Translations under genes and position numbers: made by a program
Assembly (NCBI RefSeq): GCF_014202945.1
Contig: NZ_JACHHW010000001.1
Location: 434,001-498,000, forward strand
Direction: 5' to 3'
Length of the DNA: 64,000 nt
Source: Zhongshania antarctica
Lineage (GTDB): Bacteria > Pseudomonadota > Gammaproteobacteria > Pseudomonadales > Spongiibacteraceae
Part shown: positions 1-64,000 of the stretch, in pieces
Numbering within the stretch: position 1 is the first letter of the stretch
How the letters are laid out: each line of letters begins with the position of its first letter
Notes under the pieces: model-generated
What the model saw: the letters and a program-made list of their open reading frames with translations, nothing else
Told to the model about the DNA's origin: nothing
Database searches by the model: none

Positions 1-1149
1 AATGGGGTCAAGATCGGTAATTTTTAGCGCGTACGCAACTAGGGATCCGGCACCAGAACCCCGGCCGGGGCCAACCGGAATATCATGATCCTTAGCCCAC
101 TGAATAAAATCCATAACGATCAAGAAATAGCCTGGAAACCCCATCTGCAATATAACGTTGAGTTCAAATTCCAGACGGTCGCGATATTCGCTTTGGTGAG
201 CTTCAAATTCTGGCGAATTACGATCAAACAAAAAATCCAGACGCTGATCCAAGCCATCATGGCAGAGCTGGCGAAAGTAAGCCTCTTGCGTCAAGCCCTC
301 TGGTATTGGGTATTCTGGCAGATAATACGTGCCTAGCTGAATAGTAAGATTACAGCGCTTGGCAATTTCAACGCTGTTTTGCAGAGCCTCAGGAATATCG
401 GCAAACAGCTCTGCCATGTCTGCTGGGCTGCGCAAATACTGTTGGTCGCTGTAATTGCGTGGCCTACGCGGATCATCTAGAACCCGGCCATCGCGAATAC
501 ACACCCGAGCATCGTGAGCTTCAAACTCACCGGCATCCAAAAACCGAACATCGTTGGTGGCGACCACAGGGCAGTTATTGCGCTCAGCTAAGTCTATAGC
601 AGCATGAATATAATCATCTTCGTTTTGACGGCCGGTGCGCTGCAGTTCCAGATAAAAACGGTCGGGAAATACCGCCAACCAGCGCGACAAACTATGTTGG
701 GCTATATCAGCCTTACCGGCGAGAAGTGCTTGTCCAACATCACCCTCGCGACCGCCAGACAAAGCAATTAAACCCTCGCTAGCCTGCTCAATCCAACTGC
801 GGTACGCATAGGCCTTGCCTAAATACTGGCCATCTTGATACGCGCGAGAAATGAGTTCGGTAAGATTGCGGTAGCCTTTTTCATTTTGCGCCAGTAGGCA
901 GATGACCGTAGTCTGATCAGGGTCATCGTCATCACGCATCAGTAAATCGCAGCCAAAGATGGGCTTAACCCCAGCTCCCATCGCCGCCTTTTGAAACTTA
1001 ATTAAAGCGTAAAAATTATTTAAATCCGTGAGTGCTACGGCGGGCATGCCCAATTGAGCAACTCGCTTGGTCAGCTCTTTAACCCGCACTAAGCCATCGA
1101 CCAGCGAGTACTCCGAGTGCACCCGTAAATGCACAAAGCTGTCATTCAT
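1..1149 (-). CDS. dnaE: DNA polymerase III subunit alpha, N-terminal part (truncated by window edge)
   Basis: Catalytic alpha subunit of the replicative DNA polymerase III. I translated the minus strand from ATG at 1149 to the window edge: about 383 codons stay open, beginning [19 protein letters not shown], the typical start of the PHP domain, and continuing through [16 protein letters not shown] and [13 protein letters not shown]. The last visible part ([16 protein letters not shown]) is the start of the polymerase region, so the thumb, fingers and C-terminal domains lie outside. Its ATG overlaps the rnhB stop (ATGA), so it is the last gene seen of the lpx-rnhB operon, as in many gammaproteobacteria. 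The only truncation is the window edge. Confidence 0.97.
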
Positions 1150-1760
1150 CATTGCTCCGACTCCAGCATGGCGCGCACCGGCGCGTAGCTACGCCGATGA
1201 ATTGGGGTCACGCCCAAACGCTGCAGGGCCTCCATATGCACTTTAGTAGGGTAGCCCTTATGACCAGCCATACCGTAACCGGGGTAAACGCCATCAAGCG
1301 CGATCATCTCGCGATCCCGCGTTACTTTTGCCAATATCGACGCCGCAGCAATGGCAGGTACACGGCTATCGCCCTTCACAACCGCCTCGGCCTTATAGGG
1401 CCATTTTGGCACTTTATTGCCGTCAACTAAGACATACTCCGGCTGAATCGACAAACCAGCGACCGCTCGGTGCATGGCCAGTAAGCTCGCCTGTAAAATA
1501 TTGATTTCATCTATTTCCGCCACTGATGCCCGCGCAATACAGAAGCTCAAGGCCTTTTCCTGAATTTCAGCAAAAAGCGCTTCGCGGCGCTTTTCCGTGA
1601 GCTTCTTAGAGTCATTCAAACCCGAGATCGGTCGCGCAGGATCGAGAATCACGGCGGCGGTGACGACGTCGCCACACAAAGGGCCTCGCCCCACCTCGTC
1701 CACACCGGCGGTTAATTCAGGCACATCAAATTCAGCAAACAAGTCATTAATCTGGGACAT
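1149..1760 (-). CDS. rnhB: Ribonuclease HII
   Basis: Cleaves the RNA strand of RNA-DNA hybrids and nicks at single ribonucleotides in DNA. The 203-aa protein carries the family signature [15 protein letters not shown] near residue 19 (catalytic Asp and Glu of DEVGRG), LNDSKKL near 48, and the later acidic residues in VLVDGN and VTRDREM. The length is normal. It overlaps the lpxB end by 14 bp and its TGA overlaps the dnaE ATG, so it is translationally coupled on both sides. Confidence 0.97.
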
Positions 1761-2904
1761 TACTCACTCCGGCGCAGGCCAAAACAACATCGGCGGCCCT
1801 TTCGCTGGCGGCTTGCGCCAGCTGGCGATGAATGCCTTGAAATTCATTAATCAAACTTTCACGATGATTGGCGTTGTTTAACTGTTCCAACAACAGTGGC
1901 CCCATAACTTCGGCTCGCACTTCGTCCTGCAGAACTTCAGGTACCAGCGCGCGTTGAGCCAATAGGTTTGGCAATGAAAAGAACGGCGTTTTAACCAAGC
2001 GCGACAGCAATTTATAAGACCACTTGCCAAAGCGATACGCGACAACCATAGGGCGCTGCAGCAACAGCGCCTCTAAGCTGGTGGTTCCCGATGCCATCAA
2101 TACCACATCTGACGCGGCCATTACTGTGCGCGACTGACCACTCACCACCCGCACGGGCAAGTCTTGGGAAAATGCGCCAATCGCCTGCAAAATTTGGATT
2201 TTGCGCTCGGCATTGGCGGCGGGAATCAAAAACTCTATATTGGGTTGAGCACGGCGCAGCCATTGCGCAGTCTCCAGAAATGGCTTTATCAGCTGAGCGA
2301 CTTCGCCGCTCCGGCTGCCGGGCAATATTGCCAACACTGGGTGTCCGTCTTCAACGTCCAGCGTCGCTCGCGCCGCACTGCGCTGATCCGTCAGTGGAAT
2401 TTGATCTGCAAGGGGGTGCCCCACACAAGTGACCGGAACACCATGCTCTTGATAAAAGCGCTCTTCAAAAGGGAATAAGGTCAGCATATGATCCACCGAC
2501 TTCGCAATACCCTTTACCCTACCTTGACGCCATGCCCACACAGACGGGCTTACGTAGTGCAGTGTTTTAATACCGCGCTCACGCACATATCGCTCTATGT
2601 TTAAGGTGAAATCTGGCGAGTCGATACCAATAACTATAGCGGGTTGCCAACTTAAAAAATGGGACTTCAAGAAGCGACGCAGGCGTAGTAATTCAGGCAA
2701 GCGCTTTAAGGGTTCCACAATACCCATTACTGACAGGCGGTCCATATCGCAGAGACTGCGGCAGCCCTGCTCAATCATTAAGGGGCCGCCGACGCCTTCG
2801 AACTCCGCGTTGGGGTAACGTGTTTTGATTGCGCGAATTAAATCAGCGCCTAAAATATCACCGGAAGCTTCTCCGGCGATAATACCGATTCGTAATGGAG
2901 TCAT
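1747..2904 (-). CDS. lpxB: Lipid-A-disaccharide synthase
   Basis: Condenses UDP-2,3-diacylglucosamine with lipid X to form the lipid A disaccharide on the inner membrane (GT19 family). The 385-aa protein begins [18 protein letters not shown], the LpxB hallmark, and contains [22 protein letters not shown] and [10 protein letters not shown], all conserved nucleotide-sugar-site motifs. It follows lpxA by about 34 bp and overlaps rnhB. Length and motifs are ordinary. Confidence 0.98.
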
Positions 2905-2938
2905 AGAGTTGCCATTTTACGCAGCAGAAAAACGCAAT

Positions 2939-3742
2939 TTAGCGCACAATACCGCGCTGAGATTGTTGCAAAGAGTCCGCCAATAATTGCACGTCTGGAA
3001 ACTCGGCAATCAGCGGCGCCAATGCCGTCAATGCCTCTTCCACCGTGTTGTTCTGGCGATAAATAATTTTGTAAGCGCGACGAATTGCCGCAATGCTCTC
3101 GGCAGTAAAGCCTCTGCGTTTTAGGCCTTCGCTATTGATTGTTTTTGCCTGGGCTGGGGTGCCGCTCACCGTAACGTAGGCTGGCACGTCTTTACTGATG
3201 CCACAGCCAAAACCGGCAAAACTGTGGGCACCGATCAAGCAAAACTGATGTACTAGCGTATAACCACTCAATATTGCCCAATCACCAACCACAACATGGC
3301 CAGCAAGCGAGGCATTGTTTACCAAGATACAATTATCACCAATCACCGAGTCATGCCCCACGTGAACATAGGCCATCAGTAAATTCTTATTACCAATTAT
3401 AGTTTTACCGCGATCTTGTATCGTTCCGCGATGAATCGTCACACCTTCACGAATCACATTATCGTCGCCAATAATGAGTTCAGTTTTCTCACCCTTGTAT
3501 TTCAGGTCTGGGGTGTCGTCACCAATCGTCGAAAACTGAAAAATACGATTGTTTTTTCCAATTTTGGTCGGCCCCATCAACACAACATGAGAGCGAATTT
3601 CACAAGATTCGCCAATTTCAACATCGGCGCCAACCATCGTCCACGGACCAATCGTGACCCCAGCACCGATCACCGCACTGGGATCAATAATCGCACGAGG
3701 GTCTATAACAGCCGTAGCGTGGATATTTTCAGTCACAATCAC
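2939..3742 (-). CDS. lpxA: Acyl-ACP:UDP-N-acetylglucosamine O-acyltransferase
   Basis: First step of lipid A synthesis: transfers an R-3-hydroxyacyl chain from ACP to UDP-GlcNAc. The 267-aa protein is a left-handed beta-helix of hexapeptide repeats ([20 protein letters not shown], then [20 protein letters not shown]), with the conserved catalytic-His region [13 protein letters not shown] near residue 125 and the usual C-terminal helical part ([20 protein letters not shown]). The start is GTG at 3742, which forms a GTGA overlap with the fabZ stop; no ATG fits better. Confidence 0.98.
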
Positions 3743-4182
3743 TTACTCTTCCGGTCGATACACAAAATTGTCGCAGACGCAGCCAGTTTGTCTTCCACAT
3801 AGGCCTGGCATTCAAACTTCCACAAGCCGCTTTTATCTGACACATACTGCGCTTTGAGAATAAGTTGATCACCAGGCACCACCTGACGCTTGAACCGCGC
3901 TTTATCAACGCCAGCGAACATGTAGATCGAGCCTTCCGCCGGTTTTTTATCTAGGGTTTTAAACCCTAGAATTCCCGCTGCTTGCGCCATCGCCTCTATA
4001 ATCAAGACACCGGGCATAATTGGCAGTTCGGGAAAATGGCCATTAAAATGGTTTTCATTGCCGGTTACATTTTTCAGAGCAACGATTGATTCACCTAGCG
4101 TAAGCTCAAGTACCCGGTCAACTAAAAGAAACGGATAGCGTTGCGGCAGGTATTCTTTAACTTCATTGATGTCCATCAGCAT
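3739..4182 (-). CDS. fabZ: 3-hydroxyacyl-[ACP] dehydratase FabZ
   Basis: Hot-dog-fold dehydratase that converts 3-hydroxyacyl-ACP to enoyl-ACP in fatty-acid elongation and competes with LpxA for hydroxyacyl-ACP. The 147-aa protein has [13 protein letters not shown] at the N terminus and the catalytic [12 protein letters not shown] segment (His near 49, followed by the catalytic Glu in [10 protein letters not shown]). It lies between lpxD and lpxA as usual and overlaps lpxA by 4 bp. A second in-frame ATG two codons downstream (4176) could be the actual start. Confidence 0.97.
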
Positions 4183-4199
4183 GACTCAGCTTTCATCCT

Positions 4200-5228
4200 T
4201 TACTTGTTTTTTAACTTTTTTTCCAGAAACATGACTCGCCGAAACAATTCGTCGAGCTTCGCAAATCGCGCAGCATTTCGCCGCCAAACACTCGTCTCCA
4301 TCATTCCCGTACCGCTAGAATAGGAGCCCGATTTCATAATAGATCTAGTAATTAATGCTCTGGCCGTAATATGCACTTGATCGGCAATTGTTATATGCCC
4401 CACCACGCCCACATTGCCGGCAAAAGTACAGCGCTCCCCGATAACCGTACTACCCGCAATCTGGCACGCCCCTGCCATTGCCGTACCATTCCCCACAATC
4501 ACGTTATGCGCAATCATCGTGTAATCATCGCAGATCACATCGTCACCAATGACGGTATCTTCTAGGGCGCCGCGATCAATGCAGGAATTGGCCCCGATTT
4601 CGACTCGATCGCCAATTCTAACGCCGCCTAACTGGTGAATTTTTTGCCAACCTTGGACGCTTGCTGCAAAGCCGAAGCCATCGGCACCGATCACAACACC
4701 AGAGTGAATGACAACGTCACTACCGATACTTACGCCGTGATAGATCGACACATTGGCGTGAATATAACAATTATTACCGATTCGTGAATTAGCGCCTATA
4801 ACCGTACCGGGACCTAACACCGTGCCTGCGCCAATGACAGCGCCTTTCTCAATAACACAATTTGCACCAACACTCACCGAGTCATCAACGTCTTCCGCAA
4901 CAACGACCGCGCTAGGATGCACTCCTGCTCGGGGCTTTTCCAAGGGGTCAAACAGCGCGCTGGCCTTTGCATAAGCGAGATAGGGGTCCGCTGCTAGCAA
5001 GCAGTTACCACGATAATTGACAGCAAGTTCAGGATGGAGAATCACCGCGCTGGCAGAGCTATTCTGCAGCGCGGCTTTAAATTTACTATTTGATAAAAAA
5101 CTAAGATCACCATTATTGGCGGTAGCAAGAGGCGCTATACCGGCCAATATGGTTGCGGCGTCACCCTGAAAATCTAATTCCAAGACCGCCGCAAGTTCAG
5201 CTAGGCTGAATGTTTTCGCCGCGGACAT
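4200..5228 (-). CDS. lpxD: UDP-3-O-(3-hydroxyacyl)glucosamine N-acyltransferase
   Basis: Third step of lipid A synthesis: adds the N-linked hydroxyacyl chain. The 342-aa protein has an N-terminal uridine-binding domain (LAELAAVLELDFQGD, then GDLSFLSNSKFKAAL), a long hexapeptide beta-helix (VGANCVIEKGAVIGAGTVLG onward), the conserved GADGFGFA segment and the catalytic-His region DYTMIAHNVIVGNGTA, and ends in a C-terminal helix (ELFRRVMFLEKKLKNK). Its ATG overlaps the skp stop by one base (TAATG). Confidence 0.98.
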   Translation of the reverse strand: MSAAKTFSLAELAAVLELDFQGDAATILAGIAPLATANNGDLSFLSNSKFKAALQNSSASAVILHPELAVNYRGNCLLAADPYLAYAKASALFDPLEKPRAGVHPSAVVVAEDVDDSVSVGANCVIEKGAVIGAGTVLGPGTVIGANSRIGNNCYIHANVSIYHGVSIGSDVVIHSGVVIGADGFGFAASVQGWQKIHQLGGVRIGDRVEIGANSCIDRGALEDTVIGDDVICDDYTMIAHNVIVGNGTAMAGACQIAGSTVIGERCTFAGNVGVVGHITIADQVHITARALITRSIMKSGSYSSGTGMMETSVWRRNAARFAKLDELFRRVMFLEKKLKNK

Positions 5229-5737
5229 TACTTAGCGTTGTTCAACTTATCAGCCACTTTAGCGGTAATATCGTAACTGCTATCAGCGTGAAGTACTGAT
5301 TTACGTGGTAGTAACAGGCCGATGTTTTCGTCTTTAACCAGCTGAGGCAGAATCGCCTGCAGTTTTGGTCCCAGCTCTTGCAGAATAGACTGTGCTTCCT
5401 GCTGATTAGCACCTTCGATCTTACGGGCTAAATGCTCGCCATCAGCACGCGCGGCGTCTATTTTGTTCTTAGTCGCTTGACGTTGTTCAACGCTAAGAAT
5501 ATCGAAATCTTTCTGGAACTGCTCAACAATCTTGTCGTAGTTCTTCTTTAAAGACTCTAATTCAGAGACATTCTTTTTATAGTCAGCTTGATTGCGCATA
5601 GCGGTTAAACGCTTTTTCGCCATATCGGTATTCAGCACTGCAGCTTCAACATCAAAAACCGCTATCCGACCTTCTGCAACAGCGCCGCAAGCCCATAAAG
5701 CCATAACAGCAACGGCAACTACCTTATAAAACTTCAT
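5228..5737 (-). CDS. skp: Periplasmic chaperone Skp/OmpH
   Basis: Trimeric periplasmic holdase that carries unfolded outer-membrane proteins to the BAM complex. The 169-aa protein has a cleavable signal peptide (MKFYKVVAVAVMALWACGAVA), then RIAVFDVEAAVLNTDMAKK and a long charged alpha-helical segment (about residues 45-115) that would form the tentacles, then a conserved end (ILPQLVKDENIGLLL). It lies directly downstream of bamA and is coupled to lpxD, the standard arrangement. Confidence 0.95.
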   Translation of the reverse strand: MKFYKVVAVAVMALWACGAVAEGRIAVFDVEAAVLNTDMAKKRLTAMRNQADYKKNVSELESLKKNYDKIVEQFQKDFDILSVEQRQATKNKIDAARADGEHLARKIEGANQQEAQSILQELGPKLQAILPQLVKDENIGLLLPRKSVLHADSSYDITAKVADKLNNAK

Positions 5738-5768
5738 GAAAAACTCCTATCCATTATTTTACTATCAG

Positions 5769-8369
5769 TTAGAAACTACGACCCAATGAGAACTGAAAGA
5801 TTTCAGTATCATCAATTTTTTCTGGATTCAGCGCCCGACCTAAGCTAAAGGTCAGCGGTCCAAAGCCGGTAATCCAAGTTGCCCCGACCCCTGCTGAATA
5901 CCGTAAATCCGATACACCCGGTGTACTGCAGTTAAGCTGAGTAGCACCACAACTCGTGCTGAACACATTGCCCGCATCAATGAAAAAGCCGCTGCGAACA
6001 GAGCGTTGATCTTTTACAAAAGGCAACGGGAAGAGCAATTCAATACTGCCTTCAACGAGCACATTGCCGCCGAAGGGGTCTGGATCGCGACGACGGCCAC
6101 TGGTGCTATCAACCACCAGCTGCCCAGTAACAGGATCTAGAACGTAGGCGCCTTGCGCAGATAGCGCACGGGCATTGCCGTCGGCGTCTATCGCGGTTGC
6201 CGCTTGGCTTATGCGGTAAATGTCAGCAGTTGAGCTGCGCGGACCAAGGGTATTACTTTTATAGCCCCGTACCGAGCCAAAACCACCGGCATAGAAGTTT
6301 TCATAGAAAGGCAGTTCATTTAGCTCACCATAGCCGTCGCCATAACCTAATTGGGTACGGAAGCGGAAGGTAAAGCTATTCGTTAACGGTACATATAGCT
6401 GGCCTTCGTAGCCTAATTTAAAGTACTCCAGATCAGAACCGGGAACCGCGACTTCAACTGACAGCGACTGGGAGGCACCTCGGGTAGCTAATAGGCCACG
6501 GTTCAAGGTCGACTGGCGCCATGACATACCGGCGGTAAAGTTATTAAATTCTTCACCGTATTTATCTAGAAAGCCTTCTTCCTCGGGTTCTATTAAGGCG
6601 CCTGGGTAATCAGTTTCAAGCGAAGCAATATTTTCAAGCACTTCGGCAACGGTATATTTCCCAGTGGTAACGTCCTTGGTACTGACAAAATAGTTATCGA
6701 TAATATCTAAGAGCCGCGGACTGGTTTTGATCTCTTTAACGGCACTTACACCAGCTTCTATTAAGGTGCGATTAAAGCCCAAACTAAAGCCCAAACGCTC
6801 AGTTTCAGAAATAGGGTAACCAAAGTTCACGCTACTACCGTAAGTATCAGTCGTATAGCTCGCTACGTTAATTTCTTCGTAGTCTGTGGTGCGGTAATAC
6901 ACTGAGAAACCACGGCTAACGCCATCTTCGGTGAAGTAGGGGTCTGTGTAATTAAAGTTAACACTGGTGGCAAAGTCGCTGCGCGAAACGCCGAAACCAA
7001 CCTGCTGACCAGTACCAAAGAAATTGTTCTGTTGAATATTCGCGCTCAGTAGCAGGCCGCTATCCTGAGAGAAACCCAAGCTGGCGCCAAGACTACCAGA
7101 GCTTTGCTCTTCTACTTTATAGTGCAAATCAATCAGATCATCGCTACCTGGTATTTCTAAGGTATCAACCTTAGCTTCCTTAAAGAAACCTAAGCGCTCC
7201 AAGCGTACCCGCGACAATTCAATTTTATCAGCCGATGCAGGCGCGCCTTCAAATTGACGCATTTCACGGCGCAGTACTTCGTCTGAGGTACGTGAGTTAC
7301 CTTCGAAATCAATACGGCGAACATAAGTCCGCTTACCAGGATCGATAAAAAACTTTAGCGCGACAGTTTTTGCGTCTTCATTGCGCTCTGGAATGCCGCG
7401 CACCTTGGCAAAGTTATAGCCTTCATTACCTAAGCGCTTGGTTAAAAACTCTTCGGTACTGGTCACGAGAGCTTGCGAGAACACTTGGCCTTCTTTTACT
7501 AAAACAAAACGTGACAAGTCGTCTTCAGGTAATACCAAATCGCCGGACAGTTCCGCGCCGCTAACGGTGTATTTTTCACCCTCTTCCACATTCACGGTGA
7601 TATACACTGACTTTCGGTTAGGGCTAATGGCGACCTGAACCGAGTCGGCATTAAATAATAGGTAGCCGCGGTCCAAGTAGTAGGAGTTAAGCTTTTCGAG
7701 ATCGCCTTTTAGCTTCTCACGAGAATATTTGTCTGCGCTGCTGAAGAAGGAAAACATGCCGCCTGTCTTCAATTCAAATAGATCGAGTAGGGTCTCGTCG
7801 TCGTAAATGGTATTGCCAACAATATTGATGTGTTCGATGGTCGCGTTGCTGCCTTCATCGATAATAATGCTAATCGACACGCGGTTGCGAGGCTCAGCAA
7901 CCACATCGGTTTCAATACTAGCATCGTAGCGCCCCTGAGAAACGTACTGCCGAGTTAGTTCCATGCCCATGGTTTCTAGCGTCGAGCGTTTAAAGACCTG
8001 CCCCTCTGCCAGCCCCGCCCCTTTAAGGCCGTCCATCAGCGCCTCTGTCGCTAGCGCTTTGTTGCCTTCCAAGCTAATGGCGCTGATTGCAGGGCGTTCA
8101 ACCACCCGCACCACCAGCACATCACCGTCAACACCAATTTGAATATCATCGAAGTTACCGGTATTGAACAATGCCCGCGAGGCATTCGCCAAAGATCTGG
8201 GTTCAATTTGGTCACCGACGCTGATCGGCAGCGCCGAAAACACCGTTTCCGATGAAATTCGTTGCAAACCCTCAATACGGATATCCGTCACTGCGAGTGA
8301 ATCTTGGGCCGAGGCGAAAAAGCTCGCCGACCACAGAAAAAGACTAAGTGCTAAAAGGCGTTTCATCAA
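5769..8369 (-). CDS. bamA: Outer membrane protein assembly factor BamA
   Basis: Central Omp85 subunit of the BAM complex, which inserts beta-barrel proteins into the outer membrane. Signal peptide at 1-21 (ending SFFASA), then five POTRA repeats (starting VTDIRIEGLQRISSETVFS and ending near residue 425), then a C-terminal barrel with the loop-6 motif GSVRGYKSNTLGPR and a terminal FQFSLGRSF aromatic signature. At 866 aa it is somewhat longer than the roughly 800-aa norm; extra sequence lies in barrel loops (around residues 545-610, acidic with EPEEEGFLDKYGEEF, and around 720-770, after the VRGY loop). It follows rseP by about 90 bp. Confidence 0.97.
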   Translation of the reverse strand: MMKRLLALSLFLWSASFFASAQDSLAVTDIRIEGLQRISSETVFSALPISVGDQIEPRSLANASRALFNTGNFDDIQIGVDGDVLVVRVVERPAISAISLEGNKALATEALMDGLKGAGLAEGQVFKRSTLETMGMELTRQYVSQGRYDASIETDVVAEPRNRVSISIIIDEGSNATIEHINIVGNTIYDDETLLDLFELKTGGMFSFFSSADKYSREKLKGDLEKLNSYYLDRGYLLFNADSVQVAISPNRKSVYITVNVEEGEKYTVSGAELSGDLVLPEDDLSRFVLVKEGQVFSQALVTSTEEFLTKRLGNEGYNFAKVRGIPERNEDAKTVALKFFIDPGKRTYVRRIDFEGNSRTSDEVLRREMRQFEGAPASADKIELSRVRLERLGFFKEAKVDTLEIPGSDDLIDLHYKVEEQSSGSLGASLGFSQDSGLLLSANIQQNNFFGTGQQVGFGVSRSDFATSVNFNYTDPYFTEDGVSRGFSVYYRTTDYEEINVASYTTDTYGSSVNFGYPISETERLGFSLGFNRTLIEAGVSAVKEIKTSPRLLDIIDNYFVSTKDVTTGKYTVAEVLENIASLETDYPGALIEPEEEGFLDKYGEEFNNFTAGMSWRQSTLNRGLLATRGASQSLSVEVAVPGSDLEYFKLGYEGQLYVPLTNSFTFRFRTQLGYGDGYGELNELPFYENFYAGGFGSVRGYKSNTLGPRSSTADIYRISQAATAIDADGNARALSAQGAYVLDPVTGQLVVDSTSGRRRDPDPFGGNVLVEGSIELLFPLPFVKDQRSVRSGFFIDAGNVFSTSCGATQLNCSTPGVSDLRYSAGVGATWITGFGPLTFSLGRALNPEKIDDTEIFQFSLGRSF

Positions 8370-8456
8370 CAGCTAAAAACCAAGGCTCGGGGCGACTGCC
8401 AAAACATAACCAACAGCGCCAATATGTAAGATAAAAAGCATCGCATAGACCAAAAA

Positions 8457-9815
8457 TTACAGCCGCAACACATCGTTATATAAAGCAAATACCATGACAA
8501 AAACTACCAACACCAAGCCCAGCTGATTCGCCCAGATCTGAACTTGTTCAGCGACGGGCTTACCGGTCAGCCACTCAAAAAGCGCGTAAACTATATGTCC
8601 GCCGTCCAAAACAGGAATTGGCAGTAAATTCAGTACGGCAAGACTAACACTCAATAGCGCCAAAAACGTCAGCCAAGAAAAAAAGCCGTACTGCACTGAG
8701 GAGCTGGCCACTTTAGCAATGGTTATAGGCCCACTCAAGTTTTTTGGTGATAACAGCCCAGTCAGCATCTTTTTAATAGATGTCAACGTAAAAACGCTCA
8801 TCTGCCAAGTTTTATCGACTGCCGCTACGGCGGCACCCAAAATGCCGTAATCTACGGTACGCTGCATCTCTTTCGGCCATTCTGGCATTGCAACACTGAC
8901 GCCCACATAACCGTAAGCATTGGCAGACTCATCAAGTTTGCGTTCTGGGGTAATCTGTAACTGTCGCTGCTGACCATTGCGATCAACCAAAAGAGTCGCA
9001 CTTTGCTCGGGTATGCCCCGCACATAGTCAACCCATTCAGACCAACTAGCAACGTCCTTACCGTCAATAGCCAACACCACATCGCCCGACAGAAGACCTG
9101 CACGCTCAGCGGGACTATCGGGCATAATTTTATCCAGCGTGGGCAACAGCGCCGGTCTATACAGGGTCACACCTAATTCCCGAACCGGGTTGGGTTCCTC
9201 GACACCTTGCATCCAGCCACTTAACGCTACCGTGCTCTCGTACACCAGATCCGAGTCGGGGTACTTGAGCGACAAATGAATATCGCCGTCCTCGCCAATG
9301 CGCTCTAACAACTGCATTTGGAGGGTCTCCCAGGTAGGCGTCGCCGTACCATCTACTGCAATAAACTCCTGCCCTGCAACAATCCCGGCCCGCGCCGCGA
9401 GAGATCCTGCCTCAACTTCAGCCACAATAGGCGCTACACCCGTCACACCATTTAAAAATATCAGCCAATATACGAAAATCGCCAAAACGATATTCGCCAG
9501 CGGTCCAGCCGCAGCAATCGCAATTCGTGATTTTGGGGTAGCGCGATTAAAGGCCTGACTTTGCAGCTCAGTGGGAACTGGAGCTTCGCGCTCGTCCAGC
9601 ATTTTAACGTAGCCGCCTAGCGGAATGCCTGCGACGACGAACTCCGTACCACTGCGATCAGTCCAAGTCAGTAAAGGACGACCAAAGCCCACGGAAAATC
9701 GCAAGACTTTAACGCCGCAGCGTCTCGCCATCCAAAAGTGGCCATACTCATGCACGGCAACCAGTATTGCCAAGGTTGCTATCGTCACCAAAATTGTTTG
9801 TAAAATATCTAGCAC
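8457..9815 (-). CDS. rseP: Site-2 metalloprotease RseP
   Basis: Inner-membrane zinc protease of regulated intramembrane proteolysis; it cleaves anti-sigma factor RseA and releases sigma-E in envelope stress. The 452-aa protein has the HEYGH zinc motif in the first membrane helix (near residue 22), two PDZ domains (around 115-200 and 205-290), and the second active-site motif NLLPIPVLDGGHIVYALFE near the C terminus. Its position between dxr and bamA is conserved. Confidence 0.97.
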   Translation of the reverse strand: MLDILQTILVTIATLAILVAVHEYGHFWMARRCGVKVLRFSVGFGRPLLTWTDRSGTEFVVAGIPLGGYVKMLDEREAPVPTELQSQAFNRATPKSRIAIAAAGPLANIVLAIFVYWLIFLNGVTGVAPIVAEVEAGSLAARAGIVAGQEFIAVDGTATPTWETLQMQLLERIGEDGDIHLSLKYPDSDLVYESTVALSGWMQGVEEPNPVRELGVTLYRPALLPTLDKIMPDSPAERAGLLSGDVVLAIDGKDVASWSEWVDYVRGIPEQSATLLVDRNGQQRQLQITPERKLDESANAYGYVGVSVAMPEWPKEMQRTVDYGILGAAVAAVDKTWQMSVFTLTSIKKMLTGLLSPKNLSGPITIAKVASSSVQYGFFSWLTFLALLSVSLAVLNLLPIPVLDGGHIVYALFEWLTGKPVAEQVQIWANQLGLVLVVFVMVFALYNDVLRL

Positions 9816-9879
9816 GCCTGTCGTCCCTTATCTGAGCCTGTAAGCAGCCTTGGTAAAAAGCATTTCATTATATTACGTA

Positions 9880-11058
9880 CTAAGCCCGAATTTTAGCGCT
9901 AATAAGATCAACAGCTAAGGCCCTCGCTGCCGAGTCCGCAGTTTGGACATCAAGCAAAGACTGGGGTTCACCAATATTTGTCTGCGCCATCACGTCAGCG
10001 ATGACCTGCGCAATATCGACAAAGGCGAGCTCACCATCCAAAAATGCCGCCACTGCAATTTCGTTCGCGGCATTTAATACTGCTGGCGCCGTGCCGCCAC
10101 GAATCGCGGCGTCCCTGGCCAAGCGTAAACAAGGAAAACGCTCCTCGTCTGGCGCTTCAAAATCGAGACGGGCCTGACTTATTATATCCAGGCTCGAGAC
10201 CCCAGAATGAATGCGCTGCGGCCATGCTAGCGCATGGGCAATAGGGGTTCGCATATCTGGATTACCCAACTGCGCCAATACCGAGCCGTCCACATACTCT
10301 ACCATCGAGTGAATTACACTCTGGGGGTGAATAATAATTTCAATCGTCGCTGGGTCTGTCTGAAACAGCCAGCAGGCCTCGATGAGTTCAAGGCCTTTGT
10401 TCATCATTGTCGCAGAATCAACTGAAATTTTGCGCCCCATCGCCCAGTTGGGGTGGGCACACGCCTGGTCTGGTGTAACGGTAGCAAGTTCATCGAGGGG
10501 CGTAGCGCGAAATGGCCCACCAGAACCGGTTAGCAATATGCGCTGAACGCCCTGGGCTTTAATGCCGCCCTCCGCGGCTAGGGGCAAGCATTGAAAAATA
10601 GCATTATGTTCGCTGTCGATAGGCAGCAGGGTAGCGCCGCTTTTAGCGACGGCATCAATAAACAACTGACCAGCCATTACCAGCGACTCTTTGTTCGCCA
10701 ACAAGACCTTTTTACCCGCTTCGACCGCTGCCAGTGTCGGCAATAAGCCCGCTGCGCCAACAATCGCTGCCATTGTGATGTCAGCAGCAGCAGCGACCTC
10801 ACACAAACCGGCTTCGCCGCTCAACACTTCCGTGTTACTGCCGGCGACGCGCAGCCGCTCCGCAAACTCTGCAGCCAATCCCGCTTCACGTAATACAGCG
10901 TAACGTGGGGAAAATGCCATAACCTGCGCAAACAGTTCGTCCGCGCTCGTATTGGCAGTGAGTGCGTAAACAGAATAGCGATCTGGGTGGCGAGAAAGTA
11001 CATCAAGCGTGCTAATGCCAATTGAGCCAGTAGAACCCAGCACTGTAACTGACTGCAT
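9880..11058 (-). CDS. dxr: 1-deoxy-D-xylulose-5-phosphate reductoisomerase
   Basis: Makes 2-C-methyl-D-erythritol 4-phosphate from DXP with NADPH in the MEP isoprenoid pathway. The protein starts [17 protein letters not shown] (NADPH-binding GSTGSIG), then [33 protein letters not shown] and the Ser/Asn site around [19 protein letters not shown], all family landmarks. I place the start at ATG 11058 (MQSVTVLG): it overlaps the cdsA stop as TAATG and has a GGGATGG stretch upstream. An in-frame ATG at 11067 adds three residues and cannot be excluded. Confidence 0.97.
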
Positions 11059-11894
11059 TACACCCATCCCGAGACAATAAGGCCAAGCGCAAATACCGGT
11101 GCAGCGGCGGTAATACTGTCGATCCGATCCATAATGCCGCCGTGGCCAGGCAGCAGATTACCGCTGTCTTTAATACCGCGATGGCGCTTGATCATGCTTT
11201 CCAATAAATCACCCAGCACGGAGGCCAAACCGGTAACCAGGGCTAGGCCTAACGCTGCGGGCAAGCTTATTGGCATACCCTCGGGCCAAATTCGCCACAA
11301 AATCGCCATCAGCGTCAGGCAACTGACCAAACCGCCCCAGAACCCGGCCCAAGACTTGCCCGGACTCACGGCAGGAGCCAACTTAGCTTTGCCAAAGGCT
11401 CGCCCAGTAAAATAAGCGCCAACATCGGCCGCCACAACCAAGCCAATCACCACCAGAATGAGATAGACGCCTTCGGGCAAACTCCGCAAATAGCTCAGTG
11501 CCAACCACGCCGGCACCAACACCAACAGCCCCATTACACTGCGCGCACCTTTAGAACCCCACAGACCGGAGCTTAAGGGGTAAGCTTTAACCCACAACAG
11601 AGCAATAGCCCACCACAAACAAGCGGCAATAAAAATCTCGCGTAGCACCAAAAAGTTTTGCTCGGCGTACAAACCAGACTGCCAGGCAAGCAAAGCCATG
11701 CCCAGCGCGCACACCGCAACATAGATACTGCGGCCAGTGCGGCTGACAAAGCCGCTAAGATTCGCCCACTCCCATGCCGCTATTAATACTGCCAGCGCAA
11801 AAACGCCAGATAAAGCCGCCACTGACAAATATGCCAAGGCCGCAAAAAGCGCTAATACGATCAGCACCGCGGTGATGATCCGCTGCTTTAGCAT
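11058..11894 (-). CDS. cdsA: Phosphatidate cytidylyltransferase
   Basis: Integral membrane enzyme that makes CDP-diacylglycerol from phosphatidate and CTP, the branch point of phospholipid synthesis. The 278-aa protein has several hydrophobic helices and the C-terminal CDS signature [20 protein letters not shown] followed by IMDRID. It sits between uppS and dxr as in most gammaproteobacteria, and its stop overlaps the preferred dxr start. Confidence 0.97.
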
Positions 11895-11928
11895 AATTTG
11901 ACTCCCTTAATTTATGATGGCCGCATTA

Positions 11929-12666
11929 TTATTCTTCATCTCGACCACCGAAGCGTCGATCTCGCTGAGCATACGCCAGCAAGGCGCGATCTAACTCGGC
12001 CGCATCGAAATCTGGCCAAAAACAATCGGTGAAATACAGTTCGCTATACGCCAGCTGCCACAGTAAGAAGTTACTAATGCGCTGTTCACCCGCGGTGCGA
12101 ATACAGAGGTCTGGCTTGGGAACATCGGCCAAAGACATATGTCGATCAAACAATTCAACATCAAAATCATTCGGCGCCAGCGTGCCAGCCTGCACTTGCT
12201 CGGCAAGCGATTTAGCCGCGCTCACAATATCCCACTGGCCGCCATAATCCACAGCAATCACTAGCTGGGTATCGCGATTAAATCGGGTTAGTTGCTCGCT
12301 GTAATCCATTTGCTTGCGCAGGTTTGCCGAGAATTGATCGCGCTTGCCAATAAAACGAATGCGCACACCATCGGCGTGAAGCTGCTTGGTTTCCGAGTCT
12401 AGGTAACTCGAAAATAAGCGCATCAAAGCCTGAACCTCAAGACTCGGCCGCTGCCAATTCTCACTGGAAAAAGCAAACAAGGTCACAACCTCAACACCGC
12501 GCTCACGAACCAATTTCAGCAGTGGCCGAATGACTTCAACACCGGCGCGATGGCCAGCCGAAGACTTGAGTCCCTGGGCTTTGGCCCACCGATTGTTGCC
12601 ATCCATAATGATGGCAACGTGGCGAGGAATACTTAGAGATGCGGCTGGCCGCGTAGATACTGCCAT
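11929..12666 (-). CDS. uppS: Undecaprenyl diphosphate synthase
   Basis: cis-Prenyltransferase that extends farnesyl diphosphate with isopentenyl diphosphate to the C55 carrier lipid of peptidoglycan and O-antigen. The 245-aa protein has the catalytic segment VAIIMDGNNRWAKAQGL (Asp near 22), then GHRAGVEVIRPL, TLFAFSSENWQRP and the C-terminal DLCIRTAGEQRISNFLLWQ and SELYFTD motifs. It lies 18 bp downstream of frr in the core operon. Confidence 0.98.
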   Translation of the reverse strand: MAVSTRPAASLSIPRHVAIIMDGNNRWAKAQGLKSSAGHRAGVEVIRPLLKLVRERGVEVVTLFAFSSENWQRPSLEVQALMRLFSSYLDSETKQLHADGVRIRFIGKRDQFSANLRKQMDYSEQLTRFNRDTQLVIAVDYGGQWDIVSAAKSLAEQVQAGTLAPNDFDVELFDRHMSLADVPKPDLCIRTAGEQRISNFLLWQLAYSELYFTDCFWPDFDAAELDRALLAYAQRDRRFGGRDEE

Positions 12667-12684
12667 GACAAGGATTTTCGCCGC

Positions 12685-13242
12685 TTAGATAACCATTAGG
12701 TCAGTTTCTTTGGCCGCAAGCGCCTTGTCGACTTCTGCAATAAACTGGTCGGTAATTTTCTGAACTTCGTCTTGGGCGCGACGCTCATCATCTTCGCTAA
12801 TTTCTTTTTCTTTTAGCAAATCTTTGATATCAGACAGTACATCGCGACGCGCATTGCGAATCGATACACGCGCACTCTCTGCTTCATGACGTGCAGTCTT
12901 GATATAGCCCTTGCGGGTTTCCTCAGTCAGCATCGCCATGGGAATACGAATGACGCTGCCAGCAGTACTTGGATTTAAACCCAAGTCAGACTTCATCAAC
13001 GCCTTTTCTACGTCGGGAACAATATTCTTTTCCCAAGGCGTAACGGTTAAGGTCCGCGCGTCTTCAATACCAATATTAGCCACTTGCGACAGCGGTGTAT
13101 CGGTACCGTAATAGGACACGCGTACACCGTCGAGCAGGCTCGGATGCGCGCGACCGGTGCGAATTTTGTTAAAATTGCTGCCTAGCGCCTCAATGGCCTT
13201 GGCCATACGTACTTTGGCGTCTTCTTTCAGTTCATTAATCAC
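12685..13242 (-). CDS. frr: Ribosome recycling factor
   Basis: Splits post-termination ribosomes together with EF-G. The 185-aa protein has the RRF fold signature: [44 protein letters not shown] and the C-terminal helix region [20 protein letters not shown]. Translation starts at GTG 13242, which overlaps the pyrH TGA (GTGA), so pyrH and frr are translationally coupled. Confidence 0.98.
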
Positions 13243-13991
13243 GCTGTCTTCTCCTCGCGCTTAGTGGCGGCCACTAACGTTCCTTCTTCGCCACCAACAA
13301 CAATATTCAAAAGAGCACCCTGCTGCTCCATCGCAAATACCCGCAAAGGCATATTATGATCCCGGCACAAACAGATGGCCGTAAGATCCATTACCTCGAG
13401 CTTTTTGTCCAACACCTCATCATAGCTGAGGTAATCGTATTTAACGGCACTCGGGTCAAGCATTGGGTCTGCACTGTAAACGCCATCGACCTTAGTTGCT
13501 TTAAGTACCAGGTCGGCGTCCATTTCAATACCGCGCAGACACGCCGCTGAGTCGGTAGTAAAAAACGGATTACCAGTACCGGCGGCAAAAATAACCACCT
13601 CACCACGACTCAAGGCCCTAATCGCTTTGCGGCGATCATAGTGATCTACCACACCACTCATGGGTATGGCCGACATCACTGAAGATTTTATATTACTTCG
13701 CTCCAACGCGTCACGCAGCGCCAAAGCATTCATGACTGTGGCCAGCATGCCCATGTGGTCGCCGGTCACTCTGTCGAGCCCCGCCGTCTGCAATGCTGCG
13801 CCACGGAATAAATTACCGCCACCCACCACCAGACCAACCTGCACACCAATACCAACCAATTGCCCTACTTCCAGCGCCATGCGGTCCAAGACCTTGGGGT
13901 CAATTCCAAACCCCAGACTCCCCATCAGAGCCTCGCCACTTAACTTCAGAAGTATGCGCTTGTATTTCTTATCCCGGCTTACGCTAGACAT
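13239..13991 (-). CDS. pyrH: UMP kinase
   Basis: Hexameric bacterial UMP kinase of the amino-acid kinase fold; supplies UDP for pyrimidine nucleotides. The 250-aa protein contains [16 protein letters not shown] at the N terminus, [27 protein letters not shown], and [16 protein letters not shown]. It precedes frr with a 4-bp overlap and follows tsf after about 90 bp, where a hairpin lies. Confidence 0.98.
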
Positions 13992-14042
13992 TTTCTACCC
14001 CACCACATTGCACGATATTTTTAAGATTTGTATATCGCCTAT

Positions 14043-14073
14043 AGTAAATCGGGGCCCGTAGGCCCCGTTTACT
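14043..14073 (-). terminator. Hairpin between tsf and pyrH
   Basis: GC-rich inverted repeat with arms AGTAAA-CGGGGCC and GGCCCCG-TTTACT (one bulged base) around a 4-nt loop, immediately after the tsf stop on the minus strand. No clear T-tract follows on that strand, so it may act as an RNA 3'-end stabiliser or partial attenuator. Confidence 0.45.
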
Positions 14074-14080
14074 GAGTGGC

Positions 14081-14944
14081 TTAGCCTTTCAGCTGAGCAG
14101 CCACCTCGGCGGCAAAATCCACTTCTTCTTTCTCAATACCTTCACCCACTTCAAAGCGGACAAATTCTTGTATATCTGCGCTGCTGTTTTTCAGCAACTT
14201 GCCTACCGTCACTTCAGGGTCTTTAACAAAGGCCTGATCAACCAGTGAGCTTTCGGACAAGAACTTGCGAATACGGCCGTCGATCATCTTCTCAATGATT
14301 TCAGCAGGCTTGCCGCTTTCTGCCGCTTGGGCAGTGAAAATCTCACGCTCTTTGGCAATTTCTTCCGCCGGCATGTCTTCCGCTTTAGCAACACGTGGGT
14401 TAACTGCAGCAACGTGCATTGCCACATCGCGAGCCAACTCAGCATCGCCGCCTTTTAGCGCAACCAAAACCGCGATACGGTTATTAGAGTGAACATAGCT
14501 ATCCACTACGCCATCTTCGGCAGTAACCACCAGCGCACGACGCACACCAATGTTCTCACCAATTTTCTGAACTAGCGCTTCACGCGCAGATTCCAACTCA
14601 CCAGCCATCAGCACAGCAATATCAGTTTCTTTACTGGTGAACACTTTATCAGTAACCAATGCCGCAAAGGCAAGGAAACCTGGCTCACGCGCAGCGAAGT
14701 CAGTTTCGCTGTTCACTTCAACAACCACGCCGTAGCTACCGTCTTCGGCAACTTTAGTGGTCACAACGCCATCAGCCGCAGTACGACCGGCCTTTTTAGC
14801 CGCCTTCATGCCGCTTGATTTACGCAACTCTTCAATTGCCAAATCGATGTCGCCGTTGGACTCATTGAGTGCTTTTTTACACTCCATCATGCCCAGGCCA
14901 GTGCGATCACGTAATTCTTTAACCATTGATGCTGATACAGCCAT
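14081..14944 (-). CDS. tsf: Translation elongation factor Ts
   Basis: Nucleotide exchange factor for EF-Tu. Starting at ATG 14944 ([16 protein letters not shown]) it is 287 aa; a GAGGA element about 8-9 nt upstream supports this start over an upstream ATG at 14974, which would add ten atypical residues. Landmarks are the UBA-like N-terminal domain ([17 protein letters not shown]), the core ([18 protein letters not shown]) and the dimerisation part with [13 protein letters not shown]. Paired with rpsB, as almost everywhere. Confidence 0.98.
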
Positions 14945-15008
14945 CCTAAAATCCTCGTATTTGAGCTTAAGCACGGCCGTTCAAACTGACCCTACTCAAT
15001 ATATATCC

Positions 15009-15033
15009 AAAAAAAGGGGGCCGCGCCCCCTTT
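15009..15033 (-). terminator. Intrinsic terminator/attenuator between rpsB and tsf
   Basis: Perfect 9-bp stem (AAAGGGGGC with GCCCCCTTT, loop of 3) followed on the minus strand by a run of T residues. It lies between rpsB and tsf, where an attenuator sets the S2 to EF-Ts ratio in E. coli. The sequence shows the structure; partial termination is inferred from the position. Confidence 0.8.
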
Positions 15034-15056
15034 CGCAGACTGCTTGGCGGCGAGTA

Positions 15057-15806
15057 TTACTCGGCAGCGCTTTCGCCTTCTGGGCTTGCAGCAACTTCAA
15101 CAAACTCATCTTTTGCTACAGCGTCGTTAGCGGCGGCATTGATAGCCACGTCAGCAACAGCAGTAACATAAAGTTTGATGGCGCGAATCGCGTCGTCGTT
15201 ACCAGGAATAACAAAATCAACACCGTCTGGGTTGCTATTGGTATCCACGATTCCAAAAACTGGAATACCCAGCTTATTGGCTTCTTGAATCGCGATCCGC
15301 TCGTGATCAACGTCAATAACAAACAGGGCGTCTGGCAGACCAGCCATATCCTTAATACCACCAATGGAGCGTTCAAGCTTCTCCATATCACGGCGACGCA
15401 TCAGGGCTTCTTTCTTGGTCAATTTGTCAAAAGTACCGTCTAACTGCTGAGCTTCAAGCTCACGCAAACGACGCACTGACTGACGAATGGTCTTGTAGTT
15501 GGTCAGCATGCCACCTAACCAGCGGTGACTTACAAAAGGCATACCCGCGCGGGCGGCCTGCTCACCAATGATCTTGCTTGCAGCACGCTTAGTACCAACA
15601 AACAGGATTTTGTTCTTATTTGCTGCCATCTTGGCAATTGCATCCAGCGCGCTATTCATCGCAGGAACAGTATGCTCAAGGTTGATTATGTGGATCTTGT
15701 TACGAGCACCAAAAATATACGGTGCCATTTTTGGGTTCCAGTAGCGAGTCTGGTGACCAAAGTGAACGCCGGCTTGCAGCATTTCACGCATGCTTATATG
15801 TGACAT
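15057..15806 (-). CDS. rpsB: 30S ribosomal protein S2
   Basis: Small-subunit ribosomal protein S2. The 249-aa protein begins with [20 protein letters not shown] (the S2 signature) and contains [27 protein letters not shown] and [19 protein letters not shown]. The acidic C-terminal tail ([14 protein letters not shown]) is usual. It is divergent from map, the common gammaproteobacterial layout. Confidence 0.99.
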
Positions 15807-15946
15807 GATTTTTCCTTAATTAACATCGGGTTACAAACTTGCAGAGACCCCGTAAGCCAACCCCAGCTTTACTGGAGCACCCGGGATTACGTGTCGGTTT
15901 CTGCGCGTCATTTAACCAATTACAGCAGACGCCATAATTGGGGCGC
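15807..15946 (-). promoter_or_regulatory. rpsB leader with probable S2 autoregulatory structure
   Basis: Untranslated leader of rpsB, about 140 nt on the minus strand. It contains a small hairpin (CCAG-TAAAG-CTGG) and GCAGAAAC/GTCTCTGC-type complementary segments, with an AAGGAAAAA Shine-Dalgarno before the ATG. Gammaproteobacterial rpsB leaders bind S2 and repress the rpsB-tsf operon; I infer the same here and have not matched a covariance model. Confidence 0.5.
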
Positions 15947-15956
15947 GTATTTATAC
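15940..15956 (-). promoter_or_regulatory. Probable rpsB promoter -10 and GC-rich discriminator
   Basis: On the minus strand a TATAAAT -10 element (15949-15955) is followed by a GCGCCCC-like discriminator, the form expected of a stringently controlled ribosomal promoter. A convincing -35 hexamer was not seen, so the call rests on the -10, discriminator and position. Confidence 0.45.
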
Positions 15957-16091
15957 CACAGAGCCCTCGTCACATAAAGCCAAAACCGCTTTTGACGCTA
16001 AAATTCCCCGCCACCTTCGCCACATTATAAGCGATGGTTTACAATAGCGTGCTTTGGTCGCCTGACACTTGCGAATATCGGTACTCTATTT

Positions 16092-16889
16092 ATGAATGTA
16101 AGCATTAAAACCCCCGAACAAATTGCCGCCATGCGCATTGCTGGCCGCCTTGCCGCAGATGTCCTTGAAATGATTACCCCCTATGTAAAGCCAGGCATCA
16201 GCACCGGCGAGCTTGACCAAATTTGTCACGACTATATTGTTAATGTTCAAGACGCCATCCCCGCGCCCCTAAACTACAACGGTTTTCCCAAGTCAGTGTG
16301 CACCTCGTTGAACGAAGTGATCTGTCACGGCATCCCGTCAGACAGCAAAGTGATAAAGGACGGCGATATCCTAAATATCGACGTCACGGTCATCAAAGAC
16401 GGCTGGCACGGCGACACCAATCGCATGTTTTATGTTGGCAATGTGCCTGAGCACGCCAAGCGCCTGTGCGTCGTCGCTCAAGAATGCTTATATCAAGCCA
16501 TCGAAATCGTTCGCCCCGACTGCAAACTCAGCGATATCGGCACTATTATTGCCAAGCACGCCCGCGGCAAACACTACAGCGTAGTTGAAGAATACTGCGG
16601 CCATGGCATTGGCCTGGTCTTTCACGAAGATCCGCAGGTTCTGCATTATGGCGAGGGCTATAACCGCCGCAACGACCTGGTATTAAAAGAAGGCATGACA
16701 TTTACCATCGAACCCATGATCAATGCGGGCAAAAAGCACACCAAACTCAATATGAAAGACGGCTGGACAGTAACCACCAAAGACCGCCGCCTTTCGGCCC
16801 AATGGGAACACACCATGGCAGTGACCAGCGATGGCGTAGAAGTTTTAACGGCGCGACCTGACGAACCTTTTTACCAGGAGTCCAAATGA
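16092..16889 (+). CDS. map: Type I methionine aminopeptidase
   Basis: Removes the initiator methionine from nascent proteins. The 265-aa pita-bread-fold enzyme keeps all metal ligands of the family: two Asp in LNIDVTVIKDGWHGDTNRMF, His in CGHGIGLVFHEDP, Glu in TIEPMIN and Glu in QWEHTMAV. It is divergent from rpsB and overlaps glnD by 4 bp (ATGA). Confidence 0.98.
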   Translation: MNVSIKTPEQIAAMRIAGRLAADVLEMITPYVKPGISTGELDQICHDYIVNVQDAIPAPLNYNGFPKSVCTSLNEVICHGIPSDSKVIKDGDILNIDVTVIKDGWHGDTNRMFYVGNVPEHAKRLCVVAQECLYQAIEIVRPDCKLSDIGTIIAKHARGKHYSVVEEYCGHGIGLVFHEDPQVLHYGEGYNRRNDLVLKEGMTFTIEPMINAGKKHTKLNMKDGWTVTTKDRRLSAQWEHTMAVTSDGVEVLTARPDEPFYQESK

Positions 16890-19555
16890 GTAATTTGGTT
16901 CTACCGGATGCCCAGTTCCTAAGCCAGCAAGCCCCAAACACCAGCAAACCCATCAAGGTATACAAGACCTACCTAAAAGAATTAGCCAAAGACCTTAAAG
17001 AGCGCTTTGAAGCCAAAGAAAGCATTCGTGAACTGGTGGCATTGCGCTCAGCTCGCATCGACGCCCTATTGCAAAATATTTGGGCCAGCTACCAATGGCA
17101 GAATGACATCAGTCTAATCGCGGTTGGCGGTTATGGTCGAGGTGAACTACACCCCTACTCCGATATCGATTTACTGATTCTGACCACCGATGACGCCGGT
17201 GACTACCGCGACAATATTGAAAGCTTAATCACCCTCCTATGGGATATTAATCTTGAGATCGGCCACAGCGTCAGAACCATTACCCAGTGCTGTAAAACCG
17301 CCGCCGAAGACATTACCGTTGCCACCAACTTAATGGAGTCACGCCCACTGGCGGGTAACGACGTCCTGCACACCGAGCTAATGGCGCTAGTTGGACCCGA
17401 TCAAATTTGGCCTAGCAGCGAATTTTTCCGCGCCAAGTGGGATGAGCAAATCCACCGCCATCGCAAATTCGCCAACTCAGAATACAATCTGGAGCCCAAC
17501 GTCAAAAGCTCCCCCGGCGGCCTACGCGACATCCAGATGATTGGCTGGGTGGTAAAGCGGCATTTTGGCGCCCAGTCTATTGACGAATTATTAGAGCGCC
17601 AATTCCTCAGCCAAGACGAATTAGACACGCTAAAAGAAGGCCAAGATTATTTATGGCGCGTTCGCTTTGCACTGCATCTACTAGGCGGCCGCGAAGAAGA
17701 CCGCCTCTTATTTGATCATCAGCGCACTCTTGCAGAATCCTTTGGTTTTACCGACGGCAACGGCAAGCTTGCCGTTGAACAGTTTATGCAGCAGTACTAT
17801 CGCTGGGCCATGCACCTTGGCGAACTTAACGACGTGCTCATGCAGCATTTTGATGAGACCATACTGCGCGCCTGCGAGGCTGAAACCGTACTCGAGATAA
17901 ACCCGCGTTTTCGCATTCGCAATGGCCATATAGAAGCCGCAAACGACAAAGTCTTTAGTAAAACGCCCTCAGCACTCATGGAAATTTTTGTGCTCATGGC
18001 CAATCACGAAGGCATTGACGGCGTCAGGGCTAGTACCATCCGCCTCATCCGCAAGTCGCGCCATTTGATCGACGACCGCTTTCGCGCCGACCCAAAGAAC
18101 AAACGCTATTTTCTGGAGTTACTGCGCTCACCGAATCGAGTCGCCCTGAATTTACGGCGCATGAAACGCTTTCGCATTCTCGGCAAGTTTATTCCGGCCT
18201 TTGCCCACATCGTCGGCCAGATGCAGCACGACCTCTTCCATATCTATTCGGTCGACGCCCATACTTTAGAGCTAATCAAAAATATTAGCCGCTTCCGCTA
18301 CCCCAGCATGGTGGCGCAGTACCCCATGGCCTGCCGGATAATGCAGCGCTTACCCAAGCACGAGCTACTGTATCTCGCTGGCTTATTTCACGACATCGCC
18401 AAAGGCCGTGGCGGCGACCACTCCAGCCTTGGCGCGGTAGATGCCAGAGAGTTTTGTGAATATATCGGTCTCAACAAGCGCGACGGTAATTTAGTCGCGT
18501 GGTTGGTCGAAAAGCACCTTGAGATGTCCTCAGTATCCCAGCGCAAAGATATTCAAGACCCCGAAGTCATTCGCGATTTTGCCCTAACCATGGGCGACAT
18601 CCAGCACTTGGATTATCTGTTCTGCCTGACCGTAGCCGACATCAACGCCACCAACCCCACCCTGTGGACGTCCTGGCGCGCCTCGCTAATGCGCCAGCTC
18701 TACGCCGAAACTCGGCGCGCACTGCGCAGAGGCTTAGAAACCCCCATCGACAAACAAGAGTGGATTGACGAAACCCAAGCGGGCGCCATCGAAAAACTCG
18801 AAGACTACGGCTTCACCGAAACCGAAATCCGCACCCTGTGGGCCGACACCGGCGAAGACTATTTTATTCGCGAACAGATCGATGACATCGTTTGGCATAC
18901 CCGCGCAATCGCGCAGCGGACCAAATCCAGCGCCAGCGTGGTCCTGGTCAAGGAAGGCGGCTTACTTGACCACGAGGGAGCCACCCAGATTTTCGTTCAC
19001 ACCCGGGCTCGGGGCGGGCTGTTTGCCCTTCTCGCGGAGGCTTTAGAGCAACTTGACCTTAGCATTCAGGATGCGCGTATCTACAATAGCGGCACTGGCT
19101 TCACCCTAGATACCTTTTATGTGCTCGGCGCCGATGGCGAATCCATTGGCGACAATCCCAGCCGGATCGCTCATATTATTGAGTTCATGCAGGAACACCT
19201 AGAACACCCCGAGCGTTTCCCTGCCACGATTGAGCGCCGTACGCCGCGACAAATGCGTTTGTTCTCAATACCCACGCGCACCAGCATGGCCACCGACCTT
19301 AACAAGGGCCACACCGTGCTCGAGGTCATCACCCCAGATAGACCGGGATTACTGGCGCGTTTGGCGCGAATATTCAATCAATACGATATTCGTCTGCAAA
19401 ACGCCAAAATTGCCACCCTTGGCGAGCGGGTTGAAGACGTGTTTTTTATTACAGACGAAAATCAGCGGCCAATTGACGACCCCAAGCTCTGCGAAGAAAT
19501 TCAGCAGGCCATTTGCCGAGAACTAGACGAAAAAGCGAGCAGCATTACCGTATGA
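16886..19555 (+). CDS. glnD: [Protein-PII] uridylyltransferase / uridylyl-removing enzyme GlnD
   Basis: Bifunctional nitrogen sensor that uridylylates PII proteins at low glutamine and deuridylylates them at high glutamine. The 889-aa protein has, in order, a nucleotidyltransferase domain (GGYGRGELHPYSDIDLL near residue 75), a GlnD-specific linker (PNVKSSPGGLRDIQMIGW), an HD phosphohydrolase domain (LFHDIAKGRGGDHS, around 500) and two C-terminal ACT domains (IFVHTRARGGLFALLAEALE and VITPDRPGLLARLARIF). Length is normal. It is coupled to map upstream and overlaps dapC by ATGA. Confidence 0.98.
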   Translation: MSNLVLPDAQFLSQQAPNTSKPIKVYKTYLKELAKDLKERFEAKESIRELVALRSARIDALLQNIWASYQWQNDISLIAVGGYGRGELHPYSDIDLLILTTDDAGDYRDNIESLITLLWDINLEIGHSVRTITQCCKTAAEDITVATNLMESRPLAGNDVLHTELMALVGPDQIWPSSEFFRAKWDEQIHRHRKFANSEYNLEPNVKSSPGGLRDIQMIGWVVKRHFGAQSIDELLERQFLSQDELDTLKEGQDYLWRVRFALHLLGGREEDRLLFDHQRTLAESFGFTDGNGKLAVEQFMQQYYRWAMHLGELNDVLMQHFDETILRACEAETVLEINPRFRIRNGHIEAANDKVFSKTPSALMEIFVLMANHEGIDGVRASTIRLIRKSRHLIDDRFRADPKNKRYFLELLRSPNRVALNLRRMKRFRILGKFIPAFAHIVGQMQHDLFHIYSVDAHTLELIKNISRFRYPSMVAQYPMACRIMQRLPKHELLYLAGLFHDIAKGRGGDHSSLGAVDAREFCEYIGLNKRDGNLVAWLVEKHLEMSSVSQRKDIQDPEVIRDFALTMGDIQHLDYLFCLTVADINATNPTLWTSWRASLMRQLYAETRRALRRGLETPIDKQEWIDETQAGAIEKLEDYGFTETEIRTLWADTGEDYFIREQIDDIVWHTRAIAQRTKSSASVVLVKEGGLLDHEGATQIFVHTRARGGLFALLAEALEQLDLSIQDARIYNSGTGFTLDTFYVLGADGESIGDNPSRIAHIIEFMQEHLEHPERFPATIERRTPRQMRLFSIPTRTSMATDLNKGHTVLEVITPDRPGLLARLARIFNQYDIRLQNAKIATLGERVEDVFFITDENQRPIDDPKLCEEIQQAICRELDEKASSITV

Positions 19556-20757
19556 ACCCCAATTTGACGGCTCTACAGGCCTACCCCTTTGAAAAATTGC
19601 GCGCCTTATTTGCCGACATACGCACTCCCGCAATGGCCCATATTGCACTGTCTATCGGTGAGCCCAAGCACGCCTCACCAGATTTTGTCGCCAATGCCAT
19701 TAAGGATAATATCGACAAGCTCAGTAACTACCCCACCACCAAAGGCATTCCAGAGCTAAGGCAAGCCATTGCCCATTGGGCAACTCAGCGCTTTAGCTTA
19801 AGCACGCTCGACCCAGAGACCGAAATACTGCCGGTTAACGGCACCCGCGAAGCGCTATTTGCCTTTGCCCAAACCGTGGTCGCACCCAGCCCCGACGCAC
19901 TCGTGTGCAGTCCCAACCCTTTTTACCAAATTTATGAAGGCGCAGCATTACTGGCCGGGGCCCAACCCGAGTTCCTAGCCTGCCGCGTAGAAAACAACTT
20001 TATCCCGGACTTTGCGGCGGTCAGCCCCGACGTGTGGCAGCGCTGCCAACTGCTTTTTATCTGCACTCCGGGTAATCCCAGCGGTGCCGTAATGAGCAGC
20101 GCGCAATTAAAAGCGCTTATCGCGCTGGCCGATCAATACGACTTTGTGATTGCCAGCGATGAATGCTATTCCGAACTGTATTTTGACGAAGCTAGTCCGC
20201 CCCCCGGCCTACTGCAAGCTTGCGCCGAACTTGGCCGCAATGACTACGAGCGCTGTGTGGTCTTTCATAGCCTGTCAAAGCGCTCTAACCTGCCGGGCTT
20301 ACGCTCTGGCTTCGTGGCGGGCGACGCCACAATCCTCAAAGATTTCCTGCTCTACCGCACCTACCACGGCTGCGCCATGCCGGTGCAACACCAGTTGGCC
20401 AGCGTTGCCGCGTGGAACGACGAAGCTCACGTTAAAGCCAACCGCGACCTCTATCGTCAGAAATTTGCCGAGGTACTGGATATTCTGGACGGCTGCTTAG
20501 ATGTTAGTCAGCCCGATGCCTCATTCTATTTGTGGGCCAAAACCCCGATCAGCGACACCGAGTTCGCCAAGGGCCTTTTCGAACAGCAACATGTCACGGT
20601 ATTGCCCGGCAGCTATTTATCTCGCGAAGTCGACGGCTACAATCCCGGAGCGAACTACGTGCGCATGGCGCTGGTGGCTGAAGCCGCCCAATGCGCCGAC
20701 GCCGCCCACCGCGTAAAAGCCTATGTGCAAAGTTTAAAAGAGCGTGGCGCATGTTAA
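19552..20757 (+). CDS. dapC: Succinyldiaminopimelate transaminase
   Basis: PLP-dependent class I/II aminotransferase that converts N-succinyl-2-amino-6-ketopimelate to N-succinyl-L,L-diaminopimelate. The start is ATG 19552 (MNPNLTALQAYPFEKLRALF), overlapping the glnD stop as ATGA; an upstream ATG in the frame lies inside glnD and is unlikely. The 401-aa protein shows CTPGNPSGAVMS, the Asp/Tyr region ASDECYSELYFDE, the PLP-lysine segment FHSLSKRSNLPGLRSGF and a C-terminal Arg (NYVRMALV). The dapD gene two genes downstream supports the succinylase role over other aminotransferase roles. Confidence 0.9.
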   Translation: MNPNLTALQAYPFEKLRALFADIRTPAMAHIALSIGEPKHASPDFVANAIKDNIDKLSNYPTTKGIPELRQAIAHWATQRFSLSTLDPETEILPVNGTREALFAFAQTVVAPSPDALVCSPNPFYQIYEGAALLAGAQPEFLACRVENNFIPDFAAVSPDVWQRCQLLFICTPGNPSGAVMSSAQLKALIALADQYDFVIASDECYSELYFDEASPPPGLLQACAELGRNDYERCVVFHSLSKRSNLPGLRSGFVAGDATILKDFLLYRTYHGCAMPVQHQLASVAAWNDEAHVKANRDLYRQKFAEVLDILDGCLDVSQPDASFYLWAKTPISDTEFAKGLFEQQHVTVLPGSYLSREVDGYNPGANYVRMALVAEAAQCADAAHRVKAYVQSLKERGAC

Positions 20758-21404
20758 AGAAAGAACGCGCCGCATTCATTGAAAAACGCCTGCAAGAGCT
20801 GTATCCGGAACAGCTCATTCCACTAGACCACAAAGACCCCTACACCCTCTTGGTTGCGGTTTTGTTGTCGGCCCAGTGCACCGATGCGCGGGTAAACCAA
20901 ATTACCCCCGCGCTATTTGAATTGGCCGACAATCCCTTTGATATGGCCGTGCAAAATGTGGAGGTTATCCGCCAAATCATCCGCCCCTGCGGCTTGTCGC
21001 CACAAAAATCCAGCGCCATAAAACGCCTGTCAGAAATTCTGGTCGAAAAGTTTAACGGCGTTGTTCCCCAAGATATGGCGGCACTGGAAACCCTGCCCGG
21101 CGTCGGTCACAAAACCGCCAGCGTGGTAATGTCCCAGGCCTTTGGCGTGCCCGCCTTCGCCGTCGACACTCATATTCACCGCTTGGCCCAGCGCTGGGGC
21201 CTGACAAACGGCAAAAACGTGGTGCAAACCGAGAAAGACCTCAAATCCCTCTTCCCCAAGGAAAAGTGGAACCCGCTACACCTGCAAATTATTTTTTATG
21301 GCCGCGAGTACTGCAGCGCCAGAGGCTGCGACGGCACGGTGTGCGAGATATGCACCACTTTGTACCCCAAGCGCAAAAAGCCGCCAACAGTGTACAAACC
21401 TTAG
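20751..21404 (+). CDS. nth: Endonuclease III-type DNA glycosylase with atypical Fe-S tail
   Basis: Bifunctional glycosylase/AP lyase of base-excision repair acting on oxidised pyrimidines. The start is ATG 20751 (MLKKERAAFIEKRL), overlapping dapC by 7 bp; the 217-aa protein has the helix-hairpin-helix and catalytic lysine in LETLPGVGHKTASVV and the catalytic Asp in FAVDTHIHRL. Oddly, the C-terminal cysteines read C-x4-C-x4-C-x2-C (EYCSARGCDGTVCEIC), not the C-x6-C-x2-C-x5-C of E. coli Nth. The related ending REYCPARG...CPIC is, from memory, known in Bacteroidetes and Chlamydia-type Nth. Iron-sulfur ligation may therefore differ. Confidence 0.93.
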   Translation: MLKKERAAFIEKRLQELYPEQLIPLDHKDPYTLLVAVLLSAQCTDARVNQITPALFELADNPFDMAVQNVEVIRQIIRPCGLSPQKSSAIKRLSEILVEKFNGVVPQDMAALETLPGVGHKTASVVMSQAFGVPAFAVDTHIHRLAQRWGLTNGKNVVQTEKDLKSLFPKEKWNPLHLQIIFYGREYCSARGCDGTVCEICTTLYPKRKKPPTVYKP

Positions 21405-21492
21405 TAGACGACATGGCGCCGTGAACCACAGGCCAGAATTTGTTATCCTTAGCGGCTGAATTTTTCAGCCCACATGCAACAAGAGCAGAACC

Positions 21493-21852
21493 ATGAGCAC
21501 CACACTCTACGGCATTAAAAATTGCGATACCGTGCGCGCCGCGCGCCGCTGGCTAGAAACGCACAACGTCGACTTTAGCTTTCAGGATGTTCGCGACACC
21601 CCGTTAACGGCGTCACAGCTAAAAACCTGGCTACAAGTATTGGGCGTAGACGCGCTAGTCAATAAACGCAGTACCACATGGAAACAACTCAGCCCCGCGC
21701 AACGCGATGGGCTAAACCCAGACACAGCTATTGCCCTACTTTTGGAACACCCGACCCTAATGAAACGCCCCCTGCTCGACACCGGCAGCGAGCTACACCT
21801 CGGCTTTAAGGCCGAGCATTATCAGTCACTGTTCACTCATCACACCCTTTAA
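21493..21852 (+). CDS. ArsC/Spx-family protein, YffB type
   Basis: Small thioredoxin-fold protein of the ArsC/Spx superfamily. The 119-aa sequence starts TTLYGIKNCDTVRAARRWLE, matching the YffB branch with a single N-terminal cysteine and no CxxC, and ends in the conserved MKRPLLD region. True arsenate reductase activity is not supported. In E. coli yffB is next to dapE; here it is just upstream of dapD with 20 bp between, probably one operon. Function in this branch is not established. Confidence 0.85.
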   Translation: MSTTLYGIKNCDTVRAARRWLETHNVDFSFQDVRDTPLTASQLKTWLQVLGVDALVNKRSTTWKQLSPAQRDGLNPDTAIALLLEHPTLMKRPLLDTGSELHLGFKAEHYQSLFTHHTL

Positions 21853-21872
21853 GCCATTTAAGAGACCTTACA

Positions 21873-22910
21873 ATGACTCAAGCACACTTCGCACTCGGCC
21901 TCGGCCTCGGCACCCAAAATCGCAAAGGCGAGTGGTTAGATACCTTCTATGCCCAGCCCGTACTCGCCCCAGCCGCCAAAATGGTCGACGCCATCCTTAG
22001 CGTTATTGAGCCTGTCGAAGGCAATACCGCCAGCGCAGTAACAAAAGACCAAATGGCGCAGATCGCTGAAGCCCTAAAGGCTGCAGGCAACAAAGACCAA
22101 GCGGAACTCGCGGTGCAGTTGGCCAGCGGCAGCCAACCCTTAGTCGTTACCCTGCTCGCCACCGACGACGCGCCAAGCTCAGTACCTGAAGGCTATTTAA
22201 AACTGCATTTGCTATCACACCGTTTGGTAAAGCCTCACAGTATTAACCTAACCGGCCTCTTCGGCGCACTGCCCAATGTGGCGTGGACCAATAAGGGCGC
22301 GGTTGATATCAGCGAGCTCAAGGGCCGTCAGCTCGATGCGCGCCTTCGCGGTGAAATGCTCGAAGTGATGTCCGTAGACAAATTCCCCAAGATGACAAAC
22401 TACGTTGTGCCAAGTGGCGTGCGCATTGCCCACACCGCGCGGGTTCGTCTTGGCGCCTACCTCGGTGAAGGCACCACCATTATGCACGAAGGCTTCGTCA
22501 ACTTTAACGCGGGCACCGAAGGACCGGGAATGATTGAAGGCCGGATTTCAGCGGGCGTGATGGTTGGTGCGGGTTCCGACCTCGGCGGCGGCTGCTCAAC
22601 CATGGGCACCTTGTCTGGCGGCAATAATATTATTATCTCGGTAGGCAAAGAATGCCTCATCGGCGCCAATGCTGGCGTTGGCATTCCGCTGGGTGATCGC
22701 TGCACAATTGAAGCCGGCCTGTACATCACTGCCGGATCGGTACTCACCATCATCGACGCCGATGGCGCGGTTGCTGGCACGACTAAGGCGCGCGAATTGT
22801 CTGGTCAGTCTGACTTGCTGTTCCGTCGCAACTCTAAAAATGGCGCGATTGAGGTATTAACCAATAAATCCGCTATCGCCCTTAACGAGATGCTTCACGC
22901 GCACAACTAA
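21873..22910 (+). CDS. dapD: 2,3,4,5-tetrahydropyridine-2,6-dicarboxylate N-succinyltransferase
   Basis: Succinylates tetrahydrodipicolinate in lysine and peptidoglycan-precursor synthesis. The 345-aa protein is the long Pseudomonas-type DapD: an N-terminal domain (ALGLGLGTQNRKGEWLDTFY) followed by a left-handed beta-helix of hexapeptide repeats (VRLGAYLGEGTTIMHEGFVN, GGNNIIISVGKECLIGANAG). It ends the plus-strand map-to-dapD cluster, and a strong hairpin follows the stop. Confidence 0.96.
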   Translation: MTQAHFALGLGLGTQNRKGEWLDTFYAQPVLAPAAKMVDAILSVIEPVEGNTASAVTKDQMAQIAEALKAAGNKDQAELAVQLASGSQPLVVTLLATDDAPSSVPEGYLKLHLLSHRLVKPHSINLTGLFGALPNVAWTNKGAVDISELKGRQLDARLRGEMLEVMSVDKFPKMTNYVVPSGVRIAHTARVRLGAYLGEGTTIMHEGFVNFNAGTEGPGMIEGRISAGVMVGAGSDLGGGCSTMGTLSGGNNIIISVGKECLIGANAGVGIPLGDRCTIEAGLYITAGSVLTIIDADGAVAGTTKARELSGQSDLLFRRNSKNGAIEVLTNKSAIALNEMLHAHN

Positions 22911-22924
22911 GCGCAGTTCACTGT

Positions 22925-22950
22925 GCTCTAGCGCCCCTTGGCGCTAGAGC
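22925..22950. terminator. Bidirectional hairpin between dapD and thioesterase gene
   Basis: Perfect 11-bp inverted repeat (GCTCTAGCGCC / GGCGCTAGAGC) with a CCTT loop between two convergent genes. There is no long T-tract on either side, so it may be a weak or factor-assisted bidirectional terminator. Confidence 0.65.
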
Positions 22951-22962
22951 TAGCCTTGCCAA

Positions 22963-23400
22963 CTACTCGCCATAGCCCATCGCATCGTTTAAGCGCATTT
23001 TGCTGCGCACAAATATGCCATTGCCACGACCCACCTCATTACCGTCACTATCATAAACAACCGCCTCAACAATAAATTGCGATTTAGTGCGATTAACAAC
23101 TTTGCCCACGGATCTCAAACGACCCTCAGACACCGGCCTTGTCAAATAGGTGGTGAATGACGTCGTCAACACAAAGTAATCGGGCTCTAATGAGTTCGCT
23201 GCAAAAAACGCCGCATCGTCGAGCATTTTAAAATACACCGAGCCGTGCACCGCTCGAGCGGAGTGGAATAGCTTTTCCGACACCGCTATCGAAATCTCAG
23301 ACTCACCCTCGGTAACGCCTATTTCAGGCAAGTAAAAGGCATTCACCGGCGCCGCTTTATACATTGTTTCAAGTGCACGGTAATGGGTTTCATTGTTCAT
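22963..23400 (-). CDS. PaaI-like hot-dog thioesterase
   Basis: Probable acyl-CoA thioesterase of the PaaI/YbgC hot-dog superfamily. The 145-aa protein shows the typical AVHGSVYFKMLDDAAFFAA segment (HG followed by a conserved acidic residue on the central helix) and later strands LTTSFTTYLTRPVSEGRLRS and VGRGNGIFVRS. The substrate cannot be predicted. It is convergent with dapD and stands alone. Confidence 0.8.
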   Translation of the reverse strand: MNNETHYRALETMYKAAPVNAFYLPEIGVTEGESEISIAVSEKLFHSARAVHGSVYFKMLDDAAFFAANSLEPDYFVLTTSFTTYLTRPVSEGRLRSVGKVVNRTKSQFIVEAVVYDSDGNEVGRGNGIFVRSKMRLNDAMGYGE

Positions 23401-23623
23401 ATCTAGGTTTCCTATGTGCTACCGGCCTTTCGCCGCGCCATACATTCCAGTGGTATTCGTCGCCAAAGGCTCAAGGCCAAAACAGCGACCACATAAATAT
23501 AACATAATTACTGCCAATACTTTACTTCTTGCCCCATTGTGGTAGTTTGCATCTTAGATCTGTTCGGTAAATATAAAAATTATAAGTCCGGCGCGCTTAA
23601 GAGCGCCTTTTCTGGAACTCAAT

Positions 23624-25987
23624 ATGTATAAAAATAAGCCAAGTGTTAGCTTCTCTCTACGGCCACTGGTATTCGGTATATCCGCTGCCTTACTCGGACC
23701 CGCGGCTGCGACCTCAGCCGCTCAGCTCGAAGAGGTCATCGTCACGGCCCAAAAGCGCGCCGAAGACATGCAGACCGTCCCCGTCTCGGTGTCCGCCTTA
23801 ACAGCCGACCAGCTTGCCGATATTGGTTTTAATGACATTAGCGATATCGCCGCGCAAGTGCCGTCGCTTATCGTACTCACCAATATTAGCCCGCTAGCCA
23901 CCACCTTCAGAATTCGCAATATCGGCAACGCCGGTAACATCCCCAATTTTGAGCCGGCGACTGGCCTGTTTATCGACGGTGCCTTTCGGTCTCGCTCAGG
24001 CATTGGTATGGGCGACTTGGTGGATGTGAGTTCCGTTGAAGTCTTAAAAGGCCCCCAGAGTACCTTACACGGTAAAAACGTCACCGCCGGGGTGATTAGC
24101 GTCGCAACGCAGGGCCCAACTGAAAACTTTGAAGCCATGGCGGAAGTCAGCTTTGGCAGCGATAACCTGAAACAGATAAAAGCCTATGTGAGCGGGCCCT
24201 TTAGCGACTCAGTCGCAGGTCGACTCAGCATCGTCGACACCGGCCGAAGCGAGTTAATTGAGAACGCAGCGGGCCCCAAAAGCGAAGGTTTGAACGGCTA
24301 CGCGATTCGCGGCCAGTTGCGCATGGACTTTAGCGACGCGCTGTATGGCCGCCTCATTGTGGGTTACGCCGACAAAGACATGAACACCACAACTGGCGAT
24401 GTATTTTTGAGTGACGCCAGCAGGCGAATCTTAAGGAACGCCGGCGCTAGTCTAACCATCCCCAACGACCCCTCTGACAGACTCATCGAATACAGCGAAG
24501 GCAGCGGCTATATTGGCGATTCCAACGACATTATTTTCACATTGGAATACAGTGGCGATGGTTATTCATTAACCTCAATAAGCAGTTACGATGACTACGA
24601 CGGCCTGACTATTCTCAGTGATGTCGAGCAGACGAGCTTACTCCTCGCCGATTTTAACGACCGCCAAGCGGGCGAGTCACTGTCTCAGGAGTTCCGGATC
24701 GCATCAGACACCGAAAGCCCGTTCAGCTGGCTCGCGGGTACCTTTGTTTTTACCAATGAGTTCCGTCGCGGCGACAAAGACCTACCTGAGTTCCTAGCCC
24801 AACAAGACATAGAAGAGTATGGCGCAGCACTCGCTGGGGAATTGATCACAAGAGGTGTACTGCCCATTAATCTCTCCCCCCTCGCATTGCCACTACTCGG
24901 TGTCGAGGGCGATCGAGGCGATTATGACATCACTCAAGACACCGATAGTTTTGGCTTGTTTACCAAATTCGATTACGAGTTTAGTGATGCTTGGAAGGCG
25001 GCCCTTGGTCTGCGTTATTCCTATGAGAAGAAAGCCGGTGTGGTGATTCAAACCACCGAGCTGTCTGCGCTCGGCTGCGTTCCACCTTTAAATACCAACC
25101 TAATCTGTCTCGTTACCCCCGACGGCAATAATTTCGACGATTCCCAAAGCTTCGACGCCATCACCGGCTCCATATCCAGCAGCTATTTTGTGAATGCCGA
25201 CACCATGTTTTACGGTGTGATATCCACCGGCTTTAAAGCGGGTGGTTTCAGCTTACAAAACGGCACCGCGACTGACGAAATGCGTCCCTTCGGTGAAGAG
25301 GAAGTTATCAACTTTGAACTGGGCGCCAAAACCGAGTTCTTAGACCGCCGCGCACGGGTCAACGCGTCGGTGTTTCACACCGAATATAAGAATTTCCAGA
25401 ATGCCAGTTTTGCCGGTTTGGTTTTCATCATCAACAATGCTGAACTTGTTACTGTTGACGGTATCGAGGTTGACTCGACCATCATCCTCACCGAAAACAT
25501 GTCGACGACCATCAATTTCGCCTATATCGACACCGTTTTCGACAGCTACGATGGCGGTCAGTGCTACTACGGCCGCGAACCAGATAACGACTTAGGACAG
25601 TGTATTTTAGATGGCGAGGAGCTGGCCTCCGCCACCAAACTCAAAGGCAATATCGCCATTAACTGGCGCTATCCCGTTGGCAGTGGCGACATCTACACCC
25701 GCATGGACTACGCCTACTCCGGCGCAGCCAATGCCAGTTCGGCGCTAGACCCACGCTTTGACCAACCGGCGTCAAATACCCTCAACCTCAGGCTCGGCTG
25801 GCGAAATAGCAATATTGACGTCGCCTTCTGGGGGCGGAATCTCACCGACGAAATCGATATCGACCAAGTCGCCCCCGCCAATATCTTTACCACTATCGAC
25901 ACCCGCGTTGGCTCGCCAGTCGGCTCATACCAAGCCTTTACTAGCCAGCCCTTATCGCTGGGCTTAACCGCCCGCTACACCTACTAA
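23624..25987 (+). CDS. TonB-dependent outer-membrane receptor
   Basis: Ligand-gated outer-membrane transporter energised by TonB/ExbBD. The 787-aa protein has a signal peptide (about 1-32), a TonB-box-like segment (LEEVIVTAQKRAEDMQTVPV), a plug domain (residues about 50-165, with GLFIDGAFRSR and VEVLKGPQSTLHGKN) and a beta-barrel ending in an aromatic residue (LGLTARYTY). It resembles receptors of the sphingomonad/Cellvibrionales carbohydrate and steroid type rather than siderophore ones, but the ligand is unknown. No SusD-like partner is adjacent. A LysR gene lies convergent downstream. Role in importing the island's substrate is inference. Confidence 0.92.
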   Translation: MYKNKPSVSFSLRPLVFGISAALLGPAAATSAAQLEEVIVTAQKRAEDMQTVPVSVSALTADQLADIGFNDISDIAAQVPSLIVLTNISPLATTFRIRNIGNAGNIPNFEPATGLFIDGAFRSRSGIGMGDLVDVSSVEVLKGPQSTLHGKNVTAGVISVATQGPTENFEAMAEVSFGSDNLKQIKAYVSGPFSDSVAGRLSIVDTGRSELIENAAGPKSEGLNGYAIRGQLRMDFSDALYGRLIVGYADKDMNTTTGDVFLSDASRRILRNAGASLTIPNDPSDRLIEYSEGSGYIGDSNDIIFTLEYSGDGYSLTSISSYDDYDGLTILSDVEQTSLLLADFNDRQAGESLSQEFRIASDTESPFSWLAGTFVFTNEFRRGDKDLPEFLAQQDIEEYGAALAGELITRGVLPINLSPLALPLLGVEGDRGDYDITQDTDSFGLFTKFDYEFSDAWKAALGLRYSYEKKAGVVIQTTELSALGCVPPLNTNLICLVTPDGNNFDDSQSFDAITGSISSSYFVNADTMFYGVISTGFKAGGFSLQNGTATDEMRPFGEEEVINFELGAKTEFLDRRARVNASVFHTEYKNFQNASFAGLVFIINNAELVTVDGIEVDSTIILTENMSTTINFAYIDTVFDSYDGGQCYYGREPDNDLGQCILDGEELASATKLKGNIAINWRYPVGSGDIYTRMDYAYSGAANASSALDPRFDQPASNTLNLRLGWRNSNIDVAFWGRNLTDEIDIDQVAPANIFTTIDTRVGSPVGSYQAFTSQPLSLGLTARYTY

Positions 25988-26006
25988 ACCGGTCGGCAAT
26001 CACGAC

Positions 26007-26030
26007 ACAGGCAGCCTTACGGCCGCCTGT
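26007..26030. terminator. Hairpin between TonB receptor and LysR genes
   Basis: Inverted repeat ACAGGCAGCC-TTAC-GGCCGCCTGT, ten pairs with one mismatch, in the short gap between convergent genes. No T-tract follows. Confidence 0.5.
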
Positions 26031-26032
26031 AG

Positions 26033-26950
26033 TCAAACACACTCCATGATCAATGCTTTTAGCCAGTTGTGGCCCTTGTCTTGACTCATGGCGCGGTGCC
26101 AAATTAAATAGATTGGCAGCGACGGTAAGCCGAGGGGCAACTTGAATATTTTTAGCCGGTCTTTATACAAAAAGAACTCCGCCATTGGCCTGGGAACAAT
26201 AGCAATGCCGTCAGACTGCATCACCACGGTTGGCACCGCAATATACTGATTCACTTCAGTGAGTATCTTGCGAATGCCGCCCTGCTCTTCCATAAACTGC
26301 TGAAGCAGCTCACGGCGGTCGCTGCCAAAACTCATGACGATGTGCTTTTCATCGAAAAACTGCTTGGTACTGATCGACGACTTTGCACCTAAACGAGGAT
26401 GATCTCGACGGGCAATCACCACGATTTCTTCAGGTTTGAATTCGCAGTAATCCAAACGTTTGTCCTGCGGCGAGATAAAGTCAAAACAAAAATCAATCTT
26501 GCCGTCCTTAAGTGATTCAAGGCCGGTTTCCTGGTCATCTAAGTGGGAGTAAATACTGATATCGGTTTGCACCTGATTTACTTTCTCAAGAATACGCGGC
26601 AATAAATTCAACTCACCGTAACGGCCAAAGGCAATTTTAAAGACGCGATCTGACTCCGTCGGCTCAAAATACTTATTCGAATCCAGCGTGTCGCGAATTT
26701 TGAGCAAAACCTCTTGAATCGGCCCCGCTATCTCAATGGCTCTAGCCGTCGGCTTCATGCCATTGCGGGTGCGAATAAACAGCTCATCGTCAAAGGTCTG
26801 CCGCAGTCGTTTAAGAGCGTGGCTAGTCGCCGGCTGGGTCATGTGTAGCTGCTGCGCCGCCTTCGACATTTGGCCGTGACTCATTATGGCATCAAAGATG
26901 GTCAGTAGATTGAGATCAACGGATCGTAAATTAAGTTTCATGCATATCAC
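26033..26950 (-). CDS. LysR-family transcriptional regulator
   Basis: DNA-binding regulator with an N-terminal winged HTH (LRSVDLNLLTIFDAIMSHGQ, MSKAAQQLHMTQPATSHALK, residues about 8-65) and a C-terminal periplasmic-binding-like effector domain (305 aa in total). The HTH resembles the NodD/NahR/LeuO side of the family. It is divergent from the fatty-acid hydroxylase gene at 27039, so it most likely controls that gene and the downstream monooxygenase-sulfatase genes. An alternative start is ATG at residue 4. Confidence 0.93.
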   Translation of the reverse strand: MICMKLNLRSVDLNLLTIFDAIMSHGQMSKAAQQLHMTQPATSHALKRLRQTFDDELFIRTRNGMKPTARAIEIAGPIQEVLLKIRDTLDSNKYFEPTESDRVFKIAFGRYGELNLLPRILEKVNQVQTDISIYSHLDDQETGLESLKDGKIDFCFDFISPQDKRLDYCEFKPEEIVVIARRDHPRLGAKSSISTKQFFDEKHIVMSFGSDRRELLQQFMEEQGGIRKILTEVNQYIAVPTVVMQSDGIAIVPRPMAEFFLYKDRLKIFKLPLGLPSLPIYLIWHRAMSQDKGHNWLKALIMECV

Positions 26951-27038
26951 TTATACTTTTATTGAATTGTACTAATATTATCAAATTGCTTAAGGTCTCA
27001 CCATGGCAACACTGTTTGAGACGAGACCGAGGCCCTAA
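26951..27038 (+). promoter_or_regulatory. Divergent LysR/hydroxylase promoter region with short leader ORF
   Basis: The AT-rich half (26951-26990) would hold both promoters and LysR binding sites. At 27003-27038 there is a possible 11-codon leader ORF (MATLFETRPRP) with an AAGG element upstream; its TAA directly abuts the hydroxylase ATG. GGTCTC at 26994-26999 can pair with GAGACC at 27023-27028 (or GTCTCA with TGAGAC at 27017), giving a possible mRNA hairpin over the leader. Confidence 0.4.
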
Positions 27039-27905
27039 ATGGACAATGTGGAAAATGGCTATACCAATTGGTCACTCGGGATAATTGTCTTTTTCATCTT
27101 GTATGAAATAGCCAAAGGCGCCACCAAAAATGGTAAAAAAATTGGCAAAGACTGGCAGATGTTGGGCATCGCTGTCACCTGGCTGCACTTTATAGAGCGG
27201 CCGCTATTAATACTGTGTAGCTTTGGTCTTTACACCCTAGTGATGCCTGAGTATGCCGGCGCATTGGCGTGGATTGAAGATCAACATCTGATTGCCGGCA
27301 TCATTGGCTTTGTCATGATCGACGAGTTCCTACATGGCTGGGTACATAATTTTTCGCACTCGCGCACCCCAAAGAATCCTATGCTCGCCAAATTACAGCG
27401 CTGGTATAAGGTCACCCACAGAACCCACCATTTACACGGTGGCGCCGATAATCGCGGCGAGCTAGGCGTAAGCCAAACTATCGTTGTCGGCTGGGGCTGG
27501 GCTTTTACCCTACCCAATTACTGGTTTGGTTATCTCTGTCTGTACCTTGGTCTATTCCACGTCTGGGCCATTGGCACCGCCATTAAGAGCATTTGGGGAA
27601 TCCACACCCACGCCAATCTCGACTACGACTTAAAGCTGTTAAATCACCCAAATCCGATCATCGCTAAAACCATGTATGCGCTTTGCCATATACTGACCTT
27701 TCCAACCCAGCACCATCACCATCACAGCCGCAGCCCCACTTCGGCCTGCAATCTACAAAATATGCTGGCGCTCTACGATTGGCTGCTCTGGAAAAAACTC
27801 GCGATTGAATTTGAGCGCCCAAAAATTTACGGCTGGCGCAAAAATGAAAAAGAAGAAAACAGCGTGCTCTACCGCTATTTTTATCGGCCGCTCAACAAGG
27901 GCTAG
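27039..27905 (+). CDS. Fatty-acid hydroxylase/sterol desaturase-family membrane protein
   Basis: Member of the di-iron FA_hydroxylase superfamily, which oxidises lipids or sterol-like substrates at the membrane. The 288-aa protein has several membrane helices and the histidine clusters of the family: H99, H103 and H107 in DEFLHGWVHNFSH, H127-H130-H131 in VTHRTHH, HTH at 189-191 and a run of five His (225-229) in PTQHHHHHSRS. GAGG lies about 8 nt before the ATG. The following monooxygenase starts 67 bp downstream and is probably in the same unit. Exact substrate unknown. Confidence 0.87.
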   Translation: MDNVENGYTNWSLGIIVFFILYEIAKGATKNGKKIGKDWQMLGIAVTWLHFIERPLLILCSFGLYTLVMPEYAGALAWIEDQHLIAGIIGFVMIDEFLHGWVHNFSHSRTPKNPMLAKLQRWYKVTHRTHHLHGGADNRGELGVSQTIVVGWGWAFTLPNYWFGYLCLYLGLFHVWAIGTAIKSIWGIHTHANLDYDLKLLNHPNPIIAKTMYALCHILTFPTQHHHHHSRSPTSACNLQNMLALYDWLLWKKLAIEFERPKIYGWRKNEKEENSVLYRYFYRPLNKG

Positions 27906-27972
27906 CAATACACTCTCAAAAATAACGCCCTAAAGCGACTCTAACGCGGGCCAGAATTGGATTAATAGAATA

Positions 27973-29457
27973 ATGGATACGTCGACAACAAAGACTTCTG
28001 CAGAGAACAAAATTGCGTTTCACGAGACCATTGTTATCGGCGCGGGCGTTTCCGGCATTTGCGCGGCAATCAAACTCCGTGAAGCCAAGGTCGATTTTAT
28101 TGTGCTGGAAAAAGCCCGGGAAGTCGGTGGTGTCTGGCGCGAGAACATCTATCCCGACTGCGCCTGCGATGTGCCCTCGGCCTTGTATTCATACTCGTTT
28201 GCGCCAAATCCAAATTGGAGCCGTGTTTTTGCCAGCCAAGACGAAATAAAGGCCTACACCCAAGACACCGTAAAACGCTTTAGTATTAACGAATACATCC
28301 ACTTCAACTGCACCCTTAACAAGTGCGAATGGCAGGAAGCCGATAAATGCTGGCAGCTGGAAACCAGCGCCGGCGTGTATCGTGCACGTTTTGTGATTAT
28401 GGCCTGCGGACCAATGCACATACCGCTGATACCGCATATTAAGGGCATCGAGACCTTTCCGGGCACTTCATTCCATTCTGCAACCTGGGACGCAGATTAC
28501 GATTTAAGCGGCAAGCGCGTTGCCGTCATTGGCTCCGGTGGTTCGGCCATTCAGTTTTTGCCCGCGATCCAGCGCAAGGTAAAGGAGATCACACTATTCC
28601 AACGCACGCCGCCTTGGGTGCTACCCAAAGTCGACACCAAGATATCGGATCGCTGGCGGACTATTTTTACGCGCCTCCCCTTTACCCAAAAATTATTCAG
28701 AAAAATACTTTTTTTCCAGTTTGAATTTCTCAATCACAATCTCAAAAACAAATGGTTCTCCCAACGTTTAGAAACAGCGGCGGTCAAACACATTGCCCGA
28801 GGCGTCAAAGACGAGACCCTGCGAGAAAAACTAAAGCCCGATTATTCACTCGGCTGCAAACGCATACTGCTGTCAAACAACTGGTATAAGGCCCTCGGCA
28901 AGGACAATGTCGAAGTAGTACCAGGCATCACCGAAATTCAAGGCAATAAGCTAATTGCCAGCGACGGTTCCAGCTGCGAGGTTGACGTCATTATTTATGG
29001 CACGGGTTTTGAAGTTTCTGATCCGCCAATTGGCAAACTCATCTATGGTCGCAATGGCCGCAGCCTGTCTAAGCAGTGGGCGGGATCGCCGTCGGCCTAC
29101 CTAGGCACTATGGCCGAAAACTGCCCTAACTTGTTTTTAACCTTAGGCCCAAACCTCTACACCTACACCTCGGCCTTTGTGATTATTGAAGCCCAAGTGA
29201 AATATATTCTCAGCGCCATCACCAAGGCCCGCAAAAAGAAAATTGCGACAATTTCTGTTGATGGCGACACCAGCGCAAAACTAAATAAAGACCTACAAAA
29301 CGCCCTGCAAGGCACGGTTTGGAATAGTGGCTGTGCCAGTTACTTTATTGATAAAACCGGGCGCAATAGCGTGAACTGGCCTTGGACAACCATGAAAATG
29401 CAGCGCCGCTTGCGCAGGATCAAACTCGCCGATTTCCAAATAGAGAAACACCAATGA
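27973..29457 (+). CDS. Flavin-containing (Baeyer-Villiger-type) monooxygenase
   Basis: FAD/NADPH enzyme that probably inserts oxygen next to a ketone, or otherwise oxygenates a hydrophobic substrate. The 494-aa protein has an FAD Rossmann motif (VIGAGVSGICAA, 21-32), GGVWRENIYPDCACDVPS as in cyclohexanone monooxygenase relatives, a Baeyer-Villiger fingerprint variant FPGTSFHSATWD (162-173) where the classical form ends WP, and a second dinucleotide motif VIGSGGSA (185-192). It follows the hydroxylase gene and overlaps the sulfatase start by ATGA, so it belongs to the same operon. N-hydroxylating relatives cannot be excluded. Confidence 0.88.
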   Translation: MDTSTTKTSAENKIAFHETIVIGAGVSGICAAIKLREAKVDFIVLEKAREVGGVWRENIYPDCACDVPSALYSYSFAPNPNWSRVFASQDEIKAYTQDTVKRFSINEYIHFNCTLNKCEWQEADKCWQLETSAGVYRARFVIMACGPMHIPLIPHIKGIETFPGTSFHSATWDADYDLSGKRVAVIGSGGSAIQFLPAIQRKVKEITLFQRTPPWVLPKVDTKISDRWRTIFTRLPFTQKLFRKILFFQFEFLNHNLKNKWFSQRLETAAVKHIARGVKDETLREKLKPDYSLGCKRILLSNNWYKALGKDNVEVVPGITEIQGNKLIASDGSSCEVDVIIYGTGFEVSDPPIGKLIYGRNGRSLSKQWAGSPSAYLGTMAENCPNLFLTLGPNLYTYTSAFVIIEAQVKYILSAITKARKKKIATISVDGDTSAKLNKDLQNALQGTVWNSGCASYFIDKTGRNSVNWPWTTMKMQRRLRRIKLADFQIEKHQ

Positions 29458-31265
29458 ACGCCGCACGCTGGTCCACGGCAAAACTCGTTTTAGTCTGGCT
29501 TGGTCTTAATTTTAGCCTTGGCATAGCCAATGGCCACGCCGCGCAAGGGGATAGCAGCGGCAGCGCCCTTGCCGCTAAGCCGCCGAATATTGTTCTTATT
29601 CTCGCCGACGATCTCGGCTTTAGCGACACCGCACCCTACGGCAGTGAAATTCAAACGCCCACTATCTCAGCCCTCGCTGACATGGGCATGCAATTCACCA
29701 ACTACCATACCGCCGCGAATTGCGCGCCCTCACGGGCAATGCTACTCACCGGCGTCGACAGCCACCGCAACGGTGTGCCCAATATTCCAGAGACCATTCC
29801 ACCAGAGCAAAAACGTCACCCCCACTACCAAGGCACCCTAGACACCAAGCTGCTTACCGTCGCCCAGGCGCTGCAAGCAGCGAGCTACCACACCTATATG
29901 GCGGGTAAATGGCATCTGGGCAATGCCCCCTCGGAATTGCCCAGCCAGCGCGGTTTCGAGCGAAGCTTTGCCCTCGGCGCTACCGGTGCCGACAACTGGG
30001 AGGACAAACCCTACCTGCCAATTTACGACCGCGCCGAATGGTTCGCCGATGGCAAAGAAACCACGCTGCCAGACAAATTTTATTCATCAGAATTTCTGGT
30101 GGATAAAACCATCGAATTTATCGACTCTAATATACAAGACGCAAAACCCTTCTTTGCCTACATTCCCTTCCAAGCCGTGCACATCCCCGTGCAAGCGCCG
30201 CAGGAATTCACCGACAAATACGCGGATGCCTACCACGATGGCTGGCAAGCACTGCGCGAAGCGCGGCAGGCAAAACTAAAGGCGCTGGGCATCGTGCCAA
30301 TGAACAGCAATATGGTGCAAATGAGCACCATGGGCGACTGGGATACGCAGACAGAAGAACAAAAACGCTATCAAGCAAAACGCATGGCCGTGTATGCGGG
30401 CATGGTCGACGCCATGGATTTTCACATTGGTCGCCTTGTCTCGCATTTAAAAGCGATAGGTGAATTTGACAATACCGTGTTTATTTTCACATCAGACAAC
30501 GGCAGCGAAGCCACTGGTCACAATAATTCCCGCAATTTCTACGGCCGCGCGCTGGTTAAGTTTCTTGGCTACCGGAACGACTACGATACCCTTGGCCTAA
30601 AAGGCAGCATGAATACCATTGGCCCGAGCTTTGCCAGCGCCGCAGCCTCACCGTTAGCCTACTATAAATTTTACGCCGGTGAAGGCGGTATGCGGGTGCC
30701 ACTTATAATCGCGGGTAAGCCTCTGCAATTAAAACAAAAAACCATCAGCACTAGCTTCAGCTTTGTTACTGATATTACACCGACTATTATCGAGATCGCC
30801 GGCACCGAGATTGTTAGCGACGCCAAAGCACTCATCATAGGCCGGAGCCTGCTACCCCATATTAAAGGGGAGGCCGAAACTGTCTATGGCCCAGACGACG
30901 CTGTGGGTTATGAGCTAGGCGGCAACGCGGCGCTGTTTCGTGGCGATTACAAGCTAGTCAAAATAAACGGCAAGATCGCCGACGGCCAATGGCATTTATA
31001 CAATATCGCCAAAGACCCTGGCGAGACCAAAGACTTAAGCAGTGCAATACCAGAACTACGCGCCGCGATGCTGGTTCAATACCAGCAGTACGCCAAAGAC
31101 AATCACGTGTTAGACATGCCCACTGGCTACGACCATGAGCGCCAGGGCATCATTAACGGCATCAACGCCCGGCTACCCAATCTGCGCGTTTACGCTAGTG
31201 TTATCAGCGCCCTGGTAATACTCTTGGTAACAGTAAGAATAATTCGTGCCCGCCGCAGGCAGTAG
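29454..31265 (+). CDS. Membrane-anchored type I sulfatase (paralogue 1)
   Basis: Sulfate-ester hydrolase of the alkaline-phosphatase/arylsulfatase superfamily. Start ATG 29454 overlaps the monooxygenase stop (ATGA); an earlier in-frame ATG lies within that gene. The 603-aa protein has a signal peptide (about 1-30), metal-binding ADDLGF, the formylglycine motif CAPSR (90-94), GKWHLG (151-156) and SDNGSE. A C-terminal hydrophobic helix with an Arg-rich tail (VISALVILLVTVRIIRARRR) predicts a periplasmic enzyme tethered to the inner membrane. Very similar to the gene at 33669, including the shared GVDSHRNGV / GVDNHRAGV region. No formylglycine-generating enzyme is in the window. Confidence 0.93.
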   Translation: MNAARWSTAKLVLVWLGLNFSLGIANGHAAQGDSSGSALAAKPPNIVLILADDLGFSDTAPYGSEIQTPTISALADMGMQFTNYHTAANCAPSRAMLLTGVDSHRNGVPNIPETIPPEQKRHPHYQGTLDTKLLTVAQALQAASYHTYMAGKWHLGNAPSELPSQRGFERSFALGATGADNWEDKPYLPIYDRAEWFADGKETTLPDKFYSSEFLVDKTIEFIDSNIQDAKPFFAYIPFQAVHIPVQAPQEFTDKYADAYHDGWQALREARQAKLKALGIVPMNSNMVQMSTMGDWDTQTEEQKRYQAKRMAVYAGMVDAMDFHIGRLVSHLKAIGEFDNTVFIFTSDNGSEATGHNNSRNFYGRALVKFLGYRNDYDTLGLKGSMNTIGPSFASAAASPLAYYKFYAGEGGMRVPLIIAGKPLQLKQKTISTSFSFVTDITPTIIEIAGTEIVSDAKALIIGRSLLPHIKGEAETVYGPDDAVGYELGGNAALFRGDYKLVKINGKIADGQWHLYNIAKDPGETKDLSSAIPELRAAMLVQYQQYAKDNHVLDMPTGYDHERQGIINGINARLPNLRVYASVISALVILLVTVRIIRARRRQ

Positions 31266-31301
31266 CAGGCCATACCCGAATTCGACACTTGAGGTTTCAA
31301 T

Positions 31302-32207
31302 ATGAGCTGGCAGAATTTTATTCTCAGCGCTGTCATCCGCCGTCGCCAAAGCGGCACAATGAAATTAACGCCGGAGCACCGATTCAAACGTCAAAGAAAG
31401 TTTATGGCGATGGCTATCGGCAAGCCCAACCCCGCAGTTACCAGCAAGGCAGATAAGATCAGCGGCGTCGCGGTTGAGTGGCTCGTACCCAAGGGCCTCG
31501 ACAGTAGCCCGAGTGCGCCAGTGTGCGTTTACTACCACGGCGGCGCCTTCATTATGGGCGGTATGAATAGCCACCGCCACATGTGCAGCCAACTTGCCGT
31601 AGACGCGAATATCGCGGTGCTCATGGTCGACTACCGGCTCGCCCCCGAACACCCCTACCCAGCCGCAACTGAAGATGCCGTCGCGGTCTATTTGGCACTG
31701 ATCGACGCGGGCTATTCAGCGGCAAAAATAATCATCGCCGGCGACAGCGCTGGCGGCAATCTGGCGCTCACCACCTTGCAAAAACTGCGTGACGAAGATC
31801 AACCAAGCCCGGCCGGCGCCATACTGTATTCACCATGGCTAGATTTAAGCCACAACAGTGAATCCTTCACAGACAATGCGCACAGCGATGTACTACTCAA
31901 CCAAACCCTGCTCGACGAAGCCGTGGCCATGTACGCCCCCGAATTGTCCCGCGAAGACCCCCGCATTTCGCCGCTATTCGGCAATGTTGCCGAGCTGCCG
32001 CCGCTATTCATTATTGCCAGTGGCGTCGAAGTATTACTGGACGACGCCAAGCGCCTACAGCAAATTATCGAACATCAAGACGGCAATAGCACCTACCTGG
32101 AATGGCCAAAATCACCCCATGCCTTTCCTGTAATGAGCGGTTTTTTGCCCGAGGCGCGGGCAGCCCTAAAACAGTCAGCCGCCTTTATTAGCAAGCATAT
32201 TGCCTAG
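31302..32207 (+). CDS. Alpha/beta hydrolase, hormone-sensitive-lipase type
   Basis: Probable carboxylesterase of the HSL (type IV) family. The 301-aa protein shows the oxyanion motif YYHGGAF (77-83), the nucleophile elbow GDSAGGN (Ser149), a distal Asp region (VEVLLDDA) and the catalytic His in KSPHAFP. No signal peptide, so cytoplasmic. It lies 36 bp after the sulfatase on the same strand. If the upstream enzyme makes esters or lactones, this hydrolase could open them; that link is inferred. Confidence 0.88.
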   Translation: MSWQNFILSAVIRRRQSGTMKLTPEHRFKRQRKFMAMAIGKPNPAVTSKADKISGVAVEWLVPKGLDSSPSAPVCVYYHGGAFIMGGMNSHRHMCSQLAVDANIAVLMVDYRLAPEHPYPAATEDAVAVYLALIDAGYSAAKIIIAGDSAGGNLALTTLQKLRDEDQPSPAGAILYSPWLDLSHNSESFTDNAHSDVLLNQTLLDEAVAMYAPELSREDPRISPLFGNVAELPPLFIIASGVEVLLDDAKRLQQIIEHQDGNSTYLEWPKSPHAFPVMSGFLPEARAALKQSAAFISKHIA

Positions 32208-32290
32208 GCAGAACCCTCACTTTCGTGCGCGGCCACGCTTATCCATGGCTAGCCGCCCACGCTTCCATAATGAGACCATCTATTATATAT

Positions 32291-32307
32291 TGGCACACCA
32301 AGTGTCA
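32291..32307. promoter_or_regulatory. Palindromic operator, site A
   Basis: TGGCAC-ACCAA-GTGTCA, a perfect instance of the 17-bp element TGRCAC-N5-GTGYCA seen at several island promoters. It is 25 bp before the ATG of the DJ-1/PfpI gene, where a bound repressor would block transcription. Confidence 0.7.
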
Positions 32308-32332
32308 TTATATGAGCCGAACGGATCACATC

Positions 32333-33187
32333 ATGAAAAACAAAATAATTATTACCGTCGCAATACTGATTAGCGTTGCAGCCCTAAGCCGTTTAGCCCT
32401 ACCCACAGCCCTCCACAAAGCTGGCCTGCACCCAGACTACAACGGCCCGCGCTATGACATCGCCGCTGGTAAAAAAGCCCTTATCATCGGCAGCAATCAT
32501 GCAACACTGAATGCACCGGGCAAAACCGACGGTGATGCGACGGGCGTCGCCATCTCGGAAATAAGCCACCCCTACTACAGCTTTTTAGAGGCCGGTATGC
32601 AGGTAGACGTTGCCAGCATTAACGGTGGCAATATCCCCGTCGACCCGATGAGTCTCAAGTTTTTTATTATCAGCGAGCACGACGAGCGCTACCTTGAAGA
32701 CCCAACGCTACAAGCAAAAATGCAGAATTCCCTCGCCGTGGCCAACCTTGATATGCGCCAGTACGATGTTGTTTTTATAGCTGGAGGTTGGGGCGCAGCC
32801 TATGATCTCGGCTATTCGCCAGAACTCGCCAGTAAAATAAGCGAGGCCTACTACGCCGAACACCAGCCGGTAATCGCCGGGGTTTGCCACGGCGTGCTCG
32901 GACTCATCAATGCAAAAGACCGCGACGGTCACCTGCTTATAGCGGGCCGCCGGATGACCGGCGTGACCGACAAGCAAATAAAAGAACTGGGCGTTGCCAT
33001 AACACCACTGCACCCCGAAACCGAACTCAAAAAGGCCGGCGCCAAATTTGAGGCTAAAACCGCCTTTCGCGACTTTTTTGCCACGCATGTGGTCGTCGAC
33101 GATGAAAAACGCTTTGTCACTGGTCAGAACCAAAATTCCGGGCTAGAAGCTGCTCATAAGGTGCTCATGCTGCTCGCCCAAAAATAA
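32333..33187 (+). CDS. DJ-1/PfpI-family protein with N-terminal membrane/export signal
   Basis: Class-I glutamine-amidotransferase-like protein of the DJ-1/PfpI/Hsp31 group. From ATG 32333 (MKNKIIITVAILISVAALS) it is 284 aa; upstream in-frame ATGs would add residues encoded across operator A, so I reject them. It has the nucleophile-elbow cysteine in IAGVCHGVLGL, the flexible FIAGGWGAAYDL loop and an Asp-Glu-rich region near the active site. The hydrophobic N terminus suggests export or anchoring, unusual for this mostly cytosolic family. First gene after operator A and probably co-transcribed with the next genes. Confidence 0.85.
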   Translation: MKNKIIITVAILISVAALSRLALPTALHKAGLHPDYNGPRYDIAAGKKALIIGSNHATLNAPGKTDGDATGVAISEISHPYYSFLEAGMQVDVASINGGNIPVDPMSLKFFIISEHDERYLEDPTLQAKMQNSLAVANLDMRQYDVVFIAGGWGAAYDLGYSPELASKISEAYYAEHQPVIAGVCHGVLGLINAKDRDGHLLIAGRRMTGVTDKQIKELGVAITPLHPETELKKAGAKFEAKTAFRDFFATHVVVDDEKRFVTGQNQNSGLEAAHKVLMLLAQK

Positions 33188-33224
33188 GCATGACGATAAA
33201 AAATAAATCTGTTAGGAGATCACT

Positions 33225-33659
33225 GTGAAAAACACCCTAGGCTCAAAAATACTGCGCGCAATTGTGTGTATTCCCGCCATTATTTTTATCGTCACCGGTC
33301 TGCAATTTCTCTTAGATCCGGCAGCAGCGGTAAAGCAGTTCGGTATGCCCTTATTAGACGGTGTCGGTCGCAGCAGCCAAATCGGTGATATGGCAGGGTT
33401 TTTCCTGACCTGCGGACTATGTGTGCTCATTGCCGTGAGTACCGGCAAACGCGTGTGGTTTTATCCCGCCGCAATGCTCACCAGCATCACCGCCATGGGC
33501 AGAATACTGGCATGGCTGCTCCACGACGCCGCGCTGGCGATAAACCTAATTGTCCCCGAAATTATTTTCACCACATTATTTCTGTTTGCCGCCAGCCGTC
33601 TGTCTGCGCCCGGCGCGCCCAGTAACGTCGTCAGCCAAGCCACGTCAGACTCCGAGTGA
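33225..33659 (+). CDS. Small four-helix membrane protein (DUF4345-like)
   Basis: Membrane protein of 144 aa with about four hydrophobic helices (AIVCIPAIIFIVTGLQFLL; MAGFFLTCGLCVLIAV; AAMLTSITAMGRILAWLL; LIVPEIIFTTLFLFAASRL). The pattern resembles DoxX/DUF4345-type proteins. A clear AGGAG precedes the ATG. It sits between the DJ-1 gene and the second sulfatase with short gaps, so it is probably in the same operon. Function unknown. Confidence 0.65.
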   Translation: MKNTLGSKILRAIVCIPAIIFIVTGLQFLLDPAAAVKQFGMPLLDGVGRSSQIGDMAGFFLTCGLCVLIAVSTGKRVWFYPAAMLTSITAMGRILAWLLHDAALAINLIVPEIIFTTLFLFAASRLSAPGAPSNVVSQATSDSE

Positions 33660-33668
33660 GGCCAGCGC

Positions 33669-35504
33669 ATGTTCACTAACACTTTACGACCCCTAGCCAA
33701 CGCCTTGCTGCGCCATACCGTCGCTACCGCGCTTATCGCTGGACTCTGCACGCATGTCTCGGCGACTGTGGCGGCCGAACACACTAGCAAACACCCGAAT
33801 ATTGTCCTGATCTTGGCCGACGACTTAGGCTTTACCGACAGCGCGCCCTACGGCAGCGAAATCAGCACCCCCGCATTATCTGAGCTCGCCGACAACGGCA
33901 TTAAATTCACCAATTACCACACCGCCGCCAACTGCGCGCCGACACGCGCCATGCTCCTGACGGGTGTCGACAATCACCGCGCAGGCGTGTCCAATATTCC
34001 AGAGATGGTGCCCCCAGAACTACAAAGCCACCCCCACTACCAAGGCACCCTCGGCAATAATATTGTGACGGTGGCGACACTGCTTCAAGACGCGGGCTAC
34101 CACACCTACATGGTGGGTAAATGGCACTTAGGCGCCACGCCCGATCTGCTGCCCAGCAGTCGCGGCTTTGAGCGCACCATTACCCTGGCCGACTCCGGCG
34201 CCGACAACTGGGAACAGAAACCCTATTTAGCCATTTACGAAAAAGCCAATTGGTTTGCCGACGGCGAGCGCTACACTCTGCCCGAGGATTTTTACTCCTC
34301 GCAGTTTATCGTCGACAAAACCATCGAATTTATCGCCAGCAATGCGGCAGACAATGCGCCGTTCTTTGCCTACCTTCCTTTTCAAGCGGTACACATGCCG
34401 GTACAAGCCCCACAAGAATTTATCGACCGTTATATGGGCGTGTACGACATGGGCTGGACGGCACTGCGAGAACAGCGCTTACAGCGCGCCGTCGCACTTG
34501 GTATTGTGCCGCAAAGCACTGCGACCACAATTATGAACACCACCAAAGACTGGGAGAAACTCAGCGCTGACCAAAAGCGCTATGAGGCCAAGCGCATGGC
34601 TGTTTACGCCGCCATGGTCGAAGCCATGGACTTCCACATCGCGCGCTTAGTTACGCATTTAAAGCAGACAGGCCAATACGACAATACCATTTTCATTTTT
34701 GCCTCCGACAACGGCAGCGAGGCAACCGGCCCAGCCAATGCCCAAGCCGCAGCACTGCGCTTTGCGCTGCGCCAACAGGGGTATAGCAACGACTACGACA
34801 CCCTCGGCCTCAAGGGCAGCTTTAATTCCCTGAGCCCCAGCTTTGCCAGTGCCTCTGCCTCGCCACTTGCCTATTACAAGTTTCACACTGGCGAGGGCGG
34901 CATGCGGGTGCCACTGATTATTGCCGGTCAACCCATTGCCGCCAAACGGCAAATCAGCCATGCCTTTTCATTTGTTACCGATATCACTCCGACTATTCTG
35001 GAGTTAACGGGGGTAACACCACCCCAAGTAAAGCATGGCAAGCTGCGCTATGGTGGCCGCGAAGTCGAAGCCATGATTGGTCGCAGTTTATTGCCGCTAA
35101 TACGAGGCGACGTTGAGCGTCACTACGGTGACGCCGACGAAGACGCCGTGGGCTATGAACTGGCTGGGCACGCAGCACTGTTTCTTGGCGACTACAAACT
35201 GGTGCTCAACAAGCCGCCGGTCGGTGACAACCAATGGCATTTGTACAATATTGCTACTGATCCCGGCGAGACCACCGACCTAAGTGGCGTTGACGCCCCA
35301 CGCCTACAAAGAATGCTTAATCTGTATCAACAGTACGAAAAGCGCAACGACATCCAAGTGATGCCAGCCGGTTTTGTCGGTGCCCGCCAAGTGGCCCTTA
35401 ATGGTCTGCGCGACCGCTTTGACGCCCAGATTATTATCGGCATTATCACCCTTATCATTCTGACGTCTTTCTACGCAATTTATCGGCAAAACAACTATGA
35501 GTGA
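33669..35504 (+). CDS. Membrane-anchored type I sulfatase (paralogue 2)
   Basis: Close paralogue of the 29454 sulfatase. The 611-aa protein has an N-terminal signal peptide (about 1-36), ADDLGF, a CAPTR formylglycine motif (89-93) where most sulfatases have CAPSR or CTPSR, GKWHLG, SDNGSE, and a C-terminal hydrophobic helix (IIIGIITLIILTSFYAIY), so it is also tethered to the inner membrane facing the periplasm. The two enzymes probably act on related sulfate esters. It is in the operator-A transcription unit and overlaps the DUF1330 gene by 8 bp. Confidence 0.93.
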   Translation: MFTNTLRPLANALLRHTVATALIAGLCTHVSATVAAEHTSKHPNIVLILADDLGFTDSAPYGSEISTPALSELADNGIKFTNYHTAANCAPTRAMLLTGVDNHRAGVSNIPEMVPPELQSHPHYQGTLGNNIVTVATLLQDAGYHTYMVGKWHLGATPDLLPSSRGFERTITLADSGADNWEQKPYLAIYEKANWFADGERYTLPEDFYSSQFIVDKTIEFIASNAADNAPFFAYLPFQAVHMPVQAPQEFIDRYMGVYDMGWTALREQRLQRAVALGIVPQSTATTIMNTTKDWEKLSADQKRYEAKRMAVYAAMVEAMDFHIARLVTHLKQTGQYDNTIFIFASDNGSEATGPANAQAAALRFALRQQGYSNDYDTLGLKGSFNSLSPSFASASASPLAYYKFHTGEGGMRVPLIIAGQPIAAKRQISHAFSFVTDITPTILELTGVTPPQVKHGKLRYGGREVEAMIGRSLLPLIRGDVERHYGDADEDAVGYELAGHAALFLGDYKLVLNKPPVGDNQWHLYNIATDPGETTDLSGVDAPRLQRMLNLYQQYEKRNDIQVMPAGFVGARQVALNGLRDRFDAQIIIGIITLIILTSFYAIYRQNNYE

Positions 35505-35937
35505 AACCCTGCACATCGACTCAATCGAACCCAGTGCCGAACAGCTAAAAGCCCTGCAGGCAATCGATCCAGAAGGCCCGTTTCACTTTGTGAATTTTCT
35601 GGCGTTTAAAGACCACGCTGAATATCCGGCGGAGCACAAACTGGCAAACGCTGCGCTCAGCGGCAGCGACGCCTACGACAAATACGGCGCCGTCGCTCTT
35701 CAACAAATTATTCAACGGGGCGGACGACTCATCACCCTAAATACGGTTGAACTCGAAGTGATTGGATCGCCTGGTCCTTGGCATCGTGTTGCCACCATGG
35801 AGTACCCGAATATTGCGGCCTTTCTTGGAATGATCGCAGACCCTGACTACCAAAAAGCCTTAGTCCATCGCAATGCGGGCCTCAAAGACACCATCGTGTT
35901 AGTGACAAGGCCACAACTCAAAGCGCCCAATGGATAA
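35497..35937 (+). CDS. DUF1330-family protein
   Basis: A 146-aa ferredoxin-fold-like protein resembling DUF1330: PFHFVNFLAFKDHAEY near the N terminus and the typical TMEYPNIAAFLGMIADPDYQ segment later. DUF1330 proteins are small dimeric alpha/beta barrels of unassigned function. It overlaps the sulfatase end by 8 bp and is followed 25 bp later by a GST, so it belongs to the same operon. Confidence 0.75.
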   Translation: MSETLHIDSIEPSAEQLKALQAIDPEGPFHFVNFLAFKDHAEYPAEHKLANAALSGSDAYDKYGAVALQQIIQRGGRLITLNTVELEVIGSPGPWHRVATMEYPNIAAFLGMIADPDYQKALVHRNAGLKDTIVLVTRPQLKAPNG

Positions 35938-35962
35938 GTGGGCTACCACTAGGAGAGAAATA

Positions 35963-36604
35963 ATGATTAAAGTTTATGGTGTACACGGTTCACCCTTCGT
36001 TCGCAAAGTGCTTATTGCGCTAGACATAAAAGGCATTCCCTATGAAGTCGTTCAGCAAATGCCCTTTTCTCGCGACGCCGAATACCTCAAAATCAACCCT
36101 CTCGGCAAAGTGCCCGCGCTGGTAGACGACGATCTCACCCTGTGCGACTCAAAAGTCATTTGCCAGTATTTAGAAGATGCCTATCCCGAGGTAGCACTCT
36201 ACCCCAAAAATCCTAAGGAACGAGCACGCGCACACTGGTACGAAGACCTCTGCGCCGGTCGCGTAGCCGAGCTTGCCTCGGGCATATTCTTCCAGCGCTT
36301 TATGCGGCCCTTTATCCTCAAGCAAGAAGCCGACGAAGTACTGGTCGCCAAAATCATCGACCGCGATCTACCGCCAATGCTCGATTATTTAGAATCGCAA
36401 ATCCCTGCTGACGGCTTTATTTTCGGCGATTTCATGATGGCCGACCTCAGCGTCATCAGTCCCTTTATAAACGCAGGCTACGCTGGTTACCAAGTCGATG
36501 CGGCACGTTGGCCAGCCGTGGCTGGGCTAATTGCGCGAGTAAAACAACAGCCGCAGGTTAAGGCGGTGTTGGAACTTGAGGCTAAGGCTTTGGGATTAGG
36601 ATAA
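35963..36604 (+). CDS. Glutathione S-transferase
   Basis: Cytosolic GST of 213 aa starting at ATG 35963 (MIKVYGVHGSPFVRKVLIAL), preceded by AGGAGAGA; an earlier in-frame ATG lacks a ribosome site. The thioredoxin-like N-terminal domain has HGSPFVRKV (active-site Ser/Phe region), the glutathione-contact NPLGKVPALVDDD and LCDSKVICQYLE. The C-terminal helical domain carries IFGDFMMADLSVISPF. Last gene before a strong hairpin. Substrate unknown; it may detoxify an oxidised intermediate. Confidence 0.88.
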   Translation: MIKVYGVHGSPFVRKVLIALDIKGIPYEVVQQMPFSRDAEYLKINPLGKVPALVDDDLTLCDSKVICQYLEDAYPEVALYPKNPKERARAHWYEDLCAGRVAELASGIFFQRFMRPFILKQEADEVLVAKIIDRDLPPMLDYLESQIPADGFIFGDFMMADLSVISPFINAGYAGYQVDAARWPAVAGLIARVKQQPQVKAVLELEAKALGLG

Positions 36605-36610
36605 TTTATT

Positions 36611-36670
36611 AAACCGGCTAAAGTCTCATCTTTTACTTCTATGTAAAGATTGAGACCTTAGCCAGTTTGC
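36611..36670. terminator. Very long inverted repeat between convergent GST and SGNH genes
   Basis: A roughly 26-bp inverted repeat with two mismatches and two bulges: the left arm starts AAACCGGCTAAAGTCTCA, the right arm ends TGAGACCTTAGCCAGTTT, with a 6-nt loop near 36637-36643. It contains the TAA stop of the SGNH gene. Probably a bidirectional terminator. Its TAAGGTCTCA core also occurs at 26991-27000. Confidence 0.65.
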
Positions 36671-37374
36671 TCATCCACGCCCCGTTGAATAAGCTCAGCA
36701 ACACAATCACCCCACACCGTGTAAGCCTCGGCACCTGGATGAAAGCCATCTGCCGCGATCGCGCTAAGATCACCCGAATACGGAATTGGCACGTAAATAC
36801 ACGAACGCTCACTTTCAGCCACAGCGCTCATTAGCACATTGAATTGATTCGCTCGCAAACCCAACCACCACCGCAATGGATTGGGCAGCGCAGGGAACAG
36901 ATGCATAGGTGGAATGCTGGACAGATAGACCCTACGCACACCGAACTTCTCAGTGAGCAGTTGCACGATTAGCCGCACATTTCCAGCCCAAGCGCTCGCC
37001 CGAGTGAGCCCGGTCACATCGTTAACACCAATAGAAACCACCGCGCTATCAAACTCTTCCTGCGGCATTGCATGGAGCCTGTCCAGTAATTGACGAGAGG
37101 TGTCACCGGATTGAGCAATAAGCTTCCAGCTCACTGCATTCGTTTTACTCAGTGGTGCGACAAGTCTGCCGGATAGCGCCCGCTGCTGATGATCAACCCC
37201 AACACCCGCTGCGGCAGAGTCGCCAACAATGAGTAGACTTAGCCCTTTACCCTGCCCCACTTGCCCATGGCGATGCCCCTCCGGCTCAGGAAGTTTTGGT
37301 GTCACTCTTTTAACGTACTTACCTTGAACAAAAAGAACCGGGCCGATCAGGATGAATCCAAGATGATATAGCAC
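36658..37374 (-). CDS. SGNH/GDSL-family hydrolase
   Basis: Esterase-like hydrolase of 238 aa. Block I is LLIVGDSAAAGVGV (catalytic Ser), the Gly block lies in LIAQSGDT, block III is VSIGVNDVTGL (Asn) and block V is ADGFHPGAEAY (Asp and His), so the full SGNH set is present. The N terminus is hydrophobic (LGFILIGPVLFVQG), suggesting a membrane anchor. Possible roles are lipid, carbohydrate-ester or thioester hydrolysis; not decidable here. The stop codon is inside the long hairpin. Confidence 0.87.
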   Translation of the reverse strand: MLYHLGFILIGPVLFVQGKYVKRVTPKLPEPEGHRHGQVGQGKGLSLLIVGDSAAAGVGVDHQQRALSGRLVAPLSKTNAVSWKLIAQSGDTSRQLLDRLHAMPQEEFDSAVVSIGVNDVTGLTRASAWAGNVRLIVQLLTEKFGVRRVYLSSIPPMHLFPALPNPLRWWLGLRANQFNVLMSAVAESERSCIYVPIPYSGDLSAIAADGFHPGAEAYTVWGDCVAELIQRGVDEQTG

Positions 37375-37451
37375 TTACTTTCCCAAAAAAGCGAACAGTG
37401 AATTGAAATGACGCCGACAATATATCACCGTCGCGGAAATCGGCCCCAATA

Positions 37452-39134
37452 TCAATTCGGCCAATAAACCGTTTCGTCACTTGGCGTCACCGGCTCTGCC
37501 AAGGTCTTATCTATCGCCACCGGTATCTCAGCAACATAGGGATAAAGGACTGGGGTTCTACCGGCTTGATGTTCTTGCAGCATCGCGGTGAGCTTAGCCA
37601 CGACGTCTGGCTGCTGAGCGGCTAAATTAATTTGCTCGGTGGGGTCTACGGACAAGTCGAATAGCCACTGCCTTTTGGGGTTCTCGGATACTTGCAGTTT
37701 CCAGTCTTTATGGCGCACAACCTGATAGTAGCCGCTCTGCCAAAACAAGGTGTCTCTTGTCCACTCTGCCGCGGGCGCGCCGCTTGCGTCAACTCCCGTC
37801 GCTAACGGCAATAAGTTTTCACCGTCGATGACGCGATCTTCCGGCAACTTAGCTTGGGCGGCAGCGACCAAGGTTGGCAAAAAATCGATATGGGCAGCTG
37901 GGGTGTCGACTTTGGTGTCTCGCGGGATGTGTGCTGGCCAGCGCATGAATAAGGGCACGCGAATACCGCCTTCAAACATAGTGAGTTTCCACCCGCGATA
38001 CGGGGCATTAATATCTGGTATGCCGATGTAACCGGCGCCGCCGTTATCGCTGGAGAACACTACAATGGTGTTGTCAGAAAGGCCTTCTTCATTCAGCGTT
38101 GCTAAAATGCGGCCAACACTGCGGTCTACTGCCCGTACCATCGCGGCGTATACCCTTGCCCGGTGAGGCTTAATGTCGCCAACGGCTTCATAGTCTTCAC
38201 GGGTTGCCTGCAAGGGTGTGTGCGCACCCCAATGAGCGAGGTAGAGAAAGAAGGGACGATTTTTATTGGCCTTGATAATTTTTATCGATTCATCGGTCCA
38301 GTAATCGGTAAGGTAGCGCTTAGGTTCAAAGACCGGCCCGCCATCATTAAAAGCGGCAGCGTAGCGCATTTTTGCCCACAGAAATTGGTCGATTGGATCA
38401 AAGTCGACTTTGGCATTGACCACATCGGGATGGTCAACCGGCAGATACAAGCCGCTGTGCATTAATAAACTTTGCTCAAAGCCCTGCTCCTCTGGGCTAA
38501 AACCTTTGCCTCGACCCAGATGCCATTTACCAATATGAGCGGTGTAGTAACCGCGATCGCGCAGGATTTCGGCAAGGGTAATTTCAGAACTCGGCAGGCC
38601 TTGCTCGTCAAAGGATGGGATTTTGTTCGCACCGGCTTTATTGTAAATGCTCGGCGGCAGGCCGTTATCATGGGACGAGGCAATCATGGTTGCCATTGCC
38701 CCCATACCGTCTGGTGTCGGCGTAAATTCAAATCCGGTACGTGTTGGGTAGCGGCCGGTTAAGAGCATGGCCCGCGACGGCGCGCAGGTCCCTGCGCCGG
38801 AATAGGCCTGGCTAAAGTTAGCGCCACTGGCGGCCAGTTCATCAATATTGGGGGTTTGCACCTGGCCGTTGGCCAGACCGCCGCCATAGGTAGATATGTC
38901 GTTAATACCTAGGTCATCGGCCAAAATCACAATGACATTGGGCGGACGATCTTGGCTCGCCGCGTCTGCCTGCGCTGGCCCCTGCTGCCAGTGTATGTCG
39001 CGGTTGGGCGCAACCTCATAAGCTCTGGCAGTCTGGAACTTCACCAAGGCCAACATAAGGTCGATTCGGTTCAGCCAAGCGATGCCCAATGCGGCGGGAA
39101 TCACGATAAAGGAGGCAATTATTATTTTTTTCAT
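37452..39134 (-). CDS. Sulfatase (arylsulfatase-type, third in island)
   Basis: Sulfatase of 560 aa, more distant from the other two. It has an N-terminal hydrophobic signal or anchor (1-20), LADDLGINDIS for metal binding, the formylglycine motif CAPSR (117-121) followed by AMLLTGRYPTRTGF, GKWHLG and SSDNGGAGY. There is no C-terminal helix. It is on the minus strand, about 120 bp downstream of operator B. The YPTRTGFE region is typical of arylsulfatase A-like enzymes; substrate unknown. Confidence 0.93.
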   Translation of the reverse strand: MKKIIIASFIVIPAALGIAWLNRIDLMLALVKFQTARAYEVAPNRDIHWQQGPAQADAASQDRPPNVIVILADDLGINDISTYGGGLANGQVQTPNIDELAASGANFSQAYSGAGTCAPSRAMLLTGRYPTRTGFEFTPTPDGMGAMATMIASSHDNGLPPSIYNKAGANKIPSFDEQGLPSSEITLAEILRDRGYYTAHIGKWHLGRGKGFSPEEQGFEQSLLMHSGLYLPVDHPDVVNAKVDFDPIDQFLWAKMRYAAAFNDGGPVFEPKRYLTDYWTDESIKIIKANKNRPFFLYLAHWGAHTPLQATREDYEAVGDIKPHRARVYAAMVRAVDRSVGRILATLNEEGLSDNTIVVFSSDNGGAGYIGIPDINAPYRGWKLTMFEGGIRVPLFMRWPAHIPRDTKVDTPAAHIDFLPTLVAAAQAKLPEDRVIDGENLLPLATGVDASGAPAAEWTRDTLFWQSGYYQVVRHKDWKLQVSENPKRQWLFDLSVDPTEQINLAAQQPDVVAKLTAMLQEHQAGRTPVLYPYVAEIPVAIDKTLAEPVTPSDETVYWPN

Positions 39135-39252
39135 TGAGCGATCCTTTTGCCAAATCGAACAGTGCTATGCCACTAAACCTTAGTTTGTACTGGTGACTTA
39201 GGACTATCTGTTCCACGCTTGGCGTTAAATTAAAACAGCGACAGCATTATTA

Positions 39253-39269
39253 TGGCACTTATAGTGTCA
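39253..39269. promoter_or_regulatory. Palindromic operator, site B
   Basis: TGGCAC-TTATA-GTGTCA, a perfect match to the shared 17-bp element. It lies 119 bp upstream of the minus-strand sulfatase start and between that gene and the end of the cytochrome gene. Confidence 0.7.
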
Positions 39270-39338
39270 TTTTATTTAAGTACTGTAAACACCCCTAGAA
39301 ATCCGCCCAGAGGCGAGCGTCTAATTTATCATCCGTCA

Positions 39339-41447
39339 CTATTTGATTAGGGCGTTTCCGGCGTCGCGACCACTGCGCTTTTGCAGGTAAAGCGATAGCA
39401 AATCGCTCGTTAAGGGCGAGGCATGGCCTCGACTCGCGACGGTCTTTAACACGGTAATCGCCTCGTCGAGTTGCCCGCGATTTTCCAAAGCAACCGCATA
39501 GCCATAGGCGAACTCAGGGCGATGGGGTGCGAGATCAAAAGCCTGCTTTAAACCGGTCAGCGCCCGCGCATACTCTTTTGCCCGAACCCAATACAAGCCA
39601 AGTTGATACGCCGCATCCGCAGATTTAACATCTGCCTGCTGAGCCTCTTGCAACCAACTCAATTCCGCATCACTGCCCCTTGTCAGCATGGCCAGTTGCA
39701 GATACGGGTACACAAACGCCGCATCCAATTTAATTGCCTGCAGGTAGAGCTCACCGGCTTCCGCCATACGCCCTCGCGCTAATTGGTAGTTGGCAAAATT
39801 AGCGGCAATTTGTGGGCTGTCCCGGTGGGTGTTCATCAGCGACTCATACTCCGTAAACAGCGCTGCCAGCTGAGCCGACTGCGCTTGGCTCAGCTGCGCG
39901 GGTGCGGTACCGGCCAGCACCGGAGCCAATTCCATTCGCAACATTTTACTGTTGTCTGCCAATAGCGCGGACAGGCGGCGCCAGCGCTCCGCACTTGGCG
40001 CTTGCGCAAATGCCCGAACGCCAGCTGCTCTCACCAGCGGTGATGGGCTTTGAAGTTTGCTGAGCAGCACATTTTGCTGGGCATAATCGTAGGGTGACAG
40101 CTGCGCCAATAAACTGGCCTCACGTATTGGCGACAAGGTATCAGCAATGCTTTGGTAAAGTGCCATATTAGCCGCCCCGCCGTCCGCCAACGTGGCAAAA
40201 TCCCGAGTTTTAATCTGCGATGGACTCGCGACTTTGGGTAAGCGCTCCGACAACTTCGCCATTGGCATTTCAGCGTGGCAGCTGCGGCAGGCATCGGGAC
40301 TGCCCAATGCCTTGCTTAAAGCCGGATCTGGAATCACAAAGCGATGATCCCGACGCGCATCGACGCCCATATATACGGTTGCGGGCATATGGCAGTCAAC
40401 ACAGCCCGCCGAGCCAGTCTGGTGGCGGTGATGGCTGGGCACGGCAAAGGTATCGGCCTTGTGGCATTGCAGGCACACGCCGTCGCCCTCGGCCCGCAGT
40501 TTCGCACTGTGGGGCTCGTGGCAATTGCTGCACACTACGCCTGCGGCATGCATACGGCTCTGCAGGAATGAACCTAGCTCAAAGACTTCATCGCGAATTT
40601 GGCCGTCTTGGTAATAAAAGGGCTGGTGCGGTAAAACCGGACTAACATGGTCAAAGAGTTCAGCCTTAGGGTGCCAGCTACCAATTTGCTCACTGCGAGT
40701 GTGGCATTGGGCGCAGCTTGAAAGCTGCGCGCCCACCGGCGGCGATTCACGACTAGCGATGGCTTGGTCTTGATCCCAAGCCCATTGTCCCCCGTCTTTT
40801 AAGCTGGCGGCAAAGCCAGCATTTAGCTTATCGAGCTTAGCGCCAGCCGCCCAAGCGAGGTGTGCTTTTGCGTCGCCATGACAGGCCGCGCAGGAAACAT
40901 TCACTTCATCAAAGCGCGTTGCGAAACTATCGCTGGCTGGGTCATAGGCCTTTACTAAATTGGTAGAGTGACAGCTCGCACAGGAGGTATTCCAAGTAAA
41001 ACCGGGGTGGTCCCAGTTAAGATCGGATTCCAGCGCATACCAGCGCTGGCCGCCTTCAAATTGCGGTCGCGTATCCCAGGCAACGGGAATCGCCTGGTAG
41101 CGGCCTCTTGGCAAACGCGCAAGATATTGTTGCAGAGGCGTGAAACCAAATACGTAGTCGATAGCATAGGTTTCGGCTGTTGTGCCCTCACCGATACTCA
41201 CTTGATAGCCGAGTTCGCCAATCGTAAAGCGAAACGCTAAGTCCTTATAGTGGGTAACGGAGCCGTCAAACACCCCCGCAACGGTTTCCTGCGTCGCGGG
41301 CAACATGGCCTTGGCGTGGTGGGACTGTTCCCAGAGTGCGACTTCTTTTGCATGGCAAGCCCCACAAGCGCTATCGGCCACGGCCAAGGGCGCGTATAAA
41401 ATAGCGAAAAGACACAATATTTTTAATCGTAAGCAAGGGGTATTCAA
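39339..41447 (-). CDS. Octaheme c-type cytochrome fused to TPR-like repeats
   Basis: Secreted multiheme protein of about 702 aa. I prefer the TTG start at 41447, with AGAGGA 9 nt upstream and a signal peptide directly after it (LRLKILCLFAILYAPLAVADS); ATG at 41528 would add 27 residues before the signal. Eight CxxCH sites are present in the first half: CGACH, CASCH, CAACH, CAQCH, CSNCH, CLQCH, CVDCH, CRSCH. The layout recalls the cytochrome c554/nitrite-reductase-like multiheme group. The second half has helical HEAT/TPR-like repeats (MAEAGELYLQAIKLDAAFVY; ALTGLKQAFDLAPHRPEFAY). Electron-transfer or redox enzyme role inferred; partner unknown. Confidence 0.85.
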   Translation of the reverse strand: MNTPCLRLKILCLFAILYAPLAVADSACGACHAKEVALWEQSHHAKAMLPATQETVAGVFDGSVTHYKDLAFRFTIGELGYQVSIGEGTTAETYAIDYVFGFTPLQQYLARLPRGRYQAIPVAWDTRPQFEGGQRWYALESDLNWDHPGFTWNTSCASCHSTNLVKAYDPASDSFATRFDEVNVSCAACHGDAKAHLAWAAGAKLDKLNAGFAASLKDGGQWAWDQDQAIASRESPPVGAQLSSCAQCHTRSEQIGSWHPKAELFDHVSPVLPHQPFYYQDGQIRDEVFELGSFLQSRMHAAGVVCSNCHEPHSAKLRAEGDGVCLQCHKADTFAVPSHHRHQTGSAGCVDCHMPATVYMGVDARRDHRFVIPDPALSKALGSPDACRSCHAEMPMAKLSERLPKVASPSQIKTRDFATLADGGAANMALYQSIADTLSPIREASLLAQLSPYDYAQQNVLLSKLQSPSPLVRAAGVRAFAQAPSAERWRRLSALLADNSKMLRMELAPVLAGTAPAQLSQAQSAQLAALFTEYESLMNTHRDSPQIAANFANYQLARGRMAEAGELYLQAIKLDAAFVYPYLQLAMLTRGSDAELSWLQEAQQADVKSADAAYQLGLYWVRAKEYARALTGLKQAFDLAPHRPEFAYGYAVALENRGQLDEAITVLKTVASRGHASPLTSDLLSLYLQKRSGRDAGNALIK

Positions 41448-41593
41448 CAGACCTTTTCCTCTGTACGCGACAGTCGCTTTGTCGCACTCGAACTTAGCAC
41501 CACTATAGTCACTGCAGATAGATGCCATAAACGTATTATTAATTCGCTTTTAACGGCGCTGAAGCGGTAGCGGCCATCGCTCCCGCATTATAT

Positions 41594-41610
41594 TGACACA
41601 GAATGTGCCA
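41594..41610. promoter_or_regulatory. Palindromic operator, site C
   Basis: TGACAC-AGAAT-GTGCCA, a perfect match to the shared 17-bp element read on the opposite strand. It lies between the divergent cytochrome (41447) and GST (41655) genes. It overlaps a TTGACA -35-like hexamer with TTATTT 17 bp later, placing it in the plus-strand promoter. Confidence 0.7.
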
Positions 41611-41654
41611 AAATGTTATTTTCCAGCGACGATTATCGCTCACAAGGCGCAAGC

Positions 41655-42803
41655 ATGAGTACACCTTATAAGCTTTACGGCATCCCCGCCTCGCTGTATA
41701 CCGCGAAAGCGCGTAGCTACTTGCGCAAGCAAAAAATCGACTTTGTGGAGTATGCGGTATCTGATCCGCACTACCAAAAAAACATTATCCCGCAGCTTGG
41801 GCGAATGATTATGCCCGTACTTGAAGCGCCAAACGGCGAGATCATTCAAGACAGCGCAGACATTATTCGTTACATCGAAACAGTGGACGCAAGCTTATCG
41901 CCAAGCCTGCCTAAAACACCGCTATTACAAGCTGTTGCCCATCTTTTTGAGTTATACGGCGGTGAGGGTTTACTCCGCCCCGCCATGCACTATCGCTGGA
42001 GTTTCGACGAGTTAAATTTACACTACCTCCATTCAGAATTCGCTTGCTTGGCCCCACCTGGCACCGACGATGCGAGCTACCAACAGATTTTTGACTTCGG
42101 CAGTGGCCTCATGCGCAAGGCCGCGCATTCCTTTGGGGTAAATGAAAATAGCGCGCCGCTTATTGAATCTTCCTACCGGGAGTTTTTAGATCTATTCTCA
42201 GCCCATTTGCGGCTACACCCCTATTTACTCGGCGCGAAGCCGACGCTGGGCGACTACGCTTTTATGGGGCCGCTCTACGCTCACTTGTACCGCGACCCTA
42301 AGCCCGGCCAATTGATGCGTCAGCATGCACCGCTGGTGGCGCGCTGGGTAGAGCGAATGAATGCCCCCGAGAATAACTGGGCAGACCACTGTGCAGACCA
42401 AGCGGAGTTTGAAGTCGACAATGAACTGCCAGAAACCCTCAACGCACTAATGCATTACATCGCGACAGACTTCCTGCCCGAGATATCTGCGCACATTAAT
42501 TTTGCTAACAACTGGCTTGCCGAAAGGCCAGATCTTAAATCAGGCAGCAATGGCTGCGACAAGCCCAGTCAACGCTTTATAGGCAATGCCGAATTTGCAT
42601 GGCGGGGCACAAAGCTCAGCACAGCGGTACTGCCATACCGCTTTTATTTATTACAAAATTTGCAGGATCATTTTGACTCGGCGCCGAAGCCAGATAAAGC
42701 CCTCATCCAAAACGTTTTCAAAGCCTGCGGCTTAGCTGACTTACTTACACTGCGAGTAGCACGGCGTGTTGAGCGTCACAATCATCTAGAGGTGTGGGGG
42801 TAA
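41655..42803 (+). CDS. Large GST-like protein with C-terminal extension
   Basis: A 382-aa protein, start ATG 41655 (MSTPYKLYGIPASLYTAKAR); an upstream ATG at 41613 is three bases past operator C and less likely. The N-terminal thioredoxin-like domain (MPVLEAPNGEIIQDSADIIRY) and a GST-like helical domain (LLGAKPTLGDYAFMGPLYAH) are clear. About 130 extra residues at the C terminus have no match I recognise (HINFANNWLAERPDLKSG to the end). Usual GSTs are near 210-230 aa. Glutathione use is plausible but unproven. Confidence 0.78.
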   Translation: MSTPYKLYGIPASLYTAKARSYLRKQKIDFVEYAVSDPHYQKNIIPQLGRMIMPVLEAPNGEIIQDSADIIRYIETVDASLSPSLPKTPLLQAVAHLFELYGGEGLLRPAMHYRWSFDELNLHYLHSEFACLAPPGTDDASYQQIFDFGSGLMRKAAHSFGVNENSAPLIESSYREFLDLFSAHLRLHPYLLGAKPTLGDYAFMGPLYAHLYRDPKPGQLMRQHAPLVARWVERMNAPENNWADHCADQAEFEVDNELPETLNALMHYIATDFLPEISAHINFANNWLAERPDLKSGSNGCDKPSQRFIGNAEFAWRGTKLSTAVLPYRFYLLQNLQDHFDSAPKPDKALIQNVFKACGLADLLTLRVARRVERHNHLEVWG

Positions 42804-42893
42804 ACCCCTCCACTCAGTTTGCACCGCGAAATAAATACGTAACGCAATTATTTTAGCTAAAAGTAATTTACCCGCAATTTTGGAGTCACAATA

Positions 42894-43577
42894 ATGATCG
42901 ACCTTTATACCGCCCCCACGCCCAACGGTCACAAAGCCTCCTGCACCTTGGAAGCCCTTGGCTTTGAATACAACACTCACTTTGTGAACATCACCGAGGG
43001 CGAACAGAAAAAGCCGGCATTTTTAGCGATTAATCCTAACGGGCGAATTCCCGCCATTGTCGACCGCGACTTGGGCGATTTCCCGATTTTCGAATCTGGT
43101 GCCATTATGATTCACCTCGCCGAAAAGGCAGGACGCTTACTGCCAACAGACGCGAAAGGCCGTGCAATGGTCATGCAATGGCTTATGTTTCAAATGGGCG
43201 GCGTAGGGCCAATGATGGGCCAAGCGAATGTATTTTTTCGCTATTTCCCTGAAAAAATACCTGCTGCAATTGATCGTTACCAAAATGAAAGTCGCCGCTT
43301 ATTCGAAGTATTAGACAAGCGCCTGAGCGAAAGCCAGTGGCTAGCCGACGATTACTCGATAGCCGATATCGCCAATTGGTGCTGGGTGCGCACCCACAAA
43401 TGGTCTGGGGTATCTGTCGACGGCCTCGATCATTTAGGACGCTGGCTAAATACCATGCGCGAGCAGCCCGGCATGCAAAAAGGCATTGAGGTGCCGTTTA
43501 GTCTCGATAATTTATTAGAAGACAAAGACGCGCAGAAGAAATTTACCGACAACGCAAATAAGCTCTTACAAAAATAG
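42894..43577 (+). CDS. Glutathione S-transferase, YfcG/nu-class-like
   Basis: A 227-aa GST with N-terminal [20 protein letters not shown], the nu-class pattern of an Asn following Thr-Pro, and [13 protein letters not shown] and [12 protein letters not shown] for glutathione contact. The C-terminal domain has [17 protein letters not shown]. It resembles E. coli YfcG, a disulfide reductase with no catalytic Cys. It follows the larger GST by 90 bp and may be co-transcribed from site C. Confidence 0.87.
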
Positions 43578-43612
43578 GGGCGCGGCCAATTAGTGTCGTA
43601 CCCCAGTCAAAT

Positions 43613-43629
43613 AGACAGTAACAATGTCA
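43613..43629. promoter_or_regulatory. Degenerate palindromic operator, site E
   Basis: AGACAG-TAACA-ATGTCA keeps the symmetrical core GACA-N7-TGTC of the shared operator and matches 9 of 12 consensus positions. It lies about 100 bp before tetR, as expected for weak autoregulation. Confidence 0.35.
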
Positions 43630-43726
43630 CTAGTTACAATGCCCTAAATTCAAAGCCAGCGTTGCAATACAGCGTCTCATTGCGCCTATCGCGGCTCCAA
43701 CAATCATACTCGCTAAGCGATTAATT

Positions 43727-44317
43727 ATGCCTAAAGACGCAACACCAGTAGAAAGTGATGGCCGCCGTCAACGCACCGAGCGCAGCCGCAGCGCCATCAT
43801 TAATGCCGCCCTCGAATTAATCGAAGAAGGCGTACTCATCGCGACGGCTCAACAAATTACCGACCGTGCCAACGTCGGCATTCGCACCTTTTTTCGCCAC
43901 TTTGAAGACATGGGCGCCCTCGCTCAAGCGGTTGATGAAAGTATTCGCGGGCAATACGAAGCGGCCATGCTCGACGCCGACCGCAGCGGCACACTTGAGG
44001 AGCGCATTCTGCATGCAGTGGAGCGTCACGCCGACGTCTACGAGCAAAACTACAATATAATCTTAGCGACGACTGCCCAGCGCTGGCGCCTTGAAGTATT
44101 GCAGCAAAACTACGCCCGCGTGCAAAAAGGCCTGCGCAAAGATCTTGATAATTGGCTACCGGAACTCAAGACCATTGCCTCGTCACAACGCGAAGCCATA
44201 GATGCTATTGCCTCTTTTGAAATGTGGCACCGGCTTCGAGAACATCAGGGCCTAAGCGTCAAAACCTGTATAGAGATAATTAACGGCCTGCTGCTAAACC
44301 TGACCCAAAGCGCTTAA
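43727..44317 (+). CDS. TetR-family transcriptional regulator
   Basis: A 196-aa repressor-type protein. The N-terminal HTH is at about residues 17-65 (RSAIINAALELIEEGV, TAQQITDRANVGIRTFFRHF), followed by a ligand-binding helical domain. It sits in the middle of the genes that carry the shared palindrome and has a degenerate copy upstream, so it is my first candidate for the operator-binding regulator. That assignment is inference; the LysR and AraC proteins and regulators outside the window are alternatives. Confidence 0.93.
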   Translation: MPKDATPVESDGRRQRTERSRSAIINAALELIEEGVLIATAQQITDRANVGIRTFFRHFEDMGALAQAVDESIRGQYEAAMLDADRSGTLEERILHAVERHADVYEQNYNIILATTAQRWRLEVLQQNYARVQKGLRKDLDNWLPELKTIASSQREAIDAIASFEMWHRLREHQGLSVKTCIEIINGLLLNLTQSA

Positions 44318-44381
44318 ACACCTCGACTGCAATATTTGGTCGTAAGGTGTAAGCCCTATTCGCAAAACAAGGATCATATAT

Positions 44382-45146
44382 ATGAGCACTAATCTGTTTG
44401 ATTTAACTGGAAAAGTGGCGCTGGTTACCGGCGCAAGCCGTGGCATCGGCGAAGCCATTGCCCGACTTTTGGCCGAGCAAGGGGCCCATGTTATTGTCTC
44501 TAGCCGCAAAATTGACGACTGCCACACTGTCGCCAATAGCATTATTGCCGCTGGCCACAGCGCTGAAGCCTTGGCCTGCCACGTTGGTGATATGGAACAA
44601 ATTGCCGATATTTTTCAAACAATTCGTAAGCAACACGGCAAGCTCGATATCCTAGTGAATAACGCTGCCGCCAACCCCTACTTCGGCGACGTGCTCGATA
44701 CCGACTTGGCGGCTTACAATAAAACGGTAGACGTAAATATACGCGGCTATTTCTTTATGAGCGTCGAAGGCGGCAAAATCATGCGCGACAACGGCGGTGG
44801 CGTCATTATTAACACCGCCTCAGTCAACGCGCTACAGCCTGGTGATATGCAGGGCATTTACTCTATTACCAAGGCCGCCGTGGTCAATATGACCAAGACC
44901 TTTGCCAAAGAATGTGCAAAACACAATATCCGCTGCAACGCGATATTGCCTGGTTTAACAAAAACAAAATTCGCCAGCGCACTTTTTACTCACGATAAAA
45001 TATACGAAGCCGCAATGGAAAAAATCCCCATGCGTCGCCACGCCGAACCACAGGAAATGGCCGGCACCGTGCTGTATTTGGCGTCCAACGCCAGCAGCTA
45101 TACCACGGGCGAGTGCATTGTTGTCGACGGTGGTCTAACACTTTAA
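44382..45146 (+). CDS. Short-chain dehydrogenase/reductase
   Basis: Classical SDR of 254 aa, NAD(P)-dependent oxidoreductase. Visible motifs: TGASRGIGE (cofactor, about residues 17-25), NNAAANP, the catalytic Ser in INTASVNA, and YSITKAAVV with Tyr and Lys. Ends with TTGECIVVDGGLTL, typical of the family. Follows tetR by 64 bp on the same strand. Substrate unknown, an alcohol or ketone intermediate is likely. Confidence 0.93.
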   Translation: MSTNLFDLTGKVALVTGASRGIGEAIARLLAEQGAHVIVSSRKIDDCHTVANSIIAAGHSAEALACHVGDMEQIADIFQTIRKQHGKLDILVNNAAANPYFGDVLDTDLAAYNKTVDVNIRGYFFMSVEGGKIMRDNGGGVIINTASVNALQPGDMQGIYSITKAAVVNMTKTFAKECAKHNIRCNAILPGLTKTKFASALFTHDKIYEAAMEKIPMRRHAEPQEMAGTVLYLASNASSYTTGECIVVDGGLTL

Positions 45147-45158
45147 ACAAGCAAGGGA

Positions 45159-45186
45159 TTCGCCGCGCTGTGACAAGCGCGGCGAA
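45159..45186. terminator. Hairpin between convergent SDR and DsbA-like genes
   Basis: Perfect 11-bp inverted repeat TTCGCCGCGCT / AGCGCGGCGAA with a 6-nt loop, just before the DsbA-like gene's stop. No T-tract; probably a bidirectional terminator. Confidence 0.6.
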
Positions 45187-45188
45187 AC

Positions 45189-46562
45189 TCAGCCAGCCTT
45201 AAGCAAACGCTGAATTTCGCGGCTAAATAACCAAAGGCGATCTTGACCCCACAGCGCCAACACTTGATTACCGTTCTTATCTAACAAACGAAAACTCGGC
45301 ACGCCCCATAAACCAGCGTCGTACATAGCCAGTCGATTTTGTTCGACCATCGCTTCCCAGCGCGTATCCGCCAATTGCTCCTTAGCCACCTGCCAGTCCA
45401 ATCCCGCCTGCTCAACAACCTCCTGCAAACCACTCAATTTATTAGTATTCACCCCTTCTGCAAACGCCAAACGCAAAAAGCTGGATAACAGAGCATTGCC
45501 CTTACCCTGCTCACACGCCCAGGGATAGATTGCATAACAGCGCCGCACTGGGTCTCCAATAGGGTCGTAAATAGGACCGAATGGCACGCCGCTCGCCCGC
45601 GCCTCACGACCGCAATCGGTCATAATATAAGCCCCCTTGACCCGCGTTGCCGGAACACCGCGCATGACCATTGGCAATACCGGCCGCACTACAAGCTTAA
45701 CGCCACAGTCTGCGGCCAGTTTTAGTGCCCGATCAAAGATGATGGCGGTATAAGGGCTACGCAAGGAGGGATAAATTTCAAAGGTTAGCGAGCCATTATC
45801 TTTTAGCTCACCGATTTCTACCGCTTTACGTGGTGCTAACGGCGCGGCATTTGGCTGCTTATCGACGCCGAGCGCCGCCAGTCGGGCTTCTAAATGGTAA
45901 AGACGGTCAACGCCCCAATACCACTCCTTGCCATAGTAAAACATCGCGCCCGAATAATGACCGAGCACAGCGCGTTGCGCATTACCCTGCTGAATACGCG
46001 CCGCGGTGTCACTATGGTTAGCAGCACCCAAACGCTCAGCAAGCGCGGCCAGCGTCGTCTGATCGTGATTCCATAGCGCTGTGCTCACGTCAGCGAGGCA
46101 ATCAATAAATCCCTGAGCAGTTTGCTTAGCCAGTATCGCCTGTGCTTGATCCACAAGCGCCTTAGGCGGCTGGGTGTTGCCATTGGGGAAATGCAAACCG
46201 TAGTGTGGCGCAATCTGAATGGCATCTTGCCGAGCAAGGTCACTCAGCAATTGGGGCTCGGGGGCGTTTGCGTCTTGTGACGCGGATACCAAATGGCAGA
46301 CCAACGCCACGTCGTAGCGCTTACTGATTGCCGACAATAACTGCGCGCTGAGGTGGCTGTAGCCATCATCAACTTGATGAAAGTACTCCACAATATGTGG
46401 AGAGCCAGCGCTAAGACGACGGCGCTCAAATTTAGCGCGCAGTTTAGCTTGGTAGCGCAAACTCGCGAGTCGCGACATAAACAGTGTTGAGGTCAGCCAG
46501 CGATATAATCGGCTCGGTTCAGAGCTTGATACGCCGCCTTGATTTTTAAAATTTTCAGACAT
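45189..46562 (-). CDS. Tandem DsbA-like (HCCA-isomerase/kappa-GST-type) thioredoxin-fold protein
   Basis: A 457-aa protein with two thioredoxin-fold domains: a first (about 50-235) beginning PHIVEYFHQVDDGYSHLSAQ and a second (about 255-450) beginning LTFEIYPSLRSPYTAIIFD and ending VPSFRLLDKNG. The second, with FEIYPSLRSPY and GVPSF, is the DSBA/2-hydroxychromene-2-carboxylate isomerase type. No CxxC is seen, so it is more likely a glutathione-dependent isomerase/transferase than a disulfide oxidase. Fusion of two such domains is unusual. It lies near the three GSTs. Confidence 0.75.
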   Translation of the reverse strand: MSENFKNQGGVSSSEPSRLYRWLTSTLFMSRLASLRYQAKLRAKFERRRLSAGSPHIVEYFHQVDDGYSHLSAQLLSAISKRYDVALVCHLVSASQDANAPEPQLLSDLARQDAIQIAPHYGLHFPNGNTQPPKALVDQAQAILAKQTAQGFIDCLADVSTALWNHDQTTLAALAERLGAANHSDTAARIQQGNAQRAVLGHYSGAMFYYGKEWYWGVDRLYHLEARLAALGVDKQPNAAPLAPRKAVEIGELKDNGSLTFEIYPSLRSPYTAIIFDRALKLAADCGVKLVVRPVLPMVMRGVPATRVKGAYIMTDCGREARASGVPFGPIYDPIGDPVRRCYAIYPWACEQGKGNALLSSFLRLAFAEGVNTNKLSGLQEVVEQAGLDWQVAKEQLADTRWEAMVEQNRLAMYDAGLWGVPSFRLLDKNGNQVLALWGQDRLWLFSREIQRLLKAG

Positions 46563-46696
46563 GGTCGACCTCTTTCGTCCATCGTCACTTTATAGCGCGA
46601 CAATCATTATTATTTATTCAAAAAGCGATTTTTAATACACCACGTAAATCGGCCATTGACTCTTTTCTTTACAAATGACATGTTACCCGCAAGTAT

Positions 46697-46713
46697 TGAC
46701 ACTCACAATGCCA
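46697..46713. promoter_or_regulatory. Palindromic operator, site D (one mismatch)
   Basis: TGACAC-TCACA-ATGCCA matches the shared element at 11 of 12 conserved bases. It overlaps a TTGACA hexamer and lies 49 bp before the metallo-hydrolase ATG. Confidence 0.6.
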
Positions 46714-46762
46714 ATATAAGCATTCTAATATTAATAAACGCCAATTGATGCCGGAATAGGTA

Positions 46763-47830
46763 ATGAAAAAATACAATAAATTGATAAGCCTGCTGTTCCT
46801 TTGCGTTCTTACTGGCTGCATGCCGTCGGGCCTCAGCAACCTGATTCTCGAAAAAGGCATGACGGCGCGCATGTCGGCCAATACCCTAGCTGAACTCAAC
46901 GACGGCCTGCACCTTGCGCTTTGCGGCGCCGGCGGACCGATGCCAGCGCCCAATGCGTCTGGCCCCTGCGTACTCGTTATTGCTGGCGAGCGCATGTTTG
47001 TTGTTGATGCGGGCACCGATGGCGTTAGAAACATTGCGCGCATGGGCTACCCGATTAACCAGCTTGAAGCGGTTTTCCTCACTCACTTTCACTCCGATCA
47101 CATCGACGGCTTAGGTGAAATGGGTACGCTGCGCTGGGCGAGCGGCGCAAACGCATCGCCACTGCGCGTTTATGGTCCCGATGGGGTCGACAATGTTGTC
47201 GACGGTTTCAACCTCAGCTACGGCCAAGATGCCCTTTACCGCCACGCCCACCACGGCGACGTCGTCGCGCCAATGAGCGGCGCTGGGCTGGTGGCGCAGG
47301 GATTTAGCAAACCAGCGCAAGGTGAGCTTACTGTGCTGCTTGCAGATGAAAATTTGACCATTGAAGCCTTGGCCGTTAACCACGCCCCAATTGATCCGGC
47401 GGTTGCTTACCGCTTTAGCTATAAAGGACGCACACTGCTGATTAGCGGCGACACGGTAAAATCAGCAAACATTGCAAAATTTGCGAAGAACATCGACCTG
47501 CTCCTGCACGAAGCACTGGCGCCCAATTTGGTTACCATGATGAACGAGGTGGCTCATAAGACCGGCAATACCGTTATGGAGCATATAACACATGACATCT
47601 TGAATTATCACGCCAGCCCCGTCGAAGCCGCAGAAACTGCGCGAGATGCGAACGTTGGCCACTTAGTGTATTACCATATTGTGCCGCCGCTGGTGATTCC
47701 TGGACAAAAAGCGCTTTACCTTAATGGCGCAGAAAAAATATTTAAAAATTACACCATTGGCGAAGACGGCGTAGCCTTCAGTCTGCCTGCAGGCTCCAAA
47801 AAAATAATTCAGACGCAACACGGACTATAG
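46763..47830 (+). CDS. Lipoprotein metallo-beta-lactamase-fold hydrolase (AtsA/RNase Z-like)
   Basis: A 355-aa lipoprotein (signal MKKYNKLISLLFLCVLTGC, lipobox LTGC) with a metallo-beta-lactamase fold: LTHFHSDHIDGLGEM is the HxHxDH zinc motif, with VVDAGTDGV before it and RTLLISGDTVKSANI and LLHEAL later. The HFHSDHIDGLGE form and AGTDG resemble the metallo-type arylsulfatase/ribonuclease-Z-like group that includes Pseudoalteromonas AtsA. If so it is a second, unrelated type of sulfate-ester hydrolase in the island; this is a recollection, not a search result. Operator D precedes it. Confidence 0.8.
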   Translation: MKKYNKLISLLFLCVLTGCMPSGLSNLILEKGMTARMSANTLAELNDGLHLALCGAGGPMPAPNASGPCVLVIAGERMFVVDAGTDGVRNIARMGYPINQLEAVFLTHFHSDHIDGLGEMGTLRWASGANASPLRVYGPDGVDNVVDGFNLSYGQDALYRHAHHGDVVAPMSGAGLVAQGFSKPAQGELTVLLADENLTIEALAVNHAPIDPAVAYRFSYKGRTLLISGDTVKSANIAKFAKNIDLLLHEALAPNLVTMMNEVAHKTGNTVMEHITHDILNYHASPVEAAETARDANVGHLVYYHIVPPLVIPGQKALYLNGAEKIFKNYTIGEDGVAFSLPAGSKKIIQTQHGL

Positions 47831-48140
47831 GCAGGCACCAAACATAGTCTGCGTCGCTTAGCGGCGACTACATCCCTATAACATAGCGCGGGGAAAATCG
47901 GCCTCTCGCTATGGCAAATTTAAGCTAATTTCTTCTGAACGCACATTTTTAACAAAGCTGCTATACCTTGTAGCGACAGTGTGATGACCACTTTTTGCCA
48001 ATGTGATTTGCCCTACTCGTGGCGGCGTTGATTAAGAATCAGTGAACTCCTAGCGGCAAAGTGGCTCTAAGCTTGCGTTGTCACCATCTGCTATTATTCA
48101 TCTCTCAGCGACAATTTTTAGGTTTTAAACGGGGAAAAAC
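47831..48140. other. 310-bp intergenic region, no gene seen
   Basis: No coding signal. It contains a short inverted repeat (CATAGCG at 47882-47888 with CGCTATG at 47907-47913) that could end the metallo-hydrolase transcript, and presumably the promoter of the small gene at 48141. No shared operator copy is present. Confidence 0.4.
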
Positions 48141-48326
48141 ATGGAACTTCAGATTACGGGTGTACTCGGATTTCTTATTTTTATCGCCGATATTTGGGCC
48201 ATTCTCAATATTGTGCAAAGTAAGGAAAGCTCCGCCACCAAGTTATTATGGATTGTCTTAATCCTGTTTTTACCTGTGCTCGGCCTAGCTATCTGGTGGT
48301 TTGCCGGTCCTCGCGACCCACGCTAA
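48141..48326 (+). CDS. Small membrane protein, PLDc_N-like
   Basis: A 61-aa protein with two hydrophobic helices (ITGVLGFLIFIADIWAILNI and TKLLWIVLILFLPVLGLAIW) ending WWFAGPRDPR. The pattern, with KLLWIVLILFLPVLG, matches the phospholipase-D nuclease N-terminal-like (PLDc_N) small-protein group. A GGGGAAAAAC stretch supports ATG 48141. Function unknown. Confidence 0.75.
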   Translation: MELQITGVLGFLIFIADIWAILNIVQSKESSATKLLWIVLILFLPVLGLAIWWFAGPRDPR

Positions 48327-48380
48327 CTTCACCAATAAATGCATTAATCAACGCTAGGGAATAAACCTCCCGTGGAAACC

Positions 48381-49445
48381 ATGCCCCAAAAATCGGCTAA
48401 TTGGCCGCTTAAAATCATTGCTATTCTGGCCATACTCTACACCCTACAGGTGGCCAGAGACGTCATGCTGCCAATTACCTTGGCGCTCATTTTTTCGCTG
48501 TTATTAAGCCCCGTCGTAAGTCGCTTACAAGCCTTGCGCCTACCGCGCAGCCTCGCGGCGCTGCTGGTGATGGGCGTTTGCCTAGGCATAGCCGGTGCTG
48601 GTGTTTACGCCCTAGCCAAACCCGCAAGCGAGTGGCTACAACGTGTGCCGGAGGCGGTTGAAATTGTTCGTGAGCAGCTGAGCAGCGTCAATGCCGACAG
48701 TCCCGACGTTGATGCCGCCACCCGCAGTATCGACTCGCTCGCCGAAGAGCTCAGTACCACCCCCGGCAATCCCGGATTAACCAAGGTGGTGATTAGCGAT
48801 GCGGGCTGGCGCTCGGAGCTGGGCGAAACCGCGAAGAATTTTGGGGTTTACGGTACGCTGAGTATTATTCTCTTATTCTTCCTACTAACGTCTGGGGAAG
48901 CTTTAATGCGGCGTTTTATTCATAGCCTACCCACACAGCGCGACAAAGCCGTGGTCACCCGAATAGCCGAGCGCGCCCAAACTCAGATGTCCCGCTATTT
49001 AATGACGATTACCGCCGTCAATGTTTCAGTCGGCTGTATAACGGCACTTGCATTATATGTCTTAGATTTTCCTGACCCCGCGCTATGGGGCGCAGTAGCG
49101 GCATTGTTGCGCTACATCCCCTATCTTGGGGTCAGTATGACCTTGATTCTGCTGAGCATAGTAAGCGCGGTGAGCTACCCGACCGCCGCCGCCATGATCG
49201 TAGTACCAGTAAGTTATGGGCTGTTTACCGCTGGCATTGGCCAGTTTGTCGACCCCTTCGTACACGGCTTCCGCTTCAGCCTCAATCCGATTGTGGTGTT
49301 TCTGTGGATTTTTTTCTGGGGCTGGCTGTGGGGGGCACCTGGCGTATTGCTGGCAGTGCCACTCCTCACGCTGTTCCAAGTGGTTTGCCAGCACACAGAG
49401 CGCCTGCTCCCCATCGCCCATATTATAGGAAATACCGATGACTAA
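48381..49445 (+). CDS. AI-2E/PerM-family transporter
   Basis: Integral membrane protein of the AI-2E transporter (PerM) superfamily, about 354 aa. N-terminal helices (LKIIAILAILYTLQVARDVM, LPITLALIFSLLLSPVV), a soluble middle segment (about 85-150), then further helices ending PGVLLAVPLLTLFQVVCQ, with the conserved LRYIPYLG segment. Start chosen at ATG 48381; a GTG at 48372 is an alternative. It overlaps the amidoligase by 8 bp, so the four genes from here to 51538 probably form one operon. Substrate unknown. Confidence 0.85.
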   Translation: MPQKSANWPLKIIAILAILYTLQVARDVMLPITLALIFSLLLSPVVSRLQALRLPRSLAALLVMGVCLGIAGAGVYALAKPASEWLQRVPEAVEIVREQLSSVNADSPDVDAATRSIDSLAEELSTTPGNPGLTKVVISDAGWRSELGETAKNFGVYGTLSIILLFFLLTSGEALMRRFIHSLPTQRDKAVVTRIAERAQTQMSRYLMTITAVNVSVGCITALALYVLDFPDPALWGAVAALLRYIPYLGVSMTLILLSIVSAVSYPTAAAMIVVPVSYGLFTAGIGQFVDPFVHGFRFSLNPIVVFLWIFFWGWLWGAPGVLLAVPLLTLFQVVCQHTERLLPIAHIIGNTDD

Positions 49446-50454
49446 GCCCTTAGATGCCTATCGCAAGCAACTTTGGCCACTGCCGATACAATTGCATACC
49501 CATACCGGTGATGTGCGCCGACTCGGGGTGGAAATTGAATTTACCGGCATGGAAATAGACGCCATTGTCGACAGCATTATTAATCAATACGGTGGCCGCG
49601 CCGAACCTCTCTCTGACTACGAGATCAATGTTGTGGAGACGTCGCTGGGCCAATTTGGTGTTGAGCTAGATTTTTCATACATCAAGCGCATCAGCCGCGA
49701 GCGTCATGAATCTGCCGACAGCAACGACCTTGAAGAATTGGCCGAAGCCATTGTGGGCGCTATCGCCAAACAGTTGGTGCCCTTTGAAGTTGTTGCGCCA
49801 CCCATCGACATGACGGATTTATGGCAGCTAGAAGACCTTTTTCTAACGCTGCGCAATAGCGATGCCCAAGGCACCCACGCCTCGGCCAAAAACGCCTTTG
49901 GCCTGCAGCTCAACCCCGAGATGCCAGATTGTGAAGCCGCCACTATTCTCAATTATTTGCGCGCCTTTTTATGTCTGTACGAGTGGCTAAAAATGCGGTG
50001 CGATGTCGACTTCAGTCGCCGCTTAACTTCCTATGTTGACCCTTTTGGCAAAGACTATATACGCAAGATTCTCAAACCCAGCTATGAACCCACTATCGAA
50101 GAGCTGATTGACGATTACTTGGAGTTTAACCCTACCCGCAACCGCGCCTTAGATATGCTGCCATTGTTCGCCCATATCGACGAGCCACGGCTGCGCGCCA
50201 AAGTGGATGACGACCGCGTGAAAGCCCGGCCGACCCTGCACTATCGCCTGCCTAATAGCTTAATTGACGATCCGCAATGGGGTTTAATTCACCCCTACCG
50301 CGACTGGCTGCAAGTGGACAATTTGGCCATGGACAAAGCCCGTCTCGAAACGGTGTGTCGGGCTTACCGCAATTATTTAGATAACCCAACCGCCAATTTA
50401 TTCACCAATTGGTCGCACAGCGTTAGCCAATGGTTAATACCGGAGCTACTGTGA
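49438..50454 (+). CDS. Amidoligase-family enzyme
   Basis: Carboxylate-amine ligase of the glutamine-synthetase-like amidoligase_2 group, 338 aa. Key visible features are the catalytic-strand motif RLGVEIEFTGMEID near residue 28 (Glu residues for Mg-ATP), GQFGVELDFSY, and HASAKNAFGLQLNPEMPDCE with RAFLCLYEWL. These enzymes form amide bonds between a carboxylate and an amine; the product here is unknown. The downstream glutamine amidotransferase-like gene begins with GTG overlapping its TGA. Confidence 0.83.
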   Translation: MTKPLDAYRKQLWPLPIQLHTHTGDVRRLGVEIEFTGMEIDAIVDSIINQYGGRAEPLSDYEINVVETSLGQFGVELDFSYIKRISRERHESADSNDLEELAEAIVGAIAKQLVPFEVVAPPIDMTDLWQLEDLFLTLRNSDAQGTHASAKNAFGLQLNPEMPDCEAATILNYLRAFLCLYEWLKMRCDVDFSRRLTSYVDPFGKDYIRKILKPSYEPTIEELIDDYLEFNPTRNRALDMLPLFAHIDEPRLRAKVDDDRVKARPTLHYRLPNSLIDDPQWGLIHPYRDWLQVDNLAMDKARLETVCRAYRNYLDNPTANLFTNWSHSVSQWLIPELL

Positions 50455-51116
50455 GTCGACCATTAATTGGCGTTACCGGCGACGACACGCGCCTGCCGCT
50501 GGCATGGTGGTTTATTCGCTTGGCGCTACAGCGCTGTGGCGCTGAGGCCTACCGCCTCACACCAAGCCACAGCGCCATACCCAAAAGTCTGGACGGTATC
50601 ATTATCAGTGGCGGCGACGACATTGATCAGCGCCTCTATATGCCAGACGCGCCGGAAATTGCGCCGATTAACCGCGAGCGCGATCGTTTTGAAATGATTG
50701 CCTTAGAACTTAGTCTGAGCCGAAATTTGCCAATACTCGGCATCTGTCGCGGCGCGCAATTAATGAACGTGGTGCTCGGTGGCACCCTGCATATCGATTT
50801 AGGAGAGATGCGCCGCCTAACCTCAAACAAACGCATGTTGCTACCGCGTAAAACTCTACACGTAGAAACCTATAGCAAGCTTTTCGATATTCTTGGCAAA
50901 GAGCAATGCAAAATAAATAGCCTTCACCACCAAGCCATTAAAGATCTTGGCGAGGGCCTGCAGATTGCAGGCCGTGATTCAGATTTTATCGTACAAGCCG
51001 TAGAAGACCCCGAACACCGCTGCCGTATCGGTGTCCAGTGGCACCCAGAATACCTGCCTTTTCAAGCGCGGCAATTACATTTATTCCGGCATCTGGTTGC
51101 GAGTGCCCGCCTGTGA
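50451..51116 (+). CDS. Class-I glutamine amidotransferase / gamma-glutamyl hydrolase (PuuD-like)
   Basis: Peptidase C26-type GATase of 221 aa. The start is GTG 50451, a GTGA overlap with the amidoligase stop; an ATG at 50430 would lie inside that gene. The catalytic triad is visible: Cys in ILGICRGAQLMNVVLGG, His and Glu in IGVQWHPEYLPF, and an SGGDDID loop near residue 45. It resembles gamma-glutamyl-GABA hydrolase PuuD. With the amidoligase it could trim or remodel a gamma-glutamyl amide. Confidence 0.87.
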   Translation: MSRPLIGVTGDDTRLPLAWWFIRLALQRCGAEAYRLTPSHSAIPKSLDGIIISGGDDIDQRLYMPDAPEIAPINRERDRFEMIALELSLSRNLPILGICRGAQLMNVVLGGTLHIDLGEMRRLTSNKRMLLPRKTLHVETYSKLFDILGKEQCKINSLHHQAIKDLGEGLQIAGRDSDFIVQAVEDPEHRCRIGVQWHPEYLPFQARQLHLFRHLVASARL

Positions 51117-51538
51117 TTTCCTCTTATCTACTCTTGTTTACGGTTGCCTTTGGCGCCGCCACCCTGCTGCCCTTTTACTCTGAGATTTTATTGGTAAGCC
51201 AGTTGCGCGAAGGCCTGCACCCCGGCTGGCTATGGCTGGCCGCCACCACCGGCAATACCTTGGGCGCCGGCGTGAATTGGTGGATGGGCGCAAAACTTGT
51301 GCAATACGCTGACCGGCGGTGGTTTCCGGCCCGCAAGGCAGACATCCAGCGCGCCCAAAACTGGTTTACCCGCTACGGCCAATGGACCTTACTCATGTCG
51401 TGGATGCCCATTGGCGGGGACGCCCTCACCGTGGTTGGCGGTATGATGAAGGTGCCCGCCCCCGCTTTTTTCATCTTGGTTGGCATTGGCAAAGGCGTGC
51501 GTTATGCCCTGGTAATTATTGGTTTAGCCGCCTTTTAA
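51113..51538 (+). CDS. YqaA/DedA-like membrane protein
   Basis: A 141-aa membrane protein of the YqaA (SNARE-associated/DedA-like) group, starting at GTG 51113 and overlapping the GATase stop (GTGA). Residues 1-17 and 38-52 are hydrophobic; family-like segments are ATTGNTLGAGVNWWMGA and SWMPIGGDALTVVGGMM. Closely coupled to the amidoligase and GATase, so a membrane transport role for their product is plausible but inferred. Confidence 0.82.
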   Translation: MISSYLLLFTVAFGAATLLPFYSEILLVSQLREGLHPGWLWLAATTGNTLGAGVNWWMGAKLVQYADRRWFPARKADIQRAQNWFTRYGQWTLLMSWMPIGGDALTVVGGMMKVPAPAFFILVGIGKGVRYALVIIGLAAF

Positions 51539-51587
51539 GCGCAAATCAGCGTAGAATAAGGCCTCCTGAAATACCGCGAGTTAGCCC

Positions 51588-52124
51588 ATGGCCTTAAATG
51601 CCACGCTGTTCAAAACCACCCTCGATGTCAGTGATATTCGTCGGCACTATTATCAAACCCATCAGTTTACGGTGGCACGCCACCCCTCAGAGACCGATGA
51701 ACGCATGATGCTGCGAATTCTCGCCTTTGCGCTTTATGCCGATGAGTATCTTGAGTTTACCAAGGGCCTGAGCACTGACGACGAACCCGATTTATGGCTT
51801 AAGTCGCTTACCGGCGAAATAGACCTGTGGATCGAACTCGGCCTCCCCAGCGAAAAACGCATGCGCAAGGCGCGCGGCATTGCCAAACAAGTTGTACTGT
51901 TAATTTACGGCGGTCGCACGGCACAAATGTGGTGGGACGAACACGGCGCGAAAATCAGTCGTTACGGCAATGTTCGGGTCATTGAAGTGAACCCAGAAGA
52001 CTCCGCTGTGCTCACCGCGATGGCTCAGCGCACCATGAAACTACAGTGCACAATCGACGAAGGCTCGGTGTGGTTTTCTGACGCCACCAGCAATGTTGAC
52101 GTACAACTGATTAACCGCTGCTAA
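51588..52124 (+). CDS. YaeQ-family protein
   Basis: A 178-aa protein of the YaeQ family, with the typical start MALNATLFKTTLDVSDIRRHYY and a PD-(D/E)XK-nuclease-like fold. Visible landmarks are RHPSETDERMMLRILAFALY, PDLWLKSLTGEIDLWIELGLP and VVLLIYGG. YaeQ is reported to affect RfaH-dependent expression in enterics; the role in this lineage is unknown. It follows the amidoligase operon by 49 bp and may be a separate unit. Confidence 0.88.
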   Translation: MALNATLFKTTLDVSDIRRHYYQTHQFTVARHPSETDERMMLRILAFALYADEYLEFTKGLSTDDEPDLWLKSLTGEIDLWIELGLPSEKRMRKARGIAKQVVLLIYGGRTAQMWWDEHGAKISRYGNVRVIEVNPEDSAVLTAMAQRTMKLQCTIDEGSVWFSDATSNVDVQLINRC

Positions 52125-52233
52125 ACAAAAAAGAGGGCGAGAACCCAAGCTCTAAAATGACTGTATTTACGTAGAGACTGGGTCTTCAATCACTTATGCA
52201 AGGCTCTTTTAAAGAGCGCACCGGAGAGCGCAT

Positions 52234-52662
52234 ATGTTTCGTTTTTTAATAGTCATCGGCGTCAGCGCACTAACTGCCTGTAGCAATGCCCCGATAAAAA
52301 GCAAGGCCAGCACGCAATTCGCTCCCTGCCCCAGCGCCCCCCACTGCGTATCCAGCTTAGAAACCGGCAGTAAACACATTGCCGCCATTTCGATTAATTC
52401 AGCTCAGGAGTGGCAGCGGCTGCAAGCAACGCTATTAGCCATGCCCCGCACCGAGGCCGTCGAGCGCCAAGCCCAATACCTCCACGCGGTGAGTCACAGT
52501 GCAATTATGCGCTACAAAGATGACATTGAATTGCGCTATAGCCCAAATGAAAATCGCGTCGATGTACGCAGCGCATCACGCATTGGCTACTACGATTTTG
52601 AGGTTAATCGCACACGCATCGAAGCACTGCGCGAGCAGTTTAATGCCGGGCACGCACCTTAA
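52234..52662 (+). CDS. DUF1499 lipoprotein
   Basis: A 142-aa lipoprotein (signal MFRFLIVIGVSALTAC, lipobox LTAC) with the DUF1499 features CPSAPHCVSSL, HAVSHSAIMRYKDDIELRYS and VDVRSASRIGYYDFEVNRTR. Function unknown. It is convergent with the AraC-type gene and the stop codons overlap by 4 bp. Confidence 0.85.
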   Translation: MFRFLIVIGVSALTACSNAPIKSKASTQFAPCPSAPHCVSSLETGSKHIAAISINSAQEWQRLQATLLAMPRTEAVERQAQYLHAVSHSAIMRYKDDIELRYSPNENRVDVRSASRIGYYDFEVNRTRIEALREQFNAGHAP

Positions 52663-53702
52663 GTCGAGATCTGCTGCTGATAACGCCGCGGAGACAAACC
52701 GGTTTCCCGCTTAAATGCGCGATTAAATGCGCTTTGTTCTGAATAGCCTAACAATAGTGCTATTTCACTTAAGGTGAGCCGCTTATCCCGCAGATACTCC
52801 TGCGCTAACTGAGTGCGGGTTTGCGCCAAGATCACCTTAAAGCTCAAACCCTGCTCGCTAAGGCGTCGAAACAAGGTGCGCTCCGACATATTCAGGGTCG
52901 CTGCGACCTGCGCAGAATTGGCGCGACCACTTTGCATGGCCCGCAGCAGCGCTTTGCGCAGGCCTTGAATAAACCCTTCGCTATCGGGCAGCACGGCGAG
53001 CGCCGCTTGCGCCTGACGTTCTAATAGTAATTTCAAGCCGGGGTCGCTATTGCTTACCGGCAAATCTAAATACGCCGTGGGAAATTCCAATGCCGTACAG
53101 CTTTGCGCAAAGCCCACCGGCGCGCCAAAAACGTCGATATAGGCTTGGCAATCGTCGGGCTGCGCAAAGGTAAAATTCACCGCCAGAGGGCGCAGGTCGG
53201 GGCGGCCAGTCATTAACCGCAAAAAGCGCAGTAATCCGCCGACGAGTACCTCGTCCGACAAGCGGGTAGACGGCCCGTAATTTGCGCTCCAACTCAAGAT
53301 CATGCGTTCACCCTGCAATTCAATGCTGGCCTTGTCGCCGTCGTGCAGCAGGCCTTGATAGCGCTGAAACTCCAGTAGCGCCTCGGCTACCGTATCGCTG
53401 GCGAGGGTCAAATACCCCAACATGCCCAAATGGGCGGGCTGCACGCGCTGGCCTAAGTCCAAGCCGATATGGCGACGGGGAAAACGCTGTTGCAGGCGGT
53501 CTAATAAAGCCCACCACTGACCAAAGCTAATCCGACTACTGGGGCTAAAGCTTTGCAGCTGGGCATATAATTCGCAGTGAATATCACCTTCGCTGCGTAT
53601 AAAATCGCGAAGCAAACCGGCCAAATCGCCGCTGACCTGCAATTCTGCTAGTTGTAATGCCGCCACCCGTCGCACTCCCAGTATTTGCTCTGAATAGCCC
53701 AC
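52659..53702 (-). CDS. AraC-family transcriptional regulator
   Basis: A 347-aa regulator: N-terminal sensor domain of the arabinose-binding-like type (LGQRVQPAHLGMLGYLTLAS) and a C-terminal double HTH (about 255-345: NSAQVAATLNMSERTLFRRL, LTLSEIALLLGYSEQSAFNR, TGLSPRRYQQQ). It is similar in layout to the OruR/ArgR-like group. Divergent from the fatty-acid hydroxylase gene at 53833 with about 130 bp between, so that gene is its likely target. Confidence 0.92.
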   Translation of the reverse strand: MGYSEQILGVRRVAALQLAELQVSGDLAGLLRDFIRSEGDIHCELYAQLQSFSPSSRISFGQWWALLDRLQQRFPRRHIGLDLGQRVQPAHLGMLGYLTLASDTVAEALLEFQRYQGLLHDGDKASIELQGERMILSWSANYGPSTRLSDEVLVGGLLRFLRLMTGRPDLRPLAVNFTFAQPDDCQAYIDVFGAPVGFAQSCTALEFPTAYLDLPVSNSDPGLKLLLERQAQAALAVLPDSEGFIQGLRKALLRAMQSGRANSAQVAATLNMSERTLFRRLSEQGLSFKVILAQTRTQLAQEYLRDKRLTLSEIALLLGYSEQSAFNRAFKRETGLSPRRYQQQIST

Positions 53703-53832
53703 ATCATCGGCATAATGGCAGGAAATGTCAAAAAGGTGTCTGGCTTAGTCAATTTATTTCCGTCAAGACCGCCTATTCTTAACACTCCAGCGATCATGTA
53801 CTCTGCTGTTTGCTTATTAACGAGGCTTTCTC

Positions 53833-54723
53833 ATGCAAGACGTTCTCCACGCCCTGTTTTTTGTCACGGCCTTTGGGGCACTCTTTCTCGCGATTATTGG
53901 CGCGGAATACCTCTATGTGCGTAAAACCGGCCAAACCGGGGTTTACCACCCCCGCGAGACGCTGGCCAATTTGACCGCGGGCCTGTCCTATAAGGTGGTC
54001 GACGGTATTGCCATTGCGCTGTTCATTCAGGCTTTTTACCTAAGCGTTTCCGAGTGGGGCTTGCAGTGGCAGCCCGAGGCGTCGGTACTGAGTATTGCGG
54101 CGCTCATTGTGTTTATCGATTTTTGCTTTTATGTAAATCACGTCATGATGCACAAGGTGCGCTGGTTTTGGAGCGGCCATATAACCCACCATTCCTCAGA
54201 GCACATGAACTTTTCGACCGCACTGCGCCAAAACTTTACCTTTGCCCTGTCGGGCACCTGGGTATTGTGGTGGCTGCCCGCCGCCTTAGTCGGCTTTGAT
54301 AAGGACTGGGTGCTATTGGCGATTGAAGGTAACTTACTCTATCAGTTCTTTTTGCACACCGAGCAAGTGGGTCGATTGGGCTTTGTCGAAAAAATCATGA
54401 ACACCCCGTCCCATCACCGCGTTCACCACGGCAGTAACCCCGAGCAGATCGATCGCAACTTCGGTGGCATTTTTATCTTCTGGGATAAAATATTCAACAC
54501 CTTCCGCGACGAGGCCGATGCCGGAGTAATCAAATACGGTGTTACGCACATGCCAGCTAAGCCCTACAACCCTTGGTATTTACAAACTCACGGCTGGGTG
54601 GAATTGGCGCAGGATGTGTGGCGTTATAAAGATTTACGGATTTTGTACAAGCACCCTGAATGGGTCGACGAAGTCTATGCGAAAAAGGCAGTCAAAACCG
54701 AGTGGGTGGGCGAAAAGGCCTGA
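53833..54723 (+). CDS. Second fatty-acid hydroxylase/sterol desaturase-family protein
   Basis: A 296-aa membrane protein of the FA_hydroxylase superfamily, distinct from that at 27039. It has membrane helices and the His clusters NHVMMH (about 101-106), GHITHHSSEH (about 115-124) and SHHRVHHGSN (about 194-203), as expected for a di-iron site. The GFVEKIMNTPSHHRVHHG ending is typical of the alkylglycerol monooxygenase/sterol desaturase side. Its neighbour on the other strand is an AraC regulator. Substrate unknown. Confidence 0.87.
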   Translation: MQDVLHALFFVTAFGALFLAIIGAEYLYVRKTGQTGVYHPRETLANLTAGLSYKVVDGIAIALFIQAFYLSVSEWGLQWQPEASVLSIAALIVFIDFCFYVNHVMMHKVRWFWSGHITHHSSEHMNFSTALRQNFTFALSGTWVLWWLPAALVGFDKDWVLLAIEGNLLYQFFLHTEQVGRLGFVEKIMNTPSHHRVHHGSNPEQIDRNFGGIFIFWDKIFNTFRDEADAGVIKYGVTHMPAKPYNPWYLQTHGWVELAQDVWRYKDLRILYKHPEWVDEVYAKKAVKTEWVGEKA

Positions 54724-54743
54724 ACACCTCAGGCCATCGTAAG

Positions 54744-55100
54744 CTAGGCTGGCTCGGACCACACCGCAAATTCATTGCCACTGGGTTCAGCAAAATGAAA
54801 ACGGCGACCGCCGGGAAAGTCGTAAATTTCTTTTAGAATAATCCCACCAGCCCGCACCACCTCGTTGCGGGTTTCTTCTAGGGTCGCGCTGTAAAATACC
54901 AGCAAAGCACTGCCGTTTTCCGCTTTGGCACATAGAGGCGCGCGGTAAAAGCCACCATCTAAGCCCTCACCGGCAAACGCGGTATAATCTGCACCGTAGT
55001 CGGTAAAAGACCAGCCAAAGGCTTTGCTAAAAAAGGCCTTGGTGGCCTCGATATCCGTCGCCGCTAGTTCGACATAATTGAGTTTGCCGTGAGTATTCAT
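54744..55100 (-). CDS. VOC-superfamily (glyoxalase-like) protein
   Basis: A 118-aa protein with the betaalphabetabetabeta half-module of the vicinal-oxygen-chelate superfamily: KLNYVELAATDIEATKAFFS at the start and RFHFAEPSGNEFAVW at the end, where the metal-binding Glu lies in SGNEFA. Function (glyoxalase, dioxygenase or antibiotic-binding) cannot be decided. Convergent with the second hydroxylase gene. Confidence 0.82.
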   Translation of the reverse strand: MNTHGKLNYVELAATDIEATKAFFSKAFGWSFTDYGADYTAFAGEGLDGGFYRAPLCAKAENGSALLVFYSATLEETRNEVVRAGGIILKEIYDFPGGRRFHFAEPSGNEFAVWSEPA

Positions 55101-55138
55101 ATACCACCTCGTTTAATCGGCTGCGTGTGCCTAGGCGC

Positions 55139-55447
55139 TTAGTGCAATATTTCGATAATTTCTAAGGTTGCCGCGAGCAAGCGCAGGCGCCGATCTTCGA
55201 TTTCAACGGTGACATAGCCGTAATTATCGATTGGCTCGATTATATGGCCATGACTGTATATATCGCGATCCAAATGGTGACCCACCGCTAACTTCTTCTG
55301 CCAACCTGGCGGCAGCGATCGGCCCTCCGCGACTTTTTTCTGTAAGCCCGGTGGCAATGACTTACCCTCTTGTTTGGCCATGGCTGGCGTTGTCGCCAGC
55401 AACAAACCAGACGCCATAATAATGCCTAACATCGCTTTTATTTTCAT
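55139..55447 (-). CDS. Small secreted protein with LPPG repeats (RcnB/CigR-like)
   Basis: A 102-aa protein with a signal peptide ending ATTPAMAK, followed by two copies of a repeat (KSLPPGLQKKVAEG and RSLPPGWQKKLAVG) and a C-terminal beta segment (YGYVTVEIEDRRLRLLAAT). The LPPG-QKK repeat recalls periplasmic RcnB/CigR-like proteins. Function unknown. Confidence 0.6.
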   Translation of the reverse strand: MKIKAMLGIIMASGLLLATTPAMAKQEGKSLPPGLQKKVAEGRSLPPGWQKKLAVGHHLDRDIYSHGHIIEPIDNYGYVTVEIEDRRLRLLAATLEIIEILH

Positions 55448-55604
55448 GATGAGCCAACCTCATTAAACGTCGAAAAAATCGCTATCACAGCTCAGACCAC
55501 CAATAGTGAACTAAGTGCTATTACGGTCTGCACTTGGAATTTTAGCTCGCCACCGGCATTTCCCCTATACTGGGCGGCCATCCTCGCCAAGATTAACCTG
55601 TACT

Positions 55605-55946
55605 ATGCGCAAAAAAGACAAGAAAGCTGAAAACGACATCATTGAGGTATTAACCCAAGCCTGTGATGAAGCCTTAAGCACCTTTGCCGATTTCCGCTGG
55701 CTCAGCCACGAACTGGACTACAGTAACATCCAGCAAAGCTTGACCGTGCGCTGTGTGTTTGATGCCGATGCGGACCTGAAGACGCTAAGCAGCAGCCCCG
55801 AGGGCTTAGCCTTGAAACAGTTGATTCGCGACAAACTTCGCAGCGTCGGCTATTTGCCCGGCAATAATATGAATTGGATCGAGTTTGAACTTGCCAGCCC
55901 CAAAGGCAAGCGCAAGGGCACGGCTAGCGAGCGCAAGGTTCACTAA
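55605..55946 (+). CDS. Conserved hypothetical protein
   Basis: A 113-aa soluble, charged protein. I start it at ATG 55605 (MRKKDKKAENDIIEVLTQAC); an ATG at 55515 would add 30 residues from a likely untranslated leader. The C terminus is basic (SPKGKRKGTASERKVH). Recognisable pieces: LSTFADFRWLSHELDYSN and VRCVFDADADLKTL. I do not recognise the family; its role is unknown. Confidence 0.6.
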   Translation: MRKKDKKAENDIIEVLTQACDEALSTFADFRWLSHELDYSNIQQSLTVRCVFDADADLKTLSSSPEGLALKQLIRDKLRSVGYLPGNNMNWIEFELASPKGKRKGTASERKVH

Positions 55947-56078
55947 GCAAGCCGTGACGGGCTTAGTATATTTATACCACTTCTCAAGCTGTCGTTGCCG
56001 CGATATTGTTATTGACCTGTAACTCAGGCGACAATACCGCTTACCTAAACTCGTGTCTTTAATAAAAAGGAAATCACT

Positions 56079-56504
56079 ATGTTTGAACCCTCGGCAATTC
56101 TCGCGCCCATTATGGTTTTGGTCATGTGGAGCTTTGTCATGATGATTTGGATGGCGGTGACCCGCCTGCCCGCAATCCCGAAGCTTAAATTGGGTCGCGA
56201 TGCTGGCCAGCGCACCAGTGATTTGGGCAAACAAATGCCACCCCATATTCAGTGGAAGGCCGACAACTACAACCACCTAATGGAACAGCCGACCATTTTC
56301 TATGCAACCGCTATCGTCTTGGCGCTGCTTGGCGCCGGAGAAGGTTTTAACCTAATACTGGCATGGTTTTATGTTGGCGGTCGTATTGCGCACAGTCTTG
56401 TTCATGCAACAAGCAACGTAGTTATGGTGCGCTTCAGCCTGTTTTTCTTAACGTCACTCGCGCTAATCATTATGGCGACCAGAGCTTGCCTGCTCATCTT
56501 TTAA
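56079..56504 (+). CDS. MAPEG-family membrane protein
   Basis: A 141-aa four-helix membrane protein of the MAPEG (membrane-associated eicosanoid/glutathione metabolism) type. It has AILAPIMVLVMWSFVMMIW, the conserved NYNHLMEQPTIFYA segment and GGRIAHSLVHATSN, where the family's Arg and Asn lie. A good AAAGGAAAT site precedes the ATG. Glutathione-linked activity is plausible given the GSTs nearby, but is not shown. Confidence 0.85.
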   Translation: MFEPSAILAPIMVLVMWSFVMMIWMAVTRLPAIPKLKLGRDAGQRTSDLGKQMPPHIQWKADNYNHLMEQPTIFYATAIVLALLGAGEGFNLILAWFYVGGRIAHSLVHATSNVVMVRFSLFFLTSLALIIMATRACLLIF

Positions 56505-56544
56505 GGCACTACAACTAGGTCTTGAAGCACAGAGGCAGCAAAAG

Positions 56545-56592
56545 GCGCTGGCTAAGCCCACCTATCGGCAGGGCTTAACAGCGCTTTCTTAT
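56545..56592 (+). terminator. Probable terminator after MAPEG gene
   Basis: Inverted repeat GCGCTG-GCTAAGCCC with GGGCTTAACAGCGC (one bulge) followed on the plus strand by a T-rich run (TTTCTTATT). Confidence 0.5.
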
Positions 56593-56611
56593 TATTCAAT
56601 CCTACTTAACC

Positions 56612-56800
56612 TTATACCGCTTCGGTAATTAATGCGTTACTGATGCGAACCGCGCGATGGGGCTGAAACTGTGGCCCGTTTAGCTGCTCTATTTTCCCAC
56701 CGCCGTTTAAAAACTCATCGACCTGCCGAGAGATCTCCGCTCTCAAGCTTTGCTGATATTGATTAGAATGGGTGCCGTGTTGCTTTATATAACGATCCAT
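56612..56800 (-). CDS. Small conserved-type protein with FLNGGGKIEQL segment
   Basis: A 62-aa protein, MDRYIKQHGTHSNQYQQ at the start and RQVDEFLNGGGKIEQLNG in the middle. Short gammaproteobacterial proteins of the SutA/ribosome-associated kind have a similar FLxxGGxI segment, but I cannot assign function. It has no close neighbour on its strand. Confidence 0.4.
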   Translation of the reverse strand: MDRYIKQHGTHSNQYQQSLRAEISRQVDEFLNGGGKIEQLNGPQFQPHRAVRISNALITEAV

Positions 56801-56906
56801 ACCTTAACCCCTTAACAATTAAGCCTACAAGCCACCTGCTCAGCGGCAAAGAGAATGCTATAGGGAAGAAATGACATTTTAGGGATGGTTTTATGACAGC
56901 TTTAAA

Positions 56907-56937
56907 AAAATAAAGGCCGCAATGCGACCTTTATTTT
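56907..56937 (-). terminator. Rho-independent terminator of the acyl-CoA ligase gene
   Basis: Stem AAAATAAAGG-CGCA / TGCG-CCTTTATTTT (about 15 bp, one mismatch) ending in a run of T on the minus strand directly after the ligase gene. Confidence 0.85.
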
Positions 56938-56958
56938 CAGAATGGCGTAAATCTAAGA

Positions 56959-58566
56959 CTACACCGCAGGCATGTCGTCAGCCATTTCCCGCAAGAGGTT
57001 TTTAGCCACTTTATCTAAGGTTGCACGGGGAAATTCATCAACAATATACACGGCGCGCGGCACTTTAAAGTCGGCCAAATTCGCCTTGCAGTGGTCGATA
57101 ATGGTTTGCGCGAACACCGCGTTATCCTCTGGCGCCCCCCAACCTTTAATAACAAACGCCACCGGCACCATGTCTAACATGTCGTGGGCTTTCGCAACAA
57201 CCGCAACTTCGCCAATACCACCACCAGGCACTTGCATACATACTTCTTCGACCTGACGCGCAGAGACATTTTCGCCCCCCACTTTTAAAGCGTCTTTATC
57301 GCGATCGCTGAAATAGAAGTTACCCTCGTCGCCGACATGCACCATATCGCCGGTTTTAAACCAGCCGTTAGGTGTAAACGCTTTGGCCATGGCCTCGGGG
57401 TTTTTATAGTATTCCAAAAACAAGTTCACTCCCCGTGTACCCTGCACCCACAGCTCGCCAATTTCGCCCTTTTTACAGGTCGCGCCAGTCTCTGGATTCA
57501 CAACCGCAAGGTGATAGCCCGGTGTCGGCTTACCAATAGAACCCTGCGGCCAATCACTGACAAAATCAGAGCGCGTTGCGTGGGTAACGGTTTCGGTCAT
57601 ACCCCAGCTGGCAAATGACTTGGCCTTAAGCCACCCTTCAATGTCTTTCCAGATAATGCCCATTGGCATGACCTTTAAGCTGTGCTGCTCCGGCACTGCC
57701 TCCATACCAATCGCCTTAAAGACAAAAGGAATCATCGAACAGTGAGATACTTGGTATTTCTCAATCACTGCCCAAAACCGGCTGGCAGAAAACTTGGGCA
57801 TCAACACTGCCGTGCCGCCCACCCCGAGCGAACCCCAAAATGCCCAGCTTTGGCAGTTAACATGGAAGAACGGTAAAAAGCCGAGGTAGACGCTGTCGCC
57901 ATTCATTCCCATGCTGCTGGAACCCATGGTTCCCGACCACAGCGCATTGGCGTGGGTGTGCACCACCGCCTTAGGTAGCGAGGTCGTTCCCGACGTAAAC
58001 ATAATGCCGGCAGGTAACATCGGTTCTGCAGAACGCGCCGGCAGGCTTGCCGCATCGCCATACAGACTGGCAAATTTATCACCGCCACTAGGCGCGTCCG
58101 CCGTCTCGCCGGAATTATCGTCGGTAACCACAATCCACTTCAGTGCTTTGGCGTGGGCCTTTATTTCTTCATAAAACTTGGGCTGCGTAATTGCGCCCAC
58201 CGCTTCGGTGTGGCCTGCAAAGTAGGCGATTTCGCCACCCACCGAGCGGGTATTGGTGGTCACACCAACAGCCCCGATTTTGGCACAGGCATACCATGCC
58301 AAAACCATTTCCGGGCAATTCTCCGCGTGAATCATGATTTTGTCATGCTTGCGTACGCCTTTAGCATACAAGCCCGCCGCAATCCGGCTCGTCTCTGCAT
58401 CAAAGGCGCTATAGGTCCAGCGCTTGTCCTCGCCGGAGCGCGGTTCCCAAATCATAAATGGATGATCCGGCTTAACTCGCGCCCAGTGACGTAGCCGCTG
58501 GGGAATATCCTGATCGGCAAAGTCAAATTCGGCGGCGCCAACCGCAATATCCAAATCCATGCTCAT
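56959..58566 (-). CDS. AMP-forming acyl-CoA ligase
   Basis: Fatty-acid or other carboxylate CoA ligase of the AMP-binding (ANL) superfamily. From ATG 58566 (MSMDLDIAVGAAEFDFA) with AGGAAGG just before it, the protein is 535 aa; the nine preceding codons from another ATG look untranslated. It contains the P-loop MFTSGTTSLPKAVVHTH, the adenylate-binding ASWGMTET, the hinge FYFSDRDKDALKVGGENVSA and a C-terminal catalytic lysine region (PRATLDKVAKNLLRE). The substrate specificity is not predictable. Divergent from dapE. Confidence 0.9.
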   Translation of the reverse strand: MSMDLDIAVGAAEFDFADQDIPQRLRHWARVKPDHPFMIWEPRSGEDKRWTYSAFDAETSRIAAGLYAKGVRKHDKIMIHAENCPEMVLAWYACAKIGAVGVTTNTRSVGGEIAYFAGHTEAVGAITQPKFYEEIKAHAKALKWIVVTDDNSGETADAPSGGDKFASLYGDAASLPARSAEPMLPAGIMFTSGTTSLPKAVVHTHANALWSGTMGSSSMGMNGDSVYLGFLPFFHVNCQSWAFWGSLGVGGTAVLMPKFSASRFWAVIEKYQVSHCSMIPFVFKAIGMEAVPEQHSLKVMPMGIIWKDIEGWLKAKSFASWGMTETVTHATRSDFVSDWPQGSIGKPTPGYHLAVVNPETGATCKKGEIGELWVQGTRGVNLFLEYYKNPEAMAKAFTPNGWFKTGDMVHVGDEGNFYFSDRDKDALKVGGENVSARQVEEVCMQVPGGGIGEVAVVAKAHDMLDMVPVAFVIKGWGAPEDNAVFAQTIIDHCKANLADFKVPRAVYIVDEFPRATLDKVAKNLLREMADDMPAV

Positions 58567-58697
58567 AAGCCTTCCTCTGTTATTTGTGTGCACTGACTAA
58601 ACTGCAGCCGCGTGGCGTAAGCGCGACCAGATAAGCCATCTTAACCAAGCCGGAAAATGGGCTCTATGACATTTCCACTCAATTCCCCCGCCAGTGA

Positions 58698-59927
<1,230 letters not shown>

Positions 59928-60368
59928 AATTTAATCGGCTCTGCAGCTCCCAAGGGCATTCGCTCACATGGATACCTGCCTGCGCAGGTATGACTTCATA
60001 GCAACAGCTAGGGCTTCGTAGCAACAGCTATAACATCGTAGTCAGGTATGACTTCGTAATAGCTAGGTGCGGCCCTGTATGAGGTAGCGGCAGGCATGAA
60101 GCAGTAACAAGTGTGATTGCGTAGTAGGCATTAAATTTAATGTCGCTCCTGCGTAGGCAGGAGCCCACCCCGTAACGGAGTGAAAGTCTGACGCATTCGC
60201 TATAAGCTGAAAAAATCTCATATTACAGACAAAGAGCTCAGCCAGAGCTCTTTGTCACACGCAGTCATACTGGGCCGCTAGATATCTGTGCGTTAAACTC
60301 AAGAAATAACACCGCGTCATTCACGCCATCGTTTAGTACCCGCTGACGCTAAAGTACCGATATAGGAC
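59928..60368. repeat. Short-repeat patch between dapE and hydrolase gene
   Basis: No gene seen. Two palindromic units resemble small intergenic REP-like elements: CCTGCCTGCGCAGGTATGAC (about 59976-59995) and GCTCCTGCGTAGGCAGGAGC (about 60144-60164). The text between repeats pieces such as GGTATGACTTC-TA (59989, 60045) and CGTAGCAACAGCT (60017; variant near 59998). Probably a degenerate repeat cluster. Confidence 0.6.
60228..60256. terminator. Strong hairpin upstream of the hydrolase stop
   Basis: Perfect 12-bp inverted repeat GACAAAGAGCTC-AGCCA-GAGCTCTTTGTC. It can end the minus-strand hydrolase transcript, or dapE's, though no T-tract follows. Confidence 0.55.
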
Positions 60369-61625
60369 TCATTGAAACTCGGCAGGGTCCGGTACTACGC
60401 CATTACCTCGATAACTTTTTTCAAGACCATTAATTCGTGTTGCACTATCGTGCAAATAAGAAAGATGCGGGTGACCACCCTCTAGCACTGACAATGCAGA
60501 GGTATCACCACGCAAGTAATAGTTCATCCAAGCCAATGAGTAGCTAGCAGCGATGTCCCGGCCCCAGGTCGCGGTTGGTATTAAGGGGTAATTGGTGTGC
60601 TGACCGTGACTGGAGGCTTCCGCAACAATAAATGCCCGATCACTGGCAAAGCTATCGTAAAGCGGCCTAACTACAGCCGGGTTTGCAAATGGAATGGGGG
60701 CAATGGGGCCGTCGTGGTCGCCGGTCTGGATCATGATGGGAATCGGGCTCGCGCTCACCGACTCACCCACTGGTGCAGCCGCCACACCAGCCTTGATCCG
60801 CACAGGATTGGGCTCCGTCGCGTTTGCCGCCTCCTGCTCCTGCACCCGCAAAACCGCACCCGCGCCCATGCTATGACCGATGACACCTACTTGCTCTGCA
60901 TTGAGTACACTGGCAACCGACGACTGCTTAAACAGATAGTTCATGGCGTCTTGAGCATCATGCAAATTATTGCCAGGATCACCGTCAACCTCATCGTCAG
61001 AATGACCTTGGCCACTAAAATCAAAGGCAAACACCATATAGCCATTGTCCGCAAATAAACGATGCCACCAGCGGTACATACCCACATTGGTATTCAGACC
61101 CTGTAGGGCGAAAATAACGGGAAACGGCCCCTCTTTAGGACTGCCTTTTGCCGCGTAAGGCAAAACGATTTCACCATATAATTTAGTGCCATAGCGATTC
61201 AGGAACTCTACTGGTATTAAAGCGACCTCGGCATTCTCATAAGGGTGGCCATACCAGTGATAGGCATGCTGCAGACGCGACCCATCTTGCAACTGAGCGA
61301 AGGTGGAGCGCACCATGTGTTCGACAATAACCGGATCACTAATATCGTTTATGGTGTAACCGAAGGCGGCGGGGTCAAACAGACGATTGGCGACATTACC
61401 CGGCAGCATACTAGCTAGTTCGTCGCCATTGCTGATAATGGGTTCAAACTGTTCAGGCGCCGGCGGCGGATTTTCACCCTCCTGAGACGCTGGCCACGAC
61501 GTCAAACCACTTGCGTTAGTCGCCCCGCCAGCGTTTGAACTACCTGAGTTTGAGCTGCCGCCACAGGCAGCCAAGATAGCACTGGCCAATATCACACACA
61601 CCAATCGCACTATTATTTTCTCCAT
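60369..61625 (-). CDS. Lipoprotein alpha/beta hydrolase
   Basis: A 418-aa lipoprotein (signal ending SAILAAC, then GGSSNSGSSNAGG linker) with an alpha/beta-hydrolase domain: FALQGLNTNVGMYRWWHRLF, DFSGQGHSDDE, nucleophile VIGHSMGAGAVL (GHSMG), an acidic loop in IMIQTGDHDG and a His in ASSHGQHTNY. Probably an outer-membrane or periplasmic esterase/lipase; PETase-like and acetyl-xylan-esterase-like proteins share this layout. Substrate unknown. Confidence 0.82.
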   Translation of the reverse strand: MEKIIVRLVCVILASAILAACGGSSNSGSSNAGGATNASGLTSWPASQEGENPPPAPEQFEPIISNGDELASMLPGNVANRLFDPAAFGYTINDISDPVIVEHMVRSTFAQLQDGSRLQHAYHWYGHPYENAEVALIPVEFLNRYGTKLYGEIVLPYAAKGSPKEGPFPVIFALQGLNTNVGMYRWWHRLFADNGYMVFAFDFSGQGHSDDEVDGDPGNNLHDAQDAMNYLFKQSSVASVLNAEQVGVIGHSMGAGAVLRVQEQEAANATEPNPVRIKAGVAAAPVGESVSASPIPIMIQTGDHDGPIAPIPFANPAVVRPLYDSFASDRAFIVAEASSHGQHTNYPLIPTATWGRDIAASYSLAWMNYYLRGDTSALSVLEGGHPHLSYLHDSATRINGLEKSYRGNGVVPDPAEFQ

Positions 61626-61804
61626 CGTTATTAAAATTCCGATTAAATCTACATTAATTAAAATAGGACGCTAAAACGGATTTAAGTGAATCCACACTAA
61701 CCGCTTTGCCCCCTATTTATCACTGACTGATTAACTAGGGATACTATGCAAACACTGAGTAGGTTTGAATCACTATTTAAGGTAATTCAGCATAGCGCAT
61801 AGGT

Positions 61805-62557
61805 TTAACTCCATAATGCGCTGAGCGGTGTACTTGGCGTGAAATGCGTTGCGCACTGAGCTTGAAGTAACTCGCCGCAGGCTAATGCATCAGTTAAGGC
61901 ATGATGTTGTCGATAATAGGGCAAATGATAGCGAGTACGGCTATCCGTGAGCCGAATCGAGCTAGGTTGGCGCCCCATTAAGCCATTCCACAAGGTTTGG
62001 CGCCACGTACGACTATATCTCGCCTCAATTTCCATCGTATCGATAACGGGAAATTCTATACCTTCTTGGATATGGCGCATCAATGCCGCATGCAGAAATC
62101 GTCGCTCAATCGCGCTGTAATGAACAACAATCATCTTGCCCTGCAAGTGCGCGAGCAGCGTATCGATAACAGTGGAGAATTCAGGGGCATCTTCCACAAC
62201 GGAATGCGTAATACCATGAATCATGACAGAGCTTGGATGTAGACGCGTTTCTGGCTTAATGACCCAATGTTTTGCACCATTACAGCGTATCCGACTTATG
62301 TTCATAGGCACCAAGCCGATACTCACAATGCTATCGCGACGTGGATCTAAGCCTGTTGTTTCAAAGTCCAAAGCCACCAAAGACACCTCGGTAATTGGGG
62401 TGGACGCGGCAACTACGCCTTGTTGATAAAACGCCTTTAAGCTTGGGTGTTTGCTCGCTTCAGCCAAAAAAGCAAAACGACTAGGCCAATCCAATCGTTT
62501 GCCCTGCGGCATAGCTCGAGCTTGGCCAGACATTTGATCTTTAGCGAGATAAAACAT
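61805..62557 (-). CDS. DnaQ-like 3'-5' exonuclease
   Basis: A 250-aa DEDDh exonuclease of the Pol III epsilon family: VALDFETTGLDPRRDSIVSI (first Asp/Glu), MIVVHYSAIERRFL (second Asp position replaced by a Ser-Ala stretch) and HHALTDALACGELL (His and Asp). Extra N-terminal 60 residues precede the fold. It lies just 9 bp after the CBS/DUF294 gene on the same strand, a recurring pair in gammaproteobacteria. Confidence 0.85.
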   Translation of the reverse strand: MFYLAKDQMSGQARAMPQGKRLDWPSRFAFLAEASKHPSLKAFYQQGVVAASTPITEVSLVALDFETTGLDPRRDSIVSIGLVPMNISRIRCNGAKHWVIKPETRLHPSSVMIHGITHSVVEDAPEFSTVIDTLLAHLQGKMIVVHYSAIERRFLHAALMRHIQEGIEFPVIDTMEIEARYSRTWRQTLWNGLMGRQPSSIRLTDSRTRYHLPYYRQHHALTDALACGELLQAQCATHFTPSTPLSALWS

Positions 62558-62566
62558 AAAAGCCTC

Positions 62567-64000
62567 TCAACCAACCCTGCCCGGCTGATACCTGAATTTC
62601 AGAAAACGTTGGGCATTGCTTAGTATTTGAAACGCCTCTTTAAGATTTTTCCGTTCAAAATCCGACAAATTCTCAGGCTCAATATTGTTGTCTGGCTCAC
62701 GTTTCAATTCAATATCTAAGGCTTGATGGCGAATCCTCACCATCGCAATAAATTCCAGTGCGTCACGCAAATCAAGTCCCCGACCGGGCGGCAGTATTCC
62801 TGCTGCAATAATATCTTCTAGGCGTTCAAAGGTATTGCGCGCCGACGATCCCACCGCCAAGGTATGCACGCGCACAAGGTCGGCAATGGGGCCGGTCCCT
62901 CGACGCTTCATATTGATGGAATTCGTTTGGCGACCATCGGTTTCCATCACAAAATCTTTAAAGAAACCCAGTGGCGGAGTTCTGAGCAAGGCATTACGAG
63001 CCATACAGGCTAAAAATCGCGCATTGGTTTGCGCCTTTTGGCGAATCAACTGATTCAATTCTTCTGCCCAGTGGCACTGCCCCCATACGCCTTCTAAATC
63101 AAAGAAAATAGCGCTGTGTAATAATGATTCTGCGGTGGGTTTCTCAACCCATTCATTAAAATATTGCTGCCAAACAGCTAATGGTTGGCGCCACTTCGTG
63201 TTGCTGGCCATTATATTGCCAGTGCAATAACTGTAGCCACAGCGTGCTAAGCCGTCACTGACAAAGTTCGCCAAGGCGCTAAAATACGCGTCGTGCTGCT
63301 CGGCAACAAAGCTGTTATCAAGAATAAGGGCGTTGTCTTGATCCGTCACGATAAGCTGTTCACCCCGCGCCATTGAGCCCAAGGCTAAAAAGCAATAAGG
63401 CACAGGAGGAACGCCCAACTCGGCCTCGCCCAGCTCGCATAAGCGCTGTTTAAAACTGCGGCCTATCACCGCCATCGCACTCCCAATCATTTGGGAATTG
63501 GCGTCCTGATGAACCATGCGCGCGAAACACGCTTGAGCTTCTGGCAGAAGCACCGCAAGTTCATCAACACTCTGGGCATTAAAAATACTTTTAACGACAA
63601 ACAAACTGTTTTGCGACTCGTAACGCAAAATATCAAGATGACTAATCAAGCCCACCGGTACGCCTTTTTTCAATACTGGCAGATGCTGCACCTTGTATTT
63701 GAGCATTAGCATCATCGCGTCGAAGACAAATTGATGACTTTGCACATAAATCAATTCGGTGGTCATAATATCTGCCACCGGAATGTCGCTGCTTAAGCCC
63801 ATCGCCACTAGGCGCCCGCGAATATCCAAGTCTGTAACAATACCAACCACCTGAGCTGGCCGCCCTGGCGAGTCCTGTTCGTTAAGGGTGATTAGCAACG
63901 AGGATACGTTTTCCTCAGTCATGCGAATCGCGGCCTGATGCACGGTCGTGGTGCTCGACACAGTAACGGGTAAGGTGGTGATTAAAGTGCTTATTTTAGC
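62567..64000 (-). CDS. CBS-domain/DUF294 putative nucleotidyltransferase (5' end off window)
   Basis: At least 478 aa; the reading frame stays open upstream of a GTG at 63961 to the window edge (residues AKISTLITTLPVTVSS fit the start of a CBS domain), so the N terminus, possibly a cyclic-nucleotide-binding domain, is missing. Two CBS domains (about 63970-63640) are followed by a DUF294 nucleotidyltransferase-like region with GSMARGEQLIVTDQDNA and a C-terminal helical domain (LEFIAMVRIRHQALDIEL). Likely cytosolic, with ligand-gated activity. Pairs with the exonuclease. Confidence 0.85.
   Translation of the reverse strand, partial: AKISTLITTLPVTVSSTTTVHQAAIRMTEENVSSLLITLNEQDSPGRPAQVVGIVTDLDIRGRLVAMGLSSDIPVADIMTTELIYVQSHQFVFDAMMLMLKYKVQHLPVLKKGVPVGLISHLDILRYESQNSLFVVKSIFNAQSVDELAVLLPEAQACFARMVHQDANSQMIGSAMAVIGRSFKQRLCELGEAELGVPPVPYCFLALGSMARGEQLIVTDQDNALILDNSFVAEQHDAYFSALANFVSDGLARCGYSYCTGNIMASNTKWRQPLAVWQQYFNEWVEKPTAESLLHSAIFFDLEGVWGQCHWAEELNQLIRQKAQTNARFLACMARNALLRTPPLGFFKDFVMETDGRQTNSINMKRRGTGPIADLVRVHTLAVGSSARNTFERLEDIIAAGILPPGRGLDLRDALEFIAMVRIRHQALDIELKREPDNNIEPENLSDFERKNLKEAFQILSNAQRFLKFRYQPGRVG

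Follow-up and report, generated by a model that had tools for sequence, protein, structure and literature searches.

Genes and sites of the window

The window, that is, the whole stretch of 64,000 nucleotides of Zhongshania antarctica DNA analysed here, holds an island of genes for sulfatases, glutathione-dependent enzymes and a TetR-type regulator, along which a palindrome of the form TGRCAC-N5-GTGYCA recurs. In what follows, sites are given without strand, bits refer to a held-out matrix of 27 bp, trained without the window and without the sister genome G004, and E values refer to model R1. A perfect copy at 32291..32307 (29.6 bits; E 9e-4) heads a forward-strand operon that begins with a gene for a DJ-1/PfpI-family protein (32333..33187; PF01965; start chosen by reading) and continues with genes for a DUF4345-like membrane protein (33225..33659; a weak PF14248 match, under the curated cut-off), the second copy of sulfatase A (33669..35504; PF00884), a DUF1330 protein (35497..35937; PF07045) and a glutathione S-transferase, or GST (35960..36604; GST_N_3). 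The longest DJ-1 open reading frame (ORF) begins at GTG 32225, and its 5' extension contains the site, which is upstream of the starts judged likelier by reading, ATG 32312 or ATG 32333. The other copy of sulfatase A (29382-31265) lacks a site of its own. The highest score of the window (33.1 bits; E 2.7e-5) belongs to the perfect copy at 39253..39269, upstream of sulfatase B (37452..39134, reverse strand; PF00884), the closest solved structure of which is a family S1-19 sulfatase. The third perfect copy, at 41594..41610 (30.7 bits; E 1.2e-4), separates the gene of an octaheme cytochrome c with TPR repeats (39339..41528, reverse strand; eight CXXCH motifs by reading) from that of a long divergent GST of 382 amino acids (41655..42803, forward strand; GST_N_3/GST_C), and the latter is followed by a GST resembling glutathione-dependent disulfide oxidoreductases (42894..43577, forward strand). 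A degenerate copy at 43613..43629, one mismatch away from TGRCA-N7-TGYCA (11.7 bits), stands upstream of the gene of the TetR-type regulator (43727..44317, forward strand; PF00440), the proposed binder of the operator. Finally, a copy at 46697..46713 with one mismatch from TGRCAC-N5-GTGYCA (25.3 bits; E 2.8e-3) is placed between divergent genes for a DsbA-like protein of 457 amino acids (45189..46562, reverse strand; PF01323) and a hydrolase of the metallo-beta-lactamase (MBL) fold (46763..47830, forward strand; PF00753).

These five sites had been recorded by the first-pass annotation, and all of them are present at these positions. Its remark that the other intergenic gaps it read held no further copy has to be qualified: a weaker, operator-like sixth site at 23500..23516 (16.1 bits) lies between a divergent thioesterase ORF and the ORF of a TonB-dependent receptor (23624..25987, forward strand; by ORF reading), which we consider a probable member of the set. 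TonB-receptor families are led by a site in 8 of 10 relatives; when clustered at 35% identity, the 23624 gene falls outside them.

Three perfect copies in the window compare with 0.02 expected, a number that none of 100 shuffles reached. The entire genome (3.85 Mb) contains four, and the single copy outside the window (C1:507815) is in coding DNA, inside an AraC-type ORF about 65-81 bases beyond its called start, where it scores below 8 bits in the held-out matrix. Looser forms are not enriched, be it with up to two mismatches in the window (11 against 7.4 expected) or with up to one in the genome (27 against 32 for a reversed control). The held-out matrix recovers all five recorded sites, 43613 weakly, and adds the one at 23500; over the window and a further 20 kb it finds six sites of at least 8 bits, against a mean of 0.43 (maximum 3) in 30 block shuffles. 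With its filters off, model R1 returns 39253, 41594, 32291 and 46697 at E 3e-5 to 3e-3, and 23502 at E 0.23. The 43613 site is absent from its matches at E<=1 in the window scan, and is therefore the weakest of the five.

In the sister genome the arms of the operators differ by one change in 72 positions and the rest of the gaps by 76 in 925 (p 0.018), 33 of the 76 coming from the DJ-1 gap alone. In that gap the arms of the 32291 site are identical, whereas 33 of the 108 other positions differ. The one arm change, a T-to-C substitution at a position read as Y, affects 43613; the arms of 46697 and the site at 23500 are identical.

Shape of the operator

The full form of the operator spans about 27 bp, TATAATGRCAYWWWWWRTGYCATTATA, with half-sites TGRCA and TGYCA 7 bases apart. 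Around relatives of the 43727 TetR, 55 loci contain 82 copies of TGRCA-N7-TGYCA, 13 of them at most 250 bp upstream of tetR. Permuted half-sites give 3.8 copies on average; the highest of these controls, TGACR with 31, overlaps with the motif. When the spacing is set to any other value between 3 and 12, these loci give 3 to 15 copies. The 0.92 Mb of sequence around the relatives contains the form TGRCAY-N5-RTGYCA 62 times and its reversed control not once, a density of 67 per Mb, as compared with 1.4 per Mb for nine genus-mates that lack the TetR. Core matches are upstream of ORFs in 81 cases out of 100. In 49% of 162 oriented sites a -10-like hexamer begins 4 bases ahead of the core; this overlap is part of the dyad itself, and is compatible with occlusion of a promoter, no more.

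Plain palindromes counted over whole genomes do not tell genomes with the TetR from those without it, and were discarded as a discriminator. In every one of the 21 family genomes, TetR present or not, TGRCA-N7-TGYCA is commoner than its reversed control, and TGRCAY-N5-RTGYCA occurs 2-10 times per genome in the nine TetR-less genus-mates, similar to TetR carriers. An AT-flanked model was needed.

The sites follow the TetR regulator

The protein encoded at 43727 carries an N-terminal TetR_N helix-turn-helix (PF00440, 28.4 bits for a cut-off of 24), and its structure model is all-helical (mean pLDDT 85.8, pTM 0.63). Among the best 50 Foldseek rows the matches are regulators of the TetR kind, with probability 0.97-1.00, yet with TM-scores of 0.28-0.45, an rmsd of about 16-23 and none at E 0.001; the PDB chain closest by sequence, 3aqs_A (E 3e-5), is aligned over residues 10-73 only.

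When model R1 was trained without any of the 21 family genomes, five of them matched at E<=0.5, and these were exactly the five that possess a TetR of the F type, to which that of the window belongs (Fisher 5e-5); types F and V are told apart at a position of the recognition helix. Across the order (293 genomes), matches at E<=0.01 were found in 20 of 27 genomes with the TetR and in none of 266 without it; relaxing the threshold to E<=0.1 gave 24 of 27 against 40 of 266, 37 of those 40 having a single site. The three TetR-bearing genomes that then gave no match are G049, G066 and G088. Sites on other contigs likewise track the presence of TetR, and five of six alphaproteobacterial loci hold, between them, 13 sites by a matrix built on gammaproteobacterial loci. 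A site of at least 14 bits lies upstream of tetR itself in 26 of 60 loci and is missing there in the other 34, in counts that include loci that trained the matrix. Sites of at least 20 bits are found in 44 of 51 loci with F-type TetRs and in 2 of 7 with V-type ones (p 0.003), a contrast confounded by descent, as the V types represent few clades. Near tetR, each of the V-type genomes G008 and G016 has a single matrix site of 25 bits, absent from the R1 matches. A replacement operator was sought upstream of tetR for the V-type TetRs (G005, G007, G008, G016, L072, L075 and L088), and no common dyad appeared.

Among the 23 gene families present in at least five loci, most named by Pfam, five by sequence reading and one (cluster 13) without Pfam match, TetR is the sole recognised regulator. 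The same operator thus precedes several units, is kept in relatives and is tied to TetR, concentrated as it is around TetR relatives and ahead of many operons; this supports the single-regulator regulon of the first-pass annotation and, from comparative data, the candidate regulator that it had proposed by position. We conclude from these sequence comparisons that the 43727 TetR-type regulator very probably binds to this palindrome.

Gene families behind the sites

The families that recur behind the sites are those of sulfatases, GSTs, the MBL hydrolase, DJ-1 and TonB receptors, often with tetR. Counted over loci that again include those used in training, site-led members amount to 15 of 17 for DJ-1, 17 of 18 for the DUF4345-like protein, 20 of 27 for sulfatase A, 10 of 14 for DUF1330, 21 of 24 for sulfatase B, 24 of 26 for the long GST (GST376, with a site in all six family-genome loci), 9 of 13 for the disulfide oxidoreductase-like GST, 19 of 24 for the DsbA-like protein and 21 of 25 for the MBL hydrolase, the background being 50 of 548 singleton genes. 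Poorly covered conserved families are the octaheme cytochrome (2/5), SDR (4/10), GST213, to which the 35960 GST belongs (4/9), and WS/DGAT (1/5). In 9 of 13 stretches away from tetR a site directly precedes a gene of the same families, one of the nine via the broad SDR family only. The MBL gene does not discriminate by itself: its 4-kb locus in the F-type genome G009 is free of sites, and there are MBL relatives elsewhere without one as well. The membership first suggested for sulfatases, GSTs, MBL hydrolase and tetR is supported; that of the multiheme cytochrome is doubtful, its two site-led loci being the window and the near-identical sister. The site-led operons of relatives also hold enoyl-CoA hydratases, acyl-CoA dehydrogenases and other catabolic enzymes. 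At locus L084 a gene for a formylglycine-generating enzyme comes after tetR. The records with the system are named Halieaceae, Spongiibacteraceae and Rhodobiaceae.

A proposed mechanism and its alternatives

In the mechanism that we propose, a TetR dimer would sit on the palindrome at the promoters of the DJ-1/DUF4345/sulfatase/DUF1330/GST operon, of sulfatase B, of the long GST, of the MBL/DsbA-like pair and of tetR itself, and probably also at that of the TonB receptor, where it would block transcription until an intracellular ligand frees the promoter. The sulfatases would then strip sulfate from a hydrophobic sulfate ester, the uptake of which the TonB receptor may aid, and the core would be processed by glutathione-dependent and, in relatives, CoA-dependent enzymes. 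Taken as a whole, an operator of the 43727 TetR, repressing until ligand release and governing a regulon that is most likely catabolic, is a reading that we hold with good confidence.

Other accounts have to be weighed against it. The want of enrichment of looser patterns could be taken to mean that the palindrome recurs by chance; the perfect copies, the held-out matrix and the comparative counts contradict this, and we regard a chance origin, ruled out by the perfect copies and the comparative counts, as having a negligible probability. It might also be argued that the palindrome is the operator of a different regulator encoded elsewhere, TetR merely co-travelling in islands that carry a common external operator; TetR binding is a proposal, after all, and tetR often lacks a 14-bit site upstream. 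Such a regulator would, however, need TetR's own distribution, because no TetR-less genome of the order matches at the strict threshold, while the sites on other contigs also follow TetR and no second regulator appears among the families in at least five loci, so that this account seems to us quite improbable. A more serious contender, if still on the unlikely side, is that TetR binds and activates, as a minority of TetR proteins do, or that the regulon is chiefly one of detoxification rather than catabolism, for its most consistently site-led genes are GSTs of several families. Against this, the site-led operons of relatives add sulfatases, TonB receptors, enoyl-CoA hydratases and acyl-CoA dehydrogenases, and a -10-like hexamer overlapping the dyad in half of the oriented sites suits occlusion, though it is intrinsic to the dyad.

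Relation to known systems

The proposed arrangement, in which a TetR-type regulator would repress a catabolic gene set through a dyad operator repeated at many of its promoters, is reminiscent of KstR and KstR2, the TetR-family repressors of mycobacterial cholesterol catabolism. The operator and the genes are different here, and in sequence the 43727 protein was linked to them only through its N-terminal TetR_N domain. The idea that steroid genes are a discriminating partner is not supported: KshA_C proteins occur in 19 of 21 family genomes whether TetR is present or absent, as a background trait. Sulfatase A is clearly related (E 4e-110) to 1hdh, which we take to be the arylsulfatase of Pseudomonas aeruginosa. 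The open-licence PMC literature yielded neither a TetR-controlled arylsulfatase regulon with GSTs nor a description of this regulon or TetR subgroup, and the excerpts of PMC12487129 contain nothing on it. We therefore see the regulon as new, within the known type of TetR-controlled gene sets.

Sulfatases of Halieaceae, from the same bacterial family and with the same domain PF00884, are read as polysaccharide-degrading in the excerpts of PMC10100682. The island differs in that its 17 scanned proteins include no glycoside hydrolase or polysaccharide lyase, the partners being GSTs and CoA enzymes; none was found either among the listed 25 of 73 families of relatives. Judged by these proteins and families, the island is not a polysaccharide utilisation locus.

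What the regulon may mean

We may tentatively go one step further, with an idea that we consider possible rather than probable: the regulon could serve the use of sulfated lipids, for example sulfates of sterols or of other isoprenoids, in marine Gamma- and Alphaproteobacteria, with TetR sensing a desulfated or CoA-bound intermediate. The sulfatases would release the core, the long divergent GSTs and glutathione enzymes would activate or detoxify it, and CoA enzymes would degrade it. Were this true, the regulon would connect marine bacteria that degrade steroids with organic sulfate esters, and would account for part of the OM60/NOR5 sulfatases now taken as polysaccharide-directed. More generally, a TetR subgroup is now paired with an operator and with a delimited set of genes, the operator model allows the regulon to be called in further genomes, and sulfatases, divergent GSTs, DUF1330, DUF4345, MBL and DJ-1 proteins, annotated singly so far, gain a joint role that can be tested. 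All this suggests that some marine sulfatases act on small hydrophobic sulfate esters rather than on polysaccharides.

The probable operator

The 17-bp palindrome that the first-pass annotation had placed before five gene groups of the accessory island is indeed found at all five sites (32291, 39253, 41594, 43613 and 46697). Perfect copies number three in the window where 0.02 would be expected, so that chance is ruled out as their origin. The 3.85-Mb genome holds four, the fourth being located inside an AraC-type coding sequence, and looser versions of the pattern are enriched neither in the window nor in this genome.

The general form of the operator was derived from 55 loci of named genomes (0.92 Mb) around relatives of the TetR protein encoded at 43727..44317 (+ strand). 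Its core, TGRCA-N7-TGYCA, occurs there 82 times; permuted half-sites average 3.8 (their maximum, 31, comes from a pattern overlapping the core), and half-site spacings of 3 to 12 other than N7 yield 3 to 15 copies each. The stricter form TGRCAY-N5-RTGYCA is present in 62 copies, its reversed control in none; A/T accounts for 84% of its spacer, against 45% of the loci as a whole, and its density reaches 67 per Mb, versus about 1.4 per Mb in nine TetR-less genus-mates. With its flanks, the dyad extends over about 27 bp.

A weight matrix of this length, trained with the window and the sister genome G004 left out, recovered all five sites, 43613 being clearly the weakest, and added a sixth, at 23500, ahead of a TonB receptor. 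R1, an AT-flanked operator model based on 38 sites from genomes outside the family, reported four of the five, missing 43613 at E<=1, as well as 23502 (E 0.23). A matrix from gammaproteobacterial loci retrieved 13 sites in five of six alphaproteobacterial loci, some of these loci being closely related. Between the window and G004, changes affect 1 of 72 arm positions, against 76 of 925 in the remaining gap DNA, a large share of the latter coming from one gap.

The probable regulator

The earlier proposal that this TetR would control a single regulon is well supported by sequence comparison: R1 matches track the protein in both the family and the order scans. At E<=0.5 they appear in 5 of 21 family genomes, exactly the five with a TetR carrying F in the recognition-helix region (F-type); neither the four genomes with V at that place (V-type) nor the 12 lacking a TetR match at E<=1e-15 show any. 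The matrix, unlike R1, picks up a single 25-bit site apiece in two V-type genomes. Across the order (293 genomes), R1 matches at E<=0.01 occur in 20 of the 27 TetR carriers against 0 of the 266 others; training genomes may overlap some of the former, an overlap that could not give rise to the zero among the latter. At E<=0.1 the figures become 24/27 and 40/266, the TetR-less matches being mostly single weak sites. TetR is also the only recognised regulator family among the 23 families present in five or more loci, and a site of at least 14 bits lies upstream of tetR at 26 of 60 loci. Strong sites are mostly absent where the TetR is of the V-type (genomes G005, G007, G008 and G016, loci L072, L075 and L088), and a search of V-type tetR loci for an operator of their own found none.

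Genes of the probable regulon

Of the 26 members of the long GST family, 24 belong to operons preceded by the operator (site-led). Counted in this way, the figures for the other families are DUF4345 17/18, a small membrane protein family (DUF1330-like by reading, with no Pfam match) 15/15, DJ-1 15/17, sulfatase B 21/24, MBL 21/25, TonB 8/10, DsbA-like 19/24, sulfatase A 20/27 and TetR itself 35/60, to be compared with 50/548 for singleton genes. Rates are lower for SDR (4/10), GST213 (4/9), octaheme cytochrome (2/5) and WS/DGAT (1/5). At E<=1e-40, 4 of the 21 family genomes have the long GST, each of them with an F-type TetR, and the site is present at all six long GST loci of family genomes. 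In 9 of 13 stretches fetched away from tetR, a member of the regulon families directly follows a site. In relatives the set also includes enoyl-CoA hydratases, acyl-CoA dehydrogenases, amidohydrolases and PQQ enzymes, among others. The multiheme cytochrome (39339..41528), which the first outline of the regulon had joined with sulfatases and glutathione enzymes, is not counted as an established member, because no locus other than those of the window and the sister has it site-led.

Members of the GST-like family of 41655-42803 measure 350-390 aa and have a long C-terminal part, the best PDB match reaching only E 0.002; in relatives, the site-led genes include several distinct families of similar length. 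An additional copy of sulfatase A (29382-31265) belongs to an operon-like run following a Baeyer-Villiger-type monooxygenase, and the window contains no separate operator for it. Downstream of the window (C1:498001-518000; L117:7450-8700 and 16047-17462), reading of the ORFs gave two P450-like genes, one acyl-CoA ligase-like gene, one TonB receptor-like gene and two of AraC type, all without operator calls.

Formylglycine-generating enzymes are the kind that matures sulfatases. In a Rhodobiaceae record a protein with this domain (PF03781, L084:3376-4362) immediately follows tetR, itself preceded by an operator site. The single PF03781 match of our genome (C3:304303-305040) is modest (80 bits, 565-aa frame) and far from the island.

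Probable mechanism and meaning

From what is generally known of TetR proteins, a dimer bound to the promoter dyad would block transcription, and binding of a ligand would release it; in many relatives tetR would be subject to its own control. Systems that pair a TetR protein with a repeated dyad operator are already known; a full-text search of the open literature found no description of the present operator and gene set.

Judging from its enzymes, the regulon would act on a hydrophobic sulfate ester. KshA-type proteins exist in the genome, but 19 of the 21 family genomes have KshA_C proteins whether or not they carry the TetR, so that steroid sulfates are only a guess. The KshA_C distribution agrees with the steroid degradation reported for the family in PMC5790920, which places steroid degraders among Spongiibacteraceae and Halieaceae. 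PMC10100682 reads the 87 sulfatases of six Halieaceae strains as a potential for degradation of sulfated polysaccharides. The regulon suggests that a part of such sulfatases may have a role other than polysaccharide degradation.
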